Assembly (NCBI RefSeq): GCF_001182745.1
Contig: NZ_LN868938.1
Location: forward strand, 2,046,001 to 2,110,000
Length of the DNA stretch: 64,000 nt
DNA from: Nocardia farcinica
GTDB taxonomy: Bacteria; Actinomycetota; Actinomycetes; Mycobacteriales; Mycobacteriaceae
Reading direction: 5' to 3'
The notes below the pieces were generated by a model. The model was not told the DNA's origin and made no database searches. It saw only the letters and a program-made list of their open reading frames with translations. Positions 1 through 64,000 of the stretch are shown here, one piece after another; the first letter of the stretch is position 1, and the number at the start of each line of letters is the position of its first letter. The position numbers were made by a program, and so were the translations under genes.

Positions 1-726
1 GGCGACCGAGCGGAGGGACAGCACAGCGTCGATCGCGTCGGCCACGGAGGTGAAGAACGCGGCAACGGTCGCGGTGTCCGTCGGCCGTGTCCGCAGTCGC
101 ACCGTCGCCTCGACGATCACCGCGAGCGTGCCCTCCGAGCCGATCAGCAGCTGCGTGAGATTCAGGCCGGCGGTGTTCTTGCGGGTGTCGGCGCCGGTGT
201 GGATGATCTGCCCGTCCGCCAGTACTGCTTTGATCCGTGCCACGTGGTCGCCCGTCACTCCGTACTTGGCGCAGCAGGCGCCGCCCGCGTTGGTCGCCAG
301 ATTGCCGCCGATGGTCGAGATCGCCCGGCTGCCGGGGTCCGGCACATACCACAGCCCCAGCTCCTCGACCGCCGCCGCGAGATCGCCGTTGAGCACGCCG
401 GCCTCGACTGTCGCCGTGCGTGCCCGCACGTCGATGTCGAGTATTCGGTTCATCCGCTCGGTGCTCAGGACGATGCCGCCCTCCAGCGCGTTGGCGCCGC
501 CCGCCAAGCCGGTGCCGGCTCCCCTGGTGACCAACGGCACCGCGTATCGGTGCGCCGTGCGCGTCGTCGCGACCACGTCATGGGTGGTCTCGGCGCGAAC
601 CACCGCGATCGGCCGGCCCGACGGCGTCAGCACCGAGTGGTCGCGGGTGTAGGCCAGCATCGCGTCGGGATCCGTGATCACGGATCCGCCCAGGGCCTGC
701 GTCAATTCCTTCAACGGATCCGTCAT
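1..726 (-). CDS. FAD-linked oxidase (GlcD/D-lactate dehydrogenase type), 3' end outside window
   Basis: This reading frame starts at ATG 726 and runs off the left edge, so about 242 residues are visible. The N-terminus shows a PCMH-type FAD-binding fold: TRGAGTGLAGGAN near residue 65 and the PGS...STIGGNLATNAGG segment near residue 130, followed by a GSEGTLAVI motif. These are typical of glycolate oxidase GlcD and D-lactate dehydrogenase relatives, which oxidise 2-hydroxy acids. The substrate is unknown. A GTG six bases upstream (732) is an alternative start, better spaced from a GGAAAGG ribosome site. It is the last visible gene of the monooxygenase operon, 81 bp after the ABM gene. A role in oxidising a later hydroxy-acid intermediate is inference. 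Confidence 0.85.
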   Translation of the reverse strand, partial: MTDPLKELTQALGGSVITDPDAMLAYTRDHSVLTPSGRPIAVVRAETTHDVVATTRTAHRYAVPLVTRGAGTGLAGGANALEGGIVLSTERMNRILDIDVRARTATVEAGVLNGDLAAAVEELGLWYVPDPGSRAISTIGGNLATNAGGACCAKYGVTGDHVARIKAVLADGQIIHTGADTRKNTAGLNLTQLLIGSEGTLAVIVEATVRLRTRPTDTATVAAFFTSVADAIDAVLSLRSVA

Positions 727-807
727 CGCCACCGTCGTACGCCACCTTTCCTGTCGCCCGGCGCCAAGTGCTCGTGGTGACGCCGGCCGACCCACTCGCC
801 GTCGGCG

Positions 808-1134
808 TCAGCCGACGATTTCCAGTTCGCCCATCCGTGCCCAATCGGTGTCGGGCAGGGGAGCATGCAGGATGCGCGGGGTGCTCCGCAGCGCGGGCCG
901 CATGGCCTCCAGCCCCTTCCGGAAGTGATCCGCATTCACGTGGTCGGCCCCCGCGGCCGCATCCCGGAAGGCTTCGAGAAGAACGAACTCGGTGGGCTGG
1001 GACAGGCTCCGATGCCATTCGAACCACAGATTGCCGGCCTCGGCACGGGTGGCGTCGGTGAACTCTCGGGTAATGGAGGGCCACGTGTCGACGTACTCGT
1101 CGCGTACGTCGAATTTGACCACGATGAAAATCAT
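808..1134 (-). CDS. Antibiotic biosynthesis monooxygenase (ABM)-fold protein
   Basis: The 108-residue product begins MIFIVVKFDVR and looks like one ferredoxin-like ABM domain: an alternating beta strand and helix pattern, with NLWFEWHRS and FVLLEAFRD strands and an HVNADHFRKG helix typical of YgiN/ABM proteins. ATG 1134 is chosen because AGGAGC lies about 8 bases upstream and the ABM fold begins exactly here. Family members are small dimeric oxygenases or quinol-modifying enzymes without cofactor. It lies 86 bp downstream of groEL on the same strand. Its job in hydrocarbon oxidation is not known. Confidence 0.8.
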   Translation of the reverse strand: MIFIVVKFDVRDEYVDTWPSITREFTDATRAEAGNLWFEWHRSLSQPTEFVLLEAFRDAAAGADHVNADHFRKGLEAMRPALRSTPRILHAPLPDTDWARMGELEIVG

Positions 1135-1220
1135 GAAAGTTGCTCCTGTGATCGCTGTTCGGGAAGGACCGCGCTGCCCACGCCGGTGCGCTCTCGGCCG
1201 ACGCGAGCGCGCGGTCCCGA

Positions 1221-3927
<2,707 letters not shown>

Positions 3928-3931
<4 letters not shown>

Positions 3932-4674
3932 CGTGGGCTCCTCGACGTTCGCAGATCGGCGATTCTCGTTGTGCTGCACAGGTTCTCGCCGTCGGCATAG
4001 CGGGTGGCGAGCAGGCCTCGGCAGAAGTGCGCGTTCCCCTCCATCGATATGCGCACCGACCTGGCGAACCGCAGCCGAAGCGGTACGTCCTCGGGACGTA
4101 TTCGCTTCCCGTTGTCATCGACGAATACGCGGCCGGCAGGGCACAGGCTCAGTCCCAGCGCCATCCGCCTGCGCAGCAGTGCATCCTTATCCCTGCCCGG
4201 CGCGAGATCACCGAGGGTGATCCGGTGTAGGTCGTCCACTGCCATGCCGGTGCGCGCGAGATGCGCAGAGACGCAACGTTCCATTGCGGCGGCGTGCGCC
4301 TTCGCACGAAAGGTCCTCCGCAGCTCGTCCAGGTCGTGTTCGGCCTCGACGCCGAAGGTGCCGAGATAGCCGGCGTCGGCGGCGAGCCCGGCGTTGATCT
4401 TGTCGCTGTCGTGATGATCGTCGAGCAGGACTCGGATCTCACCGATCCCCTCGACGAGGCGGAGGGCGTCCACCGCGTCGGAGGCCATCAGGTAGGCGAA
4501 ATTGGGCGAGCAGAAGGCGGTCGGCAGTCGCAGGTGCACCACGACACCCTCGTCGTGGAGTGTCACCGATCGAACGAACCCCAGGTCGGTGATGGGTGTG
4601 TCCAGTTCCGGGTCGACGACGGTCGACAGCGCTCGCAGCACCTCGTCCTCGACGCAGAGCGCGGTGCGACTCAT
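3928..4674 (-). CDS. DUF59/MIP18-type iron-sulfur assembly domain protein of the monooxygenase operon
   Basis: The 248-residue protein opens with a MIP18/DUF59 domain (residues about 8-90): ALSTVVDPELDTPITDLGF, then LRLPTAFCSP with the conserved Cys55. The remaining 150 residues include RIRPEDVPLRLRFARS and a short Cys-containing SLCPAG segment and are specific to oxygenase clusters. DUF59 proteins take part in Fe-S or metal-centre maturation, and loading the di-iron site of the hydroxylase is a plausible role but inference. Both ends overlap neighbours by 4 bp (ATGA), so translation is coupled to the amidohydrolase before it and the dehydrogenase after it. Confidence 0.85.
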
Positions 4675-5699
4675 GACACTGCCACTTCCCGCGCCCCCGC
4701 TGCCGCGACACCGCTGTTCAGCTGCAACTCGGCAGGTACCTCGATGTCGTACAACGTTGCCGCGTTGAGACCGAGGATCTTCCTCTTCTGCTCGACGGTG
4801 ATCGGTGGGTATTCACCCTGCATGTCCTCCGGGATCTGGAAGTCGACGAACTTCTCGACCAGCCACTTCGGGGTCCACAGGGCGTAGTCGCTGCCGAACA
4901 GGATCCGGTCCTCGTCGAGCCAGTACAGGAGCTCGCCGATGATCTGGGCGAAATACCGCGGCCGGGTGTGGATGAAGGGGATCGCCACCGCCAAGCCGCC
5001 GTAGACGTTCGATTCCTGGGTGGCGATCCAGCAGAAGTCTTCCAGCCGTGGCAGTCCGACGTGCTCGACGACGAACCGCAGATCGGTGTAGTCGGTGGCG
5101 ACCTTGTCGACGTCGGACACGTCGAAGGCATCACGGTCGAGCGGCCGGATCGTCGGTCCCTTGTGCACGTGGATGTTGCGGATTCCCAGTTCGAGGCACG
5201 CCTCCAGATAGCGCCGGGACCAGGGGTCGTCGAGCTTGTACCCGCGCGAATCGCCGTACCACTCGGCCGTATACAGCTTGACGCCTTGCAGGTCCATCCG
5301 CTCCGCGTCTCGCCGCAGCTGCTCCAGGCCCGCCTGTTCGTGGCGCGGATCGTAGGCATGGTTGTAGGTGAGCCGCCCGGGATACTTCTCGACCAGAGCC
5401 AGCGCCTCGTCGGTCTGGCCGAAACCCCGGTGGTAGAACTCGTTCAGGAGCGTGGCCTGGAAGATCGCGTGGTCGACGTAGCCCTCCACGAAGAGATCGC
5501 GTTCGAACCGGGCACTGCCGTAATAGGTGTAGGTGTCGTAGTCCCAGACCGCATCGGCCGGGCTCAGGTTCTTGTGGTAGTCGTAGAAGCAGTCGATGAA
5601 CTGCTGTCCGTGCACGTTCTTCTGGTTCGACTTGCGGGCGTCCCAGATATGGACGTGGCCGTCCACGATGAAGTACTTGTCGCCGTTCTTCTCATACAT
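4671..5699 (-). CDS. Amidohydrolase-2 family metal-dependent hydrolase
   Basis: The 342-residue protein carries the amidohydrolase-related TIM-barrel pattern: VDGHVHIWD near the N-terminus, GVKLYT, NIHVHKG, and GSDYALWTP near residue 290, which supply the usual His and Asp metal ligands. Start ATG 5699 follows CGGAGTC by 8 bases. A homologous gene always seems to accompany mim/prm-type oxygenase operons, yet no substrate is established to my knowledge. It follows the coupling-protein gene after a 101-bp gap containing a hairpin and overlaps the DUF59 gene by 4 bp. Confidence 0.88.
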   Translation of the reverse strand: MYEKNGDKYFIVDGHVHIWDARKSNQKNVHGQQFIDCFYDYHKNLSPADAVWDYDTYTYYGSARFERDLFVEGYVDHAIFQATLLNEFYHRGFGQTDEALALVEKYPGRLTYNHAYDPRHEQAGLEQLRRDAERMDLQGVKLYTAEWYGDSRGYKLDDPWSRRYLEACLELGIRNIHVHKGPTIRPLDRDAFDVSDVDKVATDYTDLRFVVEHVGLPRLEDFCWIATQESNVYGGLAVAIPFIHTRPRYFAQIIGELLYWLDEDRILFGSDYALWTPKWLVEKFVDFQIPEDMQGEYPPITVEQKRKILGLNAATLYDIEVPAELQLNSGVAAAGAREVAVS

Positions 5700-5743
5700 G
5701 GCAATGACTCCGATGTCTGTTGCGGGCTGTTGGGGTTGTGTAT

Positions 5744-5779
5744 GCCGGCCCGGCTGCTCGGGCTGCTGTGCGGGCCGGC
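5744..5779 (-). repeat. Intercistronic inverted repeat between coupling protein and amidohydrolase genes
   Basis: A 9-bp perfect inverted repeat (GCCGGCCCG at 5744-5752 and CGGGCCGGC at 5771-5779, 18-nt loop) sits in the 101-bp gap. It has no T-run, so it may act as an mRNA stabiliser or attenuator rather than a strong terminator. Confidence 0.5.
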
Positions 5780-5800
5780 GCCGTCACCGCCTCGTCGGCC

Positions 5801-6142
5801 TCACTGGGCGGTGAGGTCGAAACCGATGTACTCGGCCGCGTCCTCCGGACTGGCGAACAGGAGGGTCTTGTCATCGAGGTGGACCATCCGCCCGTAGTGC
5901 GTGGAACTGATCTCCTCGAAGATCGAGCCGTCGAAATCCTCGCCGAGCGCCTCGCTGAGTTCGGCATAGTCGAAATCGAGAAGCCGCCGGCCGTCGACAC
6001 GGATCATCGACGGGTATTCGGTGAGTTCCACGCCGTCCTTCGCCCCCATGACCTCCGCGACGACGCGGCCGACGGGGGTGTTCATGAGGGTGACGCCACA
6101 CATGTTCGAGAACTCGGTGGACGAACCGAATTGCATGGTCAC
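5801..6142 (-). CDS. mimD: Monooxygenase coupling (effector) protein MimD/PrmD
   Basis: This 113-residue protein matches MmoB/DmpM-type coupling proteins, which bind the hydroxylase and tune oxygen activation without any cofactor. The family look is clear: [30 protein letters not shown], and a C-terminal [28 protein letters not shown] 6142 overlaps the TGA of the small hydroxylase subunit (GTGA). ATG 6136 is an alternative start. The gene completes the four-component set. Confidence 0.92.
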
Positions 6143-7245
6143 TGATCCAACTCCTTCGGAATGTCGAGCCCGATGTCCTCGAGCAGAGACCGGAACTTCG
6201 CCTTCGCATTCGCCAGGCTGGTCGCGAAGGTGACCGCCTTGTTGCTCGGCTGCGACCAGATGGGCTGGAGGGCTCGGGCCGCTGCCAGGCTGCGCGGGAC
6301 CCAGGTCCGCAACCAGGTGCCGAACAGCTCCTTGTTCGAATCGCCGTACTCCGGGTCTCTGGTCAGCAGGCGGAACAGATTGCGGGTGTAGGCGAGATCG
6401 CGGTCGTAGTCGTATTCGCCGGTGCCGACGATGGTCGGCGTGATGTAATCGCCGTTCCCGGCGGCGACCTGCATGACGAATTCGCTCCGGAACAGCAGAC
6501 CGACCAGCTGTTCGAAGACGATGTTGGCGCCGAACAGCAGCTCACACCAGTCCGGTACCGCGGTCAAACGCTCGAGCACTTCGCGGGTGGGCTGCCATTC
6601 GGGGGCGGACTGCCACACCTGCTTGTGCAGTTGGCCGTCGAACTCCTCGGCTTCCTCGGCCAGATCCAGATTGAACAGCGCCAGATCCTGCGCGAACCGC
6701 AGCTTGTGGGCGGCGTTCACCGCAACGGCCGTGTTGATCATGTTGGTCGGACACGACCGCTGGATCGAAGTGAAGACATGGAGCGCGAGGCCGTTCTCCG
6801 CGTGCATCCAGGCGCCGAGGTTGCGGGCGAGGAACGTCAGCCAGGACGACCCCCAGGCGTCGTACACCCGCGCGCGCTTGGCGTTGACCAGACACAGTTC
6901 GACCTGATGGACGACCTTGGAGTTGTTGCGATAGATCGTCTGGTCCCACTCCTCGTTCGGATCGAGGAAGGCGTGCCAGTTGGCGGACTTCGCGGCCGTC
7001 CACTCCAGCGGATATCCGCCGGGACCGTCGCCGAAGCCATAGATCCATCCCTGGGTCAGGTGTCGCTCCGGATCCGGCTGTACGTCGACGGTCACGTCTT
7101 CGTACATGGTCGCGCGTCGTTTGGCGGGTGTGTAGTAATTGAACGTGCGGCTGCGTGAACCGGGGAATTCCAGCGCTCCCGCCTCCGAATCGGTGAATTC
7201 GATCACGGGGAAGCTGCGTTGCTTCGTCCCTGTGCGTGCCGGCAT
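6139..7245 (-). CDS. mimC: Monooxygenase hydroxylase small (beta) subunit MimC/PrmC
   Basis: The 368-residue product is the beta subunit of a soluble di-iron monooxygenase: an all-helical ferritin-like protein without metal ligands that packs against the alpha subunit. Recognisable stretches are [21 protein letters not shown], the [17 protein letters not shown] helix and [16 protein letters not shown] 7245 follows GAGAGGTAAG. The gene is 36 bp downstream of the reductase and coupled to mimD by a 4-bp overlap. Confidence 0.93.
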
Positions 7246-7281
7246 GTGGTCTTACCTCTCGTGTTGTGTGACTCGCTCCGC

Positions 7282-8325
7282 CTAATCGAAGGCGGGGCTG
7301 GTGAACTTGTCGTAGAAGATCTGATCGGGCGGCGTGCCCTCGGCATCGAGCAGTGCGAGTGCCGCGTCGACCATCGGCGGCGGCCCGCAAAGGTAGACTT
7401 CGGATTTCGCGATGTCCGGTTCGAGCCTGCCGACGACGTCGGTGACATTGCCCGGCTCCACGGAGAACGCACCGGTCAGGTCGTGTTCTGCCGATTCGGA
7501 CAGGCATGCGACGAAGTGGAAGTCCGCCAGACGTTCTCCCCGTTCGAGTATTTCTTCCAGGTAGAACAGGTCGCCGGCCGTCCGCGCACCGTAATAGAAA
7601 TGCACCGGCCTGGTGTTGCCTGTTTCGCTCATATGCCGAAGCAACGAGAGAATGGGAGCCATACCCGCACCGCCGCCGATGCAGACGATGGGCAGTATGT
7701 GGCCTTCCTTGAGTGTGAACGACCCGTAGGGGCCGGTGAGCTCGATTTCGTCACCGATCGAGAGGTCGTTCTCGAGCAACTCCGCGAACTTGCCTCCCGG
7801 GTACTTCTTGATCAGGAACTCCAGCCGGTCCGGCGTCGTCTGCGTGCTGGCCATGGAGAAGGAACGGTGTTCGTCGGTCCCCGGGATGGTCAGGTCGGCG
7901 TACTGACCCGGTTTGTACTCGAAGGTGGCGGGTTCGATCGGCTGTAGACGGAGCGAGACGATGTCTCTGGTCAGCGGTGTCAGCGCGGTGACCCGGGTGC
8001 GGACATCCTGGATGGGGATGCCACCCAGAAGTTCGTCTTCGTCGAAGTTGAGCAGTTCGACGGTGCAGTCACTGTAGGCCGTGGAGCGGCACAGCAGGAC
8101 GTACCCCTCGTCGACCTCGGCCTCGTTGCACGCGAACGTCGAGTAGTTCTCCATCTGGATCTCGCCGTCGAGCACATACGATTTGCACGCCGAGCACCGT
8201 CCCTCACGGCAGCCGTGCATGAGATGAATGCCCTGCCGGAAAGCAGCGTCGAGAATGTACTCGTCCTCCCCGACCTCCATCTCGATATCGACGGGATCGA
8301 AGGTGATGCGGTGCTTGTCGGACAC
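7282..8325 (-). CDS. mimB: Monooxygenase NADH reductase component MimB/PrmB
   Basis: The 347-residue reductase moves electrons from NADH to the hydroxylase. Residues 1-95 form a plant-type [2Fe-2S] ferredoxin domain with the CREGRCSACKS cysteine loop and a fourth Cys in YVLLCRS. The FAD domain follows with RSFSMAS, then the NAD domain with GGGAGMAPILSLL and YLCGPPPMVDA. GTG 8325 is chosen because AGGAGA lies 7 bases upstream and the ferredoxin domain begins at once. It lies 68 bp after the large subunit gene, across a strong hairpin. Confidence 0.94.
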   Translation of the reverse strand: MSDKHRITFDPVDIEMEVGEDEYILDAAFRQGIHLMHGCREGRCSACKSYVLDGEIQMENYSTFACNEAEVDEGYVLLCRSTAYSDCTVELLNFDEDELLGGIPIQDVRTRVTALTPLTRDIVSLRLQPIEPATFEYKPGQYADLTIPGTDEHRSFSMASTQTTPDRLEFLIKKYPGGKFAELLENDLSIGDEIELTGPYGSFTLKEGHILPIVCIGGGAGMAPILSLLRHMSETGNTRPVHFYYGARTAGDLFYLEEILERGERLADFHFVACLSESAEHDLTGAFSVEPGNVTDVVGRLEPDIAKSEVYLCGPPPMVDAALALLDAEGTPPDQIFYDKFTSPAFD

Positions 8326-8356
8326 GAAAGTTCTCCTGAAATAGGGTTTTCGGCAC

Positions 8357-8387
8357 CTCGATGGGTGGCGTGGCGCCACCCATCGAG
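8357..8387 (-). repeat. Strong stem-loop between large hydroxylase and reductase genes
   Basis: Perfect 14-bp arms (CTCGATGGGTGGCG at 8357-8370 and its complement at 8374-8387) enclose a 3-nt loop. The stem begins 6 bases after the mimA stop and ends 31 bases before the mimB start. There is no T-run. The site suits 3' protection of the mimA message or partial attenuation, giving more hydroxylase than reductase. That role is inference. Confidence 0.65.
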
Positions 8388-8393
8388 TCGGAC

Positions 8394-10025
8394 TCACGCC
8401 GGTACCGCGCCTGCGCGGTATGCGGCGACGTGCGCCTCGCGTTCGCTGTCCGACATCTCGTTCAGGAGCACGTTCGGGCTCTGGAACGTGTTGCCCCGCA
8501 CGTCGTCGAGGGTCCACAGCTTCTTCGGGTCGTCCAGATCCAGGTGCGGCTGGCCGACGAGGGTCTTGCCGTCGTCGCGCACGTAGCCGAGGTCCGACAC
8601 GATGTCGGCGAGGTCCTTGCCGTGATGCAGGGTCTCCCACTCGCGGAAGCCGGTGAGACGACCCATGTTCGGCGTCGGCCGGCCTTCGTACTCACCGCGG
8701 AAGGCGACCGCGTCGGTCCAGTAGCAGGTCTCCGAGCAGTACGTGCGCCACTGGCCGTCGACCTTCTCCACCACCATGTCCTCGCGAATGAGCGCGGGCA
8801 CCATGCAGGTCCAACACCGGTGCGGGTACTGGTATCCGACCTCCTCGAAGGCGATCGGCTTGTTGCGACCGGGGTAGGCGAGGCGGTTGTAGTCTTCCCA
8901 CCACTTGCCGTACTTCGAGTACCAACCCGGGTACTTGTGCTCGAACCACTCGAAGTCCTTGTCGGTCATGGCATCGATACGCCAGTAGTTGACCGGCCAG
9001 CCGGTCGCGAAGAACCGCGCCACCTCGTGCACATAGCCCTTGTCGACGATGCGCCGCCACGCCTCCTCGACGAGATCGTGCGGAATGGTCAGGCCGTACT
9101 TCTCCAGCGGAATCAGGTAGCTGCGGTAGTAGTCGTCGTAGATCCACCGCCGCCACATCTCGGCGTAGCTCTCCCTGTCCTTGCGGCGGTCCTTGGTGCC
9201 GTACTCGATGAAGGTGCCGATGGCGGCGTCGACGACACAGTGGTTGTTCCACCACGCGTACCGCAGATCCCGCTCCAGCAAGGGACGGTTGCGCTCGTCG
9301 GCGAGAGCCATCAGGAGGATGGAATAGCCGTTGGAGATGTGCCTGGACTCGTCGGACTGGACCGAATGGAAGACCGTGGGGAGCAGGTAGTCACCGTTGG
9401 CCGCGGCTTCGTCGGGCATCGCGACGAACAGGGTGTTGGTGAACGCGGTCTCGGCGACCACGGTGAGGTAGATGTTGGCCGCGGTGATGGCGTCGCCGGT
9501 GATGAACCCTTCCCCGAACTGGCGCCCGATCGTGCCGGCGTAATTGTTCGCGAACGCCTTCTCCGTGATATCGAACCCGGCCGGGTCGATGTAGTTCGTC
9601 ATGTACAACTTCTTGAGGTTCATCTGGATCGTCGAATGACGGACCTCATCGATCATCTGCACCGCGAGCCCGTTGTGGATCTCGGGATTGGGCACCGCGT
9701 CGATGGCCATCGGCATGGCCCTGGCCGCCGAGATCTCGGGGAACGGAATGATCGACAGGAACAGCTTCTGCCATTCCAGCCAGCGCTGCTGGACCTGCCG
9801 GAACATGTTTCCGCGGATGGCCCCGTCCATCGCGCCGTAGACGCGATTGTCCTTTTCCTCCTCCATGGGGAAGTAGGAGCGCATGATCTGCTTGAGCGGG
9901 TCCTTCTTCGGCGCCTTCTCGAAGGTGTAGTCGGTGCCGAAACGAGTGGCCGGAGTCGCGAAGGTCGGCTCCCACGACAATTCGGTGATCTTCGCATGCG
10001 CCTTCGTCAGGCTTTGCCTACTCAA
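8394..10025 (-). CDS. mimA: Monooxygenase hydroxylase large (alpha) subunit, di-iron, MimA/PrmA
   Basis: The 543-residue protein is the catalytic subunit of a propane/phenol-type soluble di-iron monooxygenase. The di-iron ligands can be read: E97 in PFPEIS, E127 and H130 in DEVRH, E192 in AETAF, and E226 and H229 in SDESRH. It hydroxylates small hydrocarbons or phenols using O2 and electrons from MimB. The start is TTG 10025, with an exact AGGAGG 6 bases upstream. It is the first gene of the operon and is divergent from the regulator. Family placement (group 5/6 di-iron monooxygenase, closest to mim/prm) is firm; the natural substrate is not shown by the sequence. Confidence 0.95.
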
Positions 10026-10114
10026 TGTTCGCCTCCTGGGCTGACGGTCGGCGGGGTGTGCCGACTTGTCGGGACGTTGCCTGGTCCATTGGAGGGGCTG
10101 AGTGGCCCGGCGAG

Positions 10115-10131
10115 CGTCTCAGAATGAGACG
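10115..10131. promoter_or_regulatory. Operator-like palindrome, copy 1 (mimA-proximal)
   Basis: CGTCTCA-GAA-TGAGACG is a perfect 7-3-7 inverted repeat, about 90 bp upstream of the mimA start. Copy 2 lies 79 bp away with the same arms. The match continues rightwards for both copies as TGAGACGTG-N-GTCACAC. It is the obvious candidate binding site for the divergent regulator. Confidence 0.8.
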
Positions 10132-10193
10132 TGGGTCACACGCGAGCCCCGACCGCGCGCCGCAGCGACACGGCCGGCCCCCTCGAGGCCCAC

Positions 10194-10210
10194 CGTCTCA
10201 AATTGAGACG
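10194..10210. promoter_or_regulatory. Operator-like palindrome, copy 2 (regulator-proximal)
   Basis: CGTCTCA-AAT-TGAGACG is a perfect 7-3-7 inverted repeat with the same arms as copy 1 and only a different spacer. Two remote matching sites upstream of the promoter resemble the upstream activating sites of enhancer-type regulators. Confidence 0.8.
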
Positions 10211-10214
10211 TGCG

Positions 10215-10240
10215 TCACACAGACGCGCGCTACTGTGTGA
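10215..10240. promoter_or_regulatory. Third dyad just upstream of the regulator gene
   Basis: TCACACAG (10215-10222) and CTGTGTGA (10233-10240) form perfect 8-bp arms around a 10-bp spacer. The dyad begins 4 bp after palindrome copy 2 and ends 26 bp before the regulator start, a position suited to control of the regulator's own promoter. The binding protein is unknown. Confidence 0.5.
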
Positions 10241-10266
10241 TCGCCGATGGTGTGTGAGGTGGAGCG

Positions 10267-12027
10267 ATGGCGCGCAAAAACGACCCCGGCCCGCAACTTC
10301 TCCGGGCACGTGACCGGTTTCTGAGTTCGGGCCTGGTCGACGAGAACCTGATCTCCGGCACCGTCCGGGACTCCTGGCGACGCTGTCGAGACCTGCGCGT
10401 CCATCCGGACCGGGTAGATCTGCCCTTCGTGCGTGAGCCGGACCTCGATTCCCCTCTGGTCACCGCGGCGGCACCGGTCATCCATCAGTTGGCCGACGTG
10501 CTCGCGAACCAAGCGGTGAGCGTCATCCTCACCTCGGCGGACGGCGTCGTCCTCGATCGCGTGGCCGCCGACCGGGCGATCCGCGACACCCTCGATTCGG
10601 TGCAGCTGGCCAGCGGCTACAGCTACGCCGAAAAGTTCGTCGGAACCAATGGCATCGGCACGGCAGCCGAGACCGGGCGGCCCACCTTCATCCGCGGCGG
10701 CGAACACTATCTCGGCGCGCTGGATCGTCTGGCGTGCGCGGGCACTCCGATCCGTGACCCGCTTTCCGGGCGAGTGGTGGGCATCCTCGACCTCACCTGC
10801 TGGGCCCACCAGGCCGATCAGCTGCTGGTGGCGTTGACACAGACCGCGGGCGCACAAATCGAGGAGCGCCTGCGTGCCCAAGCCACCGAAACCGAGGCGG
10901 CGTTGCTCGACAGCTACCTGAGGCAGTGCCGTCGCTACCCTGCCGGCGTCCTCGGCGTCGGCGCCGACATCATCCTGATGAACCGTTATCTCCGCCAGGC
11001 GTTGAACCCGCTCGACCAGCATGCCCTTCTCGAACACGCGGGCGACCTCCAGCGCTCCCGCGCGACAGGCACCGTCACGGTACTTCCGAGCGGCCAGTAC
11101 GCGAAACTCACTGTCGCACAGCGGATCGATCTGCGTGGTGACGCCACCGACGTGGTCTTCCATGTCGCGTTGACCGACAGTGCCGCAGCGAACACGGCGC
11201 TGCTGCCGAGGTCGCCCATCGTGCCCGGTCTCGCGGGCAGCAGTAGTTCGTGGCGGCGCAGTTGTCAGCAGGTGGAACGTTGTTGTGCTGACCGCAACTG
11301 GGTGGTCGTCGACGGCGAACCGGGTTCGGGGCGCGCCAAACTGGCCGAGATGGTCGCCCGTCACGTCCGTCCGGCGAGGTCGGTCCGGGTGTTCCGGCTC
11401 ACTCGCAACATCGACGCCGACGAGTTGTCCGCCGACCTCGAGGCCGAAACCGCCAAGGAGGACTTCGACGTCGTTCTCGCCGACATGGACCAGCTGCCCG
11501 CCGAACTCGTCGAGCCCGTCTCGACCATCCTGCAGCGGTGCGCGGGCCGGGGTTGGGTGGCAGCCACGATCTGCTCGACCGAGCCGTCACCGGAAGTGGA
11601 ATCCCAACTACTACCGCTGTTCATGCACACTGTTCCGGTCCCGGCCCTGCGCCACCGCATCGAGGATCTCGACGAGCTGGTGCCCCACCTGCTGCGCGAG
11701 CTCACCAAGGGCGCCGACGTGCGCTTGTCGCCGGCAGCTCACCGGCAGCTGACGAAACTACCGTGGCCGGGGAATGTCGCCCAGCTCCGCCGCGTTCTGT
11801 CGGACACGCTCTCTCGGCAACGTTTCGGCACCATCACTCCCGACGTGTTGCCGCCGGAGTGCCACGCGCTCACGCGCCGGATGCTCACACCGATCGAAGC
11901 ACTCGAACGCGACGCCATTGTCCGTAGCCTCCTCGACCACCGGGGGGACAAGCAAGCGGCAGCAGCCGATCTCGGCATCTCCCGAGCAACGATGTACCGC
12001 AAGATCAGGCAATTCGGCATCACCTAG
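10267..12027 (+). CDS. mimR: MimR/AcoR-like activator with GAF, degenerate AAA+ and Fis HTH domains
   Basis: The 586-residue protein is the likely activator of the divergent oxygenase operon. Residues 70-205 form a GAF-like sensor (KFVGTNGIGTA). Residues 330-535 are a decayed sigma-54-activator AAA+ module: the Walker A site reads GEPGSGRAK (350-358), with Arg356 where the essential Lys should be. The GAFTGA loop is missing and the Walker B region is DVVLADMDQL. LRHRIEDL and PWPGNVAQLR are still recognisable. Residues 543-586 form a Fis-type HTH (AAAADLGISRATMYRKIRQFGI). Mycolata lack sigma-54, so it probably activates sigma-70-type promoters. ATG 10267 follows GGAG. Confidence 0.9.
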   Translation: MARKNDPGPQLLRARDRFLSSGLVDENLISGTVRDSWRRCRDLRVHPDRVDLPFVREPDLDSPLVTAAAPVIHQLADVLANQAVSVILTSADGVVLDRVAADRAIRDTLDSVQLASGYSYAEKFVGTNGIGTAAETGRPTFIRGGEHYLGALDRLACAGTPIRDPLSGRVVGILDLTCWAHQADQLLVALTQTAGAQIEERLRAQATETEAALLDSYLRQCRRYPAGVLGVGADIILMNRYLRQALNPLDQHALLEHAGDLQRSRATGTVTVLPSGQYAKLTVAQRIDLRGDATDVVFHVALTDSAAANTALLPRSPIVPGLAGSSSSWRRSCQQVERCCADRNWVVVDGEPGSGRAKLAEMVARHVRPARSVRVFRLTRNIDADELSADLEAETAKEDFDVVLADMDQLPAELVEPVSTILQRCAGRGWVAATICSTEPSPEVESQLLPLFMHTVPVPALRHRIEDLDELVPHLLRELTKGADVRLSPAAHRQLTKLPWPGNVAQLRRVLSDTLSRQRFGTITPDVLPPECHALTRRMLTPIEALERDAIVRSLLDHRGDKQAAAADLGISRATMYRKIRQFGIT

Positions 12028-12317
12028 CGCGCCCGGGGGACCAGCCGAGCCGCGAACGATTGGCGTCGCCGCGAGTGCTCGGCCCGCACGAATCTTGCCG
12101 GGCGCGCCGACCACCGCCACCGGACGATCCGCTCCGCGTCGATGCCCGATCGACTCATCGGTTCGGGAGACCGGCAGCGCACACGCCGGCGGACCAGGCA
12201 GATCGAGCACCCGTTCACACCCGCTGCCCAGGCCTCGACTCTCCCCGACGCGGCTGAACCGATCATCCGCACCCGATGACGGTCCCCGACGCGATGGCAG
12301 TGTGCCCCGACACGACC
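12028..12317. other. Intergenic region between convergent genes
   Basis: About 290 bp between the ends of the MimR-like gene and the double AsnC regulator. No credible gene, RNA or strong terminator hairpin was seen. Confidence 0.5.
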
Positions 12318-13367
12318 TCACCCGGTGGCCGGGCGACTGGTGGTCAACAGTTCCAACGGATGAAACCCCGTGCACCGCCCCGCACGGTCGAGCAGCGAAC
12401 CCAGCCGCTTGGGGGTTTCCAGCGTGATGCTGCGGTCGGCGATGACGAGGCCGGGTACCTGCGATTCGAGTTCGTGTTCGAGGCGCGACAATTCGCTGAT
12501 CTGCCGCAGCCATGCGGTCATCAGGACGTTGGCGGTTCCGGTGACCTCGCAGCACACGCGGATCTGGGGGAACGCGTCGAGCGCGTCGACGAGGGTGCCG
12601 AGGGTGCGGGGGATGGCGCGGGCCCAGATGTTGGCGGTGACCGGCCAGCCGCCGAGGACGTGCGCGACTTCGCAGCGGATGGAGAGGATGCGCTCGGCGA
12701 CCAGGTAGGTCAGGCGACGCCGGACGGCCGCCGCGCTGATGCCGCAGACGTCGGCGAGTTCGACCGCCGAGCGGCGGCCGTCGGCGGCGAGGGCGGCGAT
12801 CAATGCCAGGTCCACCGCGTCCGGTTGATGGACCAGGGGGCGCGGCGGCGGGCGGTAACGGGACAGGGTGGATTCCTCGCCGACGTCGAGAGCGCGCACC
12901 CGCCAGCGTTCGCTCTCCCCGAACACCTGCATCACCACGCGGGTCCGGGTGTGGGCGACCATGGGCGACCCGGACAGCTGCTGCACCCAGTCGCCGAGGC
13001 TGTCGAGATCGAAGGTCATGACGGTGAGGAGCAGGTCCCCGTCGCCGGCGGTGCGCTGGATGGTCGCGACCTTGCCGTCCCGGGAGAGTTCCCGCATCAG
13101 ATCCGGGCCGCGCTGCGCCACCTGGACCTCGACGAAGGCCGCGCATCGCGTGTTGAGGTAGGCCGGGCCGGGGTAGGTGACGATCCACGCGAGACCGCTG
13201 TCCACCAGCCGATCCCAGCGGCGGGCGGCGGTGGGCGCGCTGACGCCCGCGACGTCGCCGACAGCGCCCCACGGCGCGCGCGGTGCGGACTGGAGCGCGT
13301 GCACGATCCGGAAATCGACGTCGTCCGGAACGTAAGAATCTTTCACCGGGCGGCCCTCTGTCTGCAT
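12318..13367 (-). CDS. Double Lrp/AsnC-type transcriptional regulator
   Basis: The 349-residue protein contains two AsnC-type units in tandem. HTH 1 (residues about 15-62, DVAGVSAPTAARRWDRLVDSG) is followed by a RAM-like effector domain; HTH 2 (about 185-235, DVCGISAAAVRRRLTYLV) is followed by a second one. Usual Lrp proteins have 140-170 residues, so this is a fused dimer. ATG 13367 has a poor ribosome site; GTG 13346, 7 bases after AGAGGG, may be the true start. It is divergent from the opine-dehydrogenase-like operon across about 100 bp and probably controls it in response to an amino-acid-like ligand. Confidence 0.87.
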   Translation of the reverse strand: MQTEGRPVKDSYVPDDVDFRIVHALQSAPRAPWGAVGDVAGVSAPTAARRWDRLVDSGLAWIVTYPGPAYLNTRCAAFVEVQVAQRGPDLMRELSRDGKVATIQRTAGDGDLLLTVMTFDLDSLGDWVQQLSGSPMVAHTRTRVVMQVFGESERWRVRALDVGEESTLSRYRPPPRPLVHQPDAVDLALIAALAADGRRSAVELADVCGISAAAVRRRLTYLVAERILSIRCEVAHVLGGWPVTANIWARAIPRTLGTLVDALDAFPQIRVCCEVTGTANVLMTAWLRQISELSRLEHELESQVPGLVIADRSITLETPKRLGSLLDRAGRCTGFHPLELLTTSRPATG

Positions 13368-13466
13368 TTCTCAACACTGCCAGGCAAATTCGGCGAGCGC
13401 ATCTTAACGTTCGCTTTCACATCTCGGCGGCATTCCCCCGGGCCGTCGATCGAGGAGGTAATCGGA

Positions 13467-14567
13467 ATGAGAATCACGGTCATCGGCGGCGGTCACGGCG
13501 CATATGCGGCAGTGGCCGACATGAGCGCGAAAGGCCATGAGGTCGTCTGGTGGCGGCGGGATCACAGCGCTTTCGCACCGCTGCTCGACGCGGGCGGAAT
13601 TCGCGTCGACGACCACCGCGGGCATCGCGTGCTGCTGATCGGTGCGGCGGGTGGCATCACGGTCGAACCCGATCTCGGTCGCGCGGTGGCCGGGGCGGCG
13701 GTCGTGCTCGTGCCGATCCCCGCCTTCTCCCACCCGGACCTCGCCGAGCGGATCGCGCCGCACCTGACCGACGGCCAGGTGGTGTATTTGCCGCCGGGCA
13801 GCTTCGGTTCGGTGATCTTCGCGCGGGCGGTGGCCGCCGCCGGTAACCCGGCCAAGGTCGCCTTCGCCGAGACCGGCACCCTCCCCTACCTGGCCCGAAA
13901 GCACGGCGACGACCGGGTGGTGGTGAGCGGCTATGCCACCCGGCTGCCCACCGGGGTGCTGCCCGCCCACGACAGCGAGCGCGCGCTGGCGGTGCTGGCG
14001 GAGATCTATCCGGTCGAGCCGGTCGAGGACGCGCTGAGCGGGGCGTTGATGAACGCGGGCCCGATCATCCACCCGCCGTTGATCCTCATGAACGCCGGCC
14101 CGTTGCAGCACTTCGAGGCCTGGGACATCCACAACGAGGGCACCCAGGACGCCATCCGCCGCGTCACCACGGCCCTCGACGCCGAACGGATCGCCATCCG
14201 CACCGCGCTGGGATACGCCGCGCCGCATTTCCCGCTCGCCGACCACTACACCGCCGACGGCGACGAATGGATGTACGGCAACGCCGCGCACGAGAAGCTG
14301 ACCGACAGCGGCGACTGGCGCGAGCACATCGACCTGCACACCCACCGGTACATGACCGAGGATGTCGAGATCGGGCTCGCGCTGCTCACCTCGGTGGGCC
14401 GCTGGGCGGGGGTGCCGACGCCGGTGGCGAGCGGCCTCCTCGCCGTCGCGGGCGCGATCACCGGCCGGTCCGCCGACAGCGGCGGCCGCACACTGGCCGC
14501 CCTCGGCCTGGACGGATTGGACCGCGCGGGAATGACAGAGCTACTGCACGACGGGTTCTCGCGGTGA
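13467..14567 (+). CDS. NAD/NADP octopine/nopaline dehydrogenase family protein
   Basis: The 366-residue protein begins with a Rossmann fold (MRITVIGGGHGAYAAVADM) and continues with the opine dehydrogenase helical domain. The hallmark is MNAGPIIHPPLILMNAG near residue 195-212, with the catalytic-type His of the family, and HFEAWD. Family members reductively couple or oxidatively split N-(carboxyalkyl) amino acids. The GAGGAGG ribosome site ends 8 bases before ATG 13467. The stop overlaps the next start by 4 bp (GTGA). With its partners this suggests uptake and breakdown of an opine-like or hydroxy-amino compound. The substrate is unknown. Confidence 0.88.
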   Translation: MRITVIGGGHGAYAAVADMSAKGHEVVWWRRDHSAFAPLLDAGGIRVDDHRGHRVLLIGAAGGITVEPDLGRAVAGAAVVLVPIPAFSHPDLAERIAPHLTDGQVVYLPPGSFGSVIFARAVAAAGNPAKVAFAETGTLPYLARKHGDDRVVVSGYATRLPTGVLPAHDSERALAVLAEIYPVEPVEDALSGALMNAGPIIHPPLILMNAGPLQHFEAWDIHNEGTQDAIRRVTTALDAERIAIRTALGYAAPHFPLADHYTADGDEWMYGNAAHEKLTDSGDWREHIDLHTHRYMTEDVEIGLALLTSVGRWAGVPTPVASGLLAVAGAITGRSADSGGRTLAALGLDGLDRAGMTELLHDGFSR

Positions 14568-15607
14568 CGGGCGTGGTGGCGGTCGTCGGCGCCGGCCGCA
14601 TGGGGCAGGGTATCGCGGCGGCGCTCGGGTTCGGGAAGGTCGAGGTGATCGTGGTCGACCTGCGGGATCGCGGCGACGCCGGCGAGGCGTATCGCGCGGC
14701 GGCCCGGGCCGAGATCCGGTCGTCGCTGGCGCGGAAGGTGCGGCTCGGGCTGCTCGCCGACGCCGATCTGCCGGAGGTGCTCGACCGGATCCGGGTGGTG
14801 AGCCGGGACGCCGCGGCCGACGCGATGGCGCAGGCACGGCTCGTCTTCGAGGCGGTGCCCGAGGTCCTCGCGGTCAAACGCGCGGCCCTGTCATGGATCG
14901 AATCGGTGGTCGGCCCGGACACGCCCATCGCCTCGACCACCTCGAGTTTCCTCGTGAGTCGCCTCGCCGAATTCGTCGCGCGGCCGGACCGGCTGCTCAA
15001 CGCGCATTGGCTCAACCCCGCCGACCTGATGCCGCTGGTGGAGGTGAGCCCGAGCGCCGCGACCACACCGGAGGTGGTCGAGGCGACCTGCGAGCTGCTG
15101 TCGGCCGTCGGCAAGACACCGGTGGTCTGCGCCGCATCGCCGGGCTACATCGTGCCGCGACTCCAGGTGCTGGTGATGAACGAAGCCGTCCGGATGGTCG
15201 AGGAGGGCGTGGCCGATGCCGCCGAGATCGACCGGGCCGTGCGGATCGGATTCGGGTCCCGATTCGCTGTGCTCGGCCTGCTCGAGTTCATCGATTGGGG
15301 CGGCTGCGACACCCTGTTCCACGCCTCCACCTATCTGCGCGACGAACTCGGTGAGCGTTTCGCCCCCGCACCCCTGGTCGAACGGTCGATGGCCGACCGC
15401 CGTCCCGGCACCGCCGACGGCGGCGGCTTCTACGACATCGCGCCGGCCGCGCGCGACGACTACCGGACCCGCCGCATCGCCGACTTCGCGCAGGTCCTCG
15501 ATGCGACCGGCCAACTACACAGGTACGACGACCTTCCGCGGCGCAACGGCCGAGCCGTCGCGGAGGTGCTCTCGGCGCGCCCCGCGGGCGGGTCGCAGGA
15601 CAGATGA
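14564..15607 (+). CDS. 3-hydroxyacyl-CoA dehydrogenase family oxidoreductase
   Basis: The 347-residue protein starts at GTG 14564 inside the previous stop. It has an N-terminal Rossmann motif (VAVVGAGRMGQGIAAAL) and the family signature region NAHWLNPADLMPLVEVSPS, then CAASPGYIVPRLQVLVMNEA and a C-terminal helical domain. The substrate-pocket pattern resembles the L-carnitine/L-gulonate 3-dehydrogenase branch as much as fatty acyl-CoA enzymes, since it is a single short protein outside a beta-oxidation operon. It would oxidise a 3-hydroxy acid to the 3-keto form with NAD. Exact substrate unknown. Confidence 0.87.
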   Translation: MTGVVAVVGAGRMGQGIAAALGFGKVEVIVVDLRDRGDAGEAYRAAARAEIRSSLARKVRLGLLADADLPEVLDRIRVVSRDAAADAMAQARLVFEAVPEVLAVKRAALSWIESVVGPDTPIASTTSSFLVSRLAEFVARPDRLLNAHWLNPADLMPLVEVSPSAATTPEVVEATCELLSAVGKTPVVCAASPGYIVPRLQVLVMNEAVRMVEEGVADAAEIDRAVRIGFGSRFAVLGLLEFIDWGGCDTLFHASTYLRDELGERFAPAPLVERSMADRRPGTADGGGFYDIAPAARDDYRTRRIADFAQVLDATGQLHRYDDLPRRNGRAVAEVLSARPAGGSQDR

Positions 15608-15617
15608 GGAGACGGCT

Positions 15618-17030
15618 GTGACTGCTGTGAATTCACCCCAACTCGCTCCCGCGGAGACCCGCGAGCGCCCGATGAAGCTGGCGATCGCGTCCGGGGTCGG
15701 CACCATCCTCGAGTTCTACGACTTCGCGATCTACGGCACCGCCACCGCGCTGGTGTTCAACAAGGTGTATTTCGACACCGACGATCCCTGGTTCGGCACT
15801 TTCCTCGGGTTCGCCACCTTCGCCATCGGCTTCGTCATGGCACCGGTCGGCGCGGTGATCTTCGGGCACTACGGTGACCGGTTCGGCCGGCGCGCGGCGC
15901 TCACCACCGCGTTCATCCTGATGGGGTCGGCCACCCTGGTCATGGGCCTGGTGCCGGACTCGCGGTCGATCGGGATCGTCGCCCCGCTGATCCTGATCTT
16001 CCTGCGGATGCTGCACGGCATCTCGCGGGGCGGTGAGATCGGCGGCGCGGTGCTGTTGGCGGCCGAGCACGCCCCCGCCTCCCGACGCGGGCTCTACGGG
16101 TGTTTCGTCACGCTCGGATCGCCGGTCGGCGCGATCCTGGCGAACACCGCCTTCGCGCTCGTCCTGCTGCTCCCGATGGACCAGGTGATCGCGTGGGGCT
16201 GGCGGATTCCGTTCCTGGTGGGCGGCGTCGTCCTGATCATCGGCATCTGGACCAGGATGCGGATCTCCGAGACACCCGATTTCGCCGGCGCGCGCTCCGG
16301 CGCGGATCGGCCGGCGCCGCGTGGCCTGGCGGTATTGCGCCAGGACTGGCGCGGGGTGTTGCGCGCCGCGGGCGTGAACATCGGCCAGAACTGTTATGCG
16401 TTCCTGCTGTTCACCTTCATGTTGTCCTTCCTGACCGAACCCGACCCGGGCCGGGGCTTCTCCCGCTCCGCGGTGGTCTGGGGCATCACCGCGGCCCTCG
16501 CCTGCCACGCCGCGACGGTGGTGCTCGGCAGTCATCTGTCCGACCGGCTCGGCCGCAAGACGGTGATCGGCTTCGGTATGACGTCGGCCGCGGTCTTCGC
16601 CCCGGTGCTGTTCTGGGTCACCGCCCACGGTTCGTTCCTGGCCTGTATCGCGGTGATCTGCATCGGGTTCACGCTGACCGGGTTCGTGTACGGGCCGATG
16701 TTCACCATGTTCGCCGAGCAGTTCCCGGTGACCCAGCGCTACAGCGGTGTGGGCATCGGCTACCAGGTCGGGGCGGTGGTCGGCGGCGGTATCGCGCCGA
16801 TGGTCGCGAACCGGATCGTGAGCGGCACCGGCAGCGTGATCCCCGTCGGGTTCTATGCCGCGGCACTCATGCTGATCAGCCTGTTCGCCCTGATGAAGGG
16901 CAAGGAGACCGCGCCGCTGGCGGTCGGGCGCTCGGTGCGGAGCCGCTTCGGCGCCGCCGCGGGCAGCACCGACCGGGCAGCGCGCGCCGGTTTTCCCGCC
17001 GACGCGAAACCGGTGGAGCAATCCAGCTGA
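15618..17030 (+). CDS. MFS transporter, metabolite:H+ symporter (MHS) type
   Basis: The 470-residue membrane protein has about 12 hydrophobic segments. The MHS/ShiA/ProP pattern is plain: ASGVGTILEFYDFAIYG in TM1, GHYGDRFGRRAAL in the loop 2-3 motif A, FLRMLHGISRGGEIGGA and the repeat motif SHLSDRLGRKTVI. GTG 15618 follows GAGGAG by 7 bases, 10 bp after the preceding stop. It presumably imports the substrate handled by the two dehydrogenases upstream. Confidence 0.9.
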   Translation: MTAVNSPQLAPAETRERPMKLAIASGVGTILEFYDFAIYGTATALVFNKVYFDTDDPWFGTFLGFATFAIGFVMAPVGAVIFGHYGDRFGRRAALTTAFILMGSATLVMGLVPDSRSIGIVAPLILIFLRMLHGISRGGEIGGAVLLAAEHAPASRRGLYGCFVTLGSPVGAILANTAFALVLLLPMDQVIAWGWRIPFLVGGVVLIIGIWTRMRISETPDFAGARSGADRPAPRGLAVLRQDWRGVLRAAGVNIGQNCYAFLLFTFMLSFLTEPDPGRGFSRSAVVWGITAALACHAATVVLGSHLSDRLGRKTVIGFGMTSAAVFAPVLFWVTAHGSFLACIAVICIGFTLTGFVYGPMFTMFAEQFPVTQRYSGVGIGYQVGAVVGGGIAPMVANRIVSGTGSVIPVGFYAAALMLISLFALMKGKETAPLAVGRSVRSRFGAAAGSTDRAARAGFPADAKPVEQSS

Positions 17031-17048
17031 CGGGATTGAATCGGGAAT

Positions 17049-17088
17049 GTCGATGCCGACCACCGTCGCGACGGTGGTCGGCATCGAC
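17049..17088. terminator. Perfect 40-bp palindrome, bidirectional terminator-like hairpin
   Basis: Nineteen bases after the transporter stop lies a fully self-complementary 40-bp segment, with its centre between 17068 and 17069. The inner part reads CCACCGTCG|CGACGGTGG. The RNA would form a very stable stem with a tiny loop. No U-run follows, as is common for actinobacterial terminators. Confidence 0.75.
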
Positions 17089-17346
17089 GAACCGACTTAT
17101 ATAGGGCATATTCGCGGGGCGCTGAATAGGTAATTCCTTTATCCGGACCCGACGGAATCAGATCAATTCGAGGCACGGTGTTTCGACCGTTGGGTATCAC
17201 CGGATTTCCCCCACGAATGCAGCAAACATCTGGCTCGCGAGACTTCGCCGGCTCGGACATCCCCGGGATGGCAGCCGAAGCCCTCGCCCGCGAGGAGGTG
17301 TGAACCGCCGGGCTGCGCTGAGACCGCGACCCACGCCGGTGGCCAC

Positions 17347-17362
17347 TAGCCAAATTTGGCTA
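17347..17362. promoter_or_regulatory. Operator-like palindrome TAGCCAAATTTGGCTA upstream of the VOC/PadR genes
   Basis: TAGCCAAATTTGGCTA is a perfect 16-bp palindrome, 66 bp before the VOC start. A weak -10-like TATCGT lies at 17371-17376, so the palindrome would cover the -35 region. Autorepression by the PadR protein encoded second in the pair is the simplest reading. Confidence 0.65.
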
Positions 17363-17382
17363 CTCGAGCCTATCGTGGAGCG

Positions 17383-17402
17383 ACCAGCCGAGCTCGGCTG
17401 GT
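17383..17402. promoter_or_regulatory. Second perfect palindrome near the expected transcript start
   Basis: ACCAGCCGAGCTCGGCTGGT is a perfect 20-bp palindrome, 38 bp centre to centre from the first and 25 bp before the VOC start. It could be a second protein site or a 5' hairpin in the message. Confidence 0.5.
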
Positions 17403-17427
17403 TCCCCACACAGCCCCGAGGTGAGCA

Positions 17428-17826
17428 ATGACGTCGATAACCCCCTATGTGATGGTCGACCGCGCGCACGACTACCGGGCGTTCCTGGAACACGCCCTCG
17501 ACGCGGAGGTCTCGACGGTGGTGGCCCTGCCCACGGACGAGAGCCGCGTCGTGCACGCCGAGGCCAGGATCGGTGACAGCGTGCTGTTCTTCGCCGACTC
17601 GGGCGCGGAAGGGCAACGGTGCCTGAGTTCGCCCACCGAGCCGGTGCACGTGCAGCTCTGGGCGACGGTGCCGGACGCGGACACGGTGTTCGCGCGGGCG
17701 GTCGAGGCGGGGGCGCGGCCCGCGCAGGAGATCACCGCCCAGCCGGACGGGAGTCGGATGGGCGGGTTCGTCGACCCGTTCGGCACGCTCTGGTGGATCA
17801 GCACCACCGCCCCCGCGGCGGTCTGA
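17428..17826 (+). CDS. VOC/glyoxalase-bleomycin-resistance fold protein
   Basis: The 132-residue protein shows the two beta-alpha-beta-beta-beta repeats of the vicinal oxygen chelate fold, of the PhnB/YycE-like kind: ITPYVMVDRAHDYRAFLEHALDAEV, IGDSVLFFADS, VHVQLWATVPDADTVFARAVEAGA and the end GGFVDPFGTLWWIST. GAGG lies just before ATG 17428. It may bind or sequester a drug or metabolite. The PadR regulator follows after 4 bp, so the pair resembles a small inducible resistance unit. Ligand unknown. Confidence 0.82.
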   Translation: MTSITPYVMVDRAHDYRAFLEHALDAEVSTVVALPTDESRVVHAEARIGDSVLFFADSGAEGQRCLSSPTEPVHVQLWATVPDADTVFARAVEAGARPAQEITAQPDGSRMGGFVDPFGTLWWISTTAPAAV

Positions 17827-17830
17827 GCCG

Positions 17831-18394
17831 GTGACGGCGGTTCGGCTGCTGGTGCTCGGCGCGGTGCGGCGGCGCGGGCGCGCGCACGGCTACCAGGTGC
17901 GTGCCGATCTCGAGTCCTGGGGTGCGCACGAATGGTCCAATGCGACTTCCGGTTCGGTGTATCACGCGCTGAGGTCGACGGCGCAGGCCGGGCTGCTGCG
18001 CGAACACGAGACCACGCCGAGCACGGCGGGCGGGCCGCCGCGCATCGAATACGAACTCACCGACAAGGGTGAGCAGTCCTACCTCGCGTTGCTGCGCAAG
18101 GCGCTCTCGGCCCGCGACCCCCGCATGGACCTGCTGGCCGCGGCGGTGGGGTTCATCGAGGACCTGCCCCGTGCGGAAGCCGTCGCGCTCCTGCGCCGTC
18201 GAGCGGCGGCCATGGCCGAGTGGGAGGCGTCCATCACCGCGCACCTGCCACCGGACACCGACCTCGCGACCTGGGGCCCGGTCGGCGACGTCATCGGCCT
18301 GTGGTTGCACACCGCGCGCAGCCGGGCCGAATGGACTCGTAACCTGCTGGCACGGCTCGAGGCGGGCGCCTACCGCATGGCGGGCGAGAGTTGA
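17831..18394 (+). CDS. PadR family transcriptional regulator
   Basis: The 187-residue protein has the PadR winged-helix (residues 4-85): [44 protein letters not shown] and RIEYELTDKGEQ, followed by a C-terminal dimerisation helix region with a Vir-like domain. The start is GTG 17831, 4 bp after the VOC stop. PadR proteins are ligand-responsive repressors that often control their own operon, here probably through the palindromes upstream. Confidence 0.87.
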   Translation: MTAVRLLVLGAVRRRGRAHGYQVRADLESWGAHEWSNATSGSVYHALRSTAQAGLLREHETTPSTAGGPPRIEYELTDKGEQSYLALLRKALSARDPRMDLLAAAVGFIEDLPRAEAVALLRRRAAAMAEWEASITAHLPPDTDLATWGPVGDVIGLWLHTARSRAEWTRNLLARLEAGAYRMAGES

Positions 18395-18652
18395 GGCAGG
18401 GATGCCTGCCGCAGTCCGGTCACCGTGCCGAGGGTTCGGCGACAGGCGCGCAACCGATCCGCCATCTTCGTTCGCAGCACGCCGATTCCGTCGCCCCCGA
18501 TCGCTGCGAGACCGGAAACCCGCCTCGGCACACGTCGAACCGGCCGCCGGCGACACCACCGCCCCCGATCACGGCGCCCGCTCCGACGGCTCGGCGTAAC
18601 GTCGGCGATCCTCTGGCGATCTTCCAGACAACATCGACTCAGGAGGTTCGAC

Positions 18653-18970
18653 ATGCTCTCCCCCAAGCGACTCGCCGCCGGTGCCTTCGTCGCCGCCGCA
18701 GCCGTCTCCACGACGCTCGCCGCCGGCGGCGTCGCCCAGGCCGACGTTCCGGTGTGGCAGGCCAATTGCCACGTCTACAACATCTTCAACACCGGCGGCA
18801 TGGCCAACTGTGAGCTGCCGACCTGGCATCAGGTGAAGCTGACCTGTGTCGCGTGGCCCGTTCCGTTCACCTACTGGAAGTACGGCCCGGTGCAGTACGG
18901 GCAGAACCAGTCCTGGGCCAGCTGCGACTCGTTCAACGCGCTGGTGCGTGTCGAGGTCATCCAGGCGTAG
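18653..18970 (+). CDS. Small secreted four-cysteine protein, unknown function
   Basis: The 105-residue product has a Sec signal peptide: basic MLSPKRLAAG, a hydrophobic AFVAAAAVSTTLAAGG core and a predicted cut after AQA (residue 30). The mature 75 residues contain cysteines 39, 53, 65 and 91, enough for two disulfides, plus a Trp/Tyr-rich stretch (WPVPFTYWKYG). ATG 18653 follows an exact AGGAGG. Small four-Cys exported proteins of this kind are common in Nocardia and Mycobacterium. No enzyme motif is visible, and I assign no function. Confidence 0.85.
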   Translation: MLSPKRLAAGAFVAAAAVSTTLAAGGVAQADVPVWQANCHVYNIFNTGGMANCELPTWHQVKLTCVAWPVPFTYWKYGPVQYGQNQSWASCDSFNALVRVEVIQA

Positions 18971-19145
18971 TCGGAAGTCCGGGCGCTCCGGGTATTCGCC
19001 CGGGGCGCACCGGAACCGGCCCCGCGGCGAGCGAGCGAGCACGTCCGCCGGAACGGACGGTCAGGCGGACAGTCGCCGGGCGAACCGGACCACCGGGCCG
19101 GGACGGCCGCGAGCGCGCGGCCGTCCCGGTTTCACCGCGAGGCGG

Positions 19146-19434
19146 TCACGCGCAGGATCGCCGCACGACCGCCGCGGCGGCGACGAGATCGCGCAGCGAC
19201 GCCACCACTCCTCGGCGCCGCGGGTCTCGAGCCCGCAGTCCGGGTTCACCCACAGTCGTTCCGCCGAAACCACTTTGGTGCCCCCGCGCGGCCGCGCAAC
19301 AGCGATCCAGCTCGTCGTCGATACCGCGCACCCGCTCGGGCAGTGCGCCGAGCAGCACCGCGGTGTCGAGCACGTGGTCGTCGTAGGAGAAGGTGCCGAC
19401 CGGTCGCGCTGAAGGTCTCCAGTGGTCTGGACAT
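19146..19434 (-). pseudogene. metE: Decayed metE (cobalamin-independent methionine synthase) remnant
   Basis: Two ends of MetE lie fused. One frame encodes [19 protein letters not shown] and [13 protein letters not shown], matching the N-terminal domain of MetE (E. coli PVGDFAWYDHVLTTSLLLG). About 40 bases on, another frame encodes [17 protein letters not shown], matching the extreme C-terminus. The first frame then resumes with [15 protein letters not shown] and a stop, like the last residues of MetE. About 600 central residues are missing and at least two frame changes remain, so it cannot make an enzyme. Confidence 0.8.
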
Positions 19435-19695
19435 GAGGCGTACTCCCTCGGTCGCAGCGGTGGCCGCCACCCGTTCGAGCGCGCACGACGACACACCCGG
19501 CCGGTTCCGGGTGTGTGAACAGTCGGCGTGGCGCCCAGTCCGCGAGGCGACGGCCGCCGGGCACGGCGCCGACGGCGGGCTTCGACGTGCCGCGCCCGCC
19601 GAAGCGGCGCGGAACGAACCAGCTGCACCGGCCGGCGTAGGCACCGGCCGCGATGAGGCTTCCGGCAGGGTGGCCGGTCCGCCTACGATGACGCG

Positions 19696-20703
19696 ATGCG
19701 AAACCCGGCGGTCGATTCCGGTGGGGGGCGGTTGGCGAAGGCGGTGGGGCAGCTCCAGCGGCACATGCTGTTCGATGCCGCCCTGCTCGTCCATCAACCG
19801 GCGGGGGCACGGAGCCGGATCGTGTCGCGGCTCGGGTACAGCCAGGGCGCCGCGTGGGCGTTGCAGCATCTCTTTCCCCGCGACTACGAAGTCGGCTTCA
19901 CCGCCCGGCTCAACCCGGACGACCACCTGCCGCTGTCGATCAGCGACGTCCGGGTCGACATCCGCGAGCAGTTCACCCGCACGGTGCTGTTCCGCCGGTA
20001 TCTGCGGGCTGAGGGCTATGCCGACGGGATGTCGGTGGAGTTGTTCGACGACGGCGACTACGTCGGTGTCGCCCACTTCTCCGCGCGTCGCCCGGACGCC
20101 TTCGGCACGGCCCAGCGCGCGCTCGCCCAGGACCTGTCCGGGTTACTGGCGCTGGCCCTGCGCCACGGCGAGCACGCGGCCGAGTCACCCGCTGAGCGCG
20201 GCGCCGCGGGCCGCACCTACCTGCGGTGGGGCCCCGACCAGCGGATCGCCGACACAGCACGCGCGGTCCCCTTCCTCGACGACCCGGCGTTCGCGCGCGT
20301 CGTCGACGCCTTCCTCACCAGCGCCCTGACCGAACTCCGGCACCTGTGGCTGCATCAGGGCGCGTGGTATCGCGTCGTGCTCGCCCGCCGCGGCGACTTC
20401 GGCGACCTGGAGGTGTGCGTCCGCGCCGTCACCCCCGACGAGGTGTGGCGGTTGAGTGCGCAGGAACTGCGGGTGCTCAGCGGCCTGGTCGTCGGCCGCA
20501 CCGATGCCGAGATCGCCGCCGACCTGAGCTTGAGCCCGCGCACCGTGCACGCCCACATGGTCAGCATCCGCCGCAAGCTCGGCGTGACCCGGCGGACGGA
20601 GGCCGCCGCCCGCGCGACCGCGACGGCGACCTTCGTGCCCGGCCCGGCGACGGCCCCCGTGCCCGACCTGGCCCGCATCTACCGGGACACCGCGCTCAGC
20701 TGA
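19696..20703 (+). CDS. LuxR-family transcriptional regulator with GAF-like sensor
   Basis: The 335-residue protein has an N-terminal sensor region (residues about 10-165) that looks GAF-like, including MSVELFDDGDYVGVAHFS, and a C-terminal LuxR HTH (about 250-310): LSAQELRVLSGLVVGRTDAEIAADLSLSPR, TVHAHMVSIRRKLGV. No receiver domain is present. The gene faces the HDAC-like gene; their ends overlap by 8 bp. The effector and targets are unknown. Confidence 0.85.
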   Translation: MRNPAVDSGGGRLAKAVGQLQRHMLFDAALLVHQPAGARSRIVSRLGYSQGAAWALQHLFPRDYEVGFTARLNPDDHLPLSISDVRVDIREQFTRTVLFRRYLRAEGYADGMSVELFDDGDYVGVAHFSARRPDAFGTAQRALAQDLSGLLALALRHGEHAAESPAERGAAGRTYLRWGPDQRIADTARAVPFLDDPAFARVVDAFLTSALTELRHLWLHQGAWYRVVLARRGDFGDLEVCVRAVTPDEVWRLSAQELRVLSGLVVGRTDAEIAADLSLSPRTVHAHMVSIRRKLGVTRRTEAAARATATATFVPGPATAPVPDLARIYRDTALS

Positions 20704-21814
20704 TGTCGGCCACCAGCTCGGCGGCCGCGTCGACGGCCGCGCGCTCGTGCGGGAGCAGTTCGTCGCCGCCCATCGCCCCCAGGATCGGCTGGTAGGCGTC
20801 GGCGATGCCGGTCGAGACCCCGGCCAGTTCCTCGACCACCGCGAGCCCGCAGAACGGCACGTAGTACGGGCTGTAACCGCCCTCCTGCAGACAGGCCAGC
20901 CGGCCGCCCGCCACCTCGTCGGCCACGTCGAGCATCTTGCGGGTCAGCGATCGGAACCCGTCGCTGCGCAACATCATGCGCGCCAGCGGGTCCATCATCG
21001 AGGCGTCGAAACCGCTCGCGACGATGATCAATTCGGGCCGGTAGGCGCGCAGCGCGGGCAGGACGACGGTGTCGAAGGCGTAGTCGTAGGCGCCGCTGCC
21101 CCCGCCCGGCGGCAACGGAATGTTGAGCGTGTACCCGAAGCCCGCACCCGACCCGCGCTCGTCGCGGAACCCGGAGTCGGACGGGAAGCACCGATCCTGG
21201 TGCACCGAAATGTTCAGCACCCGCGCCGATTCCCGGAAGATGTCCTGGGCGCCGTTGCCGTGGTGCACATCCCAGTCCACGATCGCCACCCGCTGCATCC
21301 CCAGCACCTCGAGCGCGTACGCGGCCGCGATGGCACCGTTGTTGAACAGGCAGAAACCACGGCCGGTCGCCCGTTCGGCATGGTGCCCCGGCGGGTTGAT
21401 CAAGGCGTAGGCGTTGGTCACGGTGCCGTCGGCGACCGCGCGAACCGCCTCGATCGCCCCACCGGCCGCCAGCAGCGCGATGTGGTGGCCGCCGTTGCCG
21501 AACGGCGACACCCCGTCCCCGGCGTCACCACCCTTGGGCAGCGCGCTCTCGGCGAGAATTCGCTCGTAGTGCGCCTCGTCGTGCACCCGGAGCACGTCGT
21601 CCCTGGTGGCGGGCGCGGGCTCGAGCTGGTGCAGCGACTTGATCAACCCCGACGCGCAGATCAACTCGTGCAGCCGCCGCTTGGTGTCCGGGTGCGCGAC
21701 ATGGTGCGAGATCGGCTGGGTCAAGGCGTCCACGCTGGGCGGGAACACGCCGCCGCTGCCCGTGTCCGCCCACCCGTAGAGCGTGTTCCAGATGTATCCG
21801 GTGGTGGTTGCCAC
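20696..21814 (-). CDS. Histone-deacetylase-superfamily deacetylase (AcuC/acetylpolyamine amidohydrolase type)
   Basis: The 372-residue protein has the arginase/HDAC fold with clear zinc-site motifs: the tandem His in NPPGHHAERATGRGFC, then DWDVHHGNGAQD (Asp and His ligands) and ASGFDASMMDPLARM with the third Asp. Bacterial relatives remove acetyl groups from lysines, from acetyl-CoA synthetase or from polyamines. GTG 21814 follows GGAGAGGAA. It is near class II HDAC-like enzymes by length. The mycofactocin-type dehydrogenase lies 114 bp upstream on the same strand. Confidence 0.9.
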   Translation of the reverse strand: MATTTGYIWNTLYGWADTGSGGVFPPSVDALTQPISHHVAHPDTKRRLHELICASGLIKSLHQLEPAPATRDDVLRVHDEAHYERILAESALPKGGDAGDGVSPFGNGGHHIALLAAGGAIEAVRAVADGTVTNAYALINPPGHHAERATGRGFCLFNNGAIAAAYALEVLGMQRVAIVDWDVHHGNGAQDIFRESARVLNISVHQDRCFPSDSGFRDERGSGAGFGYTLNIPLPPGGGSGAYDYAFDTVVLPALRAYRPELIIVASGFDASMMDPLARMMLRSDGFRSLTRKMLDVADEVAGGRLACLQEGGYSPYYVPFCGLAVVEELAGVSTGIADAYQPILGAMGGDELLPHERAAVDAAAELVADIS

Positions 21815-21928
21815 AATCGTTCCTCTCCGTCCGAGTGTTCGGTGGAGTCAGGATCGAGGGGGGTGGGCAGGCTGTCATCGGTAGAAATACCGAACGACGA
21901 CGCCGGGAACGGGACCGGCGGGCAACTC

Positions 21929-23300
<1,372 letters not shown>

Positions 23301-24005
23301 GTGGAATTGCCCACGCTGGGCGGGTTCGTCCGGGCGCGACGGGAACGGCGCGGGATGAGCAGGCAGGAGTTGGCCACCGCGATCCACTCCAGCCTGGGAT
23401 ACATCGCCAAGATCGAGCAGGGCGGTGCCGCAGGCCCGAGTCCCGCGGTCCTGGAAGCGCTGTCGGAGGTCTACGGTCTCGACGCCGACGAACGACGGCA
23501 CCTGTATCGGCTGGCCGGGCAGACACCCGAGGACCCGCCCGCGACCGCGCCCGCCCATCGCGACACCCTGGACGCCTTCGCCCCGCATCCGGCCGCATAC
23601 CGCAGCGAAACCGGGGACGTGCTGGACGCCAACGCCGCCCACGACGCGACCTTCCCCGGCCTTCGCCGGCACGGCAACGTGCTGCGCTGGCTGTTCACCG
23701 ATCCGCGCGCCCGCCTGGTGCACGAGGAATGGGAGCGCGAAGCCCGCATCGCCGTGGGGATGCTGCGCCATCACGCCGCGTGCCCGCGCGATCCGGGGGC
23801 GGTGGCACGCCTGCTCGGCGATCTCGCCGAGCAGCCCGACTTCCACCGGTTGTGGTCGGCGGGCATCGTGTCGGTCGCCCGGCCCGACCCGCACCTCCGT
23901 TTGCGCAGGCCCGGCACCGGCGAGGTGTTCACCCTGCGGACCGAACTCTTCGCCGACACCGCCGACCCGGCGCGTCAGCTCTGGCTCGGCGTGCCGTCGA
24001 GCTGA
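23301..24005 (+). CDS. XRE-family regulator with MmyB-like ligand domain
   Basis: The 234-residue protein has an XRE HTH at residues 5-62 (FVRARRERRGMSRQELATAIHSSLGYIAKIEQG) and a C-terminal MmyB-like domain (about 85-230) with LWSAGIVSVARPDPHLRLRRPGTG and the closing LWLGVPSS. GTG 23301 is chosen since AGGGG lies about 8 bases before it; GTG 23292 is the alternative. MmyB-type regulators bind a fatty-acid-like ligand and often control a neighbouring oxidoreductase, so the divergent SDR is a likely target. The 3' end overlaps the convergent hydrolase by 31 bp. Confidence 0.85.
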   Translation: MELPTLGGFVRARRERRGMSRQELATAIHSSLGYIAKIEQGGAAGPSPAVLEALSEVYGLDADERRHLYRLAGQTPEDPPATAPAHRDTLDAFAPHPAAYRSETGDVLDANAAHDATFPGLRRHGNVLRWLFTDPRARLVHEEWEREARIAVGMLRHHAACPRDPGAVARLLGDLAEQPDFHRLWSAGIVSVARPDPHLRLRRPGTGEVFTLRTELFADTADPARQLWLGVPSS

Positions 24006-24790
24006 GCCAGCCACTCCCGCAACAGCGCGTTCACCTCCCGCGGGTGGGTGATGTTCACCGCGTGCGTGGCGCCGGGGACGGTGTGGAGTCGTGTCGGCCC
24101 GCCGAGACTCGCGGCGAGCGCTTCCATGTCCTCCGCGGCGAACGCCTGGTCGCTGATTCCGCGCAACAGTAGTGCGGGGCAGGTGATCTCGCCGATCAGC
24201 TCGGTGATGGACTCGCGGTTGATCAGGCAGTCGGCCGCCAGCCGGATGCGCCGGCGATCACCGGTCGACCACTTGTCCAGCCAGGGCCGGCGGTCCTCGT
24301 CGGTGCCGCCGATCATCACCGAGGCCATCGTCTTGGCGATCGGCGCGAGCGGGCCGCTGCCGGTCCAGGCGTCCATGACCTCGCGATAGCCGATCTTCTG
24401 TTTCGGCGTGTAGGCCTCGGCGGAGGTGCCGATGAGGATCAGCCCGTCCACCCGCGGCGGCGCGAGCAACGCCATTCGCAGGGCCGTGAACCCGCCCTGC
24501 GACATCCCGCCGGCCACCACCCGGTCCAACCCGAGCGCGTCGACGACCGCCCACGCGTCGCGAGCGAGGTCCCAGTAGCTGAACGGCTCACCGGAGTCCT
24601 CGGTGCCGCCGAAGCCGCGCGCGTCGATGGCGATCACCCGGTAGTCCGGCGCGAGCCCGGCCGCCTGCGCCGCGAACATCTCGTGGTCCAGGAAGAAGCC
24701 GTGCCCGAGCACCACGGCCCGGCCGCTTCCACCGGTATCGGTGAAATGAATCTTCACCCCGTTGTTTTCGATGTACGGCACATCCACCAC
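23975..24790 (-). CDS. Alpha/beta-fold hydrolase
   Basis: The 271-residue protein has the canonical hydrolase set: the oxyanion HGFF near residue 30, nucleophile elbow GGMSQGG with Ser97, an acid in RGISDQAF near residue 215 and the catalytic His in PGATHAVN. The cap-region pattern resembles esterases and dienelactone- or haloperoxidase-like hydrolases of aromatic or sterol catabolism. The substrate is unknown. A KstR-like box lies about 30 bp upstream of ATG 24790. Confidence 0.87.
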   Translation of the reverse strand: MVDVPYIENNGVKIHFTDTGGSGRAVVLGHGFFLDHEMFAAQAAGLAPDYRVIAIDARGFGGTEDSGEPFSYWDLARDAWAVVDALGLDRVVAGGMSQGGFTALRMALLAPPRVDGLILIGTSAEAYTPKQKIGYREVMDAWTGSGPLAPIAKTMASVMIGGTDEDRRPWLDKWSTGDRRRIRLAADCLINRESITELIGEITCPALLLRGISDQAFAAEDMEALAASLGGPTRLHTVPGATHAVNITHPREVNALLREWLAQLDGTPSQS

Positions 24791-24818
24791 CCCTCACTGG
24801 TCGCCCGAGCACTCTAGC

Positions 24819-24832
24819 AAGAACAGGTTCTA
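24819..24832 (-). promoter_or_regulatory. KstR-like operator upstream of the hydrolase
   Basis: On the minus strand this reads TAGAACCTGTTCTT, with an AGAAC-N2-GTTCT core. The published KstR motif is TnnAACnnGTTnnA; seven of the eight fixed positions match. It lies 29 bp before the hydrolase start, where a TetR-type repressor would block transcription. Other TetR proteins use similar AAC-nn-GTT sites. Confidence 0.5.
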
Positions 24833-24862
24833 GAAAAATGGCCGCACCGGGCACGCCCCCGG

Positions 24863-25156
24863 TCACCGCCGCACTCCGCCGAACCGCGACCACCGCGCGA
24901 ACGACACCCGGGGCGCGGCACATTCCACATCCGCCACCGCCAGCACCCGGTTCAACGACACGGCATCGATATGCGCCGAGGACGGCAACAACACCACATC
25001 CGCACCCGACGCCGCCACCTGCTCGGCCACACCGAGAACCGAACACGGATCACCCCACCGCACCGGATACCCCAACCGCCGCGCCAGGCGGCGGACCTGT
25101 CCCGAATCCCACTCGTAGGTCGGAGACAACGGATCTATCCAACCGAACGCGAACAC
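24863..25156 (-). CDS. 97-residue conserved-looking protein paired with an XRE regulator, possible degenerate resolvase fold
   Basis: GTG 25156 follows GGAGGG by 6 bases and opens a 97-codon frame (VFAFGWIDPLSPTYEWDSGQ at the start). The layout, a first strand, an S-containing loop, a QVRRLARRLG helix, a GADVVLLPS strand and a SLNRVLAVADVECAAP end, resembles the start of a serine-recombinase catalytic domain, but the DRLGR-type arginine motif is absent (AHIDA instead). It is divergent from the XRE regulator across 121 bp. Function not recognised; the fold suggestion is inference. Confidence 0.6.
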   Translation of the reverse strand: MFAFGWIDPLSPTYEWDSGQVRRLARRLGYPVRWGDPCSVLGVAEQVAASGADVVLLPSSAHIDAVSLNRVLAVADVECAAPRVSFARWSRFGGVRR

Positions 25157-25253
25157 GCGAATCCCTCCATCCCCTCGATGGCCGAAGCCGGCAGCCACGC
25201 CCCGCGCGGCTGCGAGCTGGAGGGAAACCTTGGCAGTGCGACCGCCGCATACC

Positions 25254-25268
25254 GTTCCGCTGTGGAAC
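25254..25268. promoter_or_regulatory. Inverted repeat just before the XRE/TPR-like regulator
   Basis: GTTCC-GCTGT-GGAAC is a perfect 5-5-5 dyad ending 9 bp before the ATG at 25278. Because GGAGG almost touches that ATG, the gene may be leaderless or nearly so, and the dyad would overlap its promoter. Confidence 0.4.
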
Positions 25269-25277
25269 AGTGGAGGA

Positions 25278-26498
25278 ATGAGCGACTTCCAGCCGGACGA
25301 CGGACGGTGGGTCGGCCGCCGAGTGCGCACCATCCGCGCGCGGCGCGGCATCTCGCAGCAGGTCCTCGCCGACCGAGCCGGACTGTCCCGTAGTGCGATC
25401 GCCAAGTACGAGAACGGTTTACGGCCGGTGGACTCGCGGCGGACGCTGTTGGCGCTGGCTTCAGCGCTTGGGGTCACCGTCGCAGACCTGGCGGGCCACG
25501 AACACGAGAAGCTCGACCCCGGCACCGCCGCATTCCACATGGTGGTCCCGGAGATCGAGGCCGTGCTGTGGTCGCGCGGCAACGTGACCGACCATCGCCC
25601 GCCGGTGGGTCCGGCGGAACTGGCCGCGCTGACGCGCAAGGCCACCGAGCTGCGCAACGACTGTGACTACTCCGCGCTCGGACCGATGCTCGTGCCGATG
25701 CTCACCGACGCCTACCGGCACGTGCGCGACGCGGAGAGCGAGCGGGCGTGGGACGTGCTCGCCGCCGTGACCTACGGCATCGCCTCCGCACTGCGGGCGC
25801 GCGGCTATCACGCCCTGGCCTGGACGGCGGCGCAGGAGTGCGAGCGCGCCGCGGCGCAGGTCGACGGGGTGGCGGCGGTGGCGACGGCGGCGTTCAGCAA
25901 GGGACAGATCATGCTGTCGCGCCCGGGCGCATTGCCCGCGGCGCTGGACACCACCATCGGCACCGCCGAGCAGATCGCCGGTGCCGTCCGCACCGTCGGT
26001 GAGGTGGAAACGTACGGGATGCTGCACCTGCACGGGTCCATGGTGGCGGCCACCCTGGGCGGGGATCCCGAACCCCACCTGGCCGAAGCCGCCGCGCAGG
26101 CCGACCGCCTCGCCGCCGCCCGGCCGAGCACCTCCCTGGCGCGCAACGACTCCTTCGGCCCCGCCAACGTGACGCTCTGGCGAATGTCGGCCGCCCTGGA
26201 GCGCCGCGAGCCCGGCCGCGTGCTCGCCCTGGCACCACGACTCTCCCCCGCCGACCTGCCGAATCAGGGCCGCCGCGCCCAGTACTTCGTCGAGATCGGG
26301 CGTGCCCACGCCATGCAGAAGCACTACCGCGACTCGCTCTACGCGCTGCTGCGGGCGGAACACCTTGCGCCGCAGCATGTCCGCACGATGGTCCACGTGC
26401 GCGAACTCGTCGGCCACATGATGCGCAAGGCGCGCCGCGACCTGACGACGGGCGAGCTGGGCCGACTCGCCCAGCGGGTCGGTGTGGTACCGGGTTGA
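25278..26498 (+). CDS. XRE-family regulator with TPR-like C-terminal domain
   Basis: The 406-residue protein has an XRE HTH at residues 15-68 (VRTIRARRGISQQVLADRAGLSRSAIAKYENG) and a long helical Ala-rich region (about 110-400) with TPR-like spacing (ALDTTIGTAEQIAGAV, YFVEIGRAHAMQKHYRDSLYALLRA). This arrangement is common among actinobacterial regulators of secondary metabolism or small gene pairs. It is divergent from the 97-residue protein, its probable partner or target. Ligand unknown. Confidence 0.85.
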   Translation: MSDFQPDDGRWVGRRVRTIRARRGISQQVLADRAGLSRSAIAKYENGLRPVDSRRTLLALASALGVTVADLAGHEHEKLDPGTAAFHMVVPEIEAVLWSRGNVTDHRPPVGPAELAALTRKATELRNDCDYSALGPMLVPMLTDAYRHVRDAESERAWDVLAAVTYGIASALRARGYHALAWTAAQECERAAAQVDGVAAVATAAFSKGQIMLSRPGALPAALDTTIGTAEQIAGAVRTVGEVETYGMLHLHGSMVAATLGGDPEPHLAEAAAQADRLAAARPSTSLARNDSFGPANVTLWRMSAALERREPGRVLALAPRLSPADLPNQGRRAQYFVEIGRAHAMQKHYRDSLYALLRAEHLAPQHVRTMVHVRELVGHMMRKARRDLTTGELGRLAQRVGVVPG

Positions 26499-26537
26499 CG
26501 ACCGCCCCCCAGGCGAGCTTCACCCGGAGATGAACGA

Positions 26538-27104
26538 CTACCCCTGACCCGCGCCCTTCCACCGGGGGTGGTCGAGGACGGCCTGCCATGCCTGCGCCCA
26601 CGGGAATTCCGCGAGGCGTTGCTCGCCGGTGCCGGGCTCGTGCCCGCCGTGGACGGCGTCGCCGATCAGGGTCACGCCCCATTCGGCGAGGTTGCGCAAC
26701 GCGGTTCGAATGGGCGGGAAGCTCATCTGGGCGCGGTTGGAGAACGGCACGGCCACGATCGGCAGGCCCTTTCCCACGCCTTCCACCAGGAGCCCGAGCG
26801 GCAGGGTGTCGGAGATGCCGACGGCGAACTTGGCCACCGAATTACAGGTCAGGGGTGCGGCGATCATGGCGTCGGCGGGTGGCAGCAGGTCGGGGGTGCC
26901 GGGGTCCTTGTACTCGGTGCGGACGACGTGGCCGGTCTGCTCGGCCAACGCGGCGGTGTCGAGGAAACGGCGGCCCTGCGGTGAGGCGACGACGCATACG
27001 TCCCAGCCGTCGCGCTGCGCCGAATCCACGAGCCGGCCGACGTCGCGGGCGGCGGGTGAACCGGTGACGAGCGCGTAGAGGACGGGTTCCCCCAGAGAGT
27101 TCAT
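26538..27104 (-). CDS. HFCD-family flavoprotein
   Basis: The 188-residue protein belongs to the flavoprotein/phosphopantothenoylcysteine decarboxylase-like family: YALVTGSPAARDVGRLV at the N-terminus, PPADAMIAAPLTCNSVAKFAVGISDTL for FMN binding and the His/Asn region typical of the fold. The family decarboxylates peptidyl or pantothenoyl cysteines, or acts on other thiol acids. As a stand-alone gene with no CoaB domain it is probably not the CoA enzyme. Substrate unknown. Confidence 0.82.
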   Translation of the reverse strand: MNSLGEPVLYALVTGSPAARDVGRLVDSAQRDGWDVCVVASPQGRRFLDTAALAEQTGHVVRTEYKDPGTPDLLPPADAMIAAPLTCNSVAKFAVGISDTLPLGLLVEGVGKGLPIVAVPFSNRAQMSFPPIRTALRNLAEWGVTLIGDAVHGGHEPGTGEQRLAEFPWAQAWQAVLDHPRWKGAGQG

Positions 27105-27141
27105 CCGGTCATGGTCGCAGGCGGACGGGGTGCGGCGCGAG

Positions 27142-27678
27142 TCAGCGATTCGTCTCGGCCGTGCGTGCGGCGAGGCGGGCCCATACGGCGTGGTCCGTGC
27201 GCGGTCCGCCCGGCGTCTCGGCTCCGTAGCGCTCGATCACCGCGTCCAGGTCGAGCGGAGCCGTCAGCGCCGTTCCCGGTTTCAGGGCTTCCTCGACGTG
27301 TTCGTCGGGGACCAGCCAGCACACCTCGAATTCGATGCCGTCGGGGTCGCGGCCGTAGAGGGCTTTGGTGGAGCCGTGGTCGCCGGTGCCGGTGAGGGCT
27401 CCGGCGGCTCGGAGTCGGTCCCGCATCGTCGCGAGTTCGGCGAGCGTGTCGACTTCCCAGGCCACGTGGTAGAGCCCGACCGCGCCCGGAGTGACCGGGG
27501 TGCGGTCGCGGGACTGGAACAGGCCGAGATCGTGGTCGTTGGCCGAGCCCGCGTGCCGCAGGAACGCGCCACCGGGGAAGCCGCCCGGCAGGCGCTGGAA
27601 GCCGAGCACGTCTTCGTAGAACGCGAGACTGCGCGGCAGGTCGGCGACGAACAGGACGACATGGTTGATTCCGCGCAT
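27142..27678 (-). CDS. VOC family protein, extradiol-dioxygenase-like
   Basis: The 178-residue protein starts MRGINHVVLFVADLPRSLAFYEDVLGF. A likely metal triad is H6, H71 (GLYHVAWEV) and a Glu in GIEFEVCW (116 or 118), the pattern of single-domain glyoxalase/extradiol dioxygenases. ATG 27678 is chosen because GAGGAGG lies about 9 bases upstream and the fold begins here. Co-directional with the flavoprotein 37 bp downstream. It may cleave a catechol or isomerise a thiol adduct; not resolved. Confidence 0.82.
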   Translation of the reverse strand: MRGINHVVLFVADLPRSLAFYEDVLGFQRLPGGFPGGAFLRHAGSANDHDLGLFQSRDRTPVTPGAVGLYHVAWEVDTLAELATMRDRLRAAGALTGTGDHGSTKALYGRDPDGIEFEVCWLVPDEHVEEALKPGTALTAPLDLDAVIERYGAETPGGPRTDHAVWARLAARTAETNR

Positions 27679-27833
27679 CCGCCTGCGGCCTCCTCGAACT
27701 CGGTGCGGTCGGGCGATACCGGCCCCCGTCCTGTTTACTACCGCACCAGTACGCGCGCCGGGCAGGGTGGTGCTCATTCAGCGGGAGCCGTCCGGTACCG
27801 GCGAGCCCGCGGTGGACTCGCCGGTCACGAACC

Positions 27834-28646
27834 TCAGTGCACCCCGGCCAGCGCCTGGATCGGGGTGGTGGCCACGGCCGTCGGGTAGAGGACGTGGACG
27901 AAACCGCGGTCACGGTCGTTGATGTCGAGCCCGCCCGGGACCGGTCGGCCGTCGCGCATGATCGAGCCCGGGAGCTGGTAGCACATGATCGACTGGGTGT
28001 CGGTGGGGGTGGTGATCAGGGCCACCTCCTCCAGCGGTGTCAGCACCTGGGCGCGGGTGGTGGCCTCCGACCAGCCGACGCGGTCGCGGAAGTAGCGGAT
28101 GGCCTTGGCCGGGTCGATGCGGTGCACGACGTCGCGGCGCAGGTGTTCGTGCGGGAAACCGAGAGTGTGGCCGGTTTCGTGGCGGACGACGCGGGTGTAT
28201 TCGCGTTCGTCGGTGTCGAGGCCGAACGAGTCGAGGTTCATGGTCGCCTCGTCGGCGGGAATCTGCAGCACGTCGGTGCCGAGATAGGACCAGTAGCCGT
28301 CGCCGGGGGTGCGGGCGATGCGGATCTCGGCGTCGGGGGCGGTGCTGCGGTGGAAACCGATGTTCGCCCCCGGTGACCAGGCGTTCATGTGGGCCAGGAT
28401 GCGGTCCTGGAGCGCGCGGTCGGTGGTGTCGAGGAAACGGACGCCGAGGTGGACGCCGCCGCTGCGCCAGTACTTGGTGGTCATGGCCGAGATGAACTCG
28501 CGGTTCACCGGGCGCTCGCCCACCAGTCCCGCGATGGGACGCACATAGGGCATGTTGGCGGGATTGATCTCGACGGCGAGCCGGGCGGACTCGATCTGCT
28601 TGTCGTCGGGCAGCCGCTTGGGGCTGCAGATCGCGAGGGTGTTCAT
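27834..28646 (-). CDS. Zinc metalloprotease with HExxHxxGFPHEH motif (astacin-like metzincin)
   Basis: The 270-residue protein carries H156-E157-H160 and H166 in RHETGHTLGFPHEH, the extended metzincin site, followed about 60 residues later by a SIMCYQLPG Met-turn. This places it near astacin-like M12A peptidases. No signal peptide is evident: the N-terminus is MNTLAICSPKRLPDD. It is the last gene of a three-protease set, 52 bp after the trypsin-like gene. Target unknown. Lack of an export signal suggests a cytoplasmic role or non-classical export. Confidence 0.87.
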   Translation of the reverse strand: MNTLAICSPKRLPDDKQIESARLAVEINPANMPYVRPIAGLVGERPVNREFISAMTTKYWRSGGVHLGVRFLDTTDRALQDRILAHMNAWSPGANIGFHRSTAPDAEIRIARTPGDGYWSYLGTDVLQIPADEATMNLDSFGLDTDEREYTRVVRHETGHTLGFPHEHLRRDVVHRIDPAKAIRYFRDRVGWSEATTRAQVLTPLEEVALITTPTDTQSIMCYQLPGSIMRDGRPVPGGLDINDRDRGFVHVLYPTAVATTPIQALAGVH

Positions 28647-28698
28647 GATGGTTCTCCGGGCTGGGCCGGGGCCGGGAGCACCCGGCCCCGGGGCGTCC

Positions 28699-29589
28699 TC
28701 ACGGGCGCATGTCGGTCAATCCGTGCCGGACGACGTCGACCATCCCCTTGCCGCCGGCGAACACCAGGCGGGTGGGATCGAGGCCGTCCTTCTCCTGTCC
28801 GCTGCAGACGCCGACCACGAACGGGTTGGCGGTGTGCACCCACAGCGGGCCGCCCGACCAGCCGGGCCCGAGGTCGGCGCGCAGCGCGAACTCGAGTTCC
28901 TTGCCGGGACTGTCGTTGTCGATGTCGCGGATGCCCATGTCCAGCTCCACGGCGGGGCGCTGACCGTAGCTGCCGGGGTAGCCGGAGGAGACGTAGCGCC
29001 GGTTGTAGTACTCGTCCTCGTCGCCCCAGGACTGCGAGCCCATCCAGCCCAGCGCGTTGCCGAGCGGGTTGTAGAGCTTGCAGATGACGTAGTCGTAGCC
29101 GGTGGGCACGTCGCCGCCGGGGTTGTAGCCCCAATAGCTCTGCACGAACGAGGATCCGAACGGCCGGTCGCCGTTGCGGAAGGCGGGGATGAACTCCATG
29201 CTCCAGTTGCTCGCGCCCCACGGGGCGACATGCCCCGCGGTGAGCAGCAGGTTGGGGCCGACGAGGACGCCGCTGCCGCGTTTGCCGTTGCTGTTGAACA
29301 CGATGCCCACCGTGCACATCGGATACAGCATCGGGTTGGGTTCCTCGTGCACGAGCGGCTCGTAGAAGGTCTGGCCGTCGAGCGAGAACGTCTCGGCCAC
29401 CGTGGGTTCGGCGTAGGTCGCCCACGGCGGGCAGTAGGGCGCGGTGACGGCGTCGCCGCGTGCGGGCGCCTCGGCCGGGTTCAGCGCGTGCTGTTCCTGG
29501 CCGGGAATCGCATGCACGAGTTCTTTGACGGTGGTGGGAATCTCGGTGCGCTCGAGCAGGTGGCCCGGCGCGGGATCGATGACGGTCAT
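28699..29589 (-). CDS. Trypsin-like serine protease (S1 fold)
   Basis: The 296-residue protein has the S1 triad in order: H120 in LLLTAGHVAPWG, D166 in TGYDYVICKLY and S245 in LGPGWSGGPLW. A preceding 100-residue segment (MTVIDPAPGHLLERTEIPTT onwards) is not a signal peptide and could be a pro-region. ATG 29589 follows GAGGAG by 7 bases, 20 bp after the subtilisin-like stop, so co-translation is likely. The substrate is unknown. It may be activated by, or act after, the neighbouring proteases. Confidence 0.88.
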   Translation of the reverse strand: MTVIDPAPGHLLERTEIPTTVKELVHAIPGQEQHALNPAEAPARGDAVTAPYCPPWATYAEPTVAETFSLDGQTFYEPLVHEEPNPMLYPMCTVGIVFNSNGKRGSGVLVGPNLLLTAGHVAPWGASNWSMEFIPAFRNGDRPFGSSFVQSYWGYNPGGDVPTGYDYVICKLYNPLGNALGWMGSQSWGDEDEYYNRRYVSSGYPGSYGQRPAVELDMGIRDIDNDSPGKELEFALRADLGPGWSGGPLWVHTANPFVVGVCSGQEKDGLDPTRLVFAGGKGMVDVVRHGLTDMRP

Positions 29590-29609
29590 GGTGTGCTCCT
29601 CGGATGACA

Positions 29610-30809
29610 TCAGGACTGGGGGGCGCGGACGAGCCCCGCGCCGGTGTCGGTGGGATCGGTACCGGGGATGAGCCGGTCGGTGGTGGCCTCGCCGATCAGC
29701 TTGGCCTGCAGGACGAGCGGGGCGAGCTGACCCTGTGCGGCCAGCTTCTCCGCCCACAGCGCCGCCACCCCCGCCGCGTGCGGAGTGGCCATGCTGGTGC
29801 CGCTCATGGACTCGGTGCCGCCGCCGACGGCCGCGCTGACCACACCGACGCCGGGTGCGGAGACGGTGGCGCGCGAGTTCGAGAAGGGCGCGACGGCAAG
29901 GCCGTTCGCGGTGCGTCCCAGCGCGCCGACGGCGACGATGCCTGCCGCCGCGGCGGGCGGGGCGACGTCGATCTCGAACGGTGGCGTGCGGTCGCGGCCG
30001 CTCTCGTTACCGGTGGCCGCCACCACCATCGGCTGACCGATGCCCGCGGCCAGGAACTGCGACAGCGTCTCGAACAGCTGCACGTTGGCGGTGTAGGCGC
30101 GCAGCGCCAGCGACGTGGCCACCGGGATGGACAGCCCGCGCAGCGTGACCAGTTTCTCGACGAAGCCGGGGAAATCGATGCCGAGCGACATCGAGATCAC
30201 GTGCGCGCCGTTGTCGCGCGCCCACAGGATCGCCTCGGCGATGGTGTCGCTGCCGCCGCCACCGGGGCCGAGGACCTTGCCGATCAACGCGCGCCCGACC
30301 CCGCGCGCGACGCCGATCCGCGTGCCGTCCAGGTCGCGACCGAAAATCGTTCCGGCGCAGTGCGTTCCGTGACCGTCTTTGTCGTGGGCGGAGCCGCCGC
30401 CGGTGAAGTCCCTGGTGACCAGGTCGACGCCGGCGAAGGCGGGGTGGTCGGCGTCGATACCGGTGTCGAGCACCGCGACGGTGACACCCTGCCCGGTGAA
30501 CGGCGAGGTCGTCGCGCCGACGGCCTCGACGCCCCAGGTGGGACCCGCCGCCGCGGCGACGACACCGCCGCGCTCGGCCGGTTCGACGAGGCGCATCGGC
30601 ATCGCCGGGCCGAACCCGACGACGGTCGGATCGGCGGCGACCGACCGCAACGTCGCCGCGTCGACCTCATCGATATCGATGCGGACGTCGGCGGCGACCT
30701 CGGCGGGAAAGGCCGCGGGGCCCGCGTTCGGCTCCCGCAGCACCGCGCGGGCGGGGGCGCGCAACACGACGAGTTTCTCCCCCGCGAGGACATGTGTTGG
30801 CTCGGACAT
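29610..30809 (-). CDS. Subtilisin-like serine protease (S8) with I9-like N-terminal region
   Basis: The 399-residue protein has the full S8 set: D115 (VAVLDTGID), H147 (DGHGTHCAG), oxyanion N268 (ATGNES) and S339 (SGTSMATPHAAG). Residues 35-75 (VRIDIDEVDAATLRSVAADP) resemble an I9 inhibitor/chaperone domain that is cut off on maturation. No signal peptide precedes it. ATG 30809 heads the three-protease operon. Such I9-S8 proteins are usually exported, so the missing leader is notable. Confidence 0.9.
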   Translation of the reverse strand: MSEPTHVLAGEKLVVLRAPARAVLREPNAGPAAFPAEVAADVRIDIDEVDAATLRSVAADPTVVGFGPAMPMRLVEPAERGGVVAAAAGPTWGVEAVGATTSPFTGQGVTVAVLDTGIDADHPAFAGVDLVTRDFTGGGSAHDKDGHGTHCAGTIFGRDLDGTRIGVARGVGRALIGKVLGPGGGGSDTIAEAILWARDNGAHVISMSLGIDFPGFVEKLVTLRGLSIPVATSLALRAYTANVQLFETLSQFLAAGIGQPMVVAATGNESGRDRTPPFEIDVAPPAAAAGIVAVGALGRTANGLAVAPFSNSRATVSAPGVGVVSAAVGGGTESMSGTSMATPHAAGVAALWAEKLAAQGQLAPLVLQAKLIGEATTDRLIPGTDPTDTGAGLVRAPQS

Positions 30810-30879
30810 GGTGACTCCAGATTTCCGGGGTGGGGTGGAAGGAGGCACCAAGGCTAGGTCCGCGCGGGGCGGCGGATCG

Positions 30880-30896
30880 CGAGTAGCGACTACTCG
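30880..30896. promoter_or_regulatory. Palindrome upstream of the three-protease operon
   Basis: CGAGTAG-CGA-CTACTCG is a perfect 7-3-7 inverted repeat, 71 bp before the subtilisin-like start. On the minus strand a TAGCCT -10-like hexamer lies at 30851-30856; its -35 (weak) would sit right beside the palindrome, as expected for an activator site. Confidence 0.6.
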
Positions 30897-30980
30897 ATTC
30901 GGGACGGCGCGGCGAGGACGATTCCGCCGGCGCGGCCGGTGGGTACTCGCCCCCACCTGCGCCGACAGCCGCCGCCCGCT

Positions 30981-31643
30981 CTAGGGTTCCGGGGTGTCGC
31001 GTTCGTGCGCGGTCAACAGGAGATGGTCGAAGCGGGTGCGTTCCCCGACACCGCAGCCGCCGAATTCGGTGACGGCTTCGACCAGGCGGGCGGCCAGGTC
31101 GCGGAGTTTGGTGTTCGTCTCCTGGGAGCGCCAGGCGAGCACGCGGAAAGCCTGCTCGGCGCTGATGCCGTACATGAGCATGAGGGCGCCCTTGGCCTGG
31201 TCGATCACCGAGCGGGTGGCGACCAGGTCGGGCAGGGTCTCGTCGAGGACTTCCTTGCGGGCTTCGTCGAGGCGGTCGGTGAGGTCGATGTAGTAGCCGG
31301 TCGAGCCGACGACGCGGCCGTCCGCGTCGCGCATCTCGTCGCCGACGACCAGGACGTGCCGGACGCGGCCGTGTGTGTCCAGGATGCGGTGCCTGCTGCA
31401 GAACGGTTGACCGGTCGACACCGCGGCCGCGAGAATGTCGGCGACCGCATCGCGGTCCTCGGGATGCTTGTGAGCCAGCATCAGCTCGGTGGTGGGCACC
31501 ACCGAACCCGGTGCGTAGCCGTGCAACACGGCCACCTCGTCCGACCATTCCCAGCGCTGGTCCGCGAACCAGAACCGATAGCTGCCCGCCGGCCGCCACG
31601 CATCGGCGGCGGAGACCGGGGGCGTCCCGTTGCCTTCGCTCAC
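30981..31643 (-). CDS. PAS-ANTAR RNA-binding antiterminator-type regulator
   Basis: The 220-residue protein has a PAS fold (residues 20-125: FADQRWEWSDEVAVLHGYAPGS, HPEDRDAV, RVRHVLVVGDEMRDADGRVVG STGYYIDLTDR) and a C-terminal ANTAR domain (130-200: RSVIDQAKGALMLMYGISAEQAFRVLAW). ANTAR proteins bind paired hairpins in RNA and prevent termination. Start is GTG 31643. It lies upstream of the protease operon on the same strand with a 171-bp gap, so it could be its regulator, but no ANTAR target hairpin pair was identified. Confidence 0.87.
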   Translation of the reverse strand: MSEGNGTPPVSAADAWRPAGSYRFWFADQRWEWSDEVAVLHGYAPGSVVPTTELMLAHKHPEDRDAVADILAAAVSTGQPFCSRHRILDTHGRVRHVLVVGDEMRDADGRVVGSTGYYIDLTDRLDEARKEVLDETLPDLVATRSVIDQAKGALMLMYGISAEQAFRVLAWRSQETNTKLRDLAARLVEAVTEFGGCGVGERTRFDHLLLTAHERDTPEP

Positions 31644-31802
31644 GGTTCCAGTATCCCGCCCCGCACCACTCCCCCGCGCACGGGCGCGTCGCGGGCAACT
31701 GCGCAGCAGACGCGCGGTCCCCGTTTTCGCGCCGGTCCGCGGGGGGCGTCCATCGAATGTCCGAACCGTCGGCGTCCACCCCTGCTCGGCGCGCCGGGTG
31801 AT

Positions 31803-32288
31803 CTACCGGCCCGCCGCCCGTTCCCCGCGCAAGGTGGTGACCACACTCGTGACCAGGGCGACCGGTGTGCCGTCCGCGCGCACCACCTCGCACTGGTAGT
31901 GGGTGATGGTGCGCCCGGAGTGCACCGGGCGGGCCACCGCCCGCAGCGTCTCCCGCCAGACCGGGCGCAGGTAGACCGCGCGCAGGTCGATGCTGGTGAA
32001 GCTCTCGTCCGGGGCGACCACCGTGGAGTGCGCGGTGCCGATCGCGGCGTCGGCCAGTTCGGCGAGCAACCCGCCGTGAACCGTGCCCTGCTGATTGCCG
32101 TGCACCGCGGCGTCGGCGTCGATCTCGACGGTGGCGGTCCCGTGGTCGACCGCGACCAGCCGGATGCCGAGGGTCCGCGAAATGGCGGTCGGGTAGCGGA
32201 ACCGGCAGGACTGGTCGGGGGTGGCGGTACCGGCGACGACGGCGCGCAGGTAGTCCAGGACCGGGAGTTCGGTGGTCGTGCTCGTCAT
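31803..32288 (-). CDS. PaaI-type hotdog thioesterase
   Basis: The 161-residue protein has one hotdog domain with the PaaI/DUF4442-like active-site run GNQQGTVHGGLLAELADAAIG and SIDLRAVYLRPV. It would hydrolyse an acyl-CoA thioester. ATG 32288. The gene is divergent from the MocR regulator across 62 bp that contain an inverted repeat, so it may be that regulator's target. Confidence 0.85.
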   Translation of the reverse strand: MTSTTTELPVLDYLRAVVAGTATPDQSCRFRYPTAISRTLGIRLVAVDHGTATVEIDADAAVHGNQQGTVHGGLLAELADAAIGTAHSTVVAPDESFTSIDLRAVYLRPVWRETLRAVARPVHSGRTITHYQCEVVRADGTPVALVTSVVTTLRGERAAGR

Positions 32289-32311
32289 GCGCGCACGCTA
32301 ACGACGGTCGA

Positions 32312-32337
32312 CTAGGACGATCAAACAATTGTCCTAG
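32312..32337. promoter_or_regulatory. Inverted repeat between thioesterase and MocR genes
   Basis: CTAGGAC (32312-32318) and GTCCTAG (32331-32337) are perfect 7-bp arms around a 12-bp AT-rich spacer. The site is midway between the two divergent starts, at 24 and 14 bp, and would control both. Autoregulation by the MocR protein is the simplest inference. Confidence 0.65.
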
Positions 32338-32350
32338 GTACAGTGGGCGG

Positions 32351-33679
32351 ATGCCGTCCTACCGCAGCGTGGCGGACCTGATCGCCGAACAGATCACCGC
32401 GGGCCGATGGGCGCCCGGCGATCGGCTGCCCACGCACCGCCAACTGGCCGCGGAGTTCGGTATCGCCATCGCGACCGCCACACGGGCGTATGCCGAGCTG
32501 AAGCGCACCGGCATCGTCGTCGGCGAACCCGGCCGCGGCACCTTCGTGCGGGATCGCTCGGTGCGGCTGGTGTCGCCGGAGTACGGGCCGGGCGCCGATA
32601 CGGTGTGGGCGGATCTGTCCATCACGCAACCGTTTTCGCGACGGCGCAGCGAGCTGCTGCGCGCGGCGTTGCGCGAGCTCGCGACGGCGGGCGAGCTGGA
32701 CGCGGTGCTGCGGCGGCCACCGCCGGGTGGCCGTCCGCACGAGCGCCGGGCCGCCGCCGGGTATCCCGCGCGGTTGGGCATCGAGGCCGAAGCCGAGCGT
32801 GTCTTCCTCACCTCGGGCGCCCAGCACGGACTGGATCTCGTCCTCCGCGCGACCCTCGCGCCCGGTGACGCCGTCGCCGTCGACGAACTCACCTACCCCG
32901 GCTTCCGGATGCTGGCCGAGGCGCAACGGCTCGACCTGGTCCCGATTCCCGCCGACGGCGACGGCCCCGACCTCACCGCCCTCGCCCAGGCCTGCGCCCG
33001 GCGGCGGCTACGAGCGGTCTACACGATGCCGACACTGCACAACCCACTCGGCTGGGTGCTGAACGCCGCTGCCCGCGCCGAGCTGATCGCCCTCGCCCGC
33101 AAGCACGACCTGCTGCTGATCGAGGACGCCGCCTACGCCTTCCTCGCCGACCCCGCGCCCCCGCCGCTGGCCGCGCTGGCCCCGGAACGCACCTTCTGGG
33201 TGTCGAGCATTTCCAAGAGCGTGTCGGCGGGTCTGCGCTTCGGTCTCCTCGTCACGCCCGCGTCGGCCCGCAACGCGCTGTCCCGCATCGTCCGCACCAC
33301 CATGGCGGGCCCGTCCAGCCTGGTCACCGCCTTGGTCGTGCGCTGGCTGAGCGACGGCACCCTCGCCGATCTCGAAGCCGCGAGCCGCGAAGCCGCCGCC
33401 GAACACCAGCGCATCCTGCGGCGTGAACTCGACGGCAGGCCGATGCGCGCGCACCCCCGCTCCTACTTCGCCTGGCTGCCCGTCGATCCCGGCCAGCGCA
33501 TGGACCGGGTCGCGGCGGAACTGTCCCGCCGCGGCATCCGTGTCTCCACCGCCGACCTGTTCGCCACCACCCCGCACGTCCCGCACGGCCTGCGGTTGGC
33601 CGTGGGATCACTGTCCCCCCGCGACCTCCCGAACGCCCTGGCGGTGGTTCGCGATGTCCTCGACGACATCCCGCTGTGA
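32351..33679 (+). CDS. MocR/GntR-type regulator with aminotransferase-like domain
   Basis: The 442-residue protein has a GntR winged helix (residues 5-70: LIAEQITAGRWAPGDRLPTHRQLAAEFGIA) and a fold-type I aminotransferase domain. The PLP lysine is K289 in SSISKSVSAGLRFG, with D259 in IEDAAY and NPLGWV near 231. MocR proteins use PLP adducts to sense amino compounds or vitamin B6, for example PdxR. No pdxST is adjacent; the divergent thioesterase is the only near partner. Confidence 0.9.
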   Translation: MPSYRSVADLIAEQITAGRWAPGDRLPTHRQLAAEFGIAIATATRAYAELKRTGIVVGEPGRGTFVRDRSVRLVSPEYGPGADTVWADLSITQPFSRRRSELLRAALRELATAGELDAVLRRPPPGGRPHERRAAAGYPARLGIEAEAERVFLTSGAQHGLDLVLRATLAPGDAVAVDELTYPGFRMLAEAQRLDLVPIPADGDGPDLTALAQACARRRLRAVYTMPTLHNPLGWVLNAAARAELIALARKHDLLLIEDAAYAFLADPAPPPLAALAPERTFWVSSISKSVSAGLRFGLLVTPASARNALSRIVRTTMAGPSSLVTALVVRWLSDGTLADLEAASREAAAEHQRILRRELDGRPMRAHPRSYFAWLPVDPGQRMDRVAAELSRRGIRVSTADLFATTPHVPHGLRLAVGSLSPRDLPNALAVVRDVLDDIPL

Positions 33680-33692
33680 GCGCGCGCCGCAC

Positions 33693-34433
33693 TCACACCC
33701 GCGCCGAGGCGACCAGCCGGGCTCGCGGCGTGAGCACTCGCATGCCGGACTTCACCGCGCGGGCATAGGCCGCGGTGGCGGGGCGGTCGGTGGGGTGGCG
33801 GGGGATGTCCAGCAGGGCGCGGGTGCGGTCGTGGAGGAGGGTGCGGAGGGCGAAGTCGGGGAGGGTGCGGGGGATCCAGGTGTCGGGGTGCAGGAGCTGG
33901 GGAGCGAGTGCGGTGGTGTCGGGGGTGACGGTGAGTTCGGTGGCGCAGATCTCGGCCAGATAGTCGGTGAAGGCGGGCCAGGTGCCGGGCATGGGGCGGG
34001 CGGAGATGCCGTAGCGGCGGTACCAGGCGCAGCACTGGGCGTAGAGGGTGTTCTTCTCCTCGGCGGACAGGGGGCGGTCGAAGGTTTCGATGGCGGTGAC
34101 GAGGGTGTCGACGTAGGTGGCGTGCTGGAAGAAGAACAAGTCGGGCGTGAGGCCGTTGTAGCGGCGGCCGCGGCTGTCGACGCCACGGACGAGTTCGTGG
34201 CCGTACAGGATCGCCGCGTGCGGGTCGCAGGGGGTGTAGGCGAGGTGGATCATGCGGGAGACCACCCGCTTCTTGTGCGCCCACAGCGCGGTGGGCGCGT
34301 GCTCGACGATCGCCGCCGCGACGGACGGGTGCAGGATCTGCAACCCGACCGCACGGGGCAGCGTCAGGGCGAAGCGGCGGTCGCCGAGATAGCGGCCGAG
34401 CAACGAATCACGTGGTACTGCGGGAGTTTTCAT
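33693..34433 (-). CDS. DUF2236 (oxygenase MpaB/Lcp-like) family protein
   Basis: The 246-residue helical protein matches the DUF2236 family: LPRAVGLQILHPSVAAAIVEHAP near residue 25, RMIHLAYTP, the GLTPDLFFFQHATYVDTLVTAIE core and a WYRRYGI segment. The family includes the heme-binding MpaB and rubber oxygenase Lcp relatives. ATG 34433 follows CGGAG by 6 bases; an in-frame ATG at 34517 would add 28 residues but spans the operator-like dyads. Substrate unknown. Confidence 0.83.
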   Translation of the reverse strand: MKTPAVPRDSLLGRYLGDRRFALTLPRAVGLQILHPSVAAAIVEHAPTALWAHKKRVVSRMIHLAYTPCDPHAAILYGHELVRGVDSRGRRYNGLTPDLFFFQHATYVDTLVTAIETFDRPLSAEEKNTLYAQCCAWYRRYGISARPMPGTWPAFTDYLAEICATELTVTPDTTALAPQLLHPDTWIPRTLPDFALRTLLHDRTRALLDIPRHPTDRPATAAYARAVKSGMRVLTPRARLVASARV

Positions 34434-34493
34434 ACGCAGCTCCGCTTCCGTTCGATTACGGGCGTCGCCGACCACCGAGGCCGCACGCGCGAT

Positions 34494-34515
34494 ACTATGA
34501 GATAGTTGCGTTATC
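34494..34515. promoter_or_regulatory. Overlapping dyads upstream of the DUF2236 gene
   Basis: ACTAT-GAG-ATAGT (34494-34506) overlaps GATA-N7-TATC (34501-34515), about 60-80 bp before the start codon. Such stacked dyads are typical of TetR-type operators, and DUF2236 genes are often under TetR control. No tetR gene is adjacent here. Confidence 0.45.
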
Positions 34516-34749
34516 ATCGTCTCACAGGCGATCCGCAGGGGCGGCAGCCACTTCGGAGCGCACCGGCGGACCCCTACCGAAAACCACCAGTACGTCTTCA
34601 TCGACGGCCGCGACTCGACCGCGCCGGGCGGATCGAGCGCGACGGATCCTTCTGCCGGAAATTGCCGACAACACAGACTGATTCGGCGGACAGGAGATTC
34701 ACGCGGCATCGATCGGGAACGGCTGGAGTGGACCCGAAGTGGCCGGACG

Positions 34750-34804
34750 TTGCAGCTATCTCAACTCGGTGCTATACCAAATCTATGTCCTAAGGCTTAG
34801 ATTT
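34750..34804 (+). promoter_or_regulatory. Promoter plus operator of the PPOX gene
   Basis: TTGCAG (34750-34755), a 17-bp spacer and TATACC (34773-34778) form a promoter. Right after the -10, AAATCTA (34779-34785) and TAGATTT (34798-34804) make a perfect dyad with a 12-bp spacer, enclosing CTAAG-G-CTTAG (34790-34800). A repressor there would cover the transcript start, leaving an 85-nt leader. Confidence 0.55.
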
Positions 34805-34870
34805 TCTCAAGCATCCTGTGAAGAAGCGGGCCGTCCAGCACCGACACCACACCCCGTTCCGGAGGTTTGC

Positions 34871-35422
34871 ATGACTCACACCCTCGGCCATCCCGCCGCC
34901 ACCGGCGCGGTGCCGCCCACCCCACCGACCCCGGTCCCGCACCCGGCCGCCGCGCACACCGTGCAGCGGCTGCCTGCCGTGCCGGATCGGCCGAGCGAAT
35001 GGCATCCCGGCATGCTGTGGTGGGATGCGAGCACCGTGCTGGTGACCCGTCCCGATCCCGCGGGGCACTGGCCGACCACCGCGCACCTGGTGATTCCGAT
35101 CGACCGCGGCAGGCTCGCCTTCCGTGTCTCCTCGCATTCGCCGGAAGCACAACAGCTGGTCCGTGATCCGCGGGTGATCGTGCAGGCGGGCAACTGGCGC
35201 GGCAAGCCCGCGGTCGGCTCCCGTCAGCACCAGGGCCGTGCCGAATTGATCCCGGCCGGACCGCTGTTCGACAAGATCGACGCGGGCCTGCGCACCAAGT
35301 ACGGCATGCGCGTCGGCTTGGCCCGCATCTTCCACAACGTCGCGATGGGCTCGACCCCGTACGGCGACACCGCGGTCGTGGTGACCGTCCACGAGGTCTC
35401 CCCGCTTCCCCCGTCGGCCTGA
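34871..35422 (+). CDS. PPOX-class flavin/F420-type split-barrel protein
   Basis: The 183-residue protein has a Pro-rich N-terminal tail (residues 1-40), then a split-barrel core: TTAHLVIPIDRGRLAFRVSS, EAQQLVRDPRVIVQAGNWRG and AELIPAGPLFDKIDAGLRTKYG. This is the layout of the pyridoxamine-phosphate-oxidase-like FMN/F420-binding family in actinobacteria. ATG 34871 follows GGAGG. It could be a small oxidoreductase or a cofactor-binding protein; the substrate is unknown. Confidence 0.82.
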   Translation: MTHTLGHPAATGAVPPTPPTPVPHPAAAHTVQRLPAVPDRPSEWHPGMLWWDASTVLVTRPDPAGHWPTTAHLVIPIDRGRLAFRVSSHSPEAQQLVRDPRVIVQAGNWRGKPAVGSRQHQGRAELIPAGPLFDKIDAGLRTKYGMRVGLARIFHNVAMGSTPYGDTAVVVTVHEVSPLPPSA

Positions 35423-35581
35423 GCACCGCAGATCTCCGCAGCGATCGGCGCGGGCGTTCACCCCGAACGTCCCGCGCCGATCCGCGTCTCCGGCGAAAGC
35501 GCGGGTCGGCTGGCCCGGTGGGCGGCCGTCGCCGACGGCGGCGGCGGCCGTCGCACAAGCCGGCGCGGCGGTGCGCTCACC

Positions 35582-36814
35582 TCACCCGGCGACAACGGTG
35601 GGCCGGGCGACCTTCGCGCGCGGCGGCTCGGCTCCGCGGACGCGGCCGGGGGTGAGCACGGTGACGTGCTCGAGCGCCTGCTCGACCAGCGTGTCGATGT
35701 CGGCGCGCTGCTCGATCACCCGCAGATCGGCGGGGTTGGTGCGGGTGGCGACCTCGCTGGGCGCGAGCAGGCTGCAGCAGTCCTCGTCGCGGAGCACCGA
35801 GATCTCCGCGGTGCCGATGCGCCGGGCCTCGGTGATGATCTCCTGTTTGTCCCAGCCGATCAGCGGGCGCAGCACCGGCAGCGTGCAGGCCTGGTCGGCG
35901 GAGACCAGATTCGACAGCGTCTGGCTGGCCACCTGCCCGAGGCTGTCGCCGGTGACCAGGGCGTCGCGCCGGCGACGACGCGCGAGTTCCTCGGCGATCC
36001 GCAGGTAGAGCCGGCGCCGGGCGACGATCTGGAGTTCTTCGGCGCCCGCGGTCGCCAACGTCTTCTGCGCGTTGCCGACCGGCACGACGTAGAGCCGCGC
36101 GGGCGTCTGATACCGCCCCAGCTCCCTGGCCAGCGCATACGCCTTGTACATGGAGCTGGGGTCGGTGTACGGGGCGCCGGTGAAATGGACGAAGTCGCAG
36201 TGCAACCCGCGGCGCATCGCCCGATAGGCCGCCACCGGCGAGTCGTAGCCGCCGGACAGCAGCACCAGCGCCCGCCCGCTGCAGCCCACCGGCAGCCCGC
36301 CCTGGCCGGGCAGCCGCTCGACCGAGACGAAGATCTCCCGCCGATCGACCTCCACCAGCACCGGCACCTCGGGCGCGGCCAGATCCACCCGCCAACCGAG
36401 TTCGGCACACACCCGCGCGCCGATGTGCGCGGCGAACGCGTCGGAGGACATCGGGAAGTCCTTCCAGCGTCGCCGCGCCCGCACCGCGAAGGTCGGCACG
36501 GGCGCGCCGGGACGCTCGGCGTGCCTGCGCCGCAACAGGTCGACGGCGGCGGCGGTGGCGTCCTCGACGGTGGGCGGCACCGACAGCGCGGGCTGCACCA
36601 CGCTCAATCCCATCACCTCCTGCAGGCGACGGGTCAGCTCGGCGGGGTCGCGGTGGTGCGCCGACGCCACCAGGAACCCACCGCGGCGCCGGATGAGCAC
36701 GGGCCCGCCCACGGCATGCCGCAGGTTGCGCACCAGGCAGTTCTCGAACCAGCCCTGGTTACGCCCCTTGACCGCGATCTCGCCGTATTTGGCCAGCACG
36801 CAGAATCCGGACAT
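35582..36814 (-). CDS. thiI: ThiI-type tRNA 4-thiouridine synthetase / sulfurtransferase without rhodanese domain
   Basis: The 410-residue protein has a ferredoxin-like region and THUMP domain (residues about 60-165), then an ATP pyrophosphatase domain with the PP-loop SGGYDS (187-192), GDSLGQVASQTL and a DEDCCSLLAP cysteine site matching Cys344 of E. coli ThiI. The C-terminal rhodanese domain is absent, as in Bacillus. It adenylates U8 of tRNA and adds sulfur from an IscS partner. Start ATG 36814 follows AAAGGGG. No cysteine desulfurase gene is adjacent. Confidence 0.88.
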   Translation of the reverse strand: MSGFCVLAKYGEIAVKGRNQGWFENCLVRNLRHAVGGPVLIRRRGGFLVASAHHRDPAELTRRLQEVMGLSVVQPALSVPPTVEDATAAAVDLLRRRHAERPGAPVPTFAVRARRRWKDFPMSSDAFAAHIGARVCAELGWRVDLAAPEVPVLVEVDRREIFVSVERLPGQGGLPVGCSGRALVLLSGGYDSPVAAYRAMRRGLHCDFVHFTGAPYTDPSSMYKAYALARELGRYQTPARLYVVPVGNAQKTLATAGAEELQIVARRRLYLRIAEELARRRRRDALVTGDSLGQVASQTLSNLVSADQACTLPVLRPLIGWDKQEIITEARRIGTAEISVLRDEDCCSLLAPSEVATRTNPADLRVIEQRADIDTLVEQALEHVTVLTPGRVRGAEPPRAKVARPTVVAG

Positions 36815-36972
36815 CTGCCACCCCTTTCGCCGTCGGTGACCGTCTCGTTCGCCTCCTATCCTGACAGCGCGGCCGCGGCCGGTGCCGCACCGCCGCCGAT
36901 TCGGGGCCCCCGCGCGGGGTACAGCAGCTATGCCGTCGTGTTGACAGCTTCCGACTCGGAGGAGAACGAAAC

Positions 36973-37431
36973 ATGAATCTCGATCGCTCGTACTGCACTC
37001 GCTCGCTCCTGATCGCCGGCGCACTGGTGGCGGGCACCGTCCTGGCCGGGTGTACCGACGACAACGACACCGACACCGGCAACGCCACCGAGACGGTGAC
37101 CATGGTGCCCACCACGACCGAGGGTGCTCAGACCACCACCGAATCGGAGACCGAAGCGGTGACACCGCAGGCCGCCCAGCAGCTGTGCGACATGATCCAG
37201 CCCGAACTGGACAACTGGCGCGGGCAGGGAGCCACGGTGGCGAAGGTGAGCTTCAACGGCACCGTGCAGAACTGGGCCGCACGCAACGACGGCCTCAACG
37301 ACGACGTGATCCGCGACCGCACCATCGTCGACACCGTCACCACGCAGACCTGCCCGGATGTGCGCCAGCAGGCGCTCGAGGTGCTCGAGGTGCCGGATCT
37401 GGCCTCGGCACTGGTCGGCTTCGGCGGATAA
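36973..37431 (+). CDS. Probable lipoprotein
   Basis: The 152-residue product has a lipoprotein signal: basic start, SLLIAGALVAGTVLAGC with lipobox LAGC at residues 24-27, then a flexible Thr/Glu-rich linker (about 30-65) and a helical domain with two cysteines (LCDMIQPEL and TQTCPDVRQQ) that could pair. It resembles many mycolata cell-envelope lipoproteins of unknown role. AGGAGAA precedes ATG 36973. Confidence 0.83.
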   Translation: MNLDRSYCTRSLLIAGALVAGTVLAGCTDDNDTDTGNATETVTMVPTTTEGAQTTTESETEAVTPQAAQQLCDMIQPELDNWRGQGATVAKVSFNGTVQNWAARNDGLNDDVIRDRTIVDTVTTQTCPDVRQQALEVLEVPDLASALVGFGG

Positions 37432-37534
37432 CACCCCGACCGGTCCCGCGGTGGGGGCCGTCGCCGACGGCACACGACGGCACGCGCGGCCCCCACGAAA
37501 CCGGCCCTCCCGAAACCGGCCCCGACGAACCGGC

Positions 37535-38629
37535 TCAGACGCGGGCGCCGTCCGTGGCCGACACCAGTTCCCGGCGATCCGACTCCGCGGTCTCCCCGGC
37601 CGTGGTGATCGCGGTCGGGATCTTCGGCAGCGCCTGCGGATGATGCTCGCGCAGCCAGCCGAGCAGTTCCTCGCGCACCGCGCAGCGCAACGTCCACGCG
37701 TCGTCGGCGTCGGCGGCCGTCATGGTCGCGCGCACGACGATGTTGGTCGGGGTGCTGTCGGTGACCACCAAGCCGCAGTCGCGGCCGTCCCAGTCCCTGC
37801 GCTGTCGCAGGTACTCGCGCAGATGCTCGCGCAGCAGCGGGATCGGGGTGCTGTGGTCCAGGTGCAGGTAGACCGTGCCGGTGATCTGTGAGCCGCCGCG
37901 CGACCAGTTCTCGTAGGGCTTGCTGTTGAAGTAGGAGACCGGCATGGTGAGCCGCCGGTCGTCCCAGATCCGCACGGTGAGGAAGGCCAGCGTGATCTCC
38001 TCGACCGTGCCCCACTCCCCCTCCACCACGACGGTGTCGCCGATCTTGACCGAATCGCCGAAGGCGATCTGCAGTCCGGCGATGAGGTTGCTCAACGTGG
38101 ACTGGGCGGCGACGCCCGCGATGATGCCGATCACGCCCGCGGAGGCCAGCAGCGAGGTCCCCAGTGCCCGCAGGCTCGGCACCAGCAGCAGGATCACCAC
38201 CGCGGCGGTGGTCACCGCGAGCAGGAACGTCACGATCCGCCGCACCAGGCCGAGCTGGGTGCGCAGCTGACGCACCTTGGCGATGTCGCGGGTGCGGTCG
38301 GCGTAGGCGCGCAACATGTTCTCCGCCGCCGCGTCGACGCCACGGACCACCAGCCAGGCCGCGGCCATGATCGCCGTGGTGGCCAGCAGATTGCGGATCA
38401 CCGCGTCCTGGCGCAGATTCAGTTCGGCCAGCGGATAGGTGCCGTGCAGGGCGACCGCGCCGAGGAACACCTGCAGCGGCAGATGGACGCGCCGCAGCAG
38501 GCCGGGGAGCGCGGTGCCGGGGCGTCTGCGCGCGCCGTAACAGAGCAGGCGATCGATGAGCAGTCCGAGGGTGACGGTGCCCGCGAGGGTCACCGCGAAG
38601 ACGATCAGGGGCCGTAGTACTTGCTCCAC
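37535..38629 (-). CDS. MscS-family mechanosensitive channel
   Basis: The 364-residue membrane protein has about four N-terminal hydrophobic helices. The pore helix and beta domain are typical of MscS: LLASAGVIGIIAGVAAQSTLSNLIAGLQIAF, GDSVKIGDTVVVEGEWGTVEEITL and NSKPYENWSR. GTG 38629 follows AAGGAG. Members open on membrane tension and release solutes in osmotic downshock. The C-terminal 100 residues are soluble. Confidence 0.9.
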   Translation of the reverse strand: MEQVLRPLIVFAVTLAGTVTLGLLIDRLLCYGARRRPGTALPGLLRRVHLPLQVFLGAVALHGTYPLAELNLRQDAVIRNLLATTAIMAAAWLVVRGVDAAAENMLRAYADRTRDIAKVRQLRTQLGLVRRIVTFLLAVTTAAVVILLLVPSLRALGTSLLASAGVIGIIAGVAAQSTLSNLIAGLQIAFGDSVKIGDTVVVEGEWGTVEEITLAFLTVRIWDDRRLTMPVSYFNSKPYENWSRGGSQITGTVYLHLDHSTPIPLLREHLREYLRQRRDWDGRDCGLVVTDSTPTNIVVRATMTAADADDAWTLRCAVREELLGWLREHHPQALPKIPTAITTAGETAESDRRELVSATDGARV

Positions 38630-38840
38630 CGGGTGGAACTCCTTGTCCGTCGTCGCCCGGCGCGCCGCGCGACCCGGAAGTCGTTCCCCGCGAAGATGGT
38701 TGTGCGGATGACGGGCGCGCCGAGGCTGTGTCGTTCGGCGGTCCTCGCAAGGACGTACCCGCCGGACGGCGGGTCACCACACCGTGCGGATGTGGCGAAT
38801 GCCACCCGGGCGTGTCCACGCCGTGATGGCGGCCGCGCGA

Positions 38841-40022
38841 CTAGCCTGCGTGCTCCCGGTAGCTGCGCGCCACCAGCGCCGCCCGCAGATAGCAGATGCC
38901 CCTGGCGTCGCCGGGGTCGTAGCCGGTGAGCCTGCCGATGCGGCGCAGGCGGTAGTCCAGTCCGTTGGTGTGCAGGTTCAGCATTCGGGCGGTGCGTTGC
39001 CGGTTCAGGCCGTTACCGATGTGGCAGCGCAAGGTTTCGAGCAGCTTCGGTTGCTCGTCGAGTGGGTCGAGCACGGTACCGAGGTAGTCCAAACCCGGTC
39101 CGGGGCGGGTGATCTGGTATTCGAGGGCCAGTTCCTCGAACCGGTACAGGGCCGGGCCCATGCGCAGCCGGTGCACCATGTCGAGCAGTTCGTGCGCGCG
39201 GTCGGCGGCGTCGGGGATCTCGTCGCGGGGCACGGTGACCGCGGTGGCGGTGAGCGGGCCACCCGCCGCCTGCGCGGCCGCGACCATCAGGCGTTCGAGG
39301 TTCGTCCGGTCGCTGACCGGCACCAGGACGGTTCCGCCGTCGCGGCCGAGCAGCGAGAGCACGTGGCGGCCGCGTTCGGCGAGTGCGATGCGCACCCGCT
39401 GGGCGAGCCGGCCGCTCTCGCGCGGCGCCTCGTCCTCGGCGGTGGCGAACGACACCGCCACCACCGCGTAGGTCTCGGCGACCTCGATGCCCGATTCGCG
39501 GACCAGGACGGGGTCGACCCGTCCGCCGAGCAGCGCGGCGGTCAACGTGTCGACAGCGCTGTGCTGCTGCGTGCCGACCGCACCCGCCTCCTCGAGGTAG
39601 CCCACCGACACGGCCACCGCGGCCTGCTCCAGCACCTCCCACAGCCGCCGGTCCACGCCGTCGCGGCCGGTGCCGTGCGCGGCCTCGACGGTCGCGAATT
39701 CCTTGTGCACGCAATCGAAGACGATGCGGTGCACGGTGCCCAGTGCGACGCCCTCGCGGGCGCAGGACGCCGCGGCCGCGGCCAGTCTGGCGGCCGCCGC
39801 CGCCACGTTCTCCTCGCCGAGGATGCCGACGGCCAAGTCGTGGCAGGCGCAGGACAGCGGCGCACCAGCACTGCCCGACGGTGCGCGCCCGGTGCCCGGC
39901 ATTCCCGACAAGTGACCGATCATTCTTCTCTCACTCGGCGCCGGATCCGCGCCGCGCCCGACACGGATCGGTGCACCGTCGGACACCGGACCGAGCCGGC
40001 GCCCCTGTGCGGCTGTGGTCAT
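38841..40022 (-). CDS. PucR-family transcriptional regulator
   Basis: The 393-residue protein has an Ala-rich N-terminal domain, a central GGDEF-like CdaR region (about 200-290) and the C-terminal PucR HTH (LLETLRCHIGNGLNRQRTARMLNLHTNGLDYRLRRIGRLTG, near residues 330-370). ATG 40022 is chosen since GGGGGTCGGTGG precedes it; ATG 40040 and ATG 39923 are other candidates. PucR proteins activate catabolic genes. It is divergent from the MceG-like gene across a 367-bp gap, so its target is unclear. Confidence 0.85.
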   Translation of the reverse strand: MTTAAQGRRLGPVSDGAPIRVGRGADPAPSERRMIGHLSGMPGTGRAPSGSAGAPLSCACHDLAVGILGEENVAAAAARLAAAAASCAREGVALGTVHRIVFDCVHKEFATVEAAHGTGRDGVDRRLWEVLEQAAVAVSVGYLEEAGAVGTQQHSAVDTLTAALLGGRVDPVLVRESGIEVAETYAVVAVSFATAEDEAPRESGRLAQRVRIALAERGRHVLSLLGRDGGTVLVPVSDRTNLERLMVAAAQAAGGPLTATAVTVPRDEIPDAADRAHELLDMVHRLRMGPALYRFEELALEYQITRPGPGLDYLGTVLDPLDEQPKLLETLRCHIGNGLNRQRTARMLNLHTNGLDYRLRRIGRLTGYDPGDARGICYLRAALVARSYREHAG

Positions 40023-40389
40023 CCACCGACCCCCATCCAAAACCGAAACCGAGAACGAATATCAACGTTACGCGACCTCATCCGGAGGTTCAACGGGCGG
40101 TGCACACCTCCGGGCGACTCGGCGGACCCACCGCAGGGCCCCGGATGCACCGGGCGCGTGCCGCGTGAATCCGCCCCGGACGCGGCCGCCCCGCCGATCC
40201 GCCGCCGTCTATCGAAGTGAACCTATATTCTTGTGCATGGAAAGGCCGCGCCGACAACCGCACCACCGCGGGTAGGTGACGGCGCACAATTCCGGAAACA
40301 CGGAAGATGCAGTAACTTGTCGTCCACAGGCCCTGGATGCGCGCGCGATGGCCGTCGTGGGGGGCTCACCGGAGAGCATGGAGGTTTGC
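40023..40389. other. Divergent intergenic region before the MceG-like gene
   Basis: The 367-bp gap contains a perfect inverted repeat, CCGGAGGT (40082-40089) and ACCTCCGG (40106-40113), and a TATATT -10-like hexamer at 40224-40229 without a good -35. A 12-codon frame starts at ATG 40237 and ends at 40275; it could be a leader peptide but nothing supports it further. Confidence 0.5.
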
Positions 40390-41412
40390 GTGGGCGTCGA
40401 GGTCAGGACCGAGGGTGTGACGAAGTCCTTCGGTTCGCAGCGTATTTGGCAGGATGTTTCGCTGACGCTGCCCGCCGGTGAGGTGAGCGCCCTGCTGGGT
40501 CCCTCGGGTACGGGTAAGTCGGTGTTTTTGAAGTCGTTGATCGGGTTGCTGCGGCCGGAGCGTGGGTCGATCTACATCGGTGACACCGATATCACGACGT
40601 GTTCGAACAAGGAGCTCTACGAGATCCGCAAGTTGTTCGGTGTGCTGTTCCAGGACGGTGCGCTGTTCGGGTCGATGAACTTGTTCGACAATGTGGCCTT
40701 CCCGTTGCGCGAGCACACCAAGAAGAGCGAGTCCGAGATCCGCAAGATCGTGATGGAGAAGCTCGAGCTGACCGGTCTGTTGGGTGCGGAGGGCAAGCTG
40801 CCGGGGGAGATCTCCGGTGGTATGCGCAAGCGGGCGGGGTTGGCGCGGGCGTTGGTGTTGGATCCGCAGATCATTCTGGTCGACGAGCCGGACTCGGGTC
40901 TGGATCCGGTGCGTACCTCGTATCTGTCGCAGTTGTTGATCGATATCAACGCCCAGATCGATGCGACGATCCTGATCGTGACCCACAACATCAATCTGGC
41001 GCGGACGGTGCCCGACAACATCGGGATGTTGTTCCGGCGTCAGTTGGTGATGTTCGGGCCGCGTGAGGTGTTGTTGACCTCGGAGGAGCCGGTGGTCAAG
41101 CAGTTCCTCAACGGTCGCATGATCGGTCCGATCGGTATGTCGGAGGAGAAGGACGAGGCGCAGATGGCCCGCGAGCAGGCCATGGTCGATGCCGGTCATC
41201 ATCACGGCGGTGCCGAGGAGGTCGAGGGCATCATCCCGCAGATGCGGGCGACGCCGGGCATGCCGGTGCGGCAGGCGGTGGAACGGCGGCGGGCGCGGGT
41301 GCGCGAGATCATGCACACCCTGCCACCGGCCGCCCAGGCCGCCATCCGCGAATCACTGAACGAAAACGACGACACCCAGGTACTGCCCGCCTATTCGGAC
41401 TCCCCCCGCTGA
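40390..41412 (+). CDS. mceG: MceG/Mkl-type ATPase of Mce lipid transporters
   Basis: The 340-residue ABC ATPase aligns closely with M. tuberculosis Mkl (Rv0655): Walker [11 protein letters not shown], signature EISGGMRKRAGLARAL, Walker B IILVDEPDSGLDP and the His loop IVTHNI. The C-terminal extension (about 255-340, MSEEKDEAQMAREQAMVDAG) is special to MceG. It powers Mce complexes that import lipids or sterols. GTG 40390 is chosen because GGAGG lies 5 bases before it and it matches the MGV start of Mkl; in-frame ATGs at 40348 and 40378 are upstream. No mce operon is in the window. Confidence 0.92.
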   Translation: MGVEVRTEGVTKSFGSQRIWQDVSLTLPAGEVSALLGPSGTGKSVFLKSLIGLLRPERGSIYIGDTDITTCSNKELYEIRKLFGVLFQDGALFGSMNLFDNVAFPLREHTKKSESEIRKIVMEKLELTGLLGAEGKLPGEISGGMRKRAGLARALVLDPQIILVDEPDSGLDPVRTSYLSQLLIDINAQIDATILIVTHNINLARTVPDNIGMLFRRQLVMFGPREVLLTSEEPVVKQFLNGRMIGPIGMSEEKDEAQMAREQAMVDAGHHHGGAEEVEGIIPQMRATPGMPVRQAVERRRARVREIMHTLPPAAQAAIRESLNENDDTQVLPAYSDSPR

Positions 41413-41419
41413 TCCCGGG

Positions 41420-42043
41420 TCAGTTCGCGGCGGCGCGCAGCGATGCCTCCAACTGCTGCAGTCCGCTGCGGATGCGGGTCTTCACCGTCGGCAACGGCAC
41501 GTCCAGGTGGGCGGCCACTTCCCGGTAGGTGCGCCCGCCGTAGTAGGCCAGCGCGATGGCCTCGCGTTGCACGGCGCTGAGGCCGCGCAGGTATCTTGCC
41601 ATCTCGAGGCGCTCCAGCCGCTGCACCGCGGCCTCGGCCACCACGTCGTAGGCGGCGCTGGAACTCGTTGCGCCGTAGGTCGATTCCCGGATTCCCGCCG
41701 CGGCTTCGGCCCGCACCCGGTCCACCGCCCTGCGGTGGGTCAGCATCATCAGCCACCCGACCGGGGAACAGAGGCGGCGATCGTAGCGGTCGGCGATCGA
41801 CCACACCTGGAGAAAGACCTCCTGGGTGGTCTCCTCGGCCGCCGCATGCCCCCGCAGCACCCGTAGTGCCGTCCGGAACACCCGGACATTGGTCGCCCGA
41901 TAGAACTGCGTGAACGCCTCCCGGTCACCGGCGGCGATCTGCGAGAGCAGTGCCGCCAGATCCGGCCCTTCCCCTAGCGGCCGCCCAGGCGCCCTCATGG
42001 CGACCGCTCCCGTATTGTTCTCAGGCTCACACTCGTCTGGCAT
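41420..42043 (-). CDS. sigK: ECF sigma factor, SigK-like
   Basis: The 207-residue sigma-70 family protein has region 2 (TQFYRATNVRVFRTALRVL, EETTQEVFLQVWSIADRYD, GWLMMLTHRRAVDRVR) and region 4 (LSAVQREAIALAYYGGRTYREVAAHLDVP, TVKTRIRSGLQQL). The pattern is close to mycobacterial SigK. ATG 42043 follows AGGAGT. Usual SigK genes have an anti-sigma RskA gene next door, but here the neighbours are MceG (convergent, 7 bp) and the TerD fusion, so the partner must lie elsewhere. Confidence 0.87.
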   Translation of the reverse strand: MPDECEPENNTGAVAMRAPGRPLGEGPDLAALLSQIAAGDREAFTQFYRATNVRVFRTALRVLRGHAAAEETTQEVFLQVWSIADRYDRRLCSPVGWLMMLTHRRAVDRVRAEAAAGIRESTYGATSSSAAYDVVAEAAVQRLERLEMARYLRGLSAVQREAIALAYYGGRTYREVAAHLDVPLPTVKTRIRSGLQQLEASLRAAAN

Positions 42044-42080
42044 GGTGTGGACTCCTGCCGAAATGTCTTTCCCGACCCGT

Positions 42081-42120
42081 CGCGCCGAACGGCGCGCCAC
42101 CAGCAATGCTCCAGCAATGC
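42081..42120. repeat. Hairpin and 11-bp-spaced direct repeats in the sigK leader
   Basis: CGCGCCG-AA-CGGCGCG (42081-42096) is a perfect 7-2-7 dyad. Next to it CAGCAATGC occurs twice (42101-42109 and 42112-42120), with a period of 11 bp, about one helical turn. Both lie 38-77 bp upstream of the sigK start and may be control sites. Confidence 0.4.
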
Positions 42121-42282
42121 CGCCGCCCCCGCTGCGAAAGTCCGAATTTCTCCGACAATTCGTGTTTAACCGGGAAATACCTCGACAAATCGGACCATAC
42201 GATCGAGCATGCTAGGTCCGAACCCGATACATCACCGTCCGCACCCGACAACCACACGATTGCCGGGTGCTCGGAGACAGCG

Positions 42283-44361
42283 TCAGTCCTCGGCGGGCAC
42301 CATGTCCGACTGCTTCGGCGCCGCGGGCACCCACCCCCGCAGCGGTTGTACGACCCCGCCGTAGAAGGCATCCATCGCTCCGGTGACGCTGGCGACGAAA
42401 CTGGCCGCGGTCCCCGACCGCCGACTGCCCATCGGAAAGGACTGCTCGAGGGAAAACGACACGATGGTGCCCGCCCGCCCCTCGGTCAGCACCTTCGGCG
42501 TCGCCCGCACCGTCGACAGGTGCTCGCACGCCTCGTTGCCCTTCTCCGAGAACACCGCCTCCACCTGGACCTCGCCCGGTGCGTCGGCGAGCTGACGCAG
42601 CAACCAGCTCAGCCGACGCCCCGACGTGCCCTCGTTCGGGGCATCCAGGGTGGTCCGGCAACGCACTCGGTTGGTGCGCAGGTCGGCGACCACGACCAGG
42701 TCGCCCGCCGTGTCGGGGATGCGCAGCACGGCCTCGAACACGCCCTCGGCGGCCAGCCGCTCCGCGACGGCGGCGTTGCGGGCAGCCGGATCCGTTCGGT
42801 ACTTGCGCGCCAGGACATGCTTGACCGTGACACCGAGTTCCGCCGTCATCCGCAGCGCCAGGTGACGCGAGAGCGAGGACCAGGTCTCGGCCACGGTGAG
42901 CGCCTTCTGGTCACCCGCGCGGAGGGTGCCCGCCAGCACCCCGTCGCGCACCGCGACCCAGTGCCTGCCCATGTCGACGAACTCGGCGGCACCGGAACGG
43001 GGATGGTCCAGGTAACGCAGGAACTCCGCGAGGATCCATGCCTGCAATTCGTTGTCGATGCCGCCGTGGGCGACCAGCATGCGTGCCTCGTGCGCCACCT
43101 CCGACCACGACAGGTGCCGCAGCGCGACCTTGGCCAGCTTGCGGCGGTCGACGTCGACCGGCAGTTCGCCCGGTCCCGCGGGCACGTCGTTGGACAGGCT
43201 CACCACGACGTCGTACTTCTTGCGGCGCGCCACATCGAGGTAATTCTCGAGCTGTTCGCGGCGCAGCCTGCCGTTGCCGGTCTTGACCTCGAGCAATCCC
43301 GTCCACACCCGGCCACCGCGCACCACCTTCAGCACCGCGTCGGGCACCACCTTGGACTCGCCACGCTCGTAGGGCACCTCCACATAACCCTCGAACACCC
43401 CTGCGGGCGCACCCATTCGCGCGCAGATGGCCCGCGCGAACGGCTTGACGGCCTGCATGGCCGAGATCAGTGCGGAGGTCGCGCGGCGCTCCTGCTCCTC
43501 CCCCGCGCCGACGCCGACCACGGAGAACAACCGGGCGGGCTGCCAGCCGTCGTGCTCGGCGAGGGTGAACTCGAGCGGCTTCACCTTCTTGGGCGCTCGC
43601 TTGGTGGTCCGCACCCCGCGACGGGCCGCCGCCGGGCGCTGAGCCGGCTCCGGTACCGAAACGGCATCGACCGAACGCGGGCCGGCGTCCTCGGCCGGCG
43701 GTTCGACCGACCGCCGAGCATCCGATTCCTGCCGAGGGGTGTCCTGCGGCTCCCGCGCGCCCGAGGCGGGTTCCGCGGGCGACGTCTCGATGCTGCCGTC
43801 CGGGCCCTCGGGAGCCTCGGCGCGCTCGCCGTCGTCGTCGATCGCGACGCCGAAATCCGTGGCCAACCCGGCCAATCCGCTGTCCCAGCCCTGGCCCACG
43901 GCGCGCACCTTCCAGATTCCGTGGCGCCGGTACACCTCTCCGAACACGAACGCCGATTCGGTGGTGGCGTCGGCGGTCACGTACTCGGCCAGCGACATCC
44001 CGGCGGCGTCCACCACACGCAAGGCCAGCTTCCCCAAGTCCCCGAAGGTTCCGGCACCGACACTGCCGACCAGCGCGATGCGGTGCACCCGCTCGCTCAC
44101 CGCAGACAGGTCCAGCGCGATTCTCGCCTGCGCGCCCTCTTCGGTCGTGCTGGCCCCGAGGAAGCACACCGAGCCGTCGGGCGACTCCGGCTGGTTGTAG
44201 AACACGAAATCGGCGTCGTCACCGACCTTCCCGTCCGCCCCGAGCAGCAACGCCGACGCGTCCACCTCCACCTCGGATTCGCTCCAGCCGAGCACGACAT
44301 CGACTCGTTCCACATCGTCCGGCAGCGGCACGTTCTCGCCTTTGGACAGCATCGGAGACAT
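42283..44361 (-). CDS. TerD-domain protein fused to a PD-(D/E)XK-like nuclease domain
   Basis: The 692-residue protein starts with a TerD domain (1-172) with Ca-binding LLGADGKVGDDADFVFYNQ and GDLGKLALRVVD, and a WKVRAVGQGWDSGL end. A disordered Pro/Glu linker covers 175-260. Residues about 265-400 include D341 (VVPDAVLKVV), E358-V-K360 (GLLEVKTG) and Q370 (LRREQLENYL), the arrangement of a PD-(D/E)XK nuclease. About 280 further residues of unknown type follow. ATG 44361 follows GAAGGG. TerD proteins respond to chemical stress and phage; the nuclease role is inference. Confidence 0.82.
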   Translation of the reverse strand: MSPMLSKGENVPLPDDVERVDVVLGWSESEVEVDASALLLGADGKVGDDADFVFYNQPESPDGSVCFLGASTTEEGAQARIALDLSAVSERVHRIALVGSVGAGTFGDLGKLALRVVDAAGMSLAEYVTADATTESAFVFGEVYRRHGIWKVRAVGQGWDSGLAGLATDFGVAIDDDGERAEAPEGPDGSIETSPAEPASGAREPQDTPRQESDARRSVEPPAEDAGPRSVDAVSVPEPAQRPAAARRGVRTTKRAPKKVKPLEFTLAEHDGWQPARLFSVVGVGAGEEQERRATSALISAMQAVKPFARAICARMGAPAGVFEGYVEVPYERGESKVVPDAVLKVVRGGRVWTGLLEVKTGNGRLRREQLENYLDVARRKKYDVVVSLSNDVPAGPGELPVDVDRRKLAKVALRHLSWSEVAHEARMLVAHGGIDNELQAWILAEFLRYLDHPRSGAAEFVDMGRHWVAVRDGVLAGTLRAGDQKALTVAETWSSLSRHLALRMTAELGVTVKHVLARKYRTDPAARNAAVAERLAAEGVFEAVLRIPDTAGDLVVVADLRTNRVRCRTTLDAPNEGTSGRRLSWLLRQLADAPGEVQVEAVFSEKGNEACEHLSTVRATPKVLTEGRAGTIVSFSLEQSFPMGSRRSGTAASFVASVTGAMDAFYGGVVQPLRGWVPAAPKQSDMVPAED

Positions 44362-44557
44362 CACGTTCACCCTTCGACGATCGGTTGGTCCTGCCCCACG
44401 GGGCCAGGTCCACTCCGACGCGCCCCCTGAAAGTCGCTCACGTTCGGAGTCGACGCAGTCGCTATCGGCCGGAAGTACCGCGGTGTTACGTGGCTCACAG
44501 GAGGCTCGTCTCACATCGGCGCGGCCGGGGTGGGTGGGGGCGGCTTAGAGTCGGGGG

Positions 44558-46597
44558 ATGAATCCGTTCTTCGAACGCAGTGCGCTGCCCTACGAGTTGC
44601 CGCCGTTCGCGCGGATACGGGAGGAGCATTTCCTACCCGCGTTCGAGCGGGGGATGCGCGAGCAGTTGGCGGAGGTGGCGGCGATCGCAGGGGACGCGCA
44701 GGCGCCGACGTTCGCGAACACGGTGGTGGCCCTGGAGCGCTCGGGGGCGGTGTTGCGGCGGGTACGCGCGGTGTTCTTCGCGCTGGTCTCGGCGGATTCG
44801 ACGCCGGGGATCCAGGCGATCGAGGCGGAGGTCTCGCCGCGGCTGGCCGCGCATCACGACGCGATCCACCTGAACGCGGAGTTGTTCGCCCGGATCGACG
44901 CGCTGTACGAGCGGCGCGCGGAGCTGGGATTGGACGCGCAGGATCTGCGGCTGCTCGAGCAGTACCACCTGGAGTTCGTGCGGGCCGGTGCGCGACTGGA
45001 CGCGGCGGGACAGGCCCGGCTGCGTGAGCTGAACGCCGAATTGGCCGCCGCCGCCACCCGTTTCGGCCAGAACCTGCTGGCGGCGACGAACGCGGGGACG
45101 GTGCTGGTCGAGCACGAGCGGGAGCTGGCCGGGCTGGCGCCCGCGGCGGTGGCGGCGGCCGCCGAGCAGGCACGGGCCCTCGGCCACGAGGGCTGGGCGT
45201 TGCGGCTGCAGAACGTCTCCAACCAACCGGTGCTCGCGGAGCTGAGCGATCGGGAGCTGCGCCGCCGGGTGCTCGACGCCTCGCTGGATCGCGGTTTCGG
45301 CACCGACCCCGACAACGCCGCGACGGCCGTGCGGATCGCCGCCCTGCGCGCCGAGCGGGCCGCGCTGCTCGGCTTCCCCGATCACGCGGGGTACGTGGTG
45401 GCCGACCAGACGGCGGGCACCGCCGAGGCGGTCGAGGAGATGTTCGCGCGGCTGGTCCCGCCGGCGGTGGCCAATGCCGAGCGCGAGGCCGCCGAACTGG
45501 CCGCGGCGATGCGTGCCGCGGGCGCGGGCGACGAGCTGCGGGCCTGGGACTGGCTGTACTGGTCGGAGCGGGTGCGCGCCGAACGGTTCGCGGTGGACGG
45601 TGCGGCGCTGCGGCCGTACCTCGAGTTGGAGCGGGTGCTGTGGGACGGGGTCTTCCACGCGGCCGAGCGGGTCTACGGCATCACCGTCCGCGAACGCGCG
45701 GACTTGACCGGCTATCACCCGGACGTGCGGGTCTTCGAGGTGTTCGACGCCGACGGCAGCCCGCTCGGCCTGTTCCTCGGTGACTACTTCGCGCGCCCGT
45801 CCAAGCGCGGCGGGGCGTGGATGACGGCGCTGGTGGATCAGTCCACGCTGCTGGGCACCCGCCCGGTCGTGACGAACGTGCTCAACATCGCCCGACCGCC
45901 CGAGGGCGAGCCCGTGCTGTTGACCTGGGACAACGTGCGCACCCTCTTCCACGAGTTCGGCCACGCCCTGCACGGGCTGTGCTCCGACGTGCGCTACCCG
46001 TATTTCTCGGGCACAGCGGTGCCGCGCGACTTCGTCGAATTCCCGTCGCAGGTCAACGAGATGTGGATGGACCACCCGGAGATCCTGGCGCGCTACGCCC
46101 GCCACGTCGAGACCGGTGCGCCGATGCCGGCGGAGTTGGTCGAACGCCTGCGCGAGGCGGCGCGCTTCGGCGAAGGGTTCCGCACCGTGGAGTACCTGGC
46201 GGCCGCGCAGCTGGACTGGGCCTGGCATCGGGTCGCCGACCCGGCCGCGCTCGACGGCGTGGACGCCGCCGCTTTCGAGGAGCAGGCGCTGCGCAAGGCG
46301 GGGCTGGCGCTGTCGGCCGTCCCGCCCCGCTATCGCACCGCCTACTTCGCGCACATCTTCTCCGGCGGGTACGCGGCGGGCTACTACTCCTACATCTGGA
46401 GCGAGGTGCTCGACGCCGACACGGTCGAATGGTTCACCGACGGCGCGGCGCCGATCCGGGACAAGGGCGAGATCTTCCGGCGCACGCTGCTCGCACGCGG
46501 CGGCTCGGTCGACCCGATGGCGGCGTTCGCGCAGGTCCGGGGGCGCGAGCCGGACATCGGGCCGCTGCTGGCCCGGCGCGGCCTGAGCCGGACGTGA
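44558..46597 (+). CDS. M3-family oligopeptidase (dipeptidyl carboxypeptidase / PrlC-like)
   Basis: The 679-residue protein is a full-length M3A peptidase with the zinc site H465-E466-F-G-H469 in TLFHEFGHALHGL, and the third ligand Glu downstream in VEFPSQVNEMW. The N-terminal part (PPFARIREEHFLPAFERGM) and C-terminal YYSYIWSEVLDADTVEWF are typical of Dcp/OpdA. It degrades short peptides in the cytoplasm. The start is ATG 44558. A monocistronic gene, divergent from the TerD fusion. Confidence 0.93.
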   Translation: MNPFFERSALPYELPPFARIREEHFLPAFERGMREQLAEVAAIAGDAQAPTFANTVVALERSGAVLRRVRAVFFALVSADSTPGIQAIEAEVSPRLAAHHDAIHLNAELFARIDALYERRAELGLDAQDLRLLEQYHLEFVRAGARLDAAGQARLRELNAELAAAATRFGQNLLAATNAGTVLVEHERELAGLAPAAVAAAAEQARALGHEGWALRLQNVSNQPVLAELSDRELRRRVLDASLDRGFGTDPDNAATAVRIAALRAERAALLGFPDHAGYVVADQTAGTAEAVEEMFARLVPPAVANAEREAAELAAAMRAAGAGDELRAWDWLYWSERVRAERFAVDGAALRPYLELERVLWDGVFHAAERVYGITVRERADLTGYHPDVRVFEVFDADGSPLGLFLGDYFARPSKRGGAWMTALVDQSTLLGTRPVVTNVLNIARPPEGEPVLLTWDNVRTLFHEFGHALHGLCSDVRYPYFSGTAVPRDFVEFPSQVNEMWMDHPEILARYARHVETGAPMPAELVERLREAARFGEGFRTVEYLAAAQLDWAWHRVADPAALDGVDAAAFEEQALRKAGLALSAVPPRYRTAYFAHIFSGGYAAGYYSYIWSEVLDADTVEWFTDGAAPIRDKGEIFRRTLLARGGSVDPMAAFAQVRGREPDIGPLLARRGLSRT

Positions 46598-46697
46598 CGG
46601 TTGTCTCAGAAATAGCTGCGTGCCGATTCTCCGGCCGCCGGTGTCCCCAGAACAGGGGCGTCACCCGAGGCGCACCCGTGACTGCGCGGAGGATGCC

Positions 46698-46922
46698 ATG
46701 TTGCTGGAAGCTAGCCCGAAGCGCCGTGCCGTGCGGCCCGCCGCGGGCGGCGCACGCCGCGGACGCGTCGAGCGCGGCACCGCGGTGCTCGCCCTGATCG
46801 CCGCCGTGGCCTTCGCCGTGGGCGTGGGCGCGCTGAGCCGCTCGATGACCACCGGCCTGTTCGCCGGTGCGAGCATTTCCGCGGGCGTGCCACTCGCCCT
46901 GGCGATGCTGCCGCGCCCCTGA
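46698..46922 (+). CDS. Small membrane protein, unknown
   Basis: The 74-residue product has a basic N-terminal tail (KRRAVRPAAGGARRGRVERG) and two hydrophobic segments (TAVLALIAAVAFAVGVGAL and GLFAGASISAGVPLALAML). GGAGG lies 6 bases before ATG 46698. No family recognised. It ends 7 bp before the convergent reductase stop. Confidence 0.6.
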   Translation: MLLEASPKRRAVRPAAGGARRGRVERGTAVLALIAAVAFAVGVGALSRSMTTGLFAGASISAGVPLALAMLPRP

Positions 46923-46929
46923 GCGCGGA

Positions 46930-49900
46930 CTACAACAGTCCGTGCAGGCGGAGATCGGCGACGTACTTCTCGATCAGCGCGCGCGTCAGGTGCGGGATGT
47001 CACCGTCGGCGGTGATGCCTGCGGCCCGCACCGCCGCCCGGAACTCCGCGGCGGGCAGCGCCGAGCCGCGCAGCGCGGGCACCGGCCTGCGGTAGGCGTG
47101 CAACAGCGGGAGCAGCGAGTGTTTGCGCTGACGTTCGGGCAGGGCGTGCAACGCCGTCTCGAAGCGGGTGACCCACTCGCTGTGCTCGGGGATGCGTTCG
47201 ATGGGATGTCCGGCCTCGATCAGCCAGTCCACGAAGGTGTCCAGGCTGATGCCGTCGTCGTGCGGGTTGAGCACGTCGTAGGTGTGGAATCCCGCGGTGC
47301 GCGCCCCGAGCGCGGTGATCGCGGCAGCGGTGAAGTCCGCGGGCAGCCCGTCGTAGTGGGCGCGCGGGCGCTCGCCGGTGACCGTCGCGGCGTGGAACGA
47401 GGCGGGCGCGATGCCGGTGACCAGCAGGCTGAGCAGCAGCCGGGTGAACACGTCGGGGATGTTGAGCTGTCCGGCGAAGCTGCCGTGGGCCAGGATCATG
47501 TCCGAGCGGAACACCGCCACCGGGAGATCGAAGCGGTCGTGCGCCGCACGCAGCAACACCTCGGCGGCCCATTTGCTGTTGCCGTAGCCGTTGGCGTATC
47601 CGCGGTCCACCGTGCGGGTCGGGCTGATCACGCGGATGTCGCCGTCCTCGGCGAACCGGTCGGCGGGTATCTGCGCGGCGACGGCGACCGTGGACAGGAA
47701 GTCGATCGGCTTGCGCCGCTCGGTGAGCGCGAGCCGCAGGATCTCCGCGGTGCCCGCCACGTTGGGCCCGAACAGCTGCCGGTAGGGCAGCACGTGGTTG
47801 ACCAGCGCGGCCGGGTGCACGATGTGCTCGACCTCGGCGGCCAGCCGTCGCCACGTGGCGGCGGCCAGGCCGAGGCCGGGCTCGCCGATGTCGCCGGCCA
47901 CCACGGTGAGCCTGCGCTGGGCCAATTCCTTGAAGCGGCGCACCAATTCGGGATCGCCGCTGTCGAAGGCGGCTTCCAGGCGGGCCAGCGCGGCGGCCTC
48001 GTCCGCGCCGCGCACCAGGCAGATCAGCCGTCCGTCGACGCGGTCGAGCCGTTCCAGCCATTCCAGGCACAGAAACCGGCCGAGATAGCCGTTGGCGCCG
48101 GTCAGCAGCACCACTCGGGGCTCGGCGACCGGCGGCGCGGCGGTGGCCGCGGCGGCCAGCTCCTCGGCGTCGAAGAACTTCTCCAGGGCGAGGTCGGTGG
48201 CCCGGATCAGGGTCTGGTCGGGATGCACCCGGTCGAACAGCGGTGTCTCGGTGCGGTTTTCGCGTTCCGCGGCGATGTGGGCGGCCAGGCCGCGGAGGTC
48301 GGTCGCGGGGCCGGTGATGACGCCGACCGGCACCTCGACGGCGAAGATCTCACGCAGCAGGTTCGACAGCGCCAGCGCCGCCAGCGAATCGCCGCCGAGA
48401 TCGGTGAAGTGCGCGGCCGGGCTCAGGTCGCTCGCCGTGCCGCCGAGGATCGCGGCGGCGGCGCGGGTGACGGTCTCGAGCACCGGACGCTGCCCGGCCT
48501 CGCGGCGCAGCGCCACCAGCTCGTCCTGCTGGGCCGCGGCCAGGTCGGCGTAGAGCTGTTCGAGCCGGTCGCGGTAGCGCGCCTCGACGGCGGGACGCAG
48601 GATCTTGCCGATGCCCGAGAGCAGCCCGGATTCGGTGGTGAACGGCTCGGTCTCGATCAGGAAGTCGCGCGGGATCTCGTAGGCCTCCAGCTCGGCGTCC
48701 CGGCCGATGTGCTGCAACGACTCCGCGATCCGCGTCTTCAGCGTGGCCGGGTCGCCCGCCAGCGCCTGTCGGCTCGGCACGATCACCGCCAGCAGATAGG
48801 CGCGTTCGCTGTTGCCGTAGACGAAGATCTGGCGCACCAGCGGACTGTTGGCGAAGATCGCCTCCAGCCGGGCGATGGTGACGAACTCGCCCTGCGCCAG
48901 CTTGAGCACATTGTTGCGGCGATCGACGTAGACGAGCCGGTCCGGCGCCAGTTCGGCGACCACGTCGCCGGTGCGGTAGAAGCCGTCCTCGTCGAAGATC
49001 TGGGCGTTGAGCTCCGGCCGCCGGTAGTAGCCGGGGATCATGGTGGTGGTCTCGAGCAGCAGCTCGCCGCGCGGATGCGGCTTGTCGGTGCGGAAATAGC
49101 CCAGTTCGGGCACGTCGGCGAGCCGGTAGTCCAGCACCGGCGGCCTGCGCACGGTGTTGTCGATGACCACGCTGCCGCCCGCCTCGGTGGAGCCGTAGCC
49201 GTCGTGCAGGGTCAGGTCGAGCACCGATTCCATGAACGCCTTCAGCTCCGGGGCCAGCGGCGCGCTGCCGCACACCACCGAGAGCAGCCGGTCGCCGAAC
49301 AGTTCGAGGCGCAGGTCGGCCTTGACCCGGTCGTCGTCGGCCTGGCGCCGCAGCCGCTCGGTCTGGAATCGTTGCAGCACCATCTCGCACACGCGCGGCA
49401 CCACGAACAGCTCGGTCGGCCTGGCCAGCGCCAGATCCTCGAACAGCGTGGACATGTCGGCGCGCGCGGTGAAGTAAGCGGTGCCGCCGCGCGCGAGCAG
49501 CCCGAACAGCGCCAGCCGCCCGGCGACGTGGCTGAGCGGCAGGTAGTTGACGGTGAGCGCGGCGACCTGCGGCTGGCCCAGCCACATCAGCGCGACCAGC
49601 CGCTCGGTGTACATCGCCCCCTTGGGCGTGCCGGTGCTGCCGGAGGTGTAGATCAGCAGGGCGAGCCGGTCGTCGCCGTGGCCGTCGTCGATCACGGCCG
49701 GCGGCAGCGCCCGGCCGCGGTCCTCGACCTCGGCGAGCGTGCGCACGCGCACACCGGTACCGGCCAGCCGCGCACACGCCGCCTCGTACACCGTGCGCTG
49801 CGCGTCGATGGCGGGGTCGAAGTCGAACACGTGCAGTGCCCGTGGCGTGGCCCCGGCGAGCACACAGTCCACCGCGTGCGGCAGGGTGTCCAGGCCGGTG

Positions 49901-50397
49901 GCCAGGATCGCGGGCGTGGTCTCGGCCAGGATGGCGGTCAGCTGCGTCACCGACGCGCTCGCCTGCAGCGGCACCGCCACCGCGCCCGCCCACACACAGG
50001 CCAGGTCGACGACGGCGTAGTCGGGGCTGGTGAAACCCAGGGTCGCGACGAATTCGCCGGGGCGGAGACGGGTTTCGTCGTCGTGCTGCCAGGCCGCGGC
50101 CACCGCGCGCAGCCGCAGGCCGAGCTCGCCGTAGCTCATCGTCGTGTACTCGGGCAGCAACCGTGCCACGCAGGCACCGGTCCCGGCGTCGACGGCCGGC
50201 TCCACCTCGCGCGCGGCCAGCGCGGGCCGGTCGCGGTAGCCGTCGACCACGGTGGCGACGAGATCGCGCAGCCGCAGGCCCGGTTCCCGCAGCGCCGCGC
50301 TGATCGCCTCGTCCGGCCGCGCGTCGCGCACCTGCGCGTCGTCGGCGTACAGGGCGGCGATCCGCTGCCGCAGACGCGTCGCTCGTGTGGATTCCAC
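46930..50397 (-). CDS. car: Carboxylic acid reductase (A-T-R)
   Basis: The 1155-residue protein reduces carboxylic acids to aldehydes with ATP and NADPH. The adenylation domain (1-640) has [16 protein letters not shown] (250-265) and [10 protein letters not shown] (400-409). The carrier domain has [10 protein letters not shown] with the phosphopantetheine Ser671. The reductase domain (760-1155) has GANGYLG (767-773) and a YxxxK-type NGYGNSKWA. The length matches Nocardia CARs (about 1170). GTG 50397 follows GGGAGG. A separate phosphopantetheinyl transferase is needed and is not in the window. Confidence 0.95.
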
Positions 50398-50433
50398 CGT
50401 TGGCCTCCCGGGGTGAAGCGGACTACCCCGAGC

Positions 50434-50462
50434 ACGTTAGCTCAACTAAGAACCGTCGTTAA
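50434..50462 (-). promoter_or_regulatory. Promoter of the carboxylic acid reductase gene with internal dyad
   Basis: Reading leftwards, TTAACG (50457-50462), a 17-bp spacer and TAACGT (50434-50439) form a promoter with a leader of about 30 nt. TTAG-CTCAA-CTAA (50437-50449) overlaps the -10 and could bind a repressor. Confidence 0.45.
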
Positions 50463-50482
50463 CAATCAACCCGAGATCGGTG

Positions 50483-51241
50483 TCAGAGCTTGGTGACCCG
50501 GGCGACCGCGCGGGGCTGCTCCCCCACCGCCAGCCAGGCGTCCAGCGTCCCGCCGGTGCGCAGGCCGAGCAGCCGCACCTGCTCCCCCGCGCGCAGCGGC
50601 TTGGCGTATTCCACGATCACCCGGTGCGGTCCGGCGATCAGGTCGGCGTGCCGGTCCAGCAACTCCTCGAGCGCGCTCAGGTACACCGCGTTGTTGACGT
50701 GGTCGAGCAGATCGATGTCGGCCACCCGCAGCGGGAACGGCCGCTCCTCCACCCCCGGCGCGTCCGGTGCCGGCATCGGGTCGGTGAGCGCGGCCTGCCA
50801 GCGCAGCCGGTGTTCGGTGGTGGTGGCCAGCATGGGCGCCATGAACCGGTCGCTCATCCGGGAGGGCACCGCGCTGTCGGGGGCGAAGTGGATGAGGAAG
50901 GCCTCGGTCTCGATCGATCCGCCACCGCTGCCCTCGATGCGCACCCGCATGTTGCACCAGCGGTTCGACAGTGCCGAACACCACCGTGAGAGCGTGACGT
51001 GCTCGCCCCAGCGCACCGGCTCGAGCACGTCGATCACCGTGCGGCGGACCACCCAGCCGCGGTGGTTCGCCCCGTCGGCCACGGCGTCGAGATGTTCGAA
51101 GCCGATGTCCTGCAGGTAGCGGGCGACCGCGTCCAGGCGCAGCCGCTGCTCCCGGTCGGTGTCGGCCAGTCGGACCGGCCAGTGGGTGCTGAACGGGGTG
51201 TAGTCGGTCGGGCACGGCGCGAGCACGCGGGGAATGACCAT
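50483..51241 (-). CDS. Acyl-ACP thioesterase-like double-hotdog protein
   Basis: The 252-residue protein has two hotdog repeats: STHWPVRLADTDREQRLRLDAVARYLQDIGFEH at the start and PFPLRVADIDLLDHVNNAVYLSALEELL in the second, as in FatA-type acyl-ACP thioesterases. The NxH...E catalytic region of the family is in the second repeat (DHVNNAVYL). It would release free fatty acid from ACP or CoA. It lies 85 bp upstream of the reductase, on the same strand; a link to CAR, supplying free acid, is inference. Confidence 0.85.
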   Translation of the reverse strand: MVIPRVLAPCPTDYTPFSTHWPVRLADTDREQRLRLDAVARYLQDIGFEHLDAVADGANHRGWVVRRTVIDVLEPVRWGEHVTLSRWCSALSNRWCNMRVRIEGSGGGSIETEAFLIHFAPDSAVPSRMSDRFMAPMLATTTEHRLRWQAALTDPMPAPDAPGVEERPFPLRVADIDLLDHVNNAVYLSALEELLDRHADLIAGPHRVIVEYAKPLRAGEQVRLLGLRTGGTLDAWLAVGEQPRAVARVTKL

Positions 51242-51303
51242 GTCTGCGATGATGCCAGGCCCGAGCGCGGCGGTCCGGCGAACGCCGCGCTACCGGACCG
51301 TGC

Positions 51304-52722
51304 TCACTTGCGTCCGCGCTCGCGCTTCTCTCGCACGCGCACCGAGATGCGCACCGGCGAGCCGTCGAAGCCGAACTCCTCGCGCAGCCTGCGTTCCAGG
51401 AACCGTCGGTAACCTGCCTCCAGGAAACCGGTGGTGAACAGCACGAAGGTGGGCGGCCGGGTGGCCGCCTGGGTGGCGAACAACACCCGCGGCAGCCTGC
51501 CGCCGCGCATCGGCGGCGGGGTGGCCGCGACGACCTCCTTGAGCCAGTTGTTCAACCGGCCGGTGGAGATGCGCTTGTCCCAGGACTCGAGCGCGGTCTC
51601 CATCGCGGGCACCAGCTTCTGCACGGCGCGACCGGTGTGGGCGGAGATGTTGACGCGCTGCGCCCACGGCACCCGCACCAGCTCCCGGTCGACCTCCTTC
51701 TCCAACTGCAGGCGGCGGTCCTCGTCGACCAGGTCCCACTTGTTGAACGCCAGCACCAGCGCGCGCCCGGAGTCGGCCACCAGGCTGATCACCCGCAGGT
51801 CCTGCTCGGTGATCGGCTGGGAGGCGTCGATCAGCATGATCGCCACCTCCGAGGCCTCCAGCGCCGACTTGGTGCGCAGCGAGGCGTAGAACTCGGTGCC
51901 GCTGGCATTGGAGACCTTGCGGCGCAGGCCCGCGGTGTCGACGAACTTCCAGATCTTGCCGCCCAGTTCCACCAGCGAGTCCACCGGGTCGACGGTGGTG
52001 CCCGCCACGTCGTGCACCACCGAGCGTTCGTCCCCGGCGAGCTTGTTGAGCAGGCTGGACTTGCCGACGTTCGGCTTGCCGACCAGCGCGACCCGGCGCG
52101 GGCCGGTACCGCCGGTGCCCTCGCGCGGGGTCTCGGGCAGTACCTCGAGCACGTCGTCGAGCAGATCGCCGGTACCGCGGCCGTGCGCGGCGCTGACCAT
52201 GCGCGGTTCCCCGAGCCCCAGCGACCACAGCGCGGCGGCCTCGGCCTCGAGCCGCTGGTCGTCGACCTTGTTGGCGACCAGGATGACCGGGATCCGCGAG
52301 CGCCGCAGCTTCTTCACCGCGGCCTCGTCGGTGGCGGTCGCACCGACGGTGGCGTCGACGACCAGCAGGATGGCGTCGGCGGTCGCCATCGCCAGTTCGG
52401 CCTGCCGGGCGACCGCCTGCTGCAGCCCCTTCGCGTCGGGCTCCCAGCCGCCGGTGTCCTGCACCAGGAAGCGGCGGCCGGCCCAGGTGGCCTCGTAGGA
52501 GACCCGGTCGCGGGTGACGCCGGGGATGTCCTCCACGACCGCCTCGCGGCGGCCGAGGATCCGGTTCACCAGGGTGGACTTGCCGACGTTGGGGCGTCCG
52601 ACCACGGCCAGGGTCGGCATCGCCTGCTGCGCCTCCCCCTCCTGCTCGCCATCGAGATCGGCGATCTCCCAGTCGGATTCGTCGCTCCAGACGCCGTCGC
52701 CGGCGAGCACGTCCTCGCTCAT
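51304..52722 (-). CDS. der: Ribosome-associated GTPase Der (EngA)
   Basis: The 472-residue protein has two tandem G domains ([10 protein letters not shown] near residue 42 and [10 protein letters not shown] near residue 215) and a C-terminal KH-like domain. Switch regions ending PGVTRD and AGTTVD are visible. Der takes part in 50S assembly and is essential in most bacteria. Its ATG overlaps the cmk stop by 4 bp. Confidence 0.96.
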
Positions 52723-53456
52723 TGTGCACTTCCTGTCGAAATCTGTTGTGCCACCACGCGCGACAGTTCGTCGATGACCTCGTCCATGGTCAGCTCGCTG
52801 GTGTCGACCAGCACCGCGTCCGCGGCGGGACGCAGCGGGGACACCGCGCGGGTGGAGTCGAGGGTGTCGCGCCGCTGCACGTCGGCGAGCACGGCCGCGT
52901 AGTCGTCGCCGCGGCCCTCGCGGATGTTCTGCTGGTTGCGCCGTTCGGCGCGCGCCTCGGCCGAGGCGGTCAGGTAGATCTTGGCGTCGGCGGCGGGCAG
53001 CACCACGGTGCCGATGTCGCGGCCCTCCACCACGATGCGGCGGGCGTCCGCGGCGATGTCGCGTTGCGCGGCCACGAGCAGGTCGCGCACCTCGGGCACC
53101 GCCGACACCGCGGACACGGCCTTGGTGACCGCGTCGCCGCGGATCTCGGCGGAGACGTCTTCGCCGTCGAGTTCGATCACCTCGCGGCTGGGGTCGGTGC
53201 CGATGGTCAGCGGCAGTTCCTTGACCGCGGCCGCGATGGCGGCGGGATCGGTGAGTTCCACGCCCGCGCGCAGCACGCGCAGCGTCGCCACCCGGTACAT
53301 GGCACCGGTGTCGAGGTAGCGGGCGCCGAGCCGGGTCGCCAGCCGCCGCGACACGCTGGACTTGCCGGTGCCCGACGGCCCGTCCATCGCGACCACCAGG
53401 GGCGTGTCCGCCGACATCGCGCCGGGGGCCTCGACCGGGATCTGCACACCGTTCAC
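52719..53456 (-). CDS. cmk: Cytidylate kinase
   Basis: The 245-residue CMP/dCMP kinase has the P-loop [24 protein letters not shown] for the nucleoside monophosphate and [11 protein letters not shown], and the lid region [12 protein letters not shown] 53456 overlaps the rluB TGA (GTGA); ATG 53417 is the other option. Cmk makes CDP for nucleic acids and lipids. The rluB-cmk-der order is that of mycobacteria. Confidence 0.95.
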
Positions 53457-54652
53457 AGCGACACCGCCTCGTAGAGTTTGCCGATTTCGTCGCGGCCGAG
53501 CACGCGCAGGGTGCCGGGCCGTTGGTCGCCCAGCGCGACCGGGCCGATGTGGGTGCGCACCAGCCGGGTCACCGGGTGGCCCACCGCGTCGAGCAACCTG
53601 CGCACGATGTGCTTGCGTCCCTCGTGCAGCACGATCTTGACCAGCGAACGGCCCTCGCCGAGTTCGAGCACCTGGAAGCGGTCCACCTTGGCGGGGCCGT
53701 CCTCGAGCTCGATGCCGTCGCGCAGCCGCTTGCCGATCACCTTGTGGTGGACTTCGCCGTGCACGGTCGCCAGGTAGGTCTTGGAGACCTCGAAGGACGG
53801 GTGCATCAGCCGGTGCGCCAGATCGCCGTCGTTGGTGAGCAGCAGCAGGCCCTCGGTGTCGGCGTCGAGGCGCCCGACGTGGAACAGGCGCTGCCCGGCC
53901 GCGATCCGCTCGGCGACGATGTCGCCGACACACGGGCGGCCCAGATCGTCGGACATGGTGGACTGCCAGCCCTTCGGCTTGTTCAGCGCGACGTAGACCT
54001 GCTCGTCGCGCACCACCACGCGGACACCGTCGACGCGGACCACGGCGGTCTGCGGGTCGATGCGCAGGCCCTGCTCGCGCACGATGACGCCGTCGACCTC
54101 GACGCGGCCCTGGTCGATCATCTCCTCGGCGGCGCGACGCGAGGCGACACCGGCCTTGGCGAGCACCTTCTGCAGCCGTTCGCCCTCACCCCACGGCAGT
54201 TTCGCCGGGCCGTCGGTGTGCTTGGGCTCGACGTTCTGGCGACGGGCCGGTTTGGCGTTGCTCAGCAGCGGAGCGACCGGAGCCTGCCGTTGCGGCTTGG
54301 GATTCTTGGCCTTCCGGGCGGGTGGCGATGCGCTCGGTGCGCCGGGTCGGCCGGTGCCCTGCGCCGCCGGGCGTCCCGCGCCGTGGCCGGCCGGGCGTCC
54401 CGTCCCCTGGGCGCCGGTGCGCGCCGCGCCCTGCCCGGTGGAACGGCCCGCGCGCGGTGTGCCGCCCTGGGGTGCGCGGCGCGGCCCGCCGCGCTCGTCG
54501 TTCTCCCACGGTGCGCCACCGCGGGGGGCGCCGCCGCGCTGGGCGGCCCTGGCGCCGCGCGATCCCGCGGCCCGCGCTGCCCCGCTCCTGGCGGAGTGCG
54601 CGCTGTGTTTCCTACGATCCGGTGTGCCATCTCGGCGAGCGGGCGTATTCAT
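53453..54652 (-). CDS. rluB: RluB-type 23S rRNA pseudouridine synthase with long basic tail
   Basis: The 399-residue protein has an S4 RNA-binding domain (about 155-215, [23 protein letters not shown]) and the RsuA/RluB catalytic domain with the Asp in [17 protein letters not shown] and the [16 protein letters not shown] motif. Residues 1-150 are a low-complexity Gly/Arg/Pro/Ala tail ([24 protein letters not shown]). Typical RluB proteins have about 250 residues, so the tail is an added, disordered RNA-binding-like extension. Confidence 0.93.
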
Positions 54653-54662
54653 GTGTCCTTCG

Positions 54663-55340
54663 TCAATCCTCGGTGCCGAGGTCCAGGTCGGACTCGGCGG
54701 GTTTGCGCAGCCTGGTGTACCGGGGATCGGTTTCCAGGCTGTCGTTGATCTCGTCGATCAGGTCGACGCCCGGGAGCAGGGGCGCCAGCGGTGGCAGGTC
54801 CGACAACGACGCCAGCCCGATCCGCTCCAGGAACAGTTCGGTGGTGCGGTAGAGCGTGCCGTTCGTCTCCGGGTCGACCCCGGCTTCGGCGATCAGGCCG
54901 CGCGCGAGCAGCGTGCGCATCACGCCGTCGACGTTCACGCCGCGCACCGCGCTCACCCGGTTCCTGGTCACCGGCTGGCGGTATGCCACGACCGCCAGCG
55001 TCTCCAACGCCGCCCTGGTCAGTTTCGTCCTGGCGCCGTCGAGCAGTACGCGCTCCACGTACGGTGCGTACTCGGTGCGAGTATAGAAGCGCCAGCCGTC
55101 GCCGACGAAACGCAGATCGATGCCGCTGCCCCGCGCGGTGAGTTCGGCCGACATCTGCCGCAGCGTCGCCTCGACCCGTTCGGTGGTGTCGTCCAGGGCC
55201 GCCGCCAGCTGCTCTACCGGGGCCGGAGCGTCCACGACGAGCAGCATCGCCTCGAGCGCCGAACGGAATTCGGCGTCGTCGAGAACCGGCGGGGTGAGAT
55301 CGGACACCACGTCCGCGGCGGTGTTCGGTGGCTGGCTCAC
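54663..55340 (-). CDS. scpB: Condensin accessory protein ScpB
   Basis: The 225-residue protein has the ScpB tandem winged-helix layout: EFRSALEAMLLVVDAPAPVEQLAAAL, LRFVGDGWRFYTRTEYAPYVERVL, LTRAALETLAVVAYRQPVTR and VRGVNVDGVMRTLLARGLI. It joins ScpA and SMC in chromosome organisation. GTG 55340 overlaps the scpA stop (GTGA). Confidence 0.95.
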   Translation of the reverse strand: MSQPPNTAADVVSDLTPPVLDDAEFRSALEAMLLVVDAPAPVEQLAAALDDTTERVEATLRQMSAELTARGSGIDLRFVGDGWRFYTRTEYAPYVERVLLDGARTKLTRAALETLAVVAYRQPVTRNRVSAVRGVNVDGVMRTLLARGLIAEAGVDPETNGTLYRTTELFLERIGLASLSDLPPLAPLLPGVDLIDEINDSLETDPRYTRLRKPAESDLDLGTED

Positions 55341-56257
55341 CCGTAGTCCTCCTCGATCGTCACGGTCGTGTCCTGTTCGCCCGGATCGCCGATCCAGCTG
55401 ATCGCCAGCGGACCCAGCGGGTCGGGCTGGTCGAACTCGATGCTCTTGCCCCGGTACAGCTCGAGCAGCGCGAGGAAACGCGCCACGATCTGCACCGGCA
55501 CCTCGCAGTCGGCGACCAGTTCGGCGAAGGTGGTCCAACCGCCGGGCCCGCGTGCCTTCAGCATCTCCAGCACCAGCGCCGCCTGCTCGGCCACCGACAC
55601 CGTGTGCTGGTGCAGGTGATCCAGTCCGACCGTGGGGCGGGGGCGAGGCCGGAACGCCGCGGCCGCGATTTCGGCGAAGCCCGCCGCGTCCACTCCCAGG
55701 GTAACCTCGGGCAACAATCCGGCGAAGCGCTCCTCCAGCCCCACCGCGCGCGGGTAGCGGCGCAGAGCCACGGCCTCCAGCTCGCCGAGCAGCTCGGCCA
55801 CCTGCTTGAACGCGCGGTACTGCAACAGCCGGGCGAACAGCAGGTCGCGGGCCTCGAGCAACTCCAGATCCTCGGCGTCGGTCATCTCCCCCGACGGCAG
55901 CAGCCGTGCGGCCTTGAGGTCGAGCAGGGTCGCGGCCACCACGAGGAATTCGGTCGTCTGGTCCAGGATCTTGTCCGCGCGCAGGCCCGCGGTGGTCTCC
56001 ATGCTCGCGGTGAGCGCCTTGGTGTAGGCGATGAACTCGTCGGTGACCTGGTGCAACGCCACCTCGGTGACGTCGAGCTTGCGCGAGCTGATGAGGGTGA
56101 GCAGCAGGTCGAACGGGCCCTCGAAATTCGCGAGCTTGAGCCGGAAGCCGCCGGATTCGCCGCCGGATTCGCCGTCGCCCTCGGCCTGCGCGTTCGCCGG
56201 GACGGGCTCGTGCGGATCGGGGACGGTCGGCGGGGCGGGGTCGGTGGCCGCGCTCAC
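55337..56257 (-). CDS. scpA: Condensin kleisin subunit ScpA
   Basis: The 306-residue protein is a kleisin. After a flexible N-terminal 40 residues comes FRLKLANFEGPFDLLLTLISSRKLDVTEV and ALHQVTDEFIAYT, the family signature, with a winged helix at the C-terminus (FAELVADCEVPVQIVARFLALLELYRG). It bridges the SMC heads with ScpB. GTG 56257 overlaps the parA stop (GTGA), so scpA and parA are translated together. Confidence 0.95.
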   Translation of the reverse strand: MSAATDPAPPTVPDPHEPVPANAQAEGDGESGGESGGFRLKLANFEGPFDLLLTLISSRKLDVTEVALHQVTDEFIAYTKALTASMETTAGLRADKILDQTTEFLVVAATLLDLKAARLLPSGEMTDAEDLELLEARDLLFARLLQYRAFKQVAELLGELEAVALRRYPRAVGLEERFAGLLPEVTLGVDAAGFAEIAAAAFRPRPRPTVGLDHLHQHTVSVAEQAALVLEMLKARGPGGWTTFAELVADCEVPVQIVARFLALLELYRGKSIEFDQPDPLGPLAISWIGDPGEQDTTVTIEEDYG

Positions 56258-57225
56258 CGGCCGGACCGGTGGATGACTTCCCGTGCCATCGCCCGATACG
56301 CTTCGGCCCCACCGGATTTCGGCGCCCACGTGGTGATCGGCTCGCCCGCCACGCTGGCGTCGGGGAACCGCACGGTGCGCGCGATCGCGGTGTCGTACAC
56401 GAGGTCGCCGAACACTTCGACGACGCGCGCCATCACCTGACGCGAATGCAGCAGCCGGGCATCGAACATGGTGACCACGATGCCGTACAGGCTCAGCCGC
56501 GGATTCAGCCGGTCGCGCACCTTCTCCACGGTGTCGTTGAGCAGCGCGAGCCCGCGCAGCGAGAAGTACTCGCACTCCATCGGGATGATGACCCCGTCCG
56601 AGCAGGCCAGCGCGTTCACGGTGAGCAGACCCAGCGAGGGCTGGCAGTCGATGAGGATGTAGTCGTAGCGGTCGCGCACCGGTTCCAGCGCGCGGCCGAG
56701 CGTCTGCTCGCGGCCGACCTCGTTGACCAGCTGGATCTCCGCCGCCGACAGGTCGATGTTGCTCGGCAGCAGGTCCATGTTCTCGACCTTGGTCTGCATC
56801 AGCACGTCGTCGATCGAGGTGCGCCCGCCGACGAGCAGATTGTGCACGGTCAGGTCGAGGTCGTGGTGGGCCACGCCGAGCCCGGCCGAGAGCGCGCCCT
56901 GCGGGTCGAGATCGACCAGCAGCACGCGGCGGCCGTATTCGGCCAGGGCCGCGCCGAGATTGATGGTGGAGGTGGTCTTGCCGACGCCGCCCTTCTGGTT
57001 GCACATCGCGACGATCAGCGCGTCGCCGTGCGAGGTGAGCGGGGGCGGGTCGGGGACCACCCGCAGCGGCCTGCCCGTCGGACCCAGTTCGCCGTCCTCG
57101 GGCACGGGCGGGGCGGTGCCGCCCCACAGGGTCTCCGCCGCGACGTCCGAATCCTCTCCCGGGCGGGGTTCTGTCGGCGGCTGCGCCTCACCGTATGGCG
57201 GCTCCGCCGCGCCGGCTGTCGTCAC
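56254..57225 (-). CDS. parA: ParA/Soj-family ATPase
   Basis: The 323-residue protein has a variable 60-residue acidic/Pro-rich start and then a ParA fold: deviant Walker A CNQKGGVGKTTSTINLG, LVDLDPQGALSAGLG, IDCQPSLGLLTVNAL and the signature of plasmid- and chromosome-partition ATPases. It matches the Rv1708-type ParA located beside scpAB rather than the origin-linked ParA, since no parB is adjacent. GTG 57225 start. It probably positions a cargo or the chromosome. Confidence 0.92.
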   Translation of the reverse strand: MTTAGAAEPPYGEAQPPTEPRPGEDSDVAAETLWGGTAPPVPEDGELGPTGRPLRVVPDPPPLTSHGDALIVAMCNQKGGVGKTTSTINLGAALAEYGRRVLLVDLDPQGALSAGLGVAHHDLDLTVHNLLVGGRTSIDDVLMQTKVENMDLLPSNIDLSAAEIQLVNEVGREQTLGRALEPVRDRYDYILIDCQPSLGLLTVNALACSDGVIIPMECEYFSLRGLALLNDTVEKVRDRLNPRLSLYGIVVTMFDARLLHSRQVMARVVEVFGDLVYDTAIARTVRFPDASVAGEPITTWAPKSGGAEAYRAMAREVIHRSGR

Positions 57226-57255
57226 GATCCGCTGCTCCTTATACGTTCCTGCCCG

Positions 57256-57305
57256 TTGCCGAGCGTAGCGAGGACGCTCGCGCTGCCTTGCCGAGCGTAG
57301 CGAGG
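57256..57305. repeat. Direct repeat between xerD and parA
   Basis: TTGCCGAGCGTAGCGAGG occurs at 57256-57273 and again at 57288-57305, 32 bp apart. It lies in the 199-bp gap between xerD and parA, upstream of the parA start. Binding site or local duplication; nothing more can be said. Confidence 0.5.
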
Positions 57306-57424
57306 CCGATCGCGCCCGACCTCGCTTTCGTACGGTCCAGCTCTCGCTAGACGCTACCGCTTGACGGCGTCGGACACGCGTTCGGACACGCGCCGACCGG
57401 CTACCGCGACGATCCCCCGTCCCC

Positions 57425-58375
57425 TCACCTGGCGCGTGGATGGGCCGTGGCCCAGACCTCGCGCAGTGTGCTCACGGTGACCAGGGTATAGATCTGCGTG
57501 GTCGTCACCGAGGCGTGGCCGAGCAGCTCCTGCACCACGCGCACGTCCGCACCGCCGTCGAGCAGGTGGGTGGCGAAGGAGTGCCGCAGCGTGTGCGGGG
57601 AGACGGCGGCGCCGATGCCCGCGCGTTCGGCGGCGGTCTGCAACACCTGCCACGCGCTCTGCCGCGACAGCCGCCCGCCCCGCACGTTGAGGAACAGCGC
57701 GCCGCCGGTGCCCTTGCCCGCGGCCGCCAGCACCGGCCGTCCGCGCACCAGGTAGGCGTCCACGGCGGCCAGCGCCGGACGGCCGATCGGGACGATGCGC
57801 TGTTTGCCGCCCTTGCCGCGCAACACGACCGCGCGTTCGGTGGTGTCGAGATCGTCGACGTCGAGGCCGACCATCTCCGAGATGCGCGCCCCGGTGGAGT
57901 ACAGCAGTTCCAGCAACGCCCGATCGCGCAGACCGCGCGGGCCGCCGTCCACGGCGGCGGTGTCCCCGTCCTCGGCCGGTCCCCCGCCCGCGGCCTCGAG
58001 CAGCCGCAGCACCTGGTCGTAGGGCAGCGCCTTGGGCAACCGGCGGCCGGGGGTGGGCGGTTTCACCGCATGCGCGACGTCGGTGCTGGTCATCCCCTCC
58101 GCGGCGGCGAAGCGGTGCAGCCCGCGCACCGCGATCAACGCTCGTGCCACCGAGCTGGCCGCCAACGGCGGATGATCGCCGCCGCCGGACCGCAGCGCGA
58201 CGGTGAACGCCGCGACGTCGGCCTCCCGCACCTGTTCGAGCCCGCCGATCCCGCGCTGGGTCAGGAAGTCGCGGTAGCGCCCCAGATCACGCCGGTAGGC
58301 GCCGAGGGTGTTGCGGGCCGCGCCGCGCTCCACCGCGAGATGGTCCAGGTAGGCGTCGATCTCGCGCGCGAGCAT
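57425..58375 (-). CDS. xerD: Tyrosine recombinase XerD
   Basis: The 316-residue recombinase has the N-terminal SAM-like core-binding domain ([25 protein letters not shown]) and the catalytic set: Arg in [17 protein letters not shown], Lys in [32 protein letters not shown] with the Tyr nucleophile. It resolves chromosome dimers at dif with XerC. It follows the NUDIX gene by 12 bp. The dif site is not in the window. Confidence 0.95.
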
Positions 58376-58387
58376 CCCCTGATCCTG

Positions 58388-59053
58388 TCAGTCCGCGGCC
58401 CTCTGCGCTGCCTTGCGATCCAGGAAGGTGGTCGGCCGGTCCGGCCAGGGCGCGTCGCCGGGACGTAGTTCGGTGCCGTTGGCGCGGGCCGCGGTCAGCG
58501 CGAGCACCCCGGCGACCGCGGTGGCGTTGACGATCTCTCCGGCCAGCGCCGCGCGCACCGCCTCGGCCACGGGCATGCGCACCACCTCGATGTCGGCTTC
58601 CTCGAGTTCGGGGTCCGGACGGTGCGTCGCGCTGAGCCCGCGGGCCAGGTAGACGCGCAGTGCCTCGTCGGTGAAGCCCGGCGAGAGCGCCACGTCCACC
58701 AGCACCGACCACTCCCGCGCGGCCAGCCCGGTCTCCTCGGCGAGCTCGCGCCGGGCGGCGGTGAGCGGATCCTCGCCGGGGATGTCGAGCAGCCCGGCGG
58801 GGAGTTCCAGCAGCCGCCGCCCGAGCGGGTGGCGGTACTGCCGGATGAGGATCACGTTGTCCTCGTCGTCGACCGCGGCGACCGCGACCGCCGCGTGGTG
58901 TTCGATGACCTCGCGTTCGACCACCCGGCCGCCGGGCATGGCGACCTGGTCCAGGCGCAGCGCGACGATCGCGCCGGAATACACCGTCCGGCTGGCCACG
59001 GTCTCGAAATCGTGGCTGCCCGGTGCCCCGGTCCCGCCGTCACGCTCGCTCAT
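58388..59053 (-). CDS. NUDIX hydrolase, ADP-ribose pyrophosphatase type
   Basis: The 221-residue protein has a NUDIX box at residues 87-110 (PAGLLDIPGEDPLTAARREL and AEETGL). The GLLDIPGE stretch has one extra residue before the first Glu. It matches M. tuberculosis Rv1700 by context (between pyrG and xerD). ATG 59053 follows directly on the pyrG stop (TGA-ATG). It hydrolyses ADP-ribose or a similar nucleotide sugar. Confidence 0.93.
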   Translation of the reverse strand: MSERDGGTGAPGSHDFETVASRTVYSGAIVALRLDQVAMPGGRVVEREVIEHHAAVAVAAVDDEDNVILIRQYRHPLGRRLLELPAGLLDIPGEDPLTAARRELAEETGLAAREWSVLVDVALSPGFTDEALRVYLARGLSATHRPDPELEEADIEVVRMPVAEAVRAALAGEIVNATAVAGVLALTAARANGTELRPGDAPWPDRPTTFLDRKAAQRAAD

Positions 59054-60781
<1,728 letters not shown>

Positions 60782-60851
60782 TCACAGTAACACGAAACGG
60801 GCGCCCGATTCGCACGCCACGCCCGTTAGCTGATCGATCGCCACCACCGGA

Positions 60852-61796
60852 TCAGCCGGGCAGTCCGGCCAATGTCAGCGAGCCGGCCTGCGGGCCCGTG
60901 CCGTAGCGGCCCGCGCCGCCGCCGAGCTGCTCGGTCAGCCCCAGCACGGTGGTGACCCGGCCGATCTCCCGGTCCAGATTGTCCACGGTGGTCAGCGCCG
61001 CGGCGAGCGCGGCATCGGAGCGGACGATCGCGAGCGCGCCCTGTCCGTCGGCCGCGCCGGTACGCCCGGCCAGCACGACGCCCGCCCCGCGACCGCGCAG
61101 GGCACCGGCGAAGCGGGCCACGTTCGCGCCGCGGGCGTTCTCGGCGGCCTGCGCGCCCGCACCGGTGACGACCACGGCCAGCTGGGCCGGCTGCACGGGC
61201 GTGTCACCGTAGGCGAGGAACCCGCCGCCGCGCAGCGTCTCGAGCACCAGGCTCAGCTCCTGCGGCGTCGATCGGGGCTGTCCGGTGGCGGGGTCGAGCA
61301 GCAGCACCATGCCCAGCAGGTCACCGGCCAGGCTGCCCTGGTCGACGCCGCCGGTGCGCAGCTGCGCGCCCGCCGGGATGGTGTTGGTCACCGCGGTCCG
61401 CAGCCGGTCGCCCTCGGCCGCGTCGACGAAGGCGTCGGTCAGGGCGATCCGCCCGGCGACCGCCGCGCCCGCGGTCTGCAGGCCGGTGCTCACCGCCTCC
61501 ACGTCGGCCGGGTCGGCGTCGGGCGTGGTGAAGACGAGCACCGACCGGTCGGCGAGGGTGCCGCCGAGGATCCGTCCGGCCGAGCTCGCGATGAAGCGGT
61601 CGGCGGCGTCGACCTGGTCGGTGAGCGCGCGATTGCGGGCACCGAGGTCGTCGACCTGCCGAGCCAGTTCGGTCTTGTCCGCGCGCAGGCCGGAGAGCAG
61701 ATCGGCGGCCAGGGTCTGCGAGCCGAGCACCACCCCGATCGCGAGCGCGAGGAAGATCGCCACGATCGAGATGGCGTGCTGGCGCAGTGAGATCAT
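60852..61796 (-). CDS. mctB: MctB / SteB homologue, envelope protein with N-terminal anchor
   Basis: The 314-residue protein (ATG 61796; TTG 61799 also possible) has an N-terminal membrane anchor (residues about 8-28, AISIVAIFLALAIGVVLGS), a coiled-coil ELARQVDDLGARNRALTDQVD and a periplasmic domain. In M. tuberculosis the Rv1698 homologue is called the copper transporter MctB, and in Corynebacterium the homologue SteB forms a complex with SteA at the division site. Here steA lies 13 bp upstream, which favours the SteB view. Confidence 0.9.
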   Translation of the reverse strand: MISLRQHAISIVAIFLALAIGVVLGSQTLAADLLSGLRADKTELARQVDDLGARNRALTDQVDAADRFIASSAGRILGGTLADRSVLVFTTPDADPADVEAVSTGLQTAGAAVAGRIALTDAFVDAAEGDRLRTAVTNTIPAGAQLRTGGVDQGSLAGDLLGMVLLLDPATGQPRSTPQELSLVLETLRGGGFLAYGDTPVQPAQLAVVVTGAGAQAAENARGANVARFAGALRGRGAGVVLAGRTGAADGQGALAIVRSDAALAAALTTVDNLDREIGRVTTVLGLTEQLGGGAGRYGTGPQAGSLTLAGLPG

Positions 61797-61809
61797 CAAT
61801 CGCTCCCGG

Positions 61810-63024
61810 CTATCGTTGGCCCGCGCCGACGAGATCCTGGCACCATCGCGCGAAACGGTTCCAGGTGTCCACCGCCCAGTCCAGCACCTCGGTGCCGGTG
61901 TTGGAGGCCAGCAGCACCACGATCACCGCGATCAGCGCGGCCAGCACGACCATCGCCAGCGCGACGCCGGACATGCGGTTGCGGTAGAGGGTGGCCACCG
62001 CCTTGGCGTCCATGAGTTTGGTGCCGACCTTCAGCCGGGTCAGGAAGGTGGCCGGATTGCTGTCGCGGCGGCCGCGGTCGAAGAAGTCGTCCAGCGAGGC
62101 CGCCGCACCCACGGTGACGATCAGCGCGGCGCCGTGATGCTCGGCCAGCAGCAGCGCGAGGTCGGCCGGGGCGCCCGAGGACGGGAAGGTGGTGGCGCCG
62201 ATGCCCAGGTCCTGGATGCGTTCCAGGCCCTTGGCATGTCCGTCGGTGTCGGCGGGCAGGATCACCTCGGCGCCGCACTTCATCGTGGCCGAGGTGATCT
62301 CCTCCGGGTCGCCGACGATCAGGTCGGGCCGGTACCCCTGCTTGCGCAGCGTGTCGGCACCGCGCCCGACGCCGACCATGATCGGCGCGTACTCCTTGAT
62401 GAACGGCTTGAGCCGCTTGAGGTCCTCGGCGTGATCGGGCCCGTCGGCCACCACGACCACATGCCGCTGCTTCATGTCCAGTTCCAGCTCGGGCACCCCG
62501 ATGCCGTCGATGAGCAGCGCGCTCTCGGTGCGCACGAATTCGATGGTGTTGCCCGCGAAGGCTTCGAGGTGGTCGGCGAGCCCGTTGCGCGCCTCGATCA
62601 TCCGCTCGGCGATGGCGGCTTCGGTCAGCTCGATGCCCTCGACCAGTGCCTCGGGTTCCTTCTTGGTCAGCTTGTCCGCGTAGACCACGCCGTCGTGGAT
62701 GCGGATCTTGCTGCCGTCCTTGATCTTGGTGAAGGCGTCGGAGCTGACCGTGTCCACCAGCATGATGTCGTTGGCGACAAGCACTTCCGGGCCGAGGTTG
62801 GGGTAGCGGCCGGAGATCGAGGGCGAGGTGTTGACCACCGCGACGACACCGGCTTCGACCAGCCGGTCGGCGGTGATGCGGTCCAGGTCCATTTCGTCGA
62901 CGACGGCGATGTCACCGGGGCCGACGCGCCGCAGCAGTCGCCGGGTGTTGCGATCCACCCGGGCTATCCCGGTGCGGCCGGGCAGCGTTTCGGTGTTCTT
63001 CGACAACAGGGCCGGCAACTTCAT
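61810..63024 (-). CDS. steA: SteA-family protein (thiamine-pyrophosphokinase-like domain)
   Basis: The 404-residue protein is a homologue of Rv1697/SteA: the N-terminal GIARVDRNTRRLLRRVGPGDIAVVDEMDLDRITA, a TPP-kinase-like middle with MVGVGRGADTLRKQGYRPDLIVGDPEEI and a C-terminal TM helix (residues about 355-375, LAMVVLAALIAVIVVLLAS). SteA with SteB helps septal cell-wall processing in Corynebacterium. ATG 63024. It starts the conserved housekeeping block of this strand. Confidence 0.92.
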   Translation of the reverse strand: MKLPALLSKNTETLPGRTGIARVDRNTRRLLRRVGPGDIAVVDEMDLDRITADRLVEAGVVAVVNTSPSISGRYPNLGPEVLVANDIMLVDTVSSDAFTKIKDGSKIRIHDGVVYADKLTKKEPEALVEGIELTEAAIAERMIEARNGLADHLEAFAGNTIEFVRTESALLIDGIGVPELELDMKQRHVVVVADGPDHAEDLKRLKPFIKEYAPIMVGVGRGADTLRKQGYRPDLIVGDPEEITSATMKCGAEVILPADTDGHAKGLERIQDLGIGATTFPSSGAPADLALLLAEHHGAALIVTVGAAASLDDFFDRGRRDSNPATFLTRLKVGTKLMDAKAVATLYRNRMSGVALAMVVLAALIAVIVVLLASNTGTEVLDWAVDTWNRFARWCQDLVGAGQR

Positions 63025-63495
63025 GGGGCCGATGATGGCGGCTATGTCGGGGCCCGTGGTGGAGGCGCGCCGAGCGGTGGGTCACATTCGTCACTGTGAT
63101 ATCAGCCGGAACAGGGTAATCGGCACACGCACGGCATCCACTGTTGCACTCCGGTCGCCACGCCCCCGTGTCGCGTGGGTTTCCGCATTCCGGCGCGAGT
63201 TCTCGCCGATAGCCGTTCCGCGGTTCACGACCGCATGCCCGCACGATTTCGATCAGATGACCAGTTCGAGCAACTCAGGAAGTTCCGCTATCAGCGGCGA
63301 CACCACCGCCGCGGTCGGAACTTCTGCGTGAAACCACTTGTGCCCCAGTGGTGTTCGTACCGACCGCCCCGAACTGTGGGAATCCCACAGGCACCCGGAC
63401 GGCGATCACCCACCCGGGAACAGCACGGACCGCCCCCGGGTTGTTCCCGGACACCGGCGCATCACGCCCCCGCCCCCCTCGACGAAGGACATCTC
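63025..63495. other. Intergenic region between steA and the LLM oxidoreductase
   Basis: 471 bp between divergent genes without a credible gene. One dyad, ACCACT-N8-AGTGGT (63333-63352), is visible. Nothing else stands out. Confidence 0.5.
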
Positions 63496-64000
63496 ATGGA
63501 GATCGGTGTCATCCTGCCCACCTCGACCCCCGACCCCGCCCGCCCCATCCTCGGCGACGTCCGCGCGAGCGCCCGGTTCGCCGAGGAGATCGGCCTCGAC
63601 TCGGTATGGTCCACCGATCACCTGATCGCCAGCGCGCCGATGCTCGACAGCACGGTGGTGCTGGCCACGGCGGCGGCGGTGACCGAACGGATCCGCATCG
63701 GCTACGGCGTCCTGCTGCTCGCGCTGCGCCCGGCGGCCTGGGCGGCCAAGCAGATCGCGAGCCTCCAGTACGTCTCCGGTGACCGGCTGCTGCTGGGCAT
63801 CGGCACCGGCAATCCCGCCCACGGCGACATCGGCTGGCGCGCGGCGGGCGCGTCCTTCGCCGAGCGCGGCCGCACCACCGACGCCGCGCTGCGGGTGCTG
63901 CCCGACCTGATCGCCGGACGCACCACCGCGCTGCCCGACGGCACCGAGGTCGCGCTGTCGCCCGGCGCGACCGTCCCGCCGGTACTCGTCGCCGGTGACG
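63496..64000 (+). CDS. LLM-class flavin/F420-dependent oxidoreductase, 3' end outside window
   Basis: About 168 residues are visible, starting MEIGVILPTSTPDPARPIL. The luciferase-like TIM-barrel start is clear: ARFAEEIGLDSVWSTDHLI, RIRIGYGVLLLALRPAAWAAKQIASLQYVSGDRLLLGIGTG. The pattern is that of F420-dependent or FMN-dependent LLM oxidoreductases common in mycolata. GAAGGA lies about 6 bases before ATG 63496. Substrate unknown. Confidence 0.88.
   Translation, partial: MEIGVILPTSTPDPARPILGDVRASARFAEEIGLDSVWSTDHLIASAPMLDSTVVLATAAAVTERIRIGYGVLLLALRPAAWAAKQIASLQYVSGDRLLLGIGTGNPAHGDIGWRAAGASFAERGRTTDAALRVLPDLIAGRTTALPDGTEVALSPGATVPPVLVAGD

Follow-up and report, generated by a model that had tools for sequence, protein, structure and literature searches.

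A leaderless pair of S8 and S1 proteases next to an astacin-like gene in Nocardia farcinica: a candidate protease module of conflict or stress signaling

The window analyzed here, a 64,000-nt stretch of Nocardia farcinica contig NZ_LN868938.1 (positions 2,046,001 to 2,110,000), carries consecutive genes for three predicted proteases of different catalytic classes. These genes and the elements around them lie at the following window coordinates:

27790-27832, minus strand: hairpin directly 3' of the M12 stop (z -3.1), possible transcript end
27834-28646, minus strand: M12A astacin-like metalloprotease, 270 aa, leaderless, with HETGHTLGFPHE and SIMCY
28626-28628, minus strand: codon of Cys7, candidate cysteine switch in the motif CxP[KR]xLP (from alignment)
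28666-28691, minus strand: perfect 11-bp hairpin with a 4-nt loop between the S1 stop and the M12 start, terminator-like or attenuator
28699-29589, minus strand: S1-type (trypsin/glutamyl-endopeptidase-like) serine protease, 296 aa, leaderless, H120/D166/S245
29335-29589, minus strand: residues 1-85 or so of S1, an N-terminal extension that precedes the catalytic domain and is presumed to be a prosegment
29610-30809, minus strand: S8 subtilase, 399 aa, leaderless, D115/H147/N268/S339 intact
30540-30809, minus strand: predicted S8 N-terminal prosegment (about residues 1-90) with conserved P71, L74, and P77
30880-30896, no strand: perfect 17-bp palindrome with arms of 7 bp, lying upstream of S8 and a possible operator
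30981-31643, minus strand: PAS-ANTAR regulator gene (Pfam), a neighbor with a putative link to the proteases

The gene coordinates bear out the initial annotation, which had placed S8, S1, and M12 one after another on the minus strand with gaps of 20 bp (S8/S1) and 52 bp (S1/M12), and Pfam matches and alignment conservation agree with it that the catalytic residues of all three classes are intact. GC3 across the trio is 0.91–0.93. The palindrome above the trio and the PAS-ANTAR gene close by, also claimed at the outset, are both present by coordinates and Pfam, the former 70 nt before the S8 ATG and the latter ending 171 bp upstream of S8. The palindrome is only mildly unexpected because 12 of 100 shuffles produced a match when up to two mismatches were allowed; among all related loci searched, the only copies found were the window's own, and in the related loci that were read, genes other than PAS-ANTAR stand upstream of the S8-S1 pair. 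The proposal of a single operon stood in part: the shared strand and short gaps speak for it, but a strong hairpin (dG -33 kcal/mol), beginning 7 nt past the S1 stop and ahead of the M12 ribosome-binding site, separates S1 from M12, so that one operon for all three genes is not established. A scan for T-run terminators found none. Pfam analysis of the trio and seven scanned neighbors revealed neither CHAT, sigma factor, nor nuclease genes, and no adaptor domains within the proteases; the genome's single CHAT match lies on another contig. PADLOC returned a generic subtilase model for the trio (9e-21) together with weak IetS and LmuA matches. Of 59 Nocardia genomes, 25 have the glyoxalase neighbor, and an empty-site comparison of 12 glyoxalase-bearing genomes found no other gene from 20–36 kb of the window alongside it, save one weak 36% match; the insertion point could not be shown because the window's other genes did not accompany the glyoxalase gene.

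None of the three proteases has a hydrophobic leader at its annotated start or at any in-frame upstream start, as judged by a home-made hydropathy rule (not SignalP) in which exported control proteins score 2.27–2.63. The initial annotation had remarked on this absence, and it holds with alternative starts included; an overlooked leader was rejected, since no start codon of S8, S1, or M12 yields one. The accompanying statement that relatives are usually exported proved wrong for the 120 closest members of every family, nearly all of which are leaderless (leader-positive in S8 0/120, S1 2/120, and M12 4/120). As predicted from sequence, an intracellular design of the proteases is supported.

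The S8 protein matches Pfam Peptidase_S8 at E 4.7e-37, and D115, H147, N268, and S339 are invariant across 42 aligned rows. Its predicted prosegment ends where mature subtilisins begin aligning, the basis on which the boundary was drawn; P77 is invariant and P71 and L74 are at least 90% conserved in the 42 rows, and all three are invariant in a 33-row set. By profile, the window S8 comes closest among solved structures to intracellular serine proteases of the Bacillus type, with 7xr8 and 7y6m as the best matches, and like the Bacillus intracellular subtilisins (ISPs) it is a subtilase without a leader. The locus might thus serve housekeeping intracellular proteolysis, with S8 acting in the stationary-phase turnover assigned to intracellular subtilisins (available text of PMC6220982), S1 and the astacin as accessories, and no role in conflict. 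Solitary leaderless S8 relatives in ordinary chromosomal settings are common and would fit: neither S1 nor M12 accompanies S8 in any of six such loci (L061 and L078–L082, L082 being one-sided), and seven Pfam-scanned neighbors of solitary S8 genes encode ordinary transport, lipase, helicase, and M23 proteins. However, the window S8 prosegment is longer than that of ISPs and shows RLVEP (family consensus KLIEP) rather than the LIPY/F motif ([LVI]-[IFLV]-P-[YFH], pattern from the available text of PMC6220982). The gene is also patchy: close S8 relatives (E<=1e-60) occur in 2 of 148 Nocardia genomes (at most 12 candidates scored per genome), and a close S8 was found in 6 of 396 genomes sampled across the phylum, among them the window's own (4 or fewer candidates scored per genome). 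The strong S8-S1 linkage and the CHAT operons described below argue further against a housekeeping role, which we consider unlikely.

A different identity for S8, as a mycosin linked to a T7SS or another exported subtilase whose leader was missed, is suggested by its top NCBIfam match, mycosin (TIGR03921). This match scores 83.1 bits where the cut-off is 278.75, S8 lacks a leader at every start, and a mycosin-like S8 found in this genome tests leader-positive; the mycosin identity is refuted on these grounds, and the probability of an exported subtilase is negligible. A megablast search with a stretch around the mycosin returned no match. A phage origin was likewise rejected: phage records hold no S8 relative at E<=1e-15, and three viral contigs gave only 30–34% matches.

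The S1-type protein is matched by Pfam Trypsin at 2e-4 (21.7 bits versus a cut-off of 20.6) and, below threshold, by Trypsin_2 (25.8 versus 27.6). It has the His-Asp-Ser triad of glutamyl endopeptidases and V8-like S1 proteases, H120 and D166 being invariant and S245 at least 90% conserved in 41 aligned rows. The Pfam matches start at residues 92 and 105, and it is from these starts that the N-terminal extension is deduced. S1 is found at E<=1e-60 in 4 of 148 Nocardia genomes and, in searches reaching beyond Nocardia, at E<=1e-3 in 9 of 151 genomes of a family-level sample, at E<=1e-20 in 8 of 401 genomes, and at E<=1e-30 in 1 of 394 genomes of a class-level sample, the last three counts including the window's own genome; the plasmid collection held no S1 relative at E<=1e-10.

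M12A proteases are marked by HExxHxxGxxHE and an SxMxY Met-turn. Both are present in the window M12, which matches Pfam Astacin at E 1.8e-7 and for which the astacin fold was found; the signal peptide of exported M12A enzymes is absent from it by the hydropathy rule. In an alignment of 37 hand-picked rows, the three zinc-binding His residues are invariant, the catalytic Glu is at least 90% conserved, and an N-terminal Cys is kept in all 37. The strict motif CxP[KR]xLP occurs in 105, and a loose version in 111, of the 120 family members listed, making the conserved Cys7 a candidate cysteine switch on the basis of alignment. The closest structures to the M12 model include zymogens, the model's aligned range begins at residue 1, and its first ten residues have a mean pLDDT of 57. 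Myroilysin is an M12A protease with a proven cysteine switch (available text of PMC9848320), from which the window M12 differs in being leaderless, in its short CxPKxLP segment, and in belonging to a large family, mostly leaderless among the members listed. This family comprises 4915 matches at E<=1e-3, a number that is not on one scale with the fewer than 400 non-holozoan astacin sequences reported in the same text because it counts clustered predicted proteins, metagenomes included.

How these genes travel together was examined in a neighborhood scan of 143 loci, the counts being drawn from 52 of them, with home-made profiles, a simple gene caller, and Pfam applied to chosen neighbors alone. 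The initial annotation had asked whether the three families are kept together in the same order in other actinomycetes and had made its proposal depend on their being found together. The complete triple occurs in 1 of 148 sampled Nocardia genomes, the window's own, and in no other sampled genome, so that the triple fails this rule while the S8-S1 pair passes it. The pair is a real unit: S8 adjoins S1 in all six evaluable loci whose S1 is at least 60% identical (the window, L011, L012, L013, L014, and L129). Among these, L012 and L129 are near-identical, and in L013 and L014 the adjacency is kept with an S8 of just 37–40% identity and flipped gene order. Duplicates, identified from the lengths of their contigs and their positions, were counted once (L011=L130, L012=G1053/L126, L013=G1142/L127, L014=L064), and L015 was left out because its contig extends no more than roughly 350 bp to one side. 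A comparison of 24 S1 and 17 S8 listed matches adds Rhodococcus zopfii and Nocardia sp. NPDC057353, in each of which the two proteins are encoded on contigs of identical length. S1 relatives of 50–56% identity adjoin S8 in none of five cases, and tblastn with the window proteins found no S8 or M12 at the S1 loci L091, L092, L094, and L097. The best reading of this distribution is an S8-S1 module patchily spread among actinobacteria. In the open-licence literature, no title or abstract describing the S8-S1-astacin trio or this S8-S1 pair was found.

M12, in contrast with the pair, looks like a local addition. It was found in 10 of 148 Nocardia genomes; its close Nocardia relatives adjoin S8 or S1 in none of nine loci (one at a contig end), and among the six close-S1 loci it adjoins in the window alone. 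With the intervening hairpin, these counts give close to an even chance that the astacin is an unrelated neighbor, separately transcribed, and that S8 and S1 by themselves form the module, a possibility compatible with our preferred account of the pair. Against it stand the shared strand, the 52-bp gap, and M12's own ribosome-binding site, as well as the chance occurrence of perfect 11-bp hairpins (0–2 in each of five simple shuffles). The classes also recur together elsewhere: L062/L063 combine M12 and S1, and on a Bradyrhizobium plasmid M12 is in the company of caspase and trypsin genes. Nocardia genome G210, whose M12 is 72% identical, holds an isolated 29-residue S1-like stretch of 83% identity.

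Three Rhodococcus-lineage genomes share a co-linear operon of a sigma factor, a small protein, a second S8, a TPR-CHAT protease, S8, and S1, in which corresponding genes of the two lineages are 52–74% identical. The CHAT domain matches range from E 3.9e-17 to 4.9e-19, the sigma gene shows Sigma70_r2 in L129 and has homologs in L011 and L012, and the small protein gives a sub-threshold CarboxypepD_reg match. The fourth Rhodococcus-type genome whose S1 is close, L013 (R. trifolii), has no CHAT among its gene calls. S8 relatives occur in 8 records of the plasmid collection; all five regions read lie near conflict-type genes, four of them with CHAT, caspase, TIR, or trypsin close by. One plasmid region (L066) has a NACHT gene directly upstream of the S8 relative and a Trypsin_2 gene 4 kb away; in two others, L068 and L069, a DNA/RNA non-specific endonuclease is encoded, together with EAD1-trypsin in L069. 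More distant S1 genes adjoin S8 and a TIR-nSTAND1-WD40 protein in L083, are one gene away from S8 in L084, and lie near M12 and an Endonuclease_NS gene in L063. Such CHAT, caspase, TIR, and NACHT settings support the view that S8-S1 relatives reside in neighborhoods typical of conflict or stress signaling. Thus, the intracellular cascade or conflict module first proposed gains from the leaderless design and from these settings, but loses in that the triple is not a conserved unit.

Leaderless proteases might also be freed by lysis or injected into neighboring cells as antagonistic effectors that do not act in their producer, for which the proposal of protealysin as an interbacterial effector offers a precedent (available text of PMC9505478). 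Two loci are consistent with such a role: L059, where an S1 relative adjoins genes for an M4 protease and Emfourin, and L047, where an M12 relative is close to a Tle1-like phospholipase gene. Yet no small inhibitor-like gene was found after the window M12, injection-system genes were not evident on inspection of the window gene calls by eye, and a YxxxD/E motif is absent near all three C-termini, which renders antagonism improbable.

Several described systems resemble the locus in part, as far as the available text of each source goes. ECF54-type neighborhoods combine carboxypeptidase, subtilase, and CHAT domains beside an ECF sigma factor (PMC8999054), and in the Rhodococcus operon a sigma factor is likewise accompanied by two subtilases, CHAT, and a CarboxypepD_reg-like small protein. 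The window pair differs in having no adjacent sigma factor (Pfam on neighbors, gene calls) or CHAT; the available part of PMC8999054 mentions neither the S8-S1 tail nor the astacin, and the Rhodococcus sigma factor is likened to ECF54 by gene neighborhood. System 3 NucA-trypsin conflict systems contain trypsin-like and S8 peptidases in a proposed proteolytic cascade (Kaur et al. 2020, PMC7159879). The window locus shares with them a trypsin-like peptidase, and plasmid relatives L068 and L069 the nuclease, with EAD1-trypsin in L069. However, the window genome has 0 Endonuclease_NS matches (4 of 14 control genomes are positive), the EAD1 or STAND partner of a subset of these systems is absent from the trio and seven neighbors by Pfam, and an astacin is present. 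Plain NucA-trypsin membership was rejected on account of the missing NucA-type Endonuclease_NS. As in the TPR-CHAT Csx29/Csx30/CASP-sigma system (PMC10028731), a TPR-CHAT protease and a sigma factor are co-encoded, in the Rhodococcus relatives alone; on reading the stretch, no CRISPR genes were noticed, and the output here would be two or three further proteases. Nuclease-protease pairs, including canu (PMC12799240), share the immunity logic whereby a partner protease gates a latent enzyme, whereas here both partners are proteases and no MBL-type nuclease was noticed beside them.

Our preferred reading, to which we assign a probability of roughly 45%, is that S8, S1, and possibly the astacin are latent proteases acting in the cytoplasm, in a conflict or stress cascade that here lacks the CHAT trigger. 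In the Rhodococcus lineage, the S8-S1 pair would form the output end of the sigma factor/TPR-CHAT operon. A trigger may activate CHAT, the caspase-like protease, or alternatively the sigma factor; S8 would then shed its prosegment, and S8 or CHAT would cut the N-terminal extension of S1, whose freed form could cleave cell proteins in a stress or anti-invader response. In the window Nocardia, the pair would operate without an adjacent CHAT or sigma gene and under its own upstream region with the palindrome, and the putative cysteine-switch astacin past the hairpin could be freed by the serine proteases, broadening the attack. We infer each of these elements, from protease activity and latency through trigger, cleavage order, and outcome to the astacin's place in the pathway and the direction of gene gain or loss, from the gene content, catalytic residues, leader absence, S8-S1 adjacency, conflict neighborhoods of some relatives, and conserved Cys that are observed. 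It is enticing to speculate further that a protease-only cascade across catalytic classes leads from the cysteine protease TPR-CHAT through the serine protease S8 to the serine protease S1, the leaderless cysteine-switch astacin being a further, exchangeable executioner, and that its family of thousands with the CxPKxLP switch segment constitutes a cytoplasmic M12A branch, contrary to the view of bacterial astacins as few, exported, and animal-derived; we regard this extended scheme as rather unlikely.

If the cascade exists, bacterial immunity or stress signaling would rely on protease cascades of several steps that recall clotting or complement, and serine and metalloproteases would act downstream of caspase-like triggers, beyond nuclease, pore, and NAD effectors. 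The S8-S1 pair offers a compact two-protein test system, and the leaderless astacin family, as possible cytoplasmic cysteine-switch zymogens, bears on the origins of astacins.

Three intact, adjoining protease genes occupy 27834-30809(-) at spacings of 20 and 52 bp, as the initial annotation had described. The genome measures 6.46 Mb, and its closest named relatives are Nocardia. The genes, and a hairpin between two of them, are:

29610-30809(-): S8 gene, 399 aa, Pfam Peptidase_S8
28699-29589(-): S1-type gene, 296 aa, Pfam Trypsin (Trypsin_2 slightly under the cut-off)
28666-28691(-): hairpin between the S1 and M12 genes
27834-28646(-): M12 gene, astacin-like, 270 aa, Pfam Astacin

The catalytic residues assigned to them also proved correct and conserved: D115/H147/N268/S339 of S8 are invariant across 42 alignment rows, H120 and D166 of S1 are invariant and S245 is at least 90% conserved across 41 rows, and the metzincin motif of M12 is conserved across 37. 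The reported palindrome (17 bp, perfect, 70 nt ahead of the S8 start) and PAS-ANTAR gene (171 bp upstream of S8) are likewise present. Another S8 match of this genome (L145, G000:C2:1598677) contains an in-frame stop and, by eye, has a transposase-like ORF nearby.

The proteases had further been described as leaderless members of usually exported families. By a simple hydropathy-type rule (a charge-free hydrophobic 12-mer within the first 45 residues), no leader was found on S8, S1 or M12, all in-frame upstream starts included, and the rule did flag exported controls, one of which is a mycosin-like S8 from this genome. This part of the description therefore holds; the remainder is wrong for the nearest relatives, as 0 S8, 2 S1 and 4 M12 proteins were leader-positive among the nearest 120 per family, and several of these few look by eye like fragments or internal stretches. 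Because of these counts, leaderlessness is, at the level of sequence, a trait of the three families rather than a peculiarity of the window locus.

The three genes had been expected to stay together elsewhere, and across 148 Nocardia genomes they do not. M12 found matches in 10 genomes and S1 in 18 at E<=1e-3 (4 of these at E<=1e-60). For S8, where at most 12 candidates per genome were scored, 2 genomes matched at E<=1e-60. The window's own genome alone is common to the three lists. No S8 or S1 gene lies near M12 in nine Nocardia loci whose M12 is about 50% identical or more, one of which (L050) is at a contig end. As far as sampled, the triple is not a unit. One of these genomes, G210, whose M12 is 72% identical, has at another place a lone 29-residue S1-like stretch of 83% identity (L097:8808-8894), perhaps a remnant.

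Beginning 7 nt past the S1 stop is a hairpin whose 11-bp stem is perfect (dG -33.3 kcal/mol, z -2.1), one of 4 such sites in the 64-kb window, where five simple shuffles gave 0-2. A scan for T-run terminators returned no site there. The others, possible terminators, each lie at most ~130 nt past a gene end:

8358: perfect 11-bp hairpin
17054: perfect 11-bp hairpin
19099: perfect 11-bp hairpin

Because the hairpin separates the S1 stop from M12, the latter may be transcribed apart from S8-S1.

The proposed protease linkage survives for S8 and S1, but not for the triple with M12. Six loci that encode an S1 of 60% identity or more could be judged (the window, L011, L012, L013, L014 and L129), and in every one an S8 adjoins it; L012 and L129 are near-identical, and L015 was left out as too short. 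In two further genomes (R. zopfii and Nocardia sp. NPDC057353), S8 and S1 are on equally long contigs. The adjoining S8 of L013 and L014 is just 37-40% identical and the gene order is reversed; therefore the partner varies and adjacency persists. Beside S1 relatives of 50-56% identity, S8 was found in 0 of 5. On this comparison of sequences, the S8-S1 pair is a unit beyond chance, and the trio is a local arrangement.

In three Rhodococcus-lineage loci (L011, L012, L129), the pair closes a co-linear six-gene operon ordered sigma factor, small protein, second S8, TPR-CHAT protease, S8, S1. In L129 the small protein has 161 aa and gives a carboxypeptidase-regulatory match below the threshold. L012 and L129 hardly differ, and L011 shares 52-74% identity with them across the individual genes; R. 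trifolii (L013), fourth in that genus to carry a close S1, shows none of the operon's other genes. The arrangement resembles ECF54 neighbourhoods, for which PMC8999054 describes a CHAT protease and sigma factor encoded together, and its logic would be similar to that of the TPR-CHAT protein Csx29, which cleaves a sigma-factor inhibitor according to PMC10028731. Kaur et al. (PMC7159879) proposed that NucA nucleases are accompanied by proteolytic cascades in which trypsin and S8 peptidases take part. The window locus is not classed with either the NucA-trypsin or the CHAT/sigma systems, because the genome lacks that nuclease and its single CHAT match is on another contig.

The S8 query matched 8 plasmid records, and neighbourhoods were examined for 5 (the remaining three are Agrobacterium). 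CHAT, caspase, TIR or trypsin genes are close to S8 in four, from Bradyrhizobium (S8, trypsin, caspase and M12 inside ~12 kb), Sphingomonas, Agrobacterium and Sinorhizobium (CHAT, S8, a hypothetical gene, EAD1-trypsin). In the fifth, an unannotated record of Nonomuraea gerenzanensis (L066:2774-10098), a NACHT NTPase gene is directly upstream of S8, with YcaO next and Trypsin_2 ~4 kb off. The Agrobacterium stretch, a Ti plasmid region of pTiCFBP5877 (L068), carries annotations for 4 CHAT, 1 caspase and 2 TIR genes, for 2 S8 genes and for a DNA/RNA non-specific endonuclease.

Among the distant S1 loci listed, 4 of 16 are partnered by S8 or M12. One distant actinobacterial S1 lies within a LuxR-ATPase/trypsin/S1/S8 stretch (L084); in a Nocardia genome (L083:9339-15806), S1, S8 and a TIR-nSTAND1-WD40 protein are consecutive. 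Distant S1 is near M12, with Endonuclease_NS and a trypsin gene, in L063 and similarly in L062. This sister-genus locus has the look of an actinobacterial conflict locus of the NucA-trypsin type that includes a metalloprotease (domain labels from Pfam on L063, L062 or L084 members):

L062 ~7360-15616 and L063 ~459-8729: LuxR-type ATPase, trypsin-like protein, Endonuclease_NS, M12, S1, carboxypeptidase-regulatory-like gene

In a Nocardia genome (L059:6226-8951), an S1 relative adjoins M4 metalloprotease and Emfourin genes by Pfam, and a second genome (L086) is arranged alike by eye.

The most original by-product of the analysis is the leaderless, cysteine-bearing astacin family. Small proteins of 86-105 aa, alike by eye, lie just past M12 in Nocardia and Paraburkholderia (L051:7324-7641, L053:7458-7718, L070:7893-8207) and are candidate inhibitors of the leaderless astacin; those of L051 and L070 gave no Pfam match, and none is called beside the window's M12. 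Leaderless astacins also occur near a Tle1-like (DUF2235) phospholipase gene in L047 (Pfam) and L046 (by eye).

A conflict role, one of those originally suggested, meets its strongest counterpoints in the lack of any trigger gene next to S8-S1 in the window and in the solitary S8 relatives: six close ones (L061, L078-L082) have no S1 or M12 nearby, and Pfam-scanned neighbours of five are ordinary proteins. Alternatives are ordinary stationary-phase proteolysis of the intracellular subtilisin-like kind, which is rather unlikely, and release as antagonistic effectors, which is somewhat less likely still. Since both proteins carry N-terminal segments ahead of their catalytic domains (one with a conserved Pro/Leu/Pro in S8, ~85 residues in S1), the S8-S1 pair may be read as latent cytoplasmic proteases, and the window's pair may work like the NucA-trypsin or CHAT/sigma systems through another trigger, or be a reduced remnant.
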